Of a DNA stretch of 33,756 nt, positions 1 through 33,756 are shown one piece after another. Made by a program: the position numbers and the translations under genes. A model generated the notes under the pieces. It saw nothing but the letters and a program-made list of their open reading frames with translations. It was not told the DNA's origin and did not search any database. The stretch is from positions 1 to 33,756 of the forward strand of contig JAQGJX010000194.1 of assembly GCA_028290405.1 (NCBI GenBank). Reading direction: 5' to 3'. Origin of the DNA: Hyphomicrobiales bacterium (GTDB lineage Bacteria; Pseudomonadota; Alphaproteobacteria; Rhizobiales; Beijerinckiaceae). Within the stretch, counting starts at the first letter, position 1. The number at the start of each line of letters is the position of its first letter.

Positions 1-1414
1 GGCCCGCCGCCAGCCACCCCGCCGTGTAGGCCAGCGCGGGCGCCGCCTGCGACAGGCGGCCCTTGTCGAACGCCACGTACACGCAGGCGCCGAACGCCAG
101 CGCGACCGCCGCCAGATCAAGCGCCGCGCCCCGGCGCGACGCGCGCCAGTCTCCCGACGCGAGCCGGTGCGCGAGATAGCCAGCCACGACGGCCAGCAGA
201 GCGCCGAGCGGGAAGGTGGCGTCCGCCGGACGGCGGAAGAGATCGGACCCGGGAATGTGGAACGCGTAGGAAAACGCCGGCGTGTACTGGCCCAGCGCAT
301 AGAGCGTCATCGCCAGAGCCGCGAGGGTGAACACGCGCGCCTCGCGCGCCAGCAGGCCGGCGCGCAGCAGGCCCACGCACACAAGCGCCACGAACGGCAG
401 GGCGCCGACGTAGACGTCCGCCATGTTGCGGGCGAGCGCGAGATTGTTGGCGCCCCAGAAGGCCGGGTTCGGCGGCCCCCAATAGTCCGCGAACGGCCCG
501 TCGACGCCGAACAGGTTGGCGGAAACCAGCGTGAAGAACGCGCCCGGGTGAAGCGAGCCGCCCGCCGCGCCCTCGAAGGTGATCGCCGCGCGGTTGGACT
601 GCGCGGCGAGCGCCAGCGTCAACGCGATGGGGAGCGCGATCACGAGGGCGCCGACGAGGACCCCGGCCCCGAGCGGCGCGATGAGCGCCCGCAGGCGGCG
701 CCAGGCGAGCCCGCCCTCGACGATCCGCCAGGCGGCCACGAGGACGAGGATGAACGTGCAGAGCCACGCCACCTGGTCGCGCCCCACGACCATCAGGCCG
801 GCCGTGAGCCCCGCCAAGGCGCCCCACAGAACAGACGCCCGGTCGATGGCGCGCAGCAGCAGCCAGAGGGCGACGGCGAACCACGCAAGGCTCAGCACCT
901 GTCCCACGTGCTGGATGCGCCACGCGTTCGAACACCCGAAGGCGAACACGAGCCCAGCCACGAGCCCGCCGGCGGGATGCCAGCCGCGATCGCGAAACAG
1001 CATCATCATCGCAAGCCCGCCGAGCGCCAGCATGGCGAACACGACCGCGTCGAACGCCACGAAGGACGGGGCGGAGTCGAACAGGGCGAGCAGCAGGTGC
1101 GGCGGCGAGAAGATGAGCGATTGCGGATCGGCGATCTGCGGATGGCCGCCAAACACGTTGGGCGTCCAGAACGGCGACTGCCCTTCGTGCAGCGAACGCG
1201 CCAGGAAGGCGAGCTGGGGATAGAAGTGCGCCTTCGCGTCCCACGGAATGGTGACCGCGCCCGAGAGCCACGGCCATGCGAAGAACAGCGCCCCGGCGCC
1301 GAACAGCACGAACGACAGCAGAACGGCCGAGACGTCGCCCGGCCGTTTCGCTTGCTCGAAATTGTCTTTGGAAGCGGCCTGCGCCGGGTCCGGCCTAATC
1401 GTTTCCTGCGCCAT
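1..1414 (-). CDS. YfhO-like multi-spanning membrane protein (C-terminus beyond the left edge)
   Basis: An open frame runs leftward from an ATG at 1414 off the window edge (at least 471 codons). After about 27 polar residues comes a first membrane helix, then a periplasm-like loop with an acidic residue in a WDAK segment and a QIADPQ segment, then many hydrophobic helices. This layout recalls YfhO/GT-C type membrane proteins, which are known or suspected to move sugars from lipid carriers onto outer-face acceptors. The ATG lies inside the end of ribA, a 20-nt overlap, so the two are probably translated together and this gene is last in that unit. The family call rests on overall pattern only. 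The antisense strand is also open over most of the stretch but has no hydrophobic organisation. Confidence 0.7.
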   Translation of the reverse strand, partial: MAQETIRPDPAQAASKDNFEQAKRPGDVSAVLLSFVLFGAGALFFAWPWLSGAVTIPWDAKAHFYPQLAFLARSLHEGQSPFWTPNVFGGHPQIADPQSLIFSPPHLLLALFDSAPSFVAFDAVVFAMLALGGLAMMMLFRDRGWHPAGGLVAGLVFAFGCSNAWRIQHVGQVLSLAWFAVALWLLLRAIDRASVLWGALAGLTAGLMVVGRDQVAWLCTFILVLVAAWRIVEGGLAWRRLRALIAPLGAGVLVGALVIALPIALTLALAAQSNRAAITFEGAAGGSLHPGAFFTLVSANLFGVDGPFADYWGPPNPAFWGANNLALARNMADVYVGALPFVALVCVGLLRAGLLAREARVFTLAALAMTLYALGQYTPAFSYAFHIPGSDLFRRPADATFPLGALLAVVAGYLAHRLASGDWRASRRGAALDLAAVALAFGACVYVAFDKGRLSQAAPALAYTAGWLAAG

Positions 1415-2519
1415 AAACGGTGAGCTGATCCACGTCGATGTAATGACCGGCGCGATCGCGTTTCGAGGCGAGATAGCGCACGTTATGATCGTTCATGCGA
1501 CCCAGGATACGCTGGTCGGACGCCACCTCGAGACCCGCGGCGCGCAGGGCCGCGATCTTGACCGGATTGTTGGTCATGACCCGGACGCTGGCGACGCCAA
1601 GCTGTTTCAGCATTTCGGCCGCGAAGTCAAACGCGCGCTGGTCGTGGTCGAAGCCCAGCACCTCGTCGGCGTCGTACGTGTCGAAGCCCTGCGATTGAAG
1701 CTTGTAGGCGCGCATCTTGTTGGACAGGCCGTTGCCGCGCCCTTCCTGGTCCAGATACAGCAGCACGCCGCCGCCGTTCTGCGCCATGAATTGGGCCGTG
1801 TGACGCAGCTGGTCGCCGCAATCGCACTTGAGGCTGCCGAACAGATCGCCCGTGAGGCAGGCCGAGTGCAGGCGCACCGTGACGGGCTTGGAGAAGTCAG
1901 GCTTGCCGATGACGATGGCCACCTGGTCGCGCAGGCCTTCGCCGCCGCGGAACACCACGAACTCGGTGTCGGGCGCGCCTTCCAGCGGGACGGGCGCGCG
2001 GCCCACGATGGACATGACGACGGCGCTGCGGCCGCGATATTCGAAGATGGCCGCCGCTTCCGCCATCAGCAGGCCGGATTCGGCCGCCGCCTTCGCGGTG
2101 ACGGGCAGCACGACGACGGCCGGCAGGATGAGCGCAAGGCGCACGATCTCCAGCGCCGCGCGGTCCAGCGCCGACAGGGCCGCAACGGGCGCGTCGAAAC
2201 GGGCGCCGGTTTCAAACGACAGCGACGCGACGCGCGCAAGATCGATGGTGGGGAGCGCGATGACGCCCGGCTCCGTGCGTTCCAGCCCGAGGCGGCGCAG
2301 GCGCGGGGCGGGCAGCACGAGGCGCGAGCGGCCGCGCGCGAGCGCGTTGAGGCGCGCCGCAAGGCGAGGATCAAGGGACTCGACACCGACCACCATGACG
2401 TGGGAGCGTCCCGCATGGACGAGAACCGGGCGGCCCGAACGCAATTCAGAAATGACGCGATCCACGGCGATCTGGTTCGCCCCGCCGTCCATCCCTAGTA
2501 TAGTCTTGTTCTCGGACAC
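1395..2519 (-). CDS. ribA: GTP cyclohydrolase II with degenerate DHBP-synthase-like N-terminal domain
   Basis: 374 aa. The C-terminal half (about 185-374) is a complete GTP cyclohydrolase II, which opens GTP to formate, pyrophosphate and 2,5-diamino-6-ribosylamino-pyrimidinone phosphate. The three zinc cysteines are Cys221, Cys232 and Cys234 in the CLTGD...CDCG motif. The DQEGRGNGL loop, Tyr272, Arg295 and the TNNP motif (316-319) match residues proposed as catalytic in E. coli RibA. The N-terminal half (about 15-180) resembles 3,4-dihydroxybutanone-phosphate synthase but lacks the acidic DDExREnEGD loop, so it should be inactive. The start is GTG at 2519, preceded by GAGG 5 nt upstream; the in-frame ATG at 2492 has no usable site. 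It is divergent from a RibD-type reductase and overlaps the downstream membrane gene. It could be the housekeeping riboflavin enzyme or belong to the local cluster. Confidence 0.93.
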   Translation of the reverse strand: MSENKTILGMDGGANQIAVDRVISELRSGRPVLVHAGRSHVMVVGVESLDPRLAARLNALARGRSRLVLPAPRLRRLGLERTEPGVIALPTIDLARVASLSFETGARFDAPVAALSALDRAALEIVRLALILPAVVVLPVTAKAAAESGLLMAEAAAIFEYRGRSAVVMSIVGRAPVPLEGAPDTEFVVFRGGEGLRDQVAIVIGKPDFSKPVTVRLHSACLTGDLFGSLKCDCGDQLRHTAQFMAQNGGGVLLYLDQEGRGNGLSNKMRAYKLQSQGFDTYDADEVLGFDHDQRAFDFAAEMLKQLGVASVRVMTNNPVKIAALRAAGLEVASDQRILGRMNDHNVRYLASKRDRAGHYIDVDQLTVYGAGND

Positions 2520-2630
2520 ACGATCCTCGACTGGCTTGAGCGCAAGGGAGCCAAATCTGGCGGACGGTTAAGTAGACACGCCCTGTCACGGTTCCATAGC
2601 GCAAATTGGTAAATTTCTCCAGGAGACTTC
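2520..2630. promoter_or_regulatory. Divergent promoter region between ribA and the RibD-type reductase
   Basis: This 111-nt gap separates two genes read in opposite directions, so it must hold both promoters. It is AT-richer than its surroundings near 2603-2616, where AAATT and AATTT form a small inverted repeat. A clear AGGAG ribosome binding site sits just before the rightward ATG at 2631. I cannot assign -35/-10 boxes with confidence, and no FMN riboswitch-like structure is evident. Confidence 0.5.
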
Positions 2631-3368
2631 ATGGTCCCGCCGCAGCAGGCGCTTCCGTCCCCGTCGTTCGCTGACGAAGCCAACAGTTCAGATACGTATA
2701 CGGCTATTTTTAGATCACTGCACGATGCGCCTCCCGGCAGGCCGTTCGTGGTCGGCCAGTTGGGACAGTCCCTGGACGGGCGCATCGCGACGCTGACGGG
2801 AGACTCGCGCTACATCAACGGCGCCTGCGCGCTCGACCACCTGCATCGCCTGCGGGCCGCGGTGGACGCGGTGCTGGTGGGCGCGGGCACGATCGCGGCG
2901 GACGATCCGCAACTCAACGTGCGCCGCGCTCCCGGCGCAAGCCCCGCCCGCGTGGTGCTGGATCCGAACGGGCGAACCTCCGCGACAGGCCGCTGGCTCG
3001 CGGACGACGGCGCGCGGCGCATCGTCATATCCGCCCACGAGCGCGCGACGCCCGCCGGGTGCGACGAGGTGATCGTGCTGGCGCGCGCCGAGGGGCGGCT
3101 GTGCCCCAGGGCCATCGCGCAAGCGCTGTTCGAACGCGGCTTGCGGCGCATCCTTGTGGAGGGCGGCGCGCAGACCATCTCGCACTTCATCGACGCGGGC
3201 GCCATGGACCGCTTGCATGTGCTCGTCGCGCCGGTCATCATCGGCTCCGGCAAGCAGGGGCTCGATCTCGCGCCCATCGCGCAATTGAAGCACGCCCTGC
3301 GGCCGCCTGTGCGCGTCTGGCCGTTTGCGGACGGCGACGTCCTGTTCGATTGCGATCTCAAGGCCTGA
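2631..3368 (+). CDS. Stand-alone RibD C-terminal-type (pyrimidine/dihydrofolate reductase fold) reductase
   Basis: 245 aa. After a roughly 35-residue leader, the protein shows the RibD reductase fold: SLDGRIA near residue 50, the GAGTIAADDP motif that binds NADPH and substrate, the LVEGG motif, and a C-terminal VAPVIIG strand. The zinc deaminase domain of bifunctional RibD is absent. The order therefore resembles the fungal and archaeal pathway, where reduction precedes deamination. The likely reaction is NADPH reduction of a ribosylamino-pyrimidine phosphate, possibly the product of the adjacent RibA. A strong AGGAG site 6 nt before the ATG fixes the start. The cytochrome b561 gene begins 17 nt downstream. 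The exact substrate is inferred. Confidence 0.85.
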   Translation: MVPPQQALPSPSFADEANSSDTYTAIFRSLHDAPPGRPFVVGQLGQSLDGRIATLTGDSRYINGACALDHLHRLRAAVDAVLVGAGTIAADDPQLNVRRAPGASPARVVLDPNGRTSATGRWLADDGARRIVISAHERATPAGCDEVIVLARAEGRLCPRAIAQALFERGLRRILVEGGAQTISHFIDAGAMDRLHVLVAPVIIGSGKQGLDLAPIAQLKHALRPPVRVWPFADGDVLFDCDLKA

Positions 3369-3385
3369 ACCGCCGGGGCTCCACG

Positions 3386-3961
3386 ATGACCTCAACCAGC
3401 CTGCGCACGAACCCGCACAATCGTCCCCTGCACTACGCGCCGGTCAGCAAGACGCTGCACTGGGTGACGGCGGTGCTGGTGCTGGGGCTGATCCCCGCCG
3501 GGATCGTCATGGTCAACATCGGCGAAGGCGCGCTGCAGAACCTGCTGTTCAACATGCATCGCTCCTTCGGCGTCGTGGTCTTCGCGCTCGCGCTCTGGCG
3601 CGTGGCGGCGCGGATCGCCTACGGCGCGCCCGCGGCGGCCGCCGGCCTCACGCGCTTCGAGCGCGTCGCGTCGACGACCGTCCATTACGCCCTCTACGCG
3701 CTGCTGATCGCGCAGCCGGTCGTCGGCTGGCTGATGACCTCGGCGTACCCGGTCGACGTCTCGGTCTTCGGCCTGTTCACGCTGCCGCACCTCGTGCATG
3801 AGGACAAGGCGCTGTTCGAGGCCCTCCAGCGGGCGCACTTCGTCGGCGGGCTGACGATGGCCGGGCTGGTGCTCGTCCACATCGGCGCGGCCCTGAAGCA
3901 CACGTTCGTCGACAAGGACACGGTTCTGTGGCGCATGCTGCCCAGAAGCTGGGGCGGCTGA
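3386..3961 (+). CDS. Cytochrome b561 family di-heme membrane protein
   Basis: 191 aa with four predicted membrane helices and the bacterial cytochrome b561 layout. Conserved histidines lie in each helix: TLHW (His25) in the first, NMHR in the second, TVHY in the third and LVHI near the end. These would ligate two b hemes and carry electrons between the quinone pool and a periplasmic or membrane partner. The frame is open well upstream through the reductase gene, but the ATG at 3386 gives the normal family N-terminus and lies just after the reductase stop. It is probably co-transcribed with that gene. Its stop abuts the end of the convergent methyltransferase gene with only 1 nt between them. 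The electron partner is unknown. Confidence 0.88.
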   Translation: MTSTSLRTNPHNRPLHYAPVSKTLHWVTAVLVLGLIPAGIVMVNIGEGALQNLLFNMHRSFGVVVFALALWRVAARIAYGAPAAAAGLTRFERVASTTVHYALYALLIAQPVVGWLMTSAYPVDVSVFGLFTLPHLVHEDKALFEALQRAHFVGGLTMAGLVLVHIGAALKHTFVDKDTVLWRMLPRSWGG

Positions 3962-3962
3962 C

Positions 3963-4811
3963 CTAACCGGGCGTCGCCCACACGTCTTCATGGCCGATGC
4001 TGCACGAAGCCGCAGGGGTGCGCGCCGCCAGCCATGCGGCGACCTCGCGGGGCTCCAGGCGCCCGGTTTCGAGAACCGCGCCGGCCGCGCCTTTCGCAAG
4101 CTCGCTCATGAGCGCGAAATCCGATGCGCCAAGCCGCCAGGGAGAGAGTTCGCGCGCCACGCGGTAGCCGTTAGCGGCCAGCGACCCCGCCAGCGCCTGG
4201 ACGGCGCGCGGGCCGGCGGCTGGGCCAAAGCCCTTGTCGCTTTGCTGGTGCGCGTGAAACGCGGCCAGCATCGCGGCGTCGCCGGCGTGGGGCGGCTCCC
4301 AGGTCTCCCGGCCGTCGTAGGTGAGCACCGTGTAGAGCGGAAGGCCCCGCGCCGCGAGCGCCTTGCAGAACCCCTCGATCCATTCCGGCGAGACAAGGTC
4401 GAAGAACGCGGCGGCGGTGACGAGGTCGGGCGCGGGATCGAGCACGCTCTCCAGACGCCGCGCGAGGTCGGCCTGCCGGAAGCGCACGTCAATGCGCTTG
4501 CCGTCTTTCATGATCGACAGCGCGCCGTCGTCTTGCGCGCCGTCTTGCTGCGCATCGTCGGCCCATTGCGCGAGCGCCGCGCGTGCGTGGGCGAGAAGGC
4601 CTGAGTCCCAGTCCACCAGCGTCCAGCGCTGGCGCGCTCCCAGGTGCGGCGCAAGTCCGCGCAGGTTGGATCCGGAGCCGCAACCGAGGTCCACAACATG
4701 CAGGCCGTCGCGCGCCGCGAACCGCTGCGCGACGCTGGCGCGCAGGCTGGCGCTGACCGAGCGATGGTCGATGGGCTCGCGCAAGGCCAGCCAGTCCGCC
4801 GAGAAGCTCAT
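3963..4811 (-). CDS. Class I SAM-dependent methyltransferase
   Basis: 282 aa. The SAM-binding glycine motif VDLGCGSG lies at about residues 40-47, followed by an acidic motif II (LVDWD) and a DLVTAAAFFDLV motif IV-like segment. No membrane segment or signal peptide is seen, so it should act in the cytoplasm. The ATG at 4811 shares ATGA with the stop of the upstream glycosyltransferase gene. This translational coupling makes it the last gene of the PTPS-like, glycosyltransferase and methyltransferase unit. The acceptor is unknown. Context suggests a small molecule made or modified by the preceding enzymes, but that is inference. Confidence 0.85.
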   Translation of the reverse strand: MSFSADWLALREPIDHRSVSASLRASVAQRFAARDGLHVVDLGCGSGSNLRGLAPHLGARQRWTLVDWDSGLLAHARAALAQWADDAQQDGAQDDGALSIMKDGKRIDVRFRQADLARRLESVLDPAPDLVTAAAFFDLVSPEWIEGFCKALAARGLPLYTVLTYDGRETWEPPHAGDAAMLAAFHAHQQSDKGFGPAAGPRAVQALAGSLAANGYRVARELSPWRLGASDFALMSELAKGAAGAVLETGRLEPREVAAWLAARTPAASCSIGHEDVWATPG

Positions 4812-5881
4812 GTGCGTTCCTTTCGCGCCACGTCGCGCAGCACGCGCGCCACGATGGCGGCCGCGTCGTCCCATGTGGGCAGCGCTTCGGCCGCCCGCGC
4901 GGCGCCGGCCGACAGACGCGCGCGCGCGCCCGGCTCCGTCAGCGCAATGCGCAGCGCCGCGCCCAGCGCGGCGGCGTCGTCGGGCGGCACTTTCAGCGCC
5001 GCGCCGTCCGGCAACGTGTCGGCCGCCGCGCCGCCCGTGGTGGCGACGATGGGCAGCGCGCGCGTCATCGCTTCCGCCAGCACCATCCCGTAGCCCTCGT
5101 AGCGCGAGGCGGAGACGAGCAGATCGGTCGACCCGTAGAGGTCCGCAAGGTCCTCGTCGCCAGCGGCGCCCATGAGTTCGATCCGCTCGTTCAGCCCCGC
5201 GCGGGCGATGCGCGCCCGCAAGTCCGCGACGCAATCCGGCGCACGGTCCAGCGCGCCCACGATGCGCAGCCGCCAGGCGAGCGCCGCGAGCGGCGCCAGC
5301 GCCTCCACGAGCACGTCGTAGCCCTTGCGGGGCACGAGAGAGCCCACCGCCAGCAAGTTCAGGACGGTCCCGCCGCCCCCGCGCGCCCGCGGCGCCCTGT
5401 CGACGCCCGGCTCCGCCACCGCGATGGTCCCGCGGGCCACCCCGAGGCGCTCCACCAGCGTCTCGCGGGTGGCGGCGCTGGTGACGACCACATGGGCGGC
5501 GCGCGCCAGGGCGGCGCGCTCGCTGGCCAGCAGGGCTTGCGAGTCAGCCGCAGAGAGGCCGGATTCCAGCCCCAGCGGATGGTGGCACAGCGCCACGATG
5601 GGGGCCGCGACCCGCGCCGCCATAGCGGCCGGAAAGGCCCCCCAGGCGAGTCCGTCCACCAGCAGCACGTCGCCCGGCGCCGCGCCCTCGAGGGCCGCGC
5701 GGGTCGCCTCGAGGTCTTGCGGCGTGGGACGCGGATAGGAGCCCGGAAGGGGCAGGACCCGCGCCTCGACCCCGTGGGCGCCGAGGCGCTCCAGCACGCG
5801 CCGGTCATAGACATAGCCGCCCGTGGGCGTGTCGAGGTCGCCCGGAATGGCGAAAACGGCGCGGACGGGCGTGTGCGTCAC
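4808..5881 (-). CDS. GT-B glycosyltransferase, family 4 type
   Basis: 357 aa. The C-terminal nucleotide-sugar domain holds the AVGSLVPRKGYD segment, an LVSASRYEGYG segment with an EX7E pair (Glu262 and Glu270), and a PIVATTGGAAADTL segment. These are all typical of retaining GT4 enzymes that move sugar from UDP-, GDP- or ADP-sugar. The N-terminal Rossmann domain has a GGYVYDRR acceptor-side loop. Start is GTG at 5881, which overlaps the PTPS-like stop as GTGA; a much longer open frame upstream only shadows the PTPS gene. Known GT4 enzymes glycosylate pterins in cyanobacteria, so a pterin-like acceptor is plausible next to a PTPS-fold gene. The acceptor is not shown by the sequence. Confidence 0.88.
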   Translation of the reverse strand: MTHTPVRAVFAIPGDLDTPTGGYVYDRRVLERLGAHGVEARVLPLPGSYPRPTPQDLEATRAALEGAAPGDVLLVDGLAWGAFPAAMAARVAAPIVALCHHPLGLESGLSAADSQALLASERAALARAAHVVVTSAATRETLVERLGVARGTIAVAEPGVDRAPRARGGGGTVLNLLAVGSLVPRKGYDVLVEALAPLAALAWRLRIVGALDRAPDCVADLRARIARAGLNERIELMGAAGDEDLADLYGSTDLLVSASRYEGYGMVLAEAMTRALPIVATTGGAAADTLPDGAALKVPPDDAAALGAALRIALTEPGARARLSAGAARAAEALPTWDDAAAIVARVLRDVARKERT

Positions 5882-6279
5882 GCCACCGGGCCTTCGAACC
5901 ACGCCCGGGCCACGTGGCTTTCGTGCAGCTTCACGCGGATCTTCTCGATGCCCTCGCCGCCCGGCCCCAGAGCGCCGCTGCGCGCCGCCCCCGCCATGGC
6001 GTCGAAAATGTACTTCGAGAGATATTCGGTCGTGGTCTGCTTGCCGGCGAACTGCGGCAGCTCGTCGAGGTTCTGGTACGTCAACGGCCCCAGGCACGCC
6101 TTCAGGGCGTCATGGGCGCGGCCGATGTCGACCACGACGGCGTCGCTGGTCAGTTCGGTCCGGTAGAACGCCACGTCCACCACGAACGTGGCCCCATGCA
6201 GCTTCTGGGCGGGGCCGAACAGGTCCCCCTTGAAGGAATGCGCAATCATGATGTGGTCGCGCACTTCAACGGCGTACAT
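5878..6279 (-). CDS. PTPS/QueD-fold protein with degenerate active site
   Basis: 133 aa, the usual length for 6-pyruvoyl/6-carboxy-tetrahydropterin synthases. Fold markers are present: AHSF (His14), LHG (His28), VVDIG (about 49-53), TTEYLSKYI (about 83-91) and the C-terminal KIRVKLHES. Most catalytic positions differ from the family. The Cys of CxxxHGH is Ala24. The second His of HGH, a zinc ligand, is Ala30. The Asp-His pair of the LDHxxLN motif is Thr67-Tyr68. Glu120 in the last strand is kept. A normal QueD or PTPS reaction is therefore unlikely. The AAGGAG site before the ATG is strong. The downstream glycosyltransferase overlaps by 4 nt. It may bind or convert a related pterin by other chemistry. 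Confidence 0.85.
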   Translation of the reverse strand: MYAVEVRDHIMIAHSFKGDLFGPAQKLHGATFVVDVAFYRTELTSDAVVVDIGRAHDALKACLGPLTYQNLDELPQFAGKQTTTEYLSKYIFDAMAGAARSGALGPGGEGIEKIRVKLHESHVARAWFEGPVA

Positions 6280-6366
6280 GGAGGCTCCTTGGCTGTGTTG
6301 AGCGCTCTAGATGAGGCTCACGGGCCGCGATGGCAAGGGGAGAGGCGGCTCTGGACCCGCCGACCC

Positions 6367-7389
6367 TCAATACCGCACCACCACGCCAAGCCCCTTGGCG
6401 CCTGGGGCGAAAATATCCGTCATCGCCTCCGGCATGTCCTCGAACGCCACTTCGCGGTCGATCAGCGCGTCCAGCCTGTCGTCTGCCAGAAGCTCCATCG
6501 CCTTGGCCATGCGGCGCGCGTAGTCCCAGCGCGGGCGGCGGGAGGGCGAGACCTGGCCGACCTGCGTGGAGACGAGGCGCAGGCGGCGGGAGTGGAAGGC
6601 GCCCCCCAGCGGGGCGGGCACGTCGCCCGCGCCGTACCAGCTCATCTCCACGACGCTCGCCTCCAGGCCTGCGGCCCCCAGCGCCAGCGCGAGTCCGGGC
6701 GCGCTGGCGGAGGCGTGGAAGACCACGTCGGCGTCCTTGACGCCGCGGGCGGCCCAGTCCGCCGCGCCGACGAAGCGCGCGCCCAGCGCCGCGCAAACGC
6801 CCTCGCGCGCCGGATCCAGATCGACCATCGTCACGTCCGCCCCCGGCAGGCCCGCGCAGAGATAGCCCACCAGAAGGCCCACCACCCCCGCGCCGACCAC
6901 CACGATGCGGTCGCCCGGCCCCGCGCCCGAATCCCACAGGGCGTTCAGGGCCGTCTCCATGTTGGCCGCCAGCGTCGCGCGCCGGGGCGAGAGCCCGTCC
7001 GGCAGGGGCCGCAGCATCGCGGCGTCGGCCACGAAGGCGCTTTGGTGCGGGTGCAGGGCGAAGACGTTGCGGCCCGCCCAGCCGGGGGGGCCGTCCTCCA
7101 CGACGCCGACCGCGCAATAGCCGTATTTGACCGGGAAAGGGAACGCGCCCTCCTGCAGGGGAGCGCGCATGGATTCGAACTCGGAGACGGGGATGCGGCC
7201 TGAGAACACCAGACGCTCCGTGCCCCGGCTGACGCCCGAATACAGCGTGCGCACCAGCGCCTGCCCGGCGCGGAGCGCAGGCAGCGGCGCGTCCCGCAGG
7301 CTCGCCCGGCCGGGCGCCTCGCACCACAGCGCGCGGGCGTGGGCCCTTGCCGGCGAAGCTTCACGGCTTATTTTTGCGTCGACCGGCAT
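6367..7389 (-). CDS. BchC-like medium-chain dehydrogenase/reductase without visible catalytic zinc ligands
   Basis: 340 aa. The N-terminal GroES-like half contains SGVSRGTERLVF where zinc alcohol dehydrogenases carry their first Cys ligand. This SxGxxxGTE pattern is shared with BchC-type and related zinc-free members. The Rossmann domain shows VVGAGVVGLLVG (GxGxxG), followed by an acidic VDLD, which favours NAD(H). A GGGAG-type ribosome site (GGGAG) precedes the ATG. The PTPS-like gene begins 87 nt downstream on the same strand, so this is probably the first gene of that run. No other bacteriochlorophyll gene is present, so BchC function itself is unlikely. Substrate unknown. Confidence 0.8.
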   Translation of the reverse strand: MPVDAKISREASPARAHARALWCEAPGRASLRDAPLPALRAGQALVRTLYSGVSRGTERLVFSGRIPVSEFESMRAPLQEGAFPFPVKYGYCAVGVVEDGPPGWAGRNVFALHPHQSAFVADAAMLRPLPDGLSPRRATLAANMETALNALWDSGAGPGDRIVVVGAGVVGLLVGYLCAGLPGADVTMVDLDPAREGVCAALGARFVGAADWAARGVKDADVVFHASASAPGLALALGAAGLEASVVEMSWYGAGDVPAPLGGAFHSRRLRLVSTQVGQVSPSRRPRWDYARRMAKAMELLADDRLDALIDREVAFEDMPEAMTDIFAPGAKGLGVVVRY

Positions 7390-7462
7390 GACGGCTCCCT
7401 TTAGTGTCGCGCTCGAACGAGCGTCCCGCGCCCGCGTATCCTCTCACCGAGCATAGCGACCC

Positions 7463-9265
7463 ATGAACGCCCCACTTGTGGATATGACCCCGGCCGGCGT
7501 CCAGAGCCGCGTGACGCTTTTTGGCCGACGCCTGTTCGTGACGCTCCTGAATCTTGCGACCTTGGGGGCGCTGCTGGCCTGGCTGGCGTCGATTCTTGGA
7601 ACCAGCGGCTGGAGCTGGATCGACGTCGCGATCTTCGTCTGCTTCGCCGTCGCGGCGCCGTGGAGCGTGCTGGGCGTGTGGAACTCGCTCATCGGCGTGT
7701 GGCTGCTGCATCGCGGCGGAAACGTGCTGGAGTCCGTCGCGCCCTTCGCGGCCGCAGGCGACCTGCCCACGCCCGTCACCACCAGGACCGCCGTCCTGAT
7801 GACGCTGCGCAACGAGGACCCGGGCCGCGCCTTCGCGCGCATCGCGGCCGTCAAGGCCAGCCTCGACGCCACCGGGGAGGGCGCGGCGTTCTCGTATTTC
7901 GTGCTCAGCGACACCAGCGAGGCGGACGTGGGGACCGCCGAGGAGGCGGCGTTCGCCGCCTGGCGGGCGCGCGAGGGCGCCTCGGGCGAGCGGCTGCACT
8001 ATCGCCGCCGCACGTCCAACGAAGGCTTCAAGGCGGGCAACCTGCGCGAGTTCTGCACGCGCTGGGGGGCGGGCTACGAGCTGATGCTGCCGCTGGACGC
8101 CGACAGCCTGATGTCTGGCGCGACCATCCTGCGCATGGTGCGCATCGCGCAGGCGTGGCCGAAGATCGGCATCCTGCAGAGCCTCGTGGTGGGCGCGCCG
8201 AGCCGCTCGGCGTTCGCGCGCATCTTCCAGTTCGGCATGCGCCACGGCATGCGCCCCTACACGATGGGCAGCGCCTGGTGGACGGGCGATTGCGGCCCGT
8301 TCTGGGGCCATAACGCGCTGGTGCGCATCGCGCCGTTCGTGGAGCATTGCGACCTTCCGGTGCTGCCCGGCGGGCCGCCGCTGGGCGGGCAGATCATGTC
8401 GCACGACCAGGTGGAGGCGGTGCTGATGCGCCGCGCCGGCTACGAGGCGCGGGTGCTGCCGCAGGAAGTGGAGAGCTGGGAGGAAAACCCGCCCACGCTG
8501 CTCGAATTCACCCGCCGCGACCTGCGCTGGTGCCAGGGCAACATGCAGTATTTCCGCCTGCTCGCGCTGCCGGGCCTGCAGCCCATGAGCCGGTTCCAGC
8601 TCGTCTGGGCCATCTCGATGTTCATCGGCATTCCGGCCTGGACGGCGATCATCGCCCTCAGCGCCCTGAAGCCGCTGGACGGCGAGGACATGGGGCTGTT
8701 TCCCGCCGCCTCGGCGCTGGGCCTCTACGGGGCGTTCATGCTGATGTATCTGGCCCCCAAGCTGGCGGGCTTTCTGGACATCGCGCTCACCCGGGGCGCG
8801 GTGGCGCGCTACGGCGGCGCCGCCTGGTTCGCGCTGGGCGCGCTGGTCGAAATCGCGTTCTCGCTCCTGCTCGCCTCGGCGGTGACGCTGCGCACCAGCC
8901 TGTTCATGATCGGGCTGGCGTTCGGCCGCGCCGTGGTTTGGAACGGGCAGGCGCGCGACGCCCATGCGCTGTCGTGGGACACCGCGGCGCGGGGGCTGTG
9001 GCCCCAGACGCTGTTTGGGCTCGTGCTGCTGGGCGTTGCGTTCGCGCTGGCGCCGAGCCTGGCGCTCTGGTCGCTGCCGCTGACGCTTGGCTACCTCGTC
9101 GCCATTCCGTTCGCGGTCGTCACCGCCGATCCCGCTCTTGGGGAGAGGCTGGCGCGCAGCGGCCTTTGCGCGATACCCGAGGAGTTCGAGACGCCGCAGA
9201 TTTTCGCGGCGCTCGCGGCCAACAGCGTTCCTTCAACTCAGTCACGCCTGCCCGAGGTTGCATGA
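7463..9265 (+). CDS. opgH: Glucans biosynthesis glucosyltransferase H
   Basis: 600 aa inner-membrane processive GT2 enzyme that polymerises glucose from UDP-glucose into the backbone of osmoregulated periplasmic glucans. Two helices (about 22-45 and 53-80) precede the cytoplasmic catalytic domain. That domain shows LSDTS (Asp150), PLDADS with the DxD pair Asp212/Asp214, WGHNALVR, SHDQVEA (Asp315) and RRDLRW, the RxxRW motif. Five or so helices follow from about 370. It is much shorter than the E. coli protein (about 850 aa), as is common in alphaproteobacteria. No opgG-like gene is adjacent. The next gene starts in its stop codon (ATGA). Confidence 0.93.
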   Translation: MNAPLVDMTPAGVQSRVTLFGRRLFVTLLNLATLGALLAWLASILGTSGWSWIDVAIFVCFAVAAPWSVLGVWNSLIGVWLLHRGGNVLESVAPFAAAGDLPTPVTTRTAVLMTLRNEDPGRAFARIAAVKASLDATGEGAAFSYFVLSDTSEADVGTAEEAAFAAWRAREGASGERLHYRRRTSNEGFKAGNLREFCTRWGAGYELMLPLDADSLMSGATILRMVRIAQAWPKIGILQSLVVGAPSRSAFARIFQFGMRHGMRPYTMGSAWWTGDCGPFWGHNALVRIAPFVEHCDLPVLPGGPPLGGQIMSHDQVEAVLMRRAGYEARVLPQEVESWEENPPTLLEFTRRDLRWCQGNMQYFRLLALPGLQPMSRFQLVWAISMFIGIPAWTAIIALSALKPLDGEDMGLFPAASALGLYGAFMLMYLAPKLAGFLDIALTRGAVARYGGAAWFALGALVEIAFSLLLASAVTLRTSLFMIGLAFGRAVVWNGQARDAHALSWDTAARGLWPQTLFGLVLLGVAFALAPSLALWSLPLTLGYLVAIPFAVVTADPALGERLARSGLCAIPEEFETPQIFAALAANSVPSTQSRLPEVA

Positions 9266-10278
9266 AGCCCTTTCATTTCGCCTGTTTCGCGCTCCTGCTC
9301 AACGCCTCCGCTCTCGCCCAGCCGGCTTTGCCGGCGCCGCCCCCGAAGGCGACGGACGCCGACGACATGGCGGTGTCGGTCGTCAACCGCAGCGAGCCCG
9401 TGCTGTGCGCCGAGAAGGACAACATCCAGGTGGACTTCGTGGCGCCCGCAGGGAGCGCGCCGCCGAAGAGCTTCAAGGTGCAGGCGGCCCATCCCGCCTA
9501 TATCGGCATGATCGCCGTGGACCGCTTCGCGCCCGACTTCACCGCCTGCGACATGAGCGGCGATCCGGCGGTGGCGACCGGCGTGAAGAAGACCGTGCGG
9601 CGCACCATCTTCGAGACGCCCGAGCTGCAACTGGTGGCCTACACGTACCCCACGTTCTGGCGCGGCGCGAACACGCCGATCCGCGTTATCGACAAGGAGC
9701 GCGGGATCGACGAGACGTTCCGCGACACGCATCTGATGCAGGTGTGGACGACCCATCGCGAACGCGCCGAGGAAGTGCTCGTCGTCTATCCGCCGGACGG
9801 CTACTGGCGCGCCCGCCCGCTGCCGTATGCGGAGATGCGCTGGACCGCCTACGGTTCGTCGTTCCTCATCGGCCCCGTGGAATCGCAGCAGCGCCCCATC
9901 GTGGACATCAAGCTCATCACTTTCGACGCGCAGGCCAGAAGCTTCACGCTCGAGTTCGCCCGGGGCGGATCGGCGACCATGAAGATGGACGCGCTCGATT
10001 CCGAACACATGGCGCTGGACGTCTCGTTCCAGGGCGCCCTGCCGCGCGACCTGCCGTTCGCGTCGCTGCGCTCCATGTACATCACCGACGGCAACAACGA
10101 CGCCGCGCGCATCGCCTGGAAGCCCAAGGGCGGGCAGCGCTGGGGCGAGGCGCACATCATGGATTTCAAGGGCGCGGACGCCACGGAAGTCTGGGCGGGC
10201 CGCACCACGGCGTCCCGCCACAACACCTCGGCTCCGGACATGATCTTCGGCCGGTTCAGGGCTGATGGCGCCAGGTAA
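9262..10278 (+). CDS. Unknown exported protein of the opgH operon
   Basis: 338 aa with a clear Sec signal peptide: a basic start, a hydrophobic core and an ALA cleavage site after about Ala19. The mature part looks all-beta, with many alternating hydrophobic strands and Trp/Tyr-rich segments, and two cysteines (in VLCAEKD and TACDMSG) that could form a disulfide in the periplasm. I recognise no catalytic family. Its ATG overlaps the opgH stop by 4 nt and it overlaps the next gene by 14 nt, so it belongs to the glucan operon. It sits where an OpgG/OpgD periplasmic protein would be expected, but I see no OpgG motifs. A glucan-binding or glucan-processing role is inference. Confidence 0.85.
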   Translation: MKPFHFACFALLLNASALAQPALPAPPPKATDADDMAVSVVNRSEPVLCAEKDNIQVDFVAPAGSAPPKSFKVQAAHPAYIGMIAVDRFAPDFTACDMSGDPAVATGVKKTVRRTIFETPELQLVAYTYPTFWRGANTPIRVIDKERGIDETFRDTHLMQVWTTHRERAEEVLVVYPPDGYWRARPLPYAEMRWTAYGSSFLIGPVESQQRPIVDIKLITFDAQARSFTLEFARGGSATMKMDALDSEHMALDVSFQGALPRDLPFASLRSMYITDGNNDAARIAWKPKGGQRWGEAHIMDFKGADATEVWAGRTTASRHNTSAPDMIFGRFRADGAR

Positions 10279-11254
10279 TCTGTCAGGGGCGGGCCGCGCG
10301 CCGCGCATCCCGCTCGTAGATGCGGCGCGCGGGGCGGCGCTGGCCGCCATGACGCTGTATCACCTGACGTGGGACCTCGGGTTCTTCAACCTGATCCCGC
10401 CTGAATGGCCCTTCGATCCGCGTTTCGTGACGTTCGGAAACGCCATCGCGGCGAGCTTTCTCGCCCTTGTGGGAGTCAGCCTCGCCTTGTCGGCGCGCGG
10501 CGGATTGAACCTGCGCGCCTACCTGAAGCGGCTCGCGCTCGTGGCGGGCGCGGCGGGGCTCGTGTCGCTGGCCACATGGCTGGCGTTTCCCGACTCGTTC
10601 ATCTTCTTCGGAATTCTCCATTGCATCGCGGCTGCGAGCGTTATGGCGCTCGCGTTCCTGCGCGCTCCATGGCCGGTCGCGGCGCTGGCCGGGCTGGCGA
10701 TCCTGCTGGCGCCCGCGCTCATCGGCGGGCCGGCGTTCGAGGCCACGCAATGGTGGTCGGGCCTTGGCGTCGTGGAGCCGCGCTCCAACGATTGGCGCCC
10801 GCTCTTTCCGTGGTCGGGCTTCACGCTGCTGGGCCTAGCGGGCGCGCAGGCGCTGCTGGCCCATGGCGTACCGGAGCGTCTGGCGGCGTGGAGGTCCGGC
10901 GGGCCCATCGGGCGCTGGCTGTCGCTGGGCGGACGCCATTCGCTGCTTTTCTACCTTGCGCACCAGCCGGTCCTGTTCGCGCTCGTGTTCCTCGCCTCGC
11001 AGGCCGTCGGGCCGACGCCCCTCGCGGGTCCGCGCGCCAGCGCCGAAGACCGGTTCATGAGCGGCTGCGTGTCGCAATGCGTGAGGATCGGGGCGGTGGC
11101 GGAGAAATGCGAGCGGGCGTGCGCGTGCGTGGTGCGCGACTCGAAGGCCGCGAACCTGTGGGCCGGGGTGACGAGCGAGAAGCTGACCGCCGAGGAGCGC
11201 GCGCGCTACGACGCCCTCACCCGGCAATGCCTGCGGGCCGAACCTGTCCGGTGA
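10265..11254 (+). CDS. DUF1624 (heparan-alpha-glucosaminide acetyltransferase-like) membrane protein with Cys-rich tail
   Basis: 329 aa. Residues about 14-250 form seven or eight membrane helices beginning with the family signature IPLVDAARGAAL followed by LYHLTWD (His33). SFLALVGVSLAL and SLLFYLAHQP near residue 235 are also typical. The relatives are membrane acyltransferases. Following opgH and an exported protein, it may add acyl groups to periplasmic glucan, playing the part of OpgC; this is inferred from context. The last 70 residues form a soluble tail with seven cysteines (CVSQC, EKCERACAC and a late QCL), unusual for the transmembrane core. It starts 14 nt inside the preceding gene and ends exactly against the convergent fumC stop. 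Confidence 0.83.
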   Translation: MAPGNLSGAGRAPRIPLVDAARGAALAAMTLYHLTWDLGFFNLIPPEWPFDPRFVTFGNAIAASFLALVGVSLALSARGGLNLRAYLKRLALVAGAAGLVSLATWLAFPDSFIFFGILHCIAAASVMALAFLRAPWPVAALAGLAILLAPALIGGPAFEATQWWSGLGVVEPRSNDWRPLFPWSGFTLLGLAGAQALLAHGVPERLAAWRSGGPIGRWLSLGGRHSLLFYLAHQPVLFALVFLASQAVGPTPLAGPRASAEDRFMSGCVSQCVRIGAVAEKCERACACVVRDSKAANLWAGVTSEKLTAEERARYDALTRQCLRAEPVR

Positions 11255-12688
<1,434 letters not shown>

Positions 12689-12996
12689 GCGATGTCCCCT
12701 GTTCGTTGTGGCAACGGACGGCCGGGGCCGCGGGTTTGCGGCGAAGAAAAAGATTTTTAAAAGCGCTGCTTTTTTCCGGGAACTTCCGCCGCAGCTTGCG
12801 GTTGACCCGCATCAGGCTTGGCTACGGGGGGATACGCCGCCGGGACCGCGCCTGGCGGCAAAGCGCTTTCGACCTTCGGCTTGTTCGCTCGCCGGCGCGC
12901 CCGCCCGTGGATCAACCCGCGGGAGCGTGGACCGGGCCGGGATGCTGTCGGGAGAGACTGCGCCGAAAACCTGTTTGCGTCGAGAATGGATGGCTC
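12689..12996. other. 308-nt gap between fumC and the KGG stress gene
   Basis: No convincing gene lies here. The stretch contains the start regions of two divergent genes. It holds an A/T-rich patch at about 12741-12776 that contrasts with the GC-rich surroundings. Within it AAAAGC (12760-12765) and GCTTTT (12769-12774) form a small hairpin followed by T residues. It also carries a match to the EcfG promoter (listed separately). The 190 nt before the KGG start are GC-rich and would be a long untranslated leader. A leftward open frame ending at 12757 is Pro/Ala-rich and has no obvious start. Confidence 0.6.
12779..12803 (+). promoter_or_regulatory. Putative EcfG (general stress response) promoter
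   Basis: GGAAC at 12779-12783, 17 nt of spacer, then GTT at 12801-12803 matches the alphaproteobacterial EcfG sigma-factor consensus (GGAAC, 16-17 nt, CGTT) except for one base. It points toward the KGG-repeat gene at 12997, a class of gene typical of stress regulons. The distance implies a leader of about 185 nt. The match is read by eye and could be chance. Confidence 0.5.
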
Positions 12997-13299
12997 ATGG
13001 ACACCGATAAACCCCCTCGCAAGTCGACCCGAGGCTTCGCTTCGATGGACCCGGAGAAGCAGCGGCAGATCGCCCGCAAGGGCGGAACCAGCGTGCCGAA
13101 GGAAAAGCGCAGCTTTTCGCGCAACAAGTCGCTCGCGGCGGAAGCGGGCCGCAAGGGCGGGCAGAGCGTGCGCCCGGCCATGCGGAGCTTTTCGCGCGAC
13201 CATGAACTGGCGAGCGAAGCCGGCCGCAAGGGCGGCCACGCTTCGCACGGCGCGCGCGATGCGGACGCCGGCGCTGGCTCCGCCGACAAGGAAAAGTAG
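12997..13299 (+). CDS. KGG-repeat (con-10-like) stress-induced protein
   Basis: 100 aa, very hydrophilic and basic, probably disordered. Three RKGG motifs lie at residues 27-30, 52-55 and 77-80, spaced by exactly 25 residues. The last two are preceded by EAG and by an RSFSR element, so the protein is built from a 25-residue repeat. Such small glycine/lysine repeat proteins accumulate during stress, desiccation or stationary phase in bacteria and fungi; their molecular role is unclear. The ATG at 12997 gives the family's usual N-terminus (K-P...GFASMDPEKQ). It is followed by a strong terminator. Regulation by EcfG is suggested by the upstream promoter match. Confidence 0.87.
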   Translation: MDTDKPPRKSTRGFASMDPEKQRQIARKGGTSVPKEKRSFSRNKSLAAEAGRKGGQSVRPAMRSFSRDHELASEAGRKGGHASHGARDADAGAGSADKEK

Positions 13300-13339
13300 C
13301 GCAAGCCCCGCTCGCGGGCTGCCGTTTTCAATCTGAAAG

Positions 13340-13375
13340 AGCGCCCTTTCCGCGATGCCGGAGGGGCGCTTTTTT
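13340..13375 (+). terminator. Rho-independent terminator after the KGG gene
   Basis: AGCGCCC (13340-13346) pairs with GGGCGCT (13364-13370), with a partly paired TTCCG/CGGAG interior, followed by a run of T through 13375. It lies 40 nt after the KGG stop and 6 nt before the end of the convergent gene, and may serve both directions. Confidence 0.85.
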
Positions 13376-13381
13376 GCGCCC

Positions 13382-13750
13382 TCAATCGTCGAGCAGATAG
13401 GCGTGCTGCGGGTCGGCGGGCGTGCCCTCAAGCGCGCCGCCTTCCGCGCCCGGCCGCCATGTCGCCAGGTCCTCGATGCGCCTGGCGAGCTCCAGGTCGC
13501 GCGCCGTGACGCCGTCGGCGTCGTGGCTCCACAGCGAGACCTCCACGCGTCCCCAGGACAGCGCCAGATCGGGATGGTGCCAGGCGGCTTCGCACAGATG
13601 CCCGATGGCGTTCACCAGCATGAGCGCGCTCTTGAACCCCTGCACGCGATAAACGCGCCGGATCGCCTTCCCGTCCAGCCGCCAGCGCGGCAGGCCGCGG
13701 GCCAGGGCGGCGGCGACGTCGACGGGAGCCAGTGCGGGCTGGATCGCCAT
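13382..13750 (-). CDS. phhB: Pterin-4a-carbinolamine dehydratase
   Basis: 122 aa. The family motif is intact: His58-His59-Pro60 in AAWHHPDL, then the VEVSLWSHDADGVTARD segment with His76 and Asp85. The enzyme dehydrates 4a-hydroxy-tetrahydropterin so that the pterin cofactor of aromatic amino acid hydroxylases can be recycled; homologs also act as DCoH-like binding proteins. An in-frame extension to 13825 is possible, but the ATG at 13750 gives normal length and has an AAAGG site upstream. No phenylalanine hydroxylase gene lies in the window. Together with the pterin-like cluster 6 kb away it hints that this organism handles tetrahydropterins. Confidence 0.92.
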   Translation of the reverse strand: MAIQPALAPVDVAAALARGLPRWRLDGKAIRRVYRVQGFKSALMLVNAIGHLCEAAWHHPDLALSWGRVEVSLWSHDADGVTARDLELARRIEDLATWRPGAEGGALEGTPADPQHAYLLDD

Positions 13751-13821
13751 GTCGTGAACCTTTGATTGCGCAGGAGGGGTTCCCGCAGGTCGCCGCAAGA
13801 GACAGGCGCGGGCCCGCAACG

Positions 13822-14724
13822 TCAAGACGCGCGGGTTCGATGGGTCCCGGGCGACGGCCGCGCGGCCTGCGTTTGCGCCCCGAGCCCTGCAAGGTGCAGG
13901 CGGAGCGCGGCGGCGGTGCGGTCGAACTGCCGCACCAGCAGGGCGAGGCGCTCCTCGCCTTCCCGGATCAAGTCCTCATTGGTCGTCTCGCGCCATGAAA
14001 GGCACAGGCGGTAGATCGCCCCGGCCCCCACGTTCGCCGCGCCGCTGCGCAGCGCATGCAGCGCGGCCGCGAAACCGGGCGCGTCGCGGGCCGCCAGCGA
14101 CTCCCCAAGGCTCGCCAGCACGCCTCTGGATTCGTCCAGGAACTGGGCGACGATTTCGGCCACGAACGCAGGCTCGCCCAAGGCCAGCAGGGCCTTCAGC
14201 GCGCCCTGGTCCAGCAGCGAGGGCTCCTCGCCCATGGCTTCATGCAGACGCGCCAGAACCCGTGGGGCGTCCTCCTCGCCCCATTCCGTCCCCCAGTCGC
14301 CGCCGAACGTCTGCGGGTCCGGGGAGGCGGCGCGCGCCCGCGTTTCCTGTTCGCAGGCCTGCGCGAGCGCCCGCAGGGCGGGGCCGTCGACGGGCTTCGC
14401 CAGGCGACGATCCAGAACCGCTCCGGCGGGCGGCGGCCCCTCGGGGCCGGGGCGGGCGAGCCCCACCGTCAGGGCGTCCGGCCAGCGCTCGCGGGCGTCG
14501 GCGCATAGGCGCGCGCGCGCAAGTTCGTCGCCCGGCGCAGCGTCAAGATCGACGACCAGCAGATCGACGCTCATGGCCGCTAGCGCCGCCTCAGTCGCGG
14601 GCCGCACGGCGACCTCGCGCCCCTCGGCGGCCAGCAGGCGCGCAAGCGACAGCGCGCTGGTGCGGCTGTCGTCGAGGACGAGCACGCGGAACGGCGGCTG
14701 CGGGAGGTCCGGGTCCAGCGCCAT
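13822..14724 (-). CDS. Receiver-Hpt phosphotransfer protein
   Basis: 300 aa. The receiver domain (about 12-125) has the acidic pair Asp18/Asp19, phospho-acceptor Asp59 and Lys110 in AKPVD, so it looks competent. An acidic, Trp-containing linker (about 130-170) leads to an Hpt domain (about 175-275) with His223 in HALRSGAANVG, close to the HxLKGxAxxxG consensus. This combination can pass phosphate between a histidine kinase and other receivers. The gene follows the GGDEF-EAL gene with a 3-nt gap and must be co-transcribed with it. It may exchange phosphate with that protein's receiver domain. No kinase gene is nearby. Confidence 0.85.
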   Translation of the reverse strand: MALDPDLPQPPFRVLVLDDSRTSALSLARLLAAEGREVAVRPATEAALAAMSVDLLVVDLDAAPGDELARARLCADARERWPDALTVGLARPGPEGPPPAGAVLDRRLAKPVDGPALRALAQACEQETRARAASPDPQTFGGDWGTEWGEEDAPRVLARLHEAMGEEPSLLDQGALKALLALGEPAFVAEIVAQFLDESRGVLASLGESLAARDAPGFAAALHALRSGAANVGAGAIYRLCLSWRETTNEDLIREGEERLALLVRQFDRTAAALRLHLAGLGAQTQAARPSPGTHRTRAS

Positions 14725-14727
14725 GGC

Positions 14728-16851
14728 TTACGCGGACCTTGCGATCAGGGCGGGACCCTCCACGGGCGGGTCGAGAGCGCGCAGGAACTGGGCCTCCGGC
14801 ATGGGCCCGCCAAACAGGTCGCCCTGCGCGAGCGTGCAGCCTTCCTGCAACAGACGCGCCGCCTCTTGGGGGCTCGCAACCCCGTCCGCAAGGATCTCGA
14901 CGCCGAGATTGCGGCCCAGCGCGACGCACGCGCGCAGCGCCGATGCCTCGCGGGCGTCCCCGGCGCGGAGGGACAGGCGACGGACCGGCAGGCGCCTGGG
15001 ATCGCTCGGCGCGCAAGGGTTCGCGCCCACGCCGTCGATGCAGACGCCGACTCCAAGGTCGCGCAGCGCGGTCCCGAGCGCCAAGGCGGCCTCTTGGTCC
15101 TGCAGGTCCGATGCGTCGCCAAATTCAAGAATGAGCAGGTCCGGCTCAAGGCCGGTCTCGGCCAGCGCGCGGGCGACGAGCGGCGGCGCCTCGCCAGGGC
15201 GGAGATGGAGGGTCGAGACATCCACGCTGACCGTGAGGCGGCCTCGGCTGCGCGCGGCCCAGCGCCGCGCCGCCCGGCAGGCCGCCAGCAGAAGCCACTC
15301 GCCGATGGCCCCGCCGAGCCCCAGGGCCTGCGCGCGGGGAAGAAAGACGGCGGGCGAACACAGGCCCTCGCCGGGCCGGTTCCAGCGCAGCAGCGCGGCG
15401 GCGCCCGACACGCGCCCGTCGGCCAACTCCGCCTGGGGCTGGAAAACAAGCTCCAGCTCGCCGCGATCCAGCGCATGGCCCAAGGCTGCGTCGAGGCGCG
15501 CTGTCCCAAGGGCGCGGGCCTTCAGGCCGGAGTCGAAGAAGCAGAAGCGACCGCCCCCCTGCGCTTTCGCGCGGTACATGGCCATGTCGGCGTGCGCCAG
15601 AAGCTCGTCGCTGTCCTGCCCGTCCGCCGGATGCAGGGCGACGCCGAGGGAGCCCGAGGAGGGCATGGGCGCCTCGCCGGGCGCCGCCTGCGCCACGGCG
15701 GCCAGAATGCGCTCCGCAAAGACGGCGGCGTCGGCGCCGTCGAGAACGTTGGTCTGCAGGACGGCGAACTCGTCGCCGCCCAGCCGCGCCAGCGTATCGT
15801 CCCGCCGCACGACGCCCGAAAGGCGGCGCGCCATGGCGGCGATGTGACGGTCGCCCGCCGCGTGCCCGAGACGGTCGTTGACGCGCTTGAAGCGATCGAG
15901 ATCGAGAACGTGCAGGGCGAAACCCTGCCCGCCCCGGCGGGCGCGGTCGATAAGCGCCCGCATGCGTTCGTCCAGCAGCGTGCGGTTGGGAAGGTCCGTC
16001 AAGGGATCATGCTGCGCCAGATGGCGCAAATGCGCCGCCTGGCGTTTGCGCTCGGTGACGTCGACAGCGGTGGTGAGCACCCCTGCAAGGCGGTTCTGGG
16101 CGTCCAGCAGCGGAGTTTTCGTGGTCTCGAAAACGCGCGCCTTCCCTGCGGCGCCCGTCAGTTCCTCGTCGTAGGCCGGCAGAGGCGCGCCGCCGTCGAA
16201 CAGATGGCGGTCCATCGCGAGGCTGCGCGCCGCCCCCTCTTCGCCGTAAAGCAATAACGCGGGCCGGCCCACAGCGTCCTCAGGATCGACGCCCGCGAAC
16301 GCCGCCCAGCGGGCGTTGACGAACCCCACGCAGCCTTCCTGATCCGTGACGCTGACCATGACCGGCAATGCGTCCAGCGTCTGCGCGAGGCGCTCGGGCG
16401 AGCGCCGCAGGGCCCGCGCGCCGCACTCCAGGTCGCGGGCGAGGCCGGTGGCGCGATCGGCCAGTTGCATCTGGTGCTTGCGCAGCTTCAGCAGATTGCG
16501 GGCGCGGGTGACGAACTCATGGTGGTCGACGGGGGAGTGCAGGAAGTCCGTCGCCCCCGCCTCAAGGGCGCGCAGGCGAAAGGTGCGCTCCTCGTAGACG
16601 GTGATGACGATGACCGGAATGTCGTCCGCGCCCGGGATCTGCCGGAAACGGCGGATGAACTCGGCGCCGTCGTAATGGGGCATCTTGTAGTCGGTGATGA
16701 GCAGGTCCGGCGATGCGGTTCCCAGCCAGGCGAGCGCCTCCTGGGGATCGCCGAACGTCTGCACGGTCACCTCCGGCTCGATGGAGGCGGCGAGCTTTGC
16801 GAATATGTTTCTGTTCGTGACCCGGTCGTCCACGATGACGATCAGCGGCAT
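14728..16851 (-). CDS. REC-PAS-GGDEF-EAL protein: diguanylate cyclase with degenerate EAL domain
   Basis: 707 aa. The receiver (1-120) has Asp8/Asp9 and phospho-acceptor Asp54, but the conserved Lys is Ser106 (HSPVD). A short coiled linker follows, then a PAS domain (about 155-270) ending in the DVTERKR cap. The GGDEF domain (about 275-440) is intact: GGDEF at 358-362 and an inhibitory RxxD site at 349-352. In the C-terminal EAL domain (about 450-700) the catalytic Glu of EAL is Ala485 (AAALLRW). The NVS Asn is Asp, the DDFG motif reads IDGVG, and AEGVE reads ADGVA. It should make c-di-GMP and not degrade it. A GGGAGAAG ribosome site precedes the ATG. Confidence 0.92.
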   Translation of the reverse strand: MPLIVIVDDRVTNRNIFAKLAASIEPEVTVQTFGDPQEALAWLGTASPDLLITDYKMPHYDGAEFIRRFRQIPGADDIPVIVITVYEERTFRLRALEAGATDFLHSPVDHHEFVTRARNLLKLRKHQMQLADRATGLARDLECGARALRRSPERLAQTLDALPVMVSVTDQEGCVGFVNARWAAFAGVDPEDAVGRPALLLYGEEGAARSLAMDRHLFDGGAPLPAYDEELTGAAGKARVFETTKTPLLDAQNRLAGVLTTAVDVTERKRQAAHLRHLAQHDPLTDLPNRTLLDERMRALIDRARRGGQGFALHVLDLDRFKRVNDRLGHAAGDRHIAAMARRLSGVVRRDDTLARLGGDEFAVLQTNVLDGADAAVFAERILAAVAQAAPGEAPMPSSGSLGVALHPADGQDSDELLAHADMAMYRAKAQGGGRFCFFDSGLKARALGTARLDAALGHALDRGELELVFQPQAELADGRVSGAAALLRWNRPGEGLCSPAVFLPRAQALGLGGAIGEWLLLAACRAARRWAARSRGRLTVSVDVSTLHLRPGEAPPLVARALAETGLEPDLLILEFGDASDLQDQEAALALGTALRDLGVGVCIDGVGANPCAPSDPRRLPVRRLSLRAGDAREASALRACVALGRNLGVEILADGVASPQEAARLLQEGCTLAQGDLFGGPMPEAQFLRALDPPVEGPALIARSA

Positions 16852-16964
16852 CCCACTTCTCCCGGCCGTGAGCGCACGGCGAAGCTGGGGAGAATGGCCC
16901 GATTACCTTAACCAATTGCCCAACGGACTCGCTAACCCAGCGTAAGCTGCTGATTTTCCGAAGA

Positions 16965-18269
16965 TCACTCCCGGCCAACGCTCACGTACTGGAAGCCCCG
17001 GCGGCGCATGTCCTGCGGGCGATAGATATTGCGCAGGTCCACCACCACCGGCTGGGCGAGCGCTGCGCGGATTCGGTCGAGGTCGAGCGCCCGGAAGGCG
17101 TCCCATTCGGTGAGGATCGCGATGGCGTGCGCGCCCTCGACGCACGAATAGGCGTCCTGGCAAAACTCGACCCCCGGCAGCATCGGGCGCGCCTGCTCCA
17201 TGCTCTCGGGATCGAACGCCCGCACCTTCGCGCCCAGCGATTGCAGGGCCGGGACGATAGCCAGCGAGGGCGCGTCGCGCATGTCGTCGGTGTTGGGCTT
17301 GAAGGCCAGCCCCAGCACCGCGATGGTCTTGCCGGTGACCGAGCCCCCGCAGGCGTCGAGGATCTTGTCCGCCATGCGCCGCTTGCGCGCCTCGTTGGAG
17401 GCCGCCACGGTCTCGACGATGCGCACCGGAGCGCCTGCGTCCTGCGCGGTCTTGATGAGCGCCAGCGTGTCCTTGGGAAAGCACGAGCCGCCGTAGCCGG
17501 GCCCGGCGTGCAGGAATTTGCCGCCGATGCGGTTGTCGAGGCCGATGCCGCGCGCGACCTCCTGGACGTCCGCGCCCAGCTTCTCGCACAGGTCCGCGAT
17601 CTCGTTGATAAAGGTGATCTTCGTCGCCAGGAAGGCGTTGGCGGCGTATTTCGTCAGTTCGGAGGTGCGGCGGGAGGTGAACAGGACGGGCGACTGGTTG
17701 AGGTAGAGGGGGCGGTAGATCTCGTCCATCACCTCGCGGGCGCGGGGATCGTCCGCGCCCACCACGATGCGGTCGGGCCGCTTGAAATCCGAAATGGCCG
17801 CGCCTTCGCGCAGGAATTCCGGATTGGAGACCACGGCGAAATCCGCCTCGGGGCGCGCCTCGCGGATGATCCGCTCGACCTCGTCGCCGGTGCCCACCGG
17901 CACGGTGGACTTGGTGACCACCACCGTGAAGCCCTCGAGGGCGGCGGCGATCTCGCGGGCGGCGCCGTACACGTAGGAGAGGTCCGCATGGCCGTCGCCG
18001 CGCCGCGAAGGGGTGCCGACGGCGATAAAGACCGCGTCGGCGCCGCGCACGGAGGCGGCCAGCTCGGTGGTGAAGAACAACCGGTTCTGGCGGACGTTCG
18101 CTTCCACCAGCTCAGGCAGGCCGGGCTCGAAGATGGGCGATTCGCCCCGCCTGAGGGCGGCGATGCGGCCTTCGTCTCTGTCCACGCAGGTGACCACGTG
18201 TCCAAAGTCCGCAAAGCACGCGCCTGAAACCAGGCCTACGTATCCAGAACCAATCATCGCAATGCGCAT
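16965..18269 (-). CDS. ugd: UDP-glucose 6-dehydrogenase
   Basis: 434 aa. The N-terminal Rossmann motif GSGYVGLVSG (8-17), Lys207 and Asn211 in ELTKYAANAFLATK, and catalytic Cys263 in GYGGSCFPKD are all present. It oxidises UDP-glucose to UDP-glucuronate with two NAD+, supplying acidic sugars for exopolysaccharide or lipopolysaccharide. GAGGAATTCCCG before the ATG gives a clear ribosome site. It sits alone, between the c-di-GMP genes downstream and the hydratase gene upstream. No polysaccharide cluster is visible, although c-di-GMP often controls such polymers. Confidence 0.95.
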   Translation of the reverse strand: MRIAMIGSGYVGLVSGACFADFGHVVTCVDRDEGRIAALRRGESPIFEPGLPELVEANVRQNRLFFTTELAASVRGADAVFIAVGTPSRRGDGHADLSYVYGAAREIAAALEGFTVVVTKSTVPVGTGDEVERIIREARPEADFAVVSNPEFLREGAAISDFKRPDRIVVGADDPRAREVMDEIYRPLYLNQSPVLFTSRRTSELTKYAANAFLATKITFINEIADLCEKLGADVQEVARGIGLDNRIGGKFLHAGPGYGGSCFPKDTLALIKTAQDAGAPVRIVETVAASNEARKRRMADKILDACGGSVTGKTIAVLGLAFKPNTDDMRDAPSLAIVPALQSLGAKVRAFDPESMEQARPMLPGVEFCQDAYSCVEGAHAIAILTEWDAFRALDLDRIRAALAQPVVVDLRNIYRPQDMRRRGFQYVSVGRE

Positions 18270-18338
18270 CGGGAATTCCTCGAACCGAGGCCTGCCCTTA
18301 GCATTTTGCGGCCCCGGAGTGAAACGCCGGATGCGCCC

Positions 18339-18374
18339 AAGGTTCCCGCCCGCCGGGGACGGGCGGGGGACCTT
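18339..18374 (-). terminator. GC-rich hairpin downstream of the hydratase/lyase gene
   Basis: AAGGT plus CCCGCCC (18339-18343 and 18345-18351) pairs with GGGCGGG plus ACCTT (18361-18367 and 18370-18374). The stem of about 12 bp begins 11 nt after the leftward stop. It lacks a T run, so it may be a weak terminator or an mRNA 3'-end stabiliser. Confidence 0.5.
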
Positions 18375-18385
18375 GCGTCAGGGCC

Positions 18386-19213
18386 TCAGCGGACGAATTC
18401 GCCCAGGCCGGGCTTGAAGACCTTGTCGTCGAGGAACTGCTTCATGGCCTTCTCGCGCCCGTTCTCCGGGTCCATGTGCTTGAGGGCGTCGCTCTTGCAG
18501 TTGAGGTAGTCGAGCGCCTGGTCCTTGGTCATGCGGCGCACGCTGCGCAGCGCCTCCTTGGTGTAGCGCACCGCCGCGGGGCTCTTGGCCTCGAGCTTGC
18601 GGGCCAGCGCCAGCACTTCCTCGCGCAGCTTGTCCACCGGCACGGACTTGTTGACGAACTTCATCTGCGCCGCTTCGGCGCCGGAGAACTTGTCGCCCGT
18701 GACCGAATAGTAGATCGCGTCGCGATAGCCCATGACCTCCGTCACCGCCCACGCCACGAGCCCGCCCGGGATGATGCCCCAGTTCACTTCCGACAGGCCG
18801 AACACCGCGTCGTCGGCCGCGACCGCGAAGTCGCAGGCAATGACGGGCGTGAAGCCGCCGCCGAAGCAATAGCCGTGCACCATCGCGATGGTGGCCTTGG
18901 GGAACATGGACAGCTTGTTCCAGCGCCATTCGTGCGCGGCGCGGCGGGCGCGCGTGCGCGCCTTGGGGTCGTCCTCGGTGCCGCGGAAATACAGCTTCAG
19001 GTCCTGCCCGGCGCAGAAATGGCCGCCCGCGCCCGTGATGATGACGACCTTCGTCTGCTCGTCCTCCTCCGCCCAGTCCAGCGCCTCGCACATGTCGAGG
19101 TGCAGTTGCGGGCTCATGGCGTTGCGCTTGTCGGGCCGGTTCAGGATGATGAACGTCGAGCCGCCGTCGCGCTCGATCTTCACGGTTTCGAGCGTGATCA
19201 CGTCGTCGGCCAT
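18386..19213 (-). CDS. Enoyl-CoA hydratase/lyase close to p-hydroxycinnamoyl-CoA hydratase/lyase
   Basis: 275 aa crotonase-fold enzyme. Long stretches match, from memory, the feruloyl-CoA hydratase/lyase (HCHL) of Pseudomonas: LNRPDKRNAMSP, CFGGGFTPVIACD, GLSEVNWGI and MKQFLDDK near the end. HCHL hydrates feruloyl- or coumaroyl-CoA and cleaves it to the aromatic aldehyde and acetyl-CoA. The catalytic Glu is kept (Glu142), as is the phenol-binding Tyr75. The Ser beside the oxyanion hole is Thr122, and the second phenol-binding Tyr (239 in the reference) is Asn238. Substrate may therefore differ. GGAGGAAAC precedes the ATG. The open frame continues far upstream but that part only shadows the amidohydrolase. 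No CoA ligase or vanillin dehydrogenase is adjacent. Confidence 0.85.
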   Translation of the reverse strand: MADDVITLETVKIERDGGSTFIILNRPDKRNAMSPQLHLDMCEALDWAEEDEQTKVVIITGAGGHFCAGQDLKLYFRGTEDDPKARTRARRAAHEWRWNKLSMFPKATIAMVHGYCFGGGFTPVIACDFAVAADDAVFGLSEVNWGIIPGGLVAWAVTEVMGYRDAIYYSVTGDKFSGAEAAQMKFVNKSVPVDKLREEVLALARKLEAKSPAAVRYTKEALRSVRRMTKDQALDYLNCKSDALKHMDPENGREKAMKQFLDDKVFKPGLGEFVR

Positions 19214-19345
19214 GTTTCCTCCACTGTGCTCGCCGGGTCTCTGCGGACACGGTCGCCTGAGGGCGGCGCGAGACGCGCAGCTCCATTCTTCGACATCGAA
19301 GCATCTGGCAAGGGCGAGGTCAACAGACCGCGCCTGCGCGCTGCA

Positions 19346-19383
19346 AAACAAAAGCGCCTCCCCGCCGCAGCAGGAAGGCGCTT
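19346..19383 (-). terminator. Rho-independent terminator after the amidohydrolase gene
   Basis: Read leftward, AAGCGCCT (19383-19376) pairs with AGGCGCTT (19359-19352) across a 16-nt loop. It is followed by a T-rich TTGTTTTG tract. It lies about 20 nt after the amidohydrolase stop. It shows that the hydratase/lyase gene downstream has its own promoter in 19214-19345. Confidence 0.85.
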
Positions 19384-19404
19384 GCTCGGTTCCTGCGCGG
19401 CGGC

Positions 19405-20649
19405 TCAGGCGCCGACGTAATTGCCGTACTTGACGAGGTTCGCCTTCTGGCCCTCGTTGCGCGGCGGCAGCTTGAACAGGCGATGGGCCGTGCCGCCCAG
19501 GATGTTGTGACGCGCCTTGTCGGACAGGAACGGCAGGTCCCAGATGGTCGAAGGCAGGTCGAAGTCCCAGTGCGGATAGTCGGACGCGTAAACGAGCTGC
19601 GTTTCCGCGTTGATCATGCGGAACGTCGTCTCGAGCGCCTCCATGTCCTGGATCTCCATGGGCTGCGACGAATAGAACATGTCGCGCATGTAGTCCGAGG
19701 GCTTCTTCTTCAGCAGCGGGCATTCGGACGGGCGCAGCATGAACTCGTGGTCGAGGCGCTGCATCAGGAAGGGAATCCACGCGAGGCCCGATTCGATCCA
19801 CAGCACGGGCAGCTTGGGGAAGCGCTCGCCCATGCCGTTCACGACCCAGTTCGTGCAATGCAGGATGTTGAACCACGAGAAGCCGAGCGCGTGCGCGGAG
19901 ATGAAGCGGTTGCAGCTCTGGAACGTGTTCGATCCCCAGTTGGGACCGGAGTGGAAAGCGATGGCGAGGCCCCGCTCCTCGATGGCGCGGTAGACTTTCA
20001 TGTAAGCGTTGTCGCTCACCGCCATCTTCTCGCGCACCGAGGTGATCATGAAGCCCCCGACGCCCTTGCGGTCGCCGAAGGTCTCGACCATGCGCAGCGA
20101 GCCTTCCGGGTCGCTGAAGGGCAGGCACAGCATGGTGTACATGCGGCCGTTGCAATCGGGCAGCGCCACCTCGGTGACCCAGCGCGCATAGGCCCAGCAG
20201 AGTTCAAACTCCATCTCCGCCTGCGGGTGCAGGCCGATGTTGAGCATGCCGGTGGGGAATAGGCAGGAATAATCCACCCCCATGGCGTTCATCCAGCGGT
20301 CGCCAAGCTGCGCGTCGCGCTGGCGGCCGGTTTGCGTCTTCTCGGTGGCGCGCAGCGGATAGCGCGTCACGCGGCCGCCCATGTCCTGGTACCCGAAGCC
20401 CGTGGGGGCGACGTTGCCGCGGCCCGCCTTGGCGCGGCTCGACAGGGCGAGCTGCTTGAACACCTCGTTCTCCATGAAGGGGAGAATCTCGGCGAAGTTT
20501 TCGTTCTCGTAATGGTGCGCGTCGGTGTCGACGATGAGCACGTCCTCGAACTTGCGGTCGCGTGCCTGCTTGTCCGCGTGGGCCAGCAGCTTCGAGGTGT
20601 TGAGTTCTTCGACCGTTACGCGCCGGCCGCGATCAGCGATGAGATCCAT
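19405..20649 (-). CDS. Amidohydrolase-2 (ACMSD-like) family metal-dependent hydrolase or decarboxylase
   Basis: 414 aa TIM-barrel protein. The first metal motif is VDTDAHHYE (Asp43, His45, Glu48), followed by AFHSGPN near the middle and ASDYPHWD near residue 365, whose Asp is the expected general base or metal ligand. Members of PF04909 hydrolyse or decarboxylate aromatic-derived acids, lactones or amides. AGGGGAACGCC before the ATG at 20649 sets the start; an extension upstream by ten codons lacks a site. It is the last gene of a leftward Rieske, unknown protein and amidohydrolase operon and is followed by a strong terminator. The substrate cannot be read from the sequence. Confidence 0.85.
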   Translation of the reverse strand: MDLIADRGRRVTVEELNTSKLLAHADKQARDRKFEDVLIVDTDAHHYENENFAEILPFMENEVFKQLALSSRAKAGRGNVAPTGFGYQDMGGRVTRYPLRATEKTQTGRQRDAQLGDRWMNAMGVDYSCLFPTGMLNIGLHPQAEMEFELCWAYARWVTEVALPDCNGRMYTMLCLPFSDPEGSLRMVETFGDRKGVGGFMITSVREKMAVSDNAYMKVYRAIEERGLAIAFHSGPNWGSNTFQSCNRFISAHALGFSWFNILHCTNWVVNGMGERFPKLPVLWIESGLAWIPFLMQRLDHEFMLRPSECPLLKKKPSDYMRDMFYSSQPMEIQDMEALETTFRMINAETQLVYASDYPHWDFDLPSTIWDLPFLSDKARHNILGGTAHRLFKLPPRNEGQKANLVKYGNYVGA

Positions 20650-20700
20650 GGCGTTCCCCTGTCCTTGGCTGTCTTGCAATTATCGTTGTCGTCGCGCGCC

Positions 20701-21315
20701 TCAGCCGGCGCTCCAGCTCTGCCACATGCCCAGTTCGAAAACCTGCAGGTCCACCGCTTTCAGCAGCGCGCCGCAGACCACCATCACGTCGGTGGCGGCC
20801 ACCAGCGTGCGGCCGCCGAGAATCGCATAGCGCTCCCCGGCTTCCTGGTTGGCGGCGTAGAGCTTGCACAGCGAGGCGACGAGCGCCTGCTGGGCGTGGG
20901 GCTGCAACTTGCCCATGTCGCCCGTCTCCAGCATGCGCTCGATGGCGGCCGCGAGCTGCAGGGCGGCGTCGGACTCGGGCGTGTTGACCACGACCGGCGG
21001 GGCGGGAATGCGGCGCAGGACCTCGACGCGCGGCGCCTGTGCGGCTGGCGCGGGCGCGAACGGGCTGCCCTTCTTCTCGACGAGCTTGCGGGACGCCGCG
21101 CTGTTGGGAGCGACCCCCTTGGCCATGGCCTTCAGGAACGCCGCCTTGTCGGCGGGCGCGGTGCGTCCGGCGCCGCCGGCGGCCTTCGCCGCGCGGGCCG
21201 GGGCGGGGGCGGATTTCGCGACGGCCTTCGCCGGCGCAGCCTTGGCCTTCGCGGCCTTGGGGGCGGGCTTGAGGCCGGGTTTGGCGCCTGATTTGGCGCG
21301 CTCAGGCGACGACAT
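20701..21315 (-). CDS. Unknown protein with Lys/Ala/Pro-rich N-terminus
   Basis: 204 aa, family not recognised. Residues 1-60 are a low-complexity Lys/Ala/Pro tract like histone H1 or PHA granule-associated tails, certainly disordered and strongly basic. Residues about 60-110 are linker-like. Residues about 115-204 look like a compact helical domain with ALQLAAAIERML, ALVASLCKLYAA and a hydrophobic TDVMVVCGALLKAVDLQVFEL stretch, ending in MWQSWSAG. It starts 14 nt inside the Rieske gene and ends 51 nt before the amidohydrolase, so it belongs to the same operon. It may be an accessory subunit joining the two. The helical domain contains two cysteines but no metal motif. Confidence 0.75.
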   Translation of the reverse strand: MSSPERAKSGAKPGLKPAPKAAKAKAAPAKAVAKSAPAPARAAKAAGGAGRTAPADKAAFLKAMAKGVAPNSAASRKLVEKKGSPFAPAPAAQAPRVEVLRRIPAPPVVVNTPESDAALQLAAAIERMLETGDMGKLQPHAQQALVASLCKLYAANQEAGERYAILGGRTLVAATDVMVVCGALLKAVDLQVFELGMWQSWSAG

Positions 21316-21667
21316 AGACCTCGTCCCCCTTCTGCACGACGTCGTACTTGCGCAGCTTGAGCCGGGGATCGGAAATGTGGGCGCCGGTCTTCATGTCGTA
21401 CTCGTAGCCATGCCACGGGCACACGAAGTTCATGTCCTTCTCGGAGAAGAACAGGCCCATGGAGGTCTTGTCGGGACGCAGGCGCTCCTCGACGCGGGCG
21501 ATGGTGAGCCCCTCGCAGGCCGGGCCGCCCTGGTGGAGGCAGAAATTGCTGTAGGCGTAGAATTCGCCTGCGTGACGGAACACGCCGATCTCAGCCTCGC
21601 CGATGCGGATGATCTGGCGCTCGCCGTCCTTGAACTCGGACGCCTTGCCAACGAACTGCTCTGCCAT
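21302..21667 (-). CDS. Rieske [2Fe-2S] ferredoxin-like protein
   Basis: 121 aa single-domain protein. Cluster ligands are Cys43 and His45 (CLH) and Cys83 and His86 (CPWHGYEYD). The spacing between the two motifs is 37 residues, about 20 more than in typical Rieske ferredoxins. The extra loop carries a VEERLRPDK segment. It probably carries electrons in the cytoplasm, since no signal peptide is present. GGGAGG precedes the ATG. It heads the operon with the unknown protein and amidohydrolase. A perfect palindrome lies 89 nt upstream. No oxygenase large subunit is nearby, so its partner is unclear. Confidence 0.9.
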   Translation of the reverse strand: MAEQFVGKASEFKDGERQIIRIGEAEIGVFRHAGEFYAYSNFCLHQGGPACEGLTIARVEERLRPDKTSMGLFFSEKDMNFVCPWHGYEYDMKTGAHISDPRLKLRKYDVVQKGDEVYVVA

Positions 21668-21731
21668 GGGCGTCGCCTCCCTGTGTTTCTTGAAGAATTA
21701 TGGCGGCAATCTGCGCCGGATGCGGGCCCCC

Positions 21732-21776
21732 GTCCAAGGTTTTCGCTTTGGGTCTGTCCAAAGAATTTCTTTGGAC
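21732..21776. promoter_or_regulatory. Perfect 21-bp palindrome with a second imperfect copy: putative operator
   Basis: GTCCAAAGAA (21756-21765), one central T, then TTCTTTGGAC (21767-21776) is a perfect inverted repeat. A related imperfect dyad with GTCCAA at 21732-21737 and TTGG at 21748-21751 lies 24 bp away, about two helical turns. The pair lies between the lysR stop and the Rieske start on the same strand, consistent with tandem binding by the LysR regulator. The perfect arm could alternatively be a terminator hairpin for lysR, but no T run follows. Confidence 0.65.
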
Positions 21777-21783
21777 GGTTCGC

Positions 21784-22707
21784 CTATCCGAGGCGGCGGG
21801 CGAACGGAGCCACGCGCTCCACCAGAAGGTCCACGGTGCGCTCCAGAAAGGCGGCGATCTCCGTCTCGTGCGCGAAGGGCTCGCGCTCGCTGGCGCGCAC
21901 CACATAGAGCGTGCGGGTGAGCGCCGGGCGGTCGATGCGCTGGCCCACCAGTTCGCCGCCGCGCAGCGCGGGCGCCGCGAGGCTGAAGGGCATGATGCTC
22001 GCCGCTTCGCCCCGGGCGATCATGGCCCGCATGGACGTGACCGAATGCACCTCGAGGGCGAGGCGCACGCGCAGCGAGAGCCGCCGGGCTTCGTCCTCGA
22101 CGATGCGCCGGATGACGCCGCGCGAACCGGCGATCACCAGTTCGCGCTCCAGCGCTTCGGCGAAACTCACGCTGTCCGGGACGGCGGCGCCGCTGGGGCC
22201 CGTCACCAGCAGCAGGTCCTCCTCCGCCACGGCGCGCCGGTCAAGGCCCGGCCGGTCCGCGATGTTGTAGAGGAACGCGACGTTGATCTGCCCGCGGTCC
22301 AGCGCGTCGAGCAGCACGGGCGTGCGCTCCTCCACCAGGCTCAGGGACACGTTGGGCATTTCGTCCCGGGCGCGGGTGATGAGCTCGGGCCCCAGCATCA
22401 GCACGATGCTGGGGTTCACGCCGAGCAAAAGATGGTCCTGGGTGCGGCTGCCCAGCGAGCGCAGGTCCGTGCGGGCGCGGTCCACCTGCGCGAGGATTGC
22501 GCGGGCGCGCTCGTGCAGCAGCCGGCCCGCCTGCGTGGGGGACACGCCGCGCGAGTGCCGCAGCAGCAGCTTCACGCCCAGCTCCTCCTCCAGCTGCCGG
22601 ATCTGCGCGCCGAGCGCCGGTTGCGCGAGGCCCAGCCGCTCGGCGGCGGCGGTCATGCTGCCGGCGTCGACGATCTTCACGAAATAGGAAAGCTGGCGGA
22701 AGTTGAT
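21784..22707 (-). CDS. LysR-type transcriptional regulator with apparent ATC start
   Basis: About 307 aa. An N-terminal winged helix-turn-helix reads NFRQLSYF, SMTAAAERLGLAQPALGAQI and LEEELGVKLL; an effector-binding domain follows to residue 300. The family start would align with the ATC at 22707, which reads INFRQLSYFV. GGAG sits 9 nt before it at 22717-22720, and the nikR-like stop lies 18 nt upstream in the same frame. No ATG, GTG or TTG occurs between that stop and the GTG at 22680, which would remove nine residues of the first helix. It is last in the run soxBDAG, nikR-like, lysR. Likely targets are the Rieske operon just downstream or the sox operon. Confidence 0.85.
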   Translation of the reverse strand: MNFRQLSYFVKIVDAGSMTAAAERLGLAQPALGAQIRQLEEELGVKLLLRHSRGVSPTQAGRLLHERARAILAQVDRARTDLRSLGSRTQDHLLLGVNPSIVLMLGPELITRARDEMPNVSLSLVEERTPVLLDALDRGQINVAFLYNIADRPGLDRRAVAEEDLLLVTGPSGAAVPDSVSFAEALERELVIAGSRGVIRRIVEDEARRLSLRVRLALEVHSVTSMRAMIARGEAASIMPFSLAAPALRGGELVGQRIDRPALTRTLYVVRASEREPFAHETEIAAFLERTVDLLVERVAPFARRLG

Positions 22708-22725
22708 GGCGGCGCGCTCCGCGAC

Positions 22726-23193
22726 TCAGAGAACCGGCGTGCTGTGGGTGTGCGAATGGCCATGGTCGCCATGGCTGTGGTGGTGCGCGTCCGTGCGGAT
22801 GGGCACAAGGTTGATCTGGCCGAAGCGCACGCCGCGTTCCGCGATCACCGTCTCGGCCAGCTTGCGCACCGCCTCCGTGTCGCCCTTCAGCATGGTCACT
22901 TCCATGCAGTGGCGGTGGTCGAGCCGCGTGCGCGTGGAGGCGATGGTGAGGTCGTGGTGCTCGTGCTGGGCGCGGTCCAGCCGCATCGCGAGATCGCGGC
23001 CGTCGTAGTCGTACACGTACGACACCGCGGCCACGCACTCCTTGGTGAGGGGCGCGGCGTCCTTGTCGCGCACGAGGGAATCGCGCACCAGGTCGCGGAT
23101 GGCCTCCGAGCGGTTGCTGTAGCCCTTGGCCACCATGAACACGTCGATGGCTTCGGCGATGCTGTCGTCAAGGCTGATGGTCAGTCGCTGCAT
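22726..23193 (-). CDS. NikR-like ribbon-helix-helix regulator with altered metal site and His-rich tail
   Basis: 155 aa. The N-terminal ribbon-helix-helix (MQRLTISLDD, then GYSNRSEAIRDLVR) and the C-terminal ACT-like domain (SYVYDYDGRDLA, MEVTMLKGD, VIAERGVRFG) match NikR throughout. Of the four nickel ligands known in E. coli NikR, the first His (His77) and the Cys (Cys96) are kept. The two His of the HVH pair are Arg88 and Arg90. A new His95 stands beside the Cys. A C-terminal tail of about 20 residues holds eight His. A GGGAGG-type site precedes the ATG. It follows soxG by 37 nt, with no nickel transporter or urease gene around. It may sense another metal or none. Confidence 0.85.
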   Translation of the reverse strand: MQRLTISLDDSIAEAIDVFMVAKGYSNRSEAIRDLVRDSLVRDKDAAPLTKECVAAVSYVYDYDGRDLAMRLDRAQHEHHDLTIASTRTRLDHRHCMEVTMLKGDTEAVRKLAETVIAERGVRFGQINLVPIRTDAHHHSHGDHGHSHTHSTPVL

Positions 23194-23230
23194 GACGCCC
23201 CTCCCGGCGGGCTCTGAGCGGTCCTGAATA

Positions 23231-23788
23231 TCAGGCCCGGGCCGTTGGGGGAACGGCGAAGGCTTCCCGCAGGAACCCGGCCACGTAAGGCGCGTAGGAG
23301 CGCGGCGTCTGGATCTGGAAGGCCTCCGGGCCGCGCCGCCACACCAGCACGGGCGCCTTGCCCAGCAGGGTGCGGGCGCAGGCCCCCGTGGGGAACGCCG
23401 CCGGCGCGAGGTCGAGCATGACGCCGCTGGCCAGCAGCAGCGCCGCCCCGGGCCCTTCAATGTCGAGCGCCGCGTCGCGGCTGGACACGTCGACGAGCGC
23501 GTGCGCGACGCCCTCCAGGGCGGGCGCGAGCGCCCCCACGTCGCCCATCAGCAGCGTCTCGTCCGGGCCCAGCCAGAGCGCGGTCACGCCCGGCGCGCTG
23601 CAGCTTCCCATGGGGGCGGGCGGCGACGGGAGCCGGAGGGCCGCGCAGGCCGCGGAGAGCGCGTCCGGGCCGCCGCGAAGAAGCGCGCGCGCGACAGGTT
23701 CGGCCACCAGCGCCCGCGCGCCTGCGCCCTCCAGCAGCAGGCCCGGCGCCCCGAGCGGGCCGACGTGCGCCAGATGTGCGTCAGCCAT
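23231..23788 (-). CDS. soxG: Sarcosine oxidase, gamma subunit
   Basis: 185 aa, rich in Ala, Gly and Leu, with the fold of the aminomethyltransferase-like gamma subunit: LWLGPDETLLM near residue 72, VDVSSRDAALDIEGPGA near 100, and FPTGACARTLLGKAPVLVWR near 133. It is part of the heterotetrameric cytoplasmic enzyme that oxidises sarcosine to glycine. It overlaps the end of soxA by 8 nt and is the last structural gene. Identification leans on position as well as sequence, since this subunit diverges fast. Confidence 0.9.
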   Translation of the reverse strand: MADAHLAHVGPLGAPGLLLEGAGARALVAEPVARALLRGGPDALSAACAALRLPSPPAPMGSCSAPGVTALWLGPDETLLMGDVGALAPALEGVAHALVDVSSRDAALDIEGPGAALLLASGVMLDLAPAAFPTGACARTLLGKAPVLVWRRGPEAFQIQTPRSYAPYVAGFLREAFAVPPTARA

Positions 23789-26753
23789 GGAGCCGTGTTC
23801 CTTCCGGGTCGAAGAACGCCGGCGCGACGATGTCCAGCTCCAGCGCGCCGTCCGGCGTCAGGGCGTGGATCGTCTCGCCGATGCGCATGCGCCCGCTTTC
23901 CAGCAGGCCGAGCGCGATGGTGCGCGCCAGCGTGGGGCTTTGGCGCACGGTGGTGACGTGGCCCTGCGCGTGGGTTCCGGGCGCGGGCGCGGACGCGCCC
24001 ACAAGCTGCATCCCCTCCTCCAGCCCCGGCGCCGGTCCGCGCGGCCGCAGGCCGACCAGTTGCCGCCGCCCTGCGCTGGCCAGATGGGGCAGCCGCAGCG
24101 AGCGGGCGCCGACGAAATCGCCCTTCCGGGTCCCGACCATGCGCGCCATGCCAAGATCGGCGGGCGTCTGGGCGCCGTCCGTGTCCTGCCCGACGATCAC
24201 GAACCCCTTTTCGGCGCGCAGCACGTCCAGCGCTTCCAGCCCGTAGGGCGCAAGGCCGTGGGGGCGCCCGGCCTCCAGCAGCAGGTCCCACGCGGCGGCC
24301 CCATTGTCGGCCGGCACGTTGATTTCAAATCCCAGCTCGCCCGAGAAACTCGCGCGCATGAGGCGCAACGGGACGCCGCAGAGCGCGCCCTCGCGCACGC
24401 TCATGTGCGGCATGGCGGCGGGGGAAAGATCGAAGCCTTGCACCAGCGGCGCGAGAATGTCGCGCGCGCGCGGGCCCTGAAGGGCCAGCGTGGCCCATTG
24501 CTCGGTCACGGGAGTGAGCCAGACGCGAAGCTGGGTGAACTCCGTCTGCCGGAAGTCCTCCATGTGGTGCAGCGCCGACGCCGCGCCCCCCGACGTGGTC
24601 GTGACGTGGAAGCGATCGTGCGCGAGGCGCGCCACGATTCCGTCGTCCATCACGAAGCCGGTCTCGTGCAGCATCAGCGCGTAACGGCAACGGCCCACCG
24701 CGAGGCCGGAGAAGTCGTTCACGTACATGCGTTGCAGGAACGCCAGCGCGTCGGGTCCCGCGACCTCGATCTTGCCCAGAGTCGAGGCGTCGAACAGCCC
24801 TGCGGCGCCGCGCACCGCAAGCGCCTCGCGCGCCGCCGCCTGCGCCTCGGTTTCGCCCGCGCGGGGGAAGGCGCGGGCCCGCTTCCATTGCCCGGCGTCT
24901 TCGAACGTCGCGCCCGCCGCCAGCGCCCGCGCGTGGGTCGGCGTCTCGCGCTGCGGCTCGAACAGGGCTCCGCGAGCCATGTGGGCCAGCGCGCCGAACG
25001 TCACCGGCGTGTAGGGCTGGCGATAGGTGGTGAGTCCCACCTGCGCGGCGGCGCGTCCCGACAAGGCGCCCACGAGCGCGCTCGCGTTGACGTTGCCGGT
25101 CTTGCCCTGGTCGGCGCCAAGGCCGCTCGTCGTGTAGCGCTTCACGTGTTCGATGGAGCGGAAGCCTTCGCGCAGCGCGATGGCGTAGTCCGACGCCTTC
25201 ACGTCGTTCTGGATGTCGACATACGCCTCTCCCTCCGGAGCCTCCTGGGCGGGCGCGCCGCCCGCGCACGGCCAGTCGTCCTCCACGCGAAAGGCGCGCT
25301 CGGCAGGCTCTGGAAAGCCCGCGAAGACGGCCGCCGAGGCGCCCTCGCGCCAGCCCTCCGCAAGCGCGCCCGAAAGATCGAGCGCGCCGTTGCAGGCGCC
25401 CGCGCAGCGCAGGTCCTCGCGCACGTTGTCGGGCGCGAAGGCGCCGAGCGCGTCGCTCCATACGAGCTTGCCGCGCACGTGCGCGAAGAGATGCAGCGTC
25501 GGCGTCCAGCCGCCTCCCGCCAGCACGAGATCGCACGGCACGTCCCGCGCGCCGTTGGGCGCCTCGATGCGGGCCGAACGCACCCGCAGGCGTCCGCGCG
25601 CGCCGCGCATGCGCGTTCCAAGTTGCACGTCGACGCCCGCGCGCGCCGCGGCTTCGCGCAGGCGCGGCGCCACGGCGTCCCGCGTGTCAATGAGCAGCGC
25701 GATATCGACGCCCGCCGCGTGCAGCTCCAGCGCCGCTAGCCATGCGCTGTCATGGCTGGCGGCCACGAGCGCGCGCGAGCCCGCGCGCACGCCGAAGCGC
25801 TTGGCGTAAACGCGCGCCGCATCGGCGAGCATCACGCCGGGGCGGTCGTTGTCCGGGAACACTAGCGGCCGCTCGATGGCGCCGGCCGCCAGCACCACGC
25901 GCCGCGCCCGCACCTGCCACAGGCGCTCGCGCGGCGCTGACGGATCCGGGGCCGCGAGATGGTCGCCGAGGCGCTCCGCCAAGGCGACGAGATTATCGGC
26001 GTACACGCCGAAGGCCGTCGTGCGCGCGAGGACCTGCACGTTGTCGCGAGCCCGCAGAACCTCGAGGGCTTGCTTCAGGAAATCGACAGCCGCGCAGCCG
26101 TCGACGAGCGCGCGCGTTTCGTCCCGCAACGCGCCGCCCATCAGGCCGTCCTGCTCGCACAGGACGACGCGGGCGCCGGTCTCGCTCGCCGCAAGCGCCG
26201 CCGACAGGCCCGCAGGTCCGGAGCCGACGACGAGCACGTCGCAATGGGCGTAGCGGTTGGCGTAGCGGTCCGGGTCCGGCTCGCGCGGCGCGCGTCCCAG
26301 CCCTGCGGCGCGGCGGATCAGCGGCTCATAAATGCGCTTCCAGGCGAAGCCCGGCCACATGAAGGTCTTGTAGTAGAAGCCCGGCGGCGTGAGGCCCGGC
26401 GCCGCGCCGAGCGCCGCCAGCGCATCGAAACGCAGCGAAGGCCAGCGGTTCTGGCTGCGCGCCGCAAGGCCGTCGTAAAGCTCCACTTGCGTGGCTTGCA
26501 GATTCGGCGTTCTGCGGCCCGGCCCCCGGTCGATCTCGACCAGCGCATTGGGCTCCTCGACGCCCGCCGAATAGATCCCGCGCGGACGATGGTGCTTGAA
26601 CGAGCGGCCCGTCAGATGCACGCCGTTGGCCAGCAGGGCGGAGGCCAGCGTGTCGCCCGCGCAGCCCACATAAGGCCTGCCGTCGAACGTGAAGCGCAGC
26701 GGCGCGGCGCGGTCGATCCATCCGCCTGCGCTGGTGCGAAAGAGCTGCGTCAT
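23781..26753 (-). CDS. soxA: Sarcosine oxidase, alpha subunit
   Basis: 990 aa, normal for the family. An N-terminal ferredoxin-like domain includes RPYVGCAGDTLASALLANG. A Rossmann dinucleotide domain follows with VVGSGPAGLSAAL at about 175-187. The C-terminal half, from about residue 600, is an aminomethyltransferase/T-protein domain (AGLFDASTLGKIEVAGPDA; LEALDVLRAEKGF) that binds tetrahydrofolate and receives the methyl carbon of sarcosine as methylene-THF. It shares ATGA with the soxD stop and overlaps soxG. No glyA, folD or purU gene is found beside the operon, which is a little unusual. Confidence 0.97.
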   Translation of the reverse strand: MTQLFRTSAGGWIDRAAPLRFTFDGRPYVGCAGDTLASALLANGVHLTGRSFKHHRPRGIYSAGVEEPNALVEIDRGPGRRTPNLQATQVELYDGLAARSQNRWPSLRFDALAALGAAPGLTPPGFYYKTFMWPGFAWKRIYEPLIRRAAGLGRAPREPDPDRYANRYAHCDVLVVGSGPAGLSAALAASETGARVVLCEQDGLMGGALRDETRALVDGCAAVDFLKQALEVLRARDNVQVLARTTAFGVYADNLVALAERLGDHLAAPDPSAPRERLWQVRARRVVLAAGAIERPLVFPDNDRPGVMLADAARVYAKRFGVRAGSRALVAASHDSAWLAALELHAAGVDIALLIDTRDAVAPRLREAAARAGVDVQLGTRMRGARGRLRVRSARIEAPNGARDVPCDLVLAGGGWTPTLHLFAHVRGKLVWSDALGAFAPDNVREDLRCAGACNGALDLSGALAEGWREGASAAVFAGFPEPAERAFRVEDDWPCAGGAPAQEAPEGEAYVDIQNDVKASDYAIALREGFRSIEHVKRYTTSGLGADQGKTGNVNASALVGALSGRAAAQVGLTTYRQPYTPVTFGALAHMARGALFEPQRETPTHARALAAGATFEDAGQWKRARAFPRAGETEAQAAAREALAVRGAAGLFDASTLGKIEVAGPDALAFLQRMYVNDFSGLAVGRCRYALMLHETGFVMDDGIVARLAHDRFHVTTTSGGAASALHHMEDFRQTEFTQLRVWLTPVTEQWATLALQGPRARDILAPLVQGFDLSPAAMPHMSVREGALCGVPLRLMRASFSGELGFEINVPADNGAAAWDLLLEAGRPHGLAPYGLEALDVLRAEKGFVIVGQDTDGAQTPADLGMARMVGTRKGDFVGARSLRLPHLASAGRRQLVGLRPRGPAPGLEEGMQLVGASAPAPGTHAQGHVTTVRQSPTLARTIALGLLESGRMRIGETIHALTPDGALELDIVAPAFFDPEGTRLHG

Positions 26754-27007
26754 GCCGGGACGCTCTGGAGCACGCGGTCGTTCACGGTGTCGCGGGTCAC
26801 GACGAGGAAACGGCCGCAGCCGTGCAGATGGCGCCAGCGCTCTTCATGCACGCCTTTGCGATTGGCGCGCGCGAACAGATAGTCCGTCCAGTCCTGGTCG
26901 CTCGCCGCCCCGGGATCGTGCGGACGCACAAGCCCGGCCTCTCCGGCGTACCGGAACTCACGCTCGGGCCGGGCCATGTTGCAGACGGGACAGGGAATGA
27001 GCAGCAT
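26750..27007 (-). CDS. soxD: Sarcosine oxidase, delta subunit
   Basis: 85 aa. The zinc-binding start CPVCNMARPEREFRY (Cys6, Cys9) and the later HLHGCGRFLVVTRDT, with His and Cys ligands, define the small delta subunit. So does the WTDYLFARANRKGVHEERW segment. It stabilises the soxB/soxA assembly. It lies 7 nt after soxB and overlaps soxA by 4 nt. Confidence 0.96.
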   Translation of the reverse strand: MLLIPCPVCNMARPEREFRYAGEAGLVRPHDPGAASDQDWTDYLFARANRKGVHEERWRHLHGCGRFLVVTRDTVNDRVLQSVPA

Positions 27008-27014
27008 CAGCGCC

Positions 27015-28277
27015 TCAATGGGACACGGCGGCGGCGGTCGCCTCGTCGATGAGGCGGCCGGCGCTGAAACGATCGAGCCCGAAAGGCGCGACGAGCGTGT
27101 GGGGCCGTCCCGCCGCGAGGCTTGCGGCGAACAGGTGGCCAGAGCCGGGGATCGCCTTGAAACCGCCTGTGCCCCAGCCGCAATTGAGCCAGAGGCCCGG
27201 CGTCGGCGTGGGGCCGACGATGGGAGAGCGGTCCGGCGTCACGTCCACGATTCCCGCCCACGAGCGCATCATGCGCAGACGCCGCAACACAGGGAACAGC
27301 TCGCACAGCGAGTCCAGCGTGGACGAGGCGACCTGGAAGGAGCCCCGCTGGCCGTAGGACGGATAGGCGTCCGTCCCTGCCCCGATGACGAGTTCGCCCT
27401 TGTCGGACTGGGACATGTAGGCGTCGATGGTGTTCGACATGACCACGCAGGGCATGACGGGCTTCACGGGCTCGGACACCAGCGCCTGCAAGGGAAAGCT
27501 CTCGATCGGCAGGCGCAGGCCCGCCATGCCGGCGAGCACGCTGGAATGGCCGGCGGCCACGAGGGCCAGCACGCCTGTCCCGATGGCGCCGCGCGTTGTC
27601 TCGACGCCGCTGACGGCGCCGCGCGCGTCTCGCCTGACGCCTGTCACTTCGCAATTTTCGATGACGTCCACGCCCAGCGCGTCCGCCGCGCGCGCATAGC
27701 CCCATACGACCGCGTCATGGCGCGCCGTGCCGCCGCGCCGCTGCAGCGAAGCGCCCAGCACCGGGTAGCGGGCGTCGCGGCTGATGTCGAGGATGGGGCA
27801 GAACGCCTTGGCCTGCCGGGGGTCGAGGTATTCCGCGTCAATCCCCGCCAGCCGGTTGGCGTGCACGTGGCGCTTGATGACCTGCACGTCCGTGACGGTA
27901 TGGCCAAGGGCCATGACGCCGCGCTGCGAGAACATGACGTTGTAGTTGAGCTTGCGGGACAGGCCTTCCCAGAGTTTCAGGGAATGCTCGTACAGCGCCG
28001 CGCTCTCCTCGAAGAGATAGTTCGAGCGCACGATCGTGGTGTTGCGTCCGGAATTGCCGCCGCCGATCCAGCCCTTCTCGAGCACCGCCACGTTGCGCAC
28101 GCCATGCTCGGCCGCAAGGTAATAGGCGGTCGCCAGGCCATGGCCGCCGCCGCCCACGACGACGACGTCATAGGACTTGCGGGGCTCGGGCGAGCGCCAC
28201 TGCTCCCGCCATCCGCGATGGCCGGACACGCTTTCCTGCAGGATGCGAAGAAAGGAAAACCCGCGCATGGCGCTCAT
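27015..28277 (-). CDS. soxB: Sarcosine oxidase, beta subunit
   Basis: 420 aa with this start. The family N-terminus (RGFSFLRILQESVSGHRGW) is followed by a FAD-binding Rossmann motif (VVVGGGGHGLAT, about 39-50). His187 in GGTARHDAV is the expected covalent FMN attachment residue. The FAD and FMN sites oxidise sarcosine and pass electrons to oxygen. An in-frame ATG at 28310 lies inside an inverted repeat and has no ribosome site, while the ATG at 28277 follows GAAGG and matches relatives, so I chose it. It is the first gene of the soxBDAG operon, which continues closely into the two regulators. Confidence 0.95.
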   Translation of the reverse strand: MSAMRGFSFLRILQESVSGHRGWREQWRSPEPRKSYDVVVVGGGGHGLATAYYLAAEHGVRNVAVLEKGWIGGGNSGRNTTIVRSNYLFEESAALYEHSLKLWEGLSRKLNYNVMFSQRGVMALGHTVTDVQVIKRHVHANRLAGIDAEYLDPRQAKAFCPILDISRDARYPVLGASLQRRGGTARHDAVVWGYARAADALGVDVIENCEVTGVRRDARGAVSGVETTRGAIGTGVLALVAAGHSSVLAGMAGLRLPIESFPLQALVSEPVKPVMPCVVMSNTIDAYMSQSDKGELVIGAGTDAYPSYGQRGSFQVASSTLDSLCELFPVLRRLRMMRSWAGIVDVTPDRSPIVGPTPTPGLWLNCGWGTGGFKAIPGSGHLFAASLAAGRPHTLVAPFGLDRFSAGRLIDEATAAAVSH

Positions 28278-28293
28278 GCCTTCGTTGCCGCTC

Positions 28294-28318
28294 CGCGTCG
28301 ACGACTCCATTCGACGCG
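28294..28318. promoter_or_regulatory. Inverted repeat just upstream of soxB
   Basis: CGCGTCGA (28294-28301) and TCGACGCG (28311-28318) form a perfect 8-bp inverted repeat around a 9-nt centre, ending 17 nt before the soxB start. It could be an operator for one of the regulators at the end of the operon, or a leader hairpin affecting translation. It is read by eye. Confidence 0.5.
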
Positions 28319-28377
28319 ACGACTATCGGCAGTTTTGCGGGCCCGGCGCAAGGGGGCGTACGACGCATGCAGGTCGC

Positions 28378-28404
28378 AAAAAAGGCGGCCCTCGCGAGCC
28401 GCCT
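28378..28404 (-). terminator. Rho-independent terminator after the ThDP-enzyme gene
   Basis: Read leftward, AGGCGGC (28404-28398) pairs with GCCGCCT (28389-28383) across an 8-nt loop and runs into six T residues (complement of 28378-28383). It lies 21 nt after the stop at 28426 and separates that gene from soxB, so the sox promoter must lie in 28278-28377. Confidence 0.88.
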
Positions 28405-28425
28405 CTTGTGTCGTCGTGGACGCGC

Positions 28426-30189
28426 TCAGGTGTTGCGCAGGCCCGTGGAGCCGGCGCTGCGTTCGGCGCCCGGCGGGATGTGGACGTCGAGCAGGCACAC
28501 GCCGCCGGCGTTGAGGATTTCGACGCCCTTCTTCACGGCGGCGTCCAGTTCCTCCAGCGTCTTCACCGGGCCGATGCCGACCGCGCCTTGCGATTCGGCG
28601 AACTTGGCGATGTCGAGCGCGGGGCCGTTCATCGCCTGGCCGATCCAGCGGTTGCCCACGGGACGGTTGCGGCGGCGGGCGACGTTCTCCTGGTGAAGCT
28701 CGTCGTTGAAGTAGGACTGGTTGTTATTGATGACGAACAGGATCGGGATCTGGTGCTTCACGGCGGTCCAGATGGCGTTGCCGCCCATCATGAAGTCGCC
28801 GTCGCCCAGCACCGTCACGGCCGGTCGGCCCATGTCGGCGCACGCAATGGCGACGCCGATGGAGATGGACGGGCCCGACCCGATGCCGCCGCCGCCGTCC
28901 TTGCCCATGTAGGCGAGGGGCGAGCGGAAGGGCCACAGGTCCACCGGGAACTGGCGCGCGACCGCCGCCAGCGTCACGTCGTCGGGGTTCTTGAACTGCT
29001 CGCGCAGCGCAATCGCCACGTCCTGCATGCGGATGCGGGAGGGATCCGTGGAAGGCGTGAAGCTCTTGCGGATCGAGGCGCGCCATGGCTCCTTGCGGCC
29101 CCCGCCCAGCGCGGCGACGAGATCGGCCACGAAGGCTTCGCTTGACGCCGACACGAGCAGATCGGCGGGCGACATGGACTGGTAGACCATGTGGGCGCCG
29201 TTGTGCAGGTGATGGTCCATCGTGACGTTGATGATCTTCGCCGTCACGTTGGTTCCGCCCTTGGGCGGGCACACGCAGCCGCCTAGGTCGATCCATTCCA
29301 GCGCAAGGATGAGGTCGGCCTCCGCCAGCAGGTCGTGGTGCGGCTTGCCGGGCTGGTTGAAGGGCTCGATCACGTGGGCGGGATGGTCGGTCGGGAAGGC
29401 GGCGCCGTTCTTCAGGTCGCTCATCACGCAGGCCCCGACGGCCTCGGCGAGCTTCACGCGATTGTCCCAGGCTTCCTGCGAACGGGTGCCGCGCCCGTAG
29501 AGGATCATCGGCCGCTTGGCGGCCTTCAGCATCTCGACGGCCTGCAGCATGTCGGCGGCCTGCGCGCGCGGCGAGGCGGGCGCCTTGAAGCGGGCCATGT
29601 CGGGGAACGCCGGTGCCTTCTCCAGCGACTGCTCGCCCAGGCCGGCGTCCAGCACGATGTACACGGGCGCCTGCGGCTCCGTGCGCGTGGCGATGTTGGC
29701 GCGCGTCATGGCGTCCACGATGGCTTCGGCGGACGTCGGTTGGTTGTCGAACTTGATGATGTCGCGGACGATGGCCGCCTGGTCGGACGAGGTGTGGATC
29801 CAGTCGATCCAGGGCCGGCGCTGGTGCGCGTCCATGGGGCCCGTGGCGCCCATGAGGAACAGCGGCTTGCGGTCGCAGAACGCGTTGAAGATGGCCATGT
29901 GGCCATGCATCAGGCCGACGTTGGAATGCACGATGGCCGCCATGGGCTCGTCGGTGGCCTTGGCGTAGCCATGGGCGATGCCGATCGCGTGATCCTCATG
30001 GAGGCACAGCAGCATGCCGGGATTGCGGTTGCCCAGATGGTTGACGAGGGAATCGTGCAGGCCGCGATAGCTGGCGCCGGGATTGAGGCTGACGTACTTG
30101 AAGCCGAACCGGCGCAGCATCTGGGCCGCGACGTCGGAGCCCCAGGCGATCTTGTCGTCGGGTTCGCCTTCGGGTGTGTCGAGATACAT
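28426..30189 (-). CDS. Thiamine-diphosphate enzyme of the acetolactate synthase/benzoylformate decarboxylase class
   Basis: 587 aa. The N-terminal PYR domain has the catalytic Glu65 in CLHEDHAIGIAHGYAKAT. The C-terminal PP domain has the ThDP/Mg motif from GDGDFMMGG to INNN. The middle domain (about 200-340) has a YGRGT segment. No FAD-type acetolactate synthase marker stands out and no regulatory subunit follows. It may be a 2-oxo acid decarboxylase, oxalyl-CoA-decarboxylase-like enzyme or carboligase rather than a branched-chain amino acid enzyme. A GGGGGAC tract precedes the ATG. It stands alone between truB and the sox operon, with its own terminator. The cofactor is near certain; the substrate is not known. 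Confidence 0.87.
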   Translation of the reverse strand: MYLDTPEGEPDDKIAWGSDVAAQMLRRFGFKYVSLNPGASYRGLHDSLVNHLGNRNPGMLLCLHEDHAIGIAHGYAKATDEPMAAIVHSNVGLMHGHMAIFNAFCDRKPLFLMGATGPMDAHQRRPWIDWIHTSSDQAAIVRDIIKFDNQPTSAEAIVDAMTRANIATRTEPQAPVYIVLDAGLGEQSLEKAPAFPDMARFKAPASPRAQAADMLQAVEMLKAAKRPMILYGRGTRSQEAWDNRVKLAEAVGACVMSDLKNGAAFPTDHPAHVIEPFNQPGKPHHDLLAEADLILALEWIDLGGCVCPPKGGTNVTAKIINVTMDHHLHNGAHMVYQSMSPADLLVSASSEAFVADLVAALGGGRKEPWRASIRKSFTPSTDPSRIRMQDVAIALREQFKNPDDVTLAAVARQFPVDLWPFRSPLAYMGKDGGGGIGSGPSISIGVAIACADMGRPAVTVLGDGDFMMGGNAIWTAVKHQIPILFVINNNQSYFNDELHQENVARRRNRPVGNRWIGQAMNGPALDIAKFAESQGAVGIGPVKTLEELDAAVKKGVEILNAGGVCLLDVHIPPGAERSAGSTGLRNT

Positions 30190-30262
30190 TGCGCCGTCCC
30201 CCCATGTCGTTTGGCTTTGGTTTCGCGGCGACTATGAAGGCGCCCCGGGGCGAACGCAAGAC

Positions 30263-30278
30263 AGGCGCGGAGGCGCCT
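30263..30278 (-). terminator. Small GC hairpin after truB
   Basis: AGGCGC (30263-30268) and GCGCCT (30273-30278) form a 6-bp stem with a 4-nt loop, 10 nt after the truB stop. The leftward continuation has only scattered T residues. It may be a weak terminator of the infB-rbfA-truB transcript. Confidence 0.4.
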
Positions 30279-30288
30279 GAAGCCGCTT

Positions 30289-31194
30289 TCAGAAGGGCAG
30301 GTTGAACACGCGGCTGGGCGCCAGTTCGCCGCCCTGCACCGAACCGAACGCCACCGGCACGCCGCCGCATGACGCGTACGCGAAGCCTTCCGAAGGCGCG
30401 TCGCGTCCGCGCAGGATGAGCGACTGGCCGCGGCGCAGGCGCGCGGCGCCGTCGCGGTCCACCACAACGCACGGCACGTCCGTAAGACCGGCCTCCACGC
30501 TCAGCATCTCGGCGAACGCGTCGGCGCCTTCCGCTTCAAGCTCGCCCAGCGGCACGGCGTCGTCTTCCGTGAACGGGCCCACGCGGGTGCGGCGCAGGGC
30601 CGTCACGTGGCCATAGCAGCCCAGCAGGCGCCCCAGGTCGCGCGCGATGGCGCGCACATAGGTGCCCTTGCCGCAGTGGGCTTCAAGCACCGCCTGCTCC
30701 TCGTCGGCGTGGACGAGATCGAGCGCATGAATTGTGACGGGACGGGGCGCAAGGTTCACCTCCTCGCCGTCGCGGGCGAGGTCATAGGCGCGCTCGCCGT
30801 CCACCTTGATGGCCGAATAGGCCGGGGGCGTCTGCATGATCGTGCCCACGAAGCGCGGCAGGAGGTCGGCGATCCGGTCGATCCCGGGGCGCTCGGCGGA
30901 CGTGCGGGTGATCGCCCCGTCGGCGTCGTCGCTGTCGGTCTCCGCGCCCCACTTCACCGTGAACCGGTAAGCTTTCTCGCCGTCCTGCACGAACGGCACG
31001 GTCTTGGTGGCCTCGCCGAACGCCACCGGCAGAATGCCGGACGCGAGCGGATCGAGCGTGCCCGCGTGACCGGCTTTCTTGGCGTTGAAGATGCGCTTGA
31101 GCCGCGAGACCGCGTGGGTGGACGTCATGCCGACCGGCTTGTCGAGGATCACCCAACCGTTGACCTCGACGCGTTTTGAGCGTGGCGCGTTCAT
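30289..31194 (-). CDS. truB: tRNA pseudouridine-55 synthase
   Basis: 301 aa. It makes pseudouridine 55 in the T-loop of tRNAs. The KPVGMTS segment, the catalytic Asp48 in AGHAGTLDPLASG, the YSAIKVDGERAYDLAR segment and the GKGTYVRAIARDLG motif are all intact. The C-terminal PUA-like region contains RLRRGQSL. The ATG at 31194 lies 1 nt after the rbfA stop codon, so rbfA and truB are coupled; a longer start inside rbfA is not needed. The usual next genes, rpsO and pnp, are absent here. Confidence 0.97.
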   Translation of the reverse strand: MNAPRSKRVEVNGWVILDKPVGMTSTHAVSRLKRIFNAKKAGHAGTLDPLASGILPVAFGEATKTVPFVQDGEKAYRFTVKWGAETDSDDADGAITRTSAERPGIDRIADLLPRFVGTIMQTPPAYSAIKVDGERAYDLARDGEEVNLAPRPVTIHALDLVHADEEQAVLEAHCGKGTYVRAIARDLGRLLGCYGHVTALRRTRVGPFTEDDAVPLGELEAEGADAFAEMLSVEAGLTDVPCVVVDRDGAARLRRGQSLILRGRDAPSEGFAYASCGGVPVAFGSVQGGELAPSRVFNLPF

Positions 31195-31195
31195 C

Positions 31196-31672
31196 TCAGG
31201 CCTGCTTGCCGCCGGACGCGCCGGATTCATGGCCCTCGTCGCGCGCGCCGTCCTCGCCAGCGCCGAGGTCCTGGGCTTCGTCCGCCGCAAGGTCGCGGCT
31301 GACCCGGGGCGACTTCAGCAACTGGTCGATCTTGTCCGCGTTGTCGAACGTGTCGTCGATGCGGAAGCGCACTTCGGGGGCGAACTTCATGTTGATCTTG
31401 CGGGCCACTTCGCCGCGCAGGTACTTGCGGTGCTTGTCCAGCGCCTCAAGCACTTCGTCCATGTCGCCGCCGCCGAGCGGCATGACGTAGCAGGTGGCGA
31501 GCTTGAGGTCCGGGCTCATCTTCACGCGCGGCACCGTCACCACATGGGTGTCGAGCACGGCGTCGTTGAGAGCGCCCCGCGTGAGCAGTTCCGACATGGC
31601 GTGGCGGACGAGTTCGCCCACGCGCAACATGCGCTGGGAGGGCTCGCCGCCCTTTTGATGCGTTCTGGACAT
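31196..31672 (-). CDS. rbfA: Ribosome-binding factor A
   Basis: 158 aa. It assists late maturation of the 30S subunit at the 16S rRNA 5' end. The KH-like domain shows [34 protein letters not shown] and [16 protein letters not shown]. The C-terminal tail of about 35 residues (after [11 protein letters not shown]) is acidic and Gly-rich, common in alphaproteobacteria. The ATG at 31672 has GGAGACGACC before it; a 17-residue extension upstream lacks such a site. It lies 79 nt after infB. Confidence 0.95.
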
Positions 31673-31743
31673 GGTCGTCTCCGGCGCGCGCGGACTTGCG
31701 GCCGCGCGCAGGCCTTTCGTCAATTGAAGCGGGAAACTCGCGA

Positions 31744-31768
31744 TGAAGCGCTCACAGGGAGCGCTTCA
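31744..31768 (-). promoter_or_regulatory. Perfect 10-bp stem-loop spanning the infB stop codon
   Basis: TGAAGCGCTC (31744-31753) and GAGCGCTTCA (31759-31768) are exact inverted repeats around a 5-nt loop. The infB stop (31754-31752) lies in the stem. No T run follows leftward, so it is more likely an mRNA processing or stability element in the infB-rbfA transcript than a full terminator. Confidence 0.55.
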
Positions 31769-33756
31769 CCTCTTCAACGCGATAGCATTCGATGACATCG
31801 CCTGCGCGCATGTCCTGGTAGTTCTCGAAGGCCATGCCGCACTCCTGGCCGGGAAGCACTTCCTTGACCTCGTCCTTGAAGCGCTTGAGCGTCGAGAGCT
31901 TGCCTTCGTGCACCACCACGTTGTCGCGGATGAGGCGCACGTTGGCGCCGCGCTCCACGCGGCCGTCCGTGACGCGGCAACCCGCGACCTTGCCGACCTT
32001 GGTGATGTTGAACACCTCGAGGATGAGCGCGTTGCCGAGCATGTCCTCGCGGTAGGCCGGCGCCAGCAGGCCCGACATCGCGCCCTTCACGTCATCCACG
32101 AGATTGTAGATGATGTTGTAGTAGCGGATTTCGATTCCGGTGCGCTCCGACAGCTCGCGCGCCTCCTTGTGGGCGCGCACGTTGAAGCCGATGACGGCCG
32201 CGTTGGAGGCCTCCGCCAGCGTGATGTCGGATTCGGTGATGCCGCCCACGCCCGCATGGATGACGCGCGCGCCGACTTCCTCGGTGCCGAGCTTTTCGAG
32301 AGCCGCGATGATGGCTTCCACGGAGCCCTGCACGTCGCCCTTGATGACGAGCGGGAATTCCTTGCGGCCCGCCGTCTTGAGCTGGCTCATCATGTCGGCC
32401 AGCGAGCGGCCCGCGCCGGCGCCGCGCGCCGCCGCCTGGTCGCGCTTCTGGCGATCGCGGTATTCGGTGACTTCGCGGGCGCGGGCTTCCGATTCAACCA
32501 CCGCCATGCGGTCGCCGGCTTCGGGCGCGCCCGAGAAGCCGAGCACTTCCACCGGGAACGAGGGACCGGCGGTCGAGACGATCGCGCCCTTGTCGTCCAG
32601 CAGGGCGCGCACGCGGCCCCACTGGGACCCGGCCACGATGATGTCGCCGACGCGCAGCGTGCCGCGCTGCACCAGCACGGAGGCCACGGGGCCGCGTCCG
32701 CGGTCCAGCCGCGCTTCCACGACCGTGCCTTCGGCGGGACCGTCGTAACGGGCCTTGAGGTCGAGAAGTTCGGCCTGCAGCGCGATGGCGTCCAGCAGCT
32801 TGTCGAGGTTGATCTGCTTGAGGGCGGAGACCTCCACTTCAAGCGTGTCGCCGCCCATGGTTTCCACCTGGACTTCGTACTGCAGCAGTTCGCTGCGCAC
32901 GCGCTCGGGCTTGGCGTCGGCCTTGTCGATCTTGTTGATCGCCACGATCATCGGCACCTTGGCGGCGCGCGCGTGATTGATGGCCTCGATGGTCTGCGGC
33001 ATGACGCCGTCGTCCGCCGCCACCACCTGGACAACGATGTCGGTGACCTTGGCGCCGCGGGCGCGCATGGCCGTGAAGGCCGCGTGGCCGGGCGTGTCGA
33101 TGAACGTGATCGGCTCGCCGCCGGGCGCGGTCACCTGATAGGCGCCGATGTGCTGCGTGATGCCGCCGGCTTCGCCCGTCACGACGTTGGCCTTGCGGAT
33201 GGCGTCGAGCAGGGAGGTCTTGCCGTGGTCGACGTGGCCCATGATGGTGACCACCGCCGGGCGGGGCTTCATGTCGCCGCCCTCGTCGGGCGCGTCGAAC
33301 AGGCCCTCTTCCACGTCCGATTCAGCCACGCGCTTGACCGTGTGGCCCAGCTCCTCGGCGATGAGCTGCGCGGTGTCGGCGTCGATCACGTCGGTGATCT
33401 TGTGCATCTGACCCTGGCGCATCAGCATCTTGATCACGTCCACGGCGCGTTCCGACATGCGGTTCGCGAGTTCCTGGATGGTGATGGTCTCGGGCAGCAC
33501 GACCTCGCGGACGAGCTTTTCCTTCTGCTGGCCGCCGCCGCCCTTGAGGCGCTGCACGCGGCGCCGGAAGGCCGCGACGGAGCGGGTGCGCTCGTCTTCG
33601 CCGGTCGTGGCGGCGGTCACCGTCAGGCGGCCGCGGTTCTTCTGGTCGGTCGCGGCGCGCGTCGGGCGCGCGGGCGGGACGACCACCTTGATGGGCATGC
33701 CGGGGCGGCGGATGACGCGCTTGGCGGCCTCCTCCTCGGTCTCGGCGGGGCGCGCC
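31752..33756 (-). CDS. infB: Translation initiation factor IF-2 (N-terminus beyond the right edge)
   Basis: At least 668 residues are visible and the frame stays open to the window edge, beginning in the [13 protein letters not shown] segment typical of alphaproteobacterial IF-2. A Met at 33698 is internal and is not the start. The N2 domain ([17 protein letters not shown]) comes first. Then comes the G domain with [12 protein letters not shown] (G1), [15 protein letters not shown] (G3) and NKIDK (G4). Domains II to IV follow, with [10 protein letters not shown]-like and [10 protein letters not shown] segments. It is the GTPase that places initiator tRNA on the 30S subunit. It heads the infB-rbfA-truB run; nusA would be expected just outside the window. 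Confidence 0.98.

Follow-up and report, generated by a model that had tools for sequence, protein, structure and literature searches.

Described relatives of the cluster proteins

SCO6650 of Streptomyces coelicolor (PDB 3d7j) is a PTPS-fold protein that retains pterin-binding residues and, to our knowledge, has neither zinc nor PTPS activity; the GTP cyclohydrolase II SCO6655 is presumably encoded nearby. The 6-pyruvoyl- and 6-carboxytetrahydropterin synthases (COG0720 I-III) have the same fold and carry the motifs CxxxHGH, CxxxxxHGH and ExxHGH, according to PMC5041015, where F420 is named for PTPS-IV and the function of PTPS-V is called unclear. In the archaeal and fungal route to riboflavin (ArfA, ArfB, ArfC/Rib7), reduction takes place without deamination, as we propose for the cluster described here. 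PMC8305020 describes arfA of Haloferax as required for riboflavin, and PMC9478397 describes BrbF of Sinorhizobium as a creatininase-family formamidase, comparable to the creatininase in some of our clusters. The open-licence literature yielded no paper on this gene cluster.

Organization of the locus

The window, a stretch of 33,756 nucleotides from a Hyphomicrobiales bacterium, has within positions 1-7389 all eight gene families that the first-pass annotation had placed in 7.4 kb. These, and the genes that follow them, are:

1..1414, minus strand: polytopic membrane protein, YfhO / PMT_2 like, the gene truncated by the contig end
1395..2492 (alternative start 2519), minus strand: GTP cyclohydrolase II (RibA), PRK08815 type, C-terminal domain intact
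2631..3368, plus strand: stand-alone RibD_C reductase without a deaminase domain (PF01872, 127 bits)
3386..3961, plus strand: cytochrome b561 (PF01292, 96 bits)
3963..4811, minus strand: class I SAM methyltransferase, MT (PF13649, 32 bits, cut-off 27)
4808..5881, minus strand: GT4 glycosyltransferase, GT (PF13692, 91 bits)
5878..6279, minus strand: PTPS-fold protein, SCO6650 type (PF01242, 70.3 bits)
6367..7389, minus strand: zinc-free MDR dehydrogenase, DH
7463..9265, plus strand: MdoH-type membrane glucosyltransferase (NF003963, 921 bits), divergent from DH and beyond the initial 1-7389 stretch
9262..10278, plus strand: gene without assigned function, downstream of mdoH
10265..11254, plus strand: HGSNAT-type protein, downstream of mdoH

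The coordinates bear out the overlaps pointed out earlier, of 4 nt between the PTPS and GT genes and between the GT and MT genes, and of 20 nt between ribA and the membrane protein gene. The eight genes form two blocks, DH-PTPS-GT-MT on the one hand and RibD_C/b561 with RibA/membrane gene on the other. A domain search of the reductase gave RibD_C alone, in agreement with its earlier description as lacking a deaminase. The glycosyltransferase matched GT4 profiles above cut-off, and a solved-structure search with the methyltransferase gave no relative at E<=0.01. Relatives of the membrane protein have a median length of 767 aa; the truncated protein itself had no Pfam match, and a longer relative scored below threshold for both YfhO (25.2 bits, cut-off 28.5) and PMT_2 (19.7 bits, cut-off 26.1). 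It is uncertain whether the 9262-10278 gene and the HGSNAT-type gene are tied to the pathway proposed below.

The dehydrogenase had been described as zinc-free and BchC-like. The first half of that description stands, as no conserved zinc ligands were found and no cysteine occupies an invariant or nearly invariant alignment column, but the likeness to BchC is weak and far under the family cut-off (29 bits against 291). Among the closest relatives of solved structure, several are dehydrogenases of polyols or ketoses. By their coordinates, all 19 of the plasmid matches to DH (E<=1e-30) adjoin a PTPS gene.

The PTPS-fold protein

The window protein matches the Pfam profile and has the T-fold of the 6-pyruvoyl- and 6-carboxytetrahydropterin synthases (TM about 0.71 to E. 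coli QueD and 0.77 to human PTPS), but its active site is altered, as the first-pass annotation had recognized. In an alignment with animal PTPS, A24 and A30 replace the catalytic cysteine and the third zinc histidine in 109 of 109 rows, a count in which the window's own copy figures twice. The positions of the Asp-His pair (67-68) are occupied by N, T, A or S and by Y or F, and none of the COG0720 I-III motifs is present, all 109 rows reading A-Q-x-x-H-G-A instead. Glu120 is invariant (109/109), and from its motif we take it to be the base-anchoring glutamate. A role in queuosine synthesis was rejected, given the lost motif and the lack of a second PTPS match in the genome.

The model of the window protein resembles 3d7j with a TM of 0.95. 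SCO6650 is 55% identical to it, scores 202 bits against the family profile and shares both the Ala-for-Cys and the Ala-for-His replacements, so that the two agree in full-length sequence as well as in the changed residues. A relative of this type in Streptomyces fungicidicus lies inside a DH-PTPS-GT-MT cluster with a creatininase and RibA, although in the Streptomyces clusters the order of the partners is unlike the window's and RibA is short. The haloarchaeal PTPS retains all of the zinc histidines, and the chemistry of the two branches may therefore differ; in the tree, long branches set it apart from the window type. PTPS-IV and PTPS-V are COG0720 subgroups that, like the window protein, fall outside I-III. 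An F420-dependent oxidoreductase is annotated close to one of the clusters.

Conservation of the cluster

The PTPS-like protein is present in 45 of the 385 genomes of the class Alphaproteobacteria. The DH-PTPS-GT-MT block recurs in the Alphaproteobacteria, in another class, in the Actinomycetota and in haloarchaea, with DH, PTPS and MT together and GT nearly always. In the 47 of 80 named loci that were usable, having at least 8 kb on either side of PTPS, the neighbours within 8 kb were GT (47), DH (45), MT (45), MdoH (44), b561 (34), RibA (29, absent in 18) and RibD_C (26, absent in 21). In the 25 of 30 diverse loci that entered the same count, they were DH (25), GT (24), MT (23), RibD_C (19), a CDP-alcohol transferase (10), RibA (9), creatininase (6), MdoH (4) and b561 (3). 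DH-PTPS-GT-MT is thus the constant core, with RibD_C and RibA next, while b561 and mdoH are constant only among near relatives of the window. This conservation far exceeds chance.

PTPS was found in 30 of 36 RibA-positive and 24 of 163 RibA-negative genomes (p=3e-15; RibA threshold of 245 bits chosen after inspection of the match list, with an internal stop in 2 of the 36 matches), and by family in 12 of 13 against 7 of 39 (p=3e-6); RibA and family counts were tallied by eye. The counts exclude 12 of 31 phylum matches, weak ones (E 2e-13 to 9e-9) that are probably other PTPS types. With the curated RibA cut-off, PTPS was present in 8 of 8 RibA genomes. Two genomes, G065 and G019, have both RibA and PTPS though the genes are unlinked, and in these and in G070 and G167 the RibA/RibD_C block lies apart from the core block. 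The families first seen as one joint cluster of eight genes do recur together, then, but as two blocks that are separable in some genomes.

Several clusters contain or adjoin RibA, archaeal GTP cyclohydrolase IIa or a creatininase. GTP cyclohydrolase IIa, which is unrelated to RibA and is the ArfA-type enzyme of the archaeal riboflavin route, is beside DH in three of nine haloarchaeal records, all Haloarcula plasmids; the other six have no GTP cyclohydrolase annotated in the roughly 5-7 kb around PTPS. One cluster-bearing genome (G358) has a second, canonical RibA apart from the cluster RibA.

RibA, RibD_C and riboflavin supply

RibA of the window scores 500.7 bits against NF006456 (cut-off 464) and has both the zinc motif CLTGDLFGSLKCDCG and the loop EGRGNGL, that is, the zinc cysteines and EGRGxGL of a GTP cyclohydrolase II. 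Its N-terminal part had no Pfam match and is perhaps a decayed RibB, going by one forced alignment. A search of the genome for a second ribA and ribD, as suggested earlier, located ribD in a ribD-ribE-ribH set on contig C32 (ribE and the deaminase half identified by eye) and a second GTP cyclohydrolase II match, a RibBA, on contig C120. As neither the zinc cysteines nor an EGRGxGL loop survive in the cyclohydrolase half of this RibBA, the window RibA is, judged by motifs, the only intact copy in the genome, and it probably also feeds riboflavin. The first-pass annotation would have been undermined by a sole GTP cyclohydrolase II serving riboflavin only. The sole intact copy is indeed here, but the strong co-occurrence of RibA with PTPS argues against the "only."

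A simple riboflavin operon was rejected, as the first-pass annotation had also concluded: no RibD deaminase domain, ribE or ribH is found in the 1-7389 stretch, the set being on C32. The window also differs from the archaeal and fungal route in that no gene for lumazine synthase or riboflavin synthase adjoins the cluster; DH, the PTPS-like protein, GT and MT are there instead. For RibD_C, TIGR00227 and TIGR00326 outscore TIGR01508, though the best solved matches (6p8c and 2azn) are named 2,5-diamino-6-ribosylaminopyrimidinone-phosphate reductases and, to judge by those names, act on the undeaminated substrate, which speaks for the pathway that follows.

Proposed pathway

A dedicated and previously undescribed pathway starting from GTP is likely, since genes of these families are grouped in distantly related bacteria too and the Haloarcula clusters hold a non-homologous GTP-opening enzyme. 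We give about an even chance (probability near 0.5) to the more specific reading that the cluster converts GTP, via riboflavin-type chemistry, into a pterin-type metabolite that is both glycosylated and methylated. The earlier suggestion that these genes jointly make a modified pterin or pyrimidine is therefore supported as regards a dedicated GTP pathway, while the glycosylated and methylated product is still conjecture.

In step 1, RibA would open GTP to 2,5-diamino-6-ribosylamino-4-pyrimidinone 5'-phosphate, a task that would fall to archaeal GTP cyclohydrolase IIa on the three Haloarcula plasmids, with help from a creatininase-family formamidase in some lineages. In step 2, RibD_C would reduce the ribosyl to a ribityl group; as it has no deaminase partner, we propose that the 2-amino group is retained, as in archaea and fungi. 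In step 3, the zinc-free dehydrogenase would convert one hydroxyl of the ribityl chain into a ketone. Closure of the 5-amino group onto this ketone, giving a dihydropterin, would be aided by the PTPS-fold protein, predicted to bind the 2-amino-4-oxo ring through its conserved glutamate. GT would add a sugar and MT a methyl group (step 4). The chemistry of steps 1 and 2 is established for the RibA and RibD_C families; steps 3 and 4, the order of the steps and the product we infer, and we know of no precedent for ring closure by a dehydrogenase and a PTPS-fold protein. The neighbours MdoH, CDP-alcohol transferase, YfhO-like protein, b561 and YceI suggest a role for the product in the envelope or close to it. 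The zinc histidines kept by the haloarchaeal PTPS and the long branches that separate it in the tree, the probable service of the window RibA to riboflavin and the like role of arfA in Haloferax count against the pathway. So do the named loci that have no RibA (18 of 47) or RibD_C (21 of 47) in the vicinity, the six haloarchaeal records without an annotated GTP cyclohydrolase, and the FolE present in 37 of 40 cluster genomes.

Alternative explanations

The two blocks could instead be unrelated neighbours, RibA and RibD_C being an ordinary riboflavin supply and DH-PTPS-GT-MT with MdoH making or decorating an envelope glycan, the PTPS-fold protein having lost its pterin chemistry. The RibBA without cyclohydrolase motifs would fit, as would the four genomes with separate blocks, the closeness of MdoH to PTPS (8 kb or less) in 44 of the 47 named loci and the 6 of 36 RibA genomes without PTPS. 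We nevertheless consider this unlikely, since RibA and PTPS co-occur even when unlinked, the diverse loci (n=25) have RibD_C near PTPS in 19 cases and MdoH in 4, GTP cyclohydrolase IIa adjoins DH in three Haloarcula records, G358 has a canonical RibA besides that of the cluster, and Glu120 is invariant. We also doubt that the product is something other than a pterin, either a pyrimidine left open or a compound resembling a flavin or a lumazine, with the PTPS fold binding 2,5-diamino-6-ribitylaminopyrimidinone for direct glycosylation or methylation. In its favour, RibA and RibD_C belong to ribityl-pyrimidine metabolism, as does the creatininase family by way of BrbF and ArfB, and the lyase residues are gone from the PTPS-like protein, but this proposal would leave unexplained the pterin-type binding fold, the DH in all 25 diverse loci and the genomes that have folB and folK without FolE.

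Those genomes bear on folate. Neither FolE nor FolE2 is present in three tiny cluster-bearing genomes (G358, G455 and G532), which retain pab-folP-folB-folK, and a congener without the cluster (G228) has neither FolE nor FolK, so the cluster may substitute for the missing first folate step in a few tiny genomes. As a general FolE bypass the cluster was rejected: FolE is found in 37 of 40 tested cluster genomes (106 found in all), most of which consequently need no second pterin source. It is very improbable that the cluster is a plain FolE replacement, with dihydroneopterin for folate as the main product and GT and MT serving other purposes, because GT and MT are retained even in genomes of 1.4-1.6 Mb and because G208, with FolK and neither FolE nor the cluster, is a counter-example. 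Only tentatively do we entertain the broader idea of a GTP-cyclohydrolase-I-independent pterin route that supplies a glycosylated, methylated envelope pterin in most hosts and folate too in some streamlined AT-rich bacteria; G208 and the prevalence of FolE count against it as well. RibA and RibD_C would cover the first half of the FolE reaction, ring opening followed by a reduction where FolE carries out an Amadori rearrangement, and DH with the zinc-site-less PTPS-fold protein the second half, ribityl oxidation and closure to dihydroneopterin phosphate.

If the proposed ring closure is true, it would be a second route for making pterins, would account for folate synthesis in genomes without FolE and would assign a role to a COG0720 branch that still lacks one. 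The gene set occurs both chromosomally and on plasmids, in hosts ranging from AT-rich bacteria with 1.4 Mb genomes to Streptomyces and haloarchaea, which points to a widely used metabolite, and a crystal structure of a close relative of one cluster protein has been available since 2008.

Gene cluster in the window

Gene finding with a codon model recovered all eight genes, together with the overlaps that the first-pass annotation had claimed, and family searches confirmed the names. The window is the entire contig C173 of a 4.07 Mb genome (223 contigs, 99.65% complete). On the minus strand, genes for an MDR dehydrogenase (DH), a PTPS-fold protein (PTPS), a GT4 glycosyltransferase (GT) and a SAM methyltransferase (MT) are consecutive, with PTPS/GT and GT/MT each overlapping by 4 nt; RibA and the YfhO-like membrane protein, also consecutive on that strand, overlap by 20 nt. 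The RibD_C reductase and cytochrome b561 genes follow each other on the plus strand.

Other genes of the window are as follows.

9262-10278, behind mdoH: conserved protein with a hydrophobic stretch at its start and no match in Pfam or NCBIfam searches
13382-13750, some 7 kb away from PTPS: pterin-4a-carbinolamine dehydratase (PF01329, 92.7 bits), a possible extra pterin gene
21302-30189: Rieske-type ferredoxin, sarcosine-oxidase-like alpha and beta subunits and a TPP enzyme, which seem to make up a catabolic cluster unrelated to the rest

Homologues of the dehydratase occur in 12 fetched loci, 11 at 7.5-10 kb from PTPS and one at 2.8 kb.

Conservation

A scan of genome contigs confirmed 518 PTPS-like relatives. 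At order level, 54 of 199 genomes have the protein; at class level the figure is 45 of 385, and at phylum level 31 of 299 (12 of these 31 are weak and were left out of the counts). Among the best 80 loci of the 518, 47 have at least 8 kb on either side of PTPS; within 8 kb, tblastn (E<=1e-5) places GT in 47, DH and MT in 45 each, MdoH in 44, b561 in 34, RibA in 29 and RibD_C in 26. In a diverse set (the first 30 of 40 stretches, taken in two batches of 20), 25 loci have 8 kb on either side, and the same distance includes DH in 25, GT in 24, MT in 23 and RibD_C in 19, followed by a CDP-alcohol transferase (10), RibA (9), a creatininase-family protein (6), MdoH (4) and b561 (3). Genomes of 1.4-1.6 Mb still retain the DH-PTPS-GT-MT core, in stretches of 26-28% GC.

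Enzymes and proposed mechanism

The PTPS-fold protein does have the altered active site first noticed from the sequence. Aligned with animal PTPS, all 109 PTPS-like rows compared (the window's own copy counting twice) have alanine in place of the catalytic cysteine and the third zinc histidine, and the Asp-His pair is replaced; Glu85, Glu120, His14 and His28 are invariant, and Glu120, judged by motif, is the putative base-anchoring glutamate. The best solved match of its AlphaFold model (mean pLDDT 94.6) is Streptomyces coelicolor SCO6650 (3d7j; 55% identity, TM 0.95), far above QueD, and SCO6650 shares the residue changes. Its structure reportedly lacks zinc and retains the pterin pocket, the protein being said to have no PTPS activity. 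With a deposited structure of this homologue dating from 2008, the family is already known. We found no earlier description of the gene cluster in the open-licence literature; as far as searches of that literature tell, the novelty lies in the occurrence of the cluster across domains, its association with enzymes that open GTP, and the genomes without FolE.

The reductase does stand alone, without a deaminase domain. Its best solved matches (6p8c, 2azn) are 2,5-diamino-6-ribosylaminopyrimidinone-phosphate reductases, although profiles of bacterial RibD outscore the archaeal profile slightly. DH, described earlier as zinc-free and BchC-like, indeed has no zinc ligands, but its likeness to BchC is weak in family searches; its nearest solved relatives include butanediol, sorbitol, iditol, xylitol, arabinitol and galactitol-phosphate dehydrogenases, as well as ordinary alcohol and threonine dehydrogenases.

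The enzyme families present imply an opening of GTP and a reduction without deamination. A polyol-type dehydrogenase might oxidise C2' of the ribityl chain to a ketone, which would let the 5-amino group close a ring to a 7,8-dihydropterin; the PTPS-fold protein, with its base-anchoring glutamate kept and its lyase residues lost, could hold the intermediate. Ring closure, the identity of the product and the positions at which it carries sugar and methyl are inferred. Recurrent neighbours point to the envelope: MdoH (in the window's relatives), the CDP-alcohol transferase, an LPG-synthase transmembrane protein, YceI, b561 and proteins annotated as sulfatases (Pfam match in 1 of 3). The creatininase-family protein recurs near PTPS in two Haloarcula plasmids. 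According to PMC9478397, the Sinorhizobium creatininase-family protein BrbF deformylates the GTP ring-opening product, and two more distant homologues failed to replace it.

RibA and riboflavin supply

At 245 bits or more, a cut-off chosen after the list had been seen, 36 of the order's 199 genomes have RibA. PTPS is found in 30 of these 36 versus 24 of the 163 RibA-negative genomes (Fisher p=3e-15) and, by family, in 12 of 13 versus 7 of 39 (p=3e-6); the genomes are related, and both p values are without kinship correction. At the curated cut-off, all eight RibA genomes also have PTPS. Two genomes (G065, G019) have RibA, b561 and the membrane gene as a block at a large distance from that of PTPS, and G358 has a canonical RibA in addition to that of the cluster.

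The search for a second ribA and ribD, proposed by the first-pass annotation, yielded both, the former in damaged form. The GTP cyclohydrolase II profile has two matches in the window's genome, the second a RibBA on contig C120 (L198:8883-10037) whose RibB half is intact and whose cyclohydrolase half is without the zinc cysteines and EGRGxGL loop; canonical ribD-ribE-ribH is on contig C32. For these reasons the window's RibA, whose N-terminal part is without a Pfam match and may be a decayed RibB, probably also supplies riboflavin. The riboflavin auxotrophy of a Haloferax arfA deletion, as tabulated in PMC8305020, fits such a role as well. Many genomes of the order have RibBA-sized open frames scoring only 30-50 bits in the RibA search (compare Sinorhizobium BrbF).

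Possible folate link

Strong PTPS matches occur in 106 genomes (54 from the order, 43 new from the class and 9 new from the phylum), and FolE is present in 37 of the 40 tested. Neither FolE nor FolE2 was found in the other three, G358, G455 and G532 (the FolE2 search covered these three genomes), where pabB, pabA, pabC, folP and folB surround folK. Pfam confirms all six genes for G455 (L195) and folB for G358 (L194); folK comes from a separate FolK search, and the remaining genes were judged by likeness to L195. FolE is absent from 9 of 15 genomes of a small-genome panel (mostly small). The three FolE-less genomes with the cluster all have FolK; among six without it, G228, G203, G204, G211 and G215 have no FolK, G228 being one contig, 99% complete and of the same genus as G455 and G532. 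Such a distribution is consistent with the cluster supplying pterins, although G208, the sixth, which has FolK without the cluster, speaks against it, and the three genomes with the cluster are only 94-96% complete.

Plasmids and other phyla

Plasmid records carrying the cluster

Streptomyces fungicidicus: CDP-alcohol transferase, DH, PTPS, GT4, MT, creatininase, RibA
Microbacterium: cluster present
Agrobacterium, Neorhizobium, Peteryoungia, Rhizobium: cluster present
Palleronia and another Rhodobacterales strain: cluster present
Methylosinus: cluster present
Thiodictyon (gammaproteobacterium): cluster present
Haloarchaea: cluster present

DH matches at E<=1e-30 in 19 plasmid records, and the PTPS gene adjoins it in all 19. 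Haloarcula halophila and H. pelagica share the gene order CDP-alcohol transferase, GTP cyclohydrolase IIa (NF002587, 315.7 bits), DH, PTPS, MT. GTP cyclohydrolase IIa is also found at DH in one more Haloarcula record; this archaeal enzyme is non-homologous to RibA and opens the same ring. No annotated GTP cyclohydrolase is in the stretch in 6 of the 9 haloarchaeal records examined (10 found). Unlike the window type, haloarchaeal PTPS retains H..HSH, and in the tree a long branch sets it apart as a clade of its own.

Four Streptomyces plasmid records have a PTPS copy without a DH match, and the two inspected have different neighbours; in L170 and L171, Streptomyces plasmid stretches of this kind, these are MEKHLA-domain, cupin, BTAD-regulator and sigma-factor genes. 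Variant clusters, hinting at different end products, have an aminotransferase in Halomicrococcus (L187), a ribokinase in Rhodobacteraceae SC52 (L203) and an inositol-phosphatase, FkbM and PfkB set in Palleronia (L177); GT does not adjoin PTPS in the latter two.
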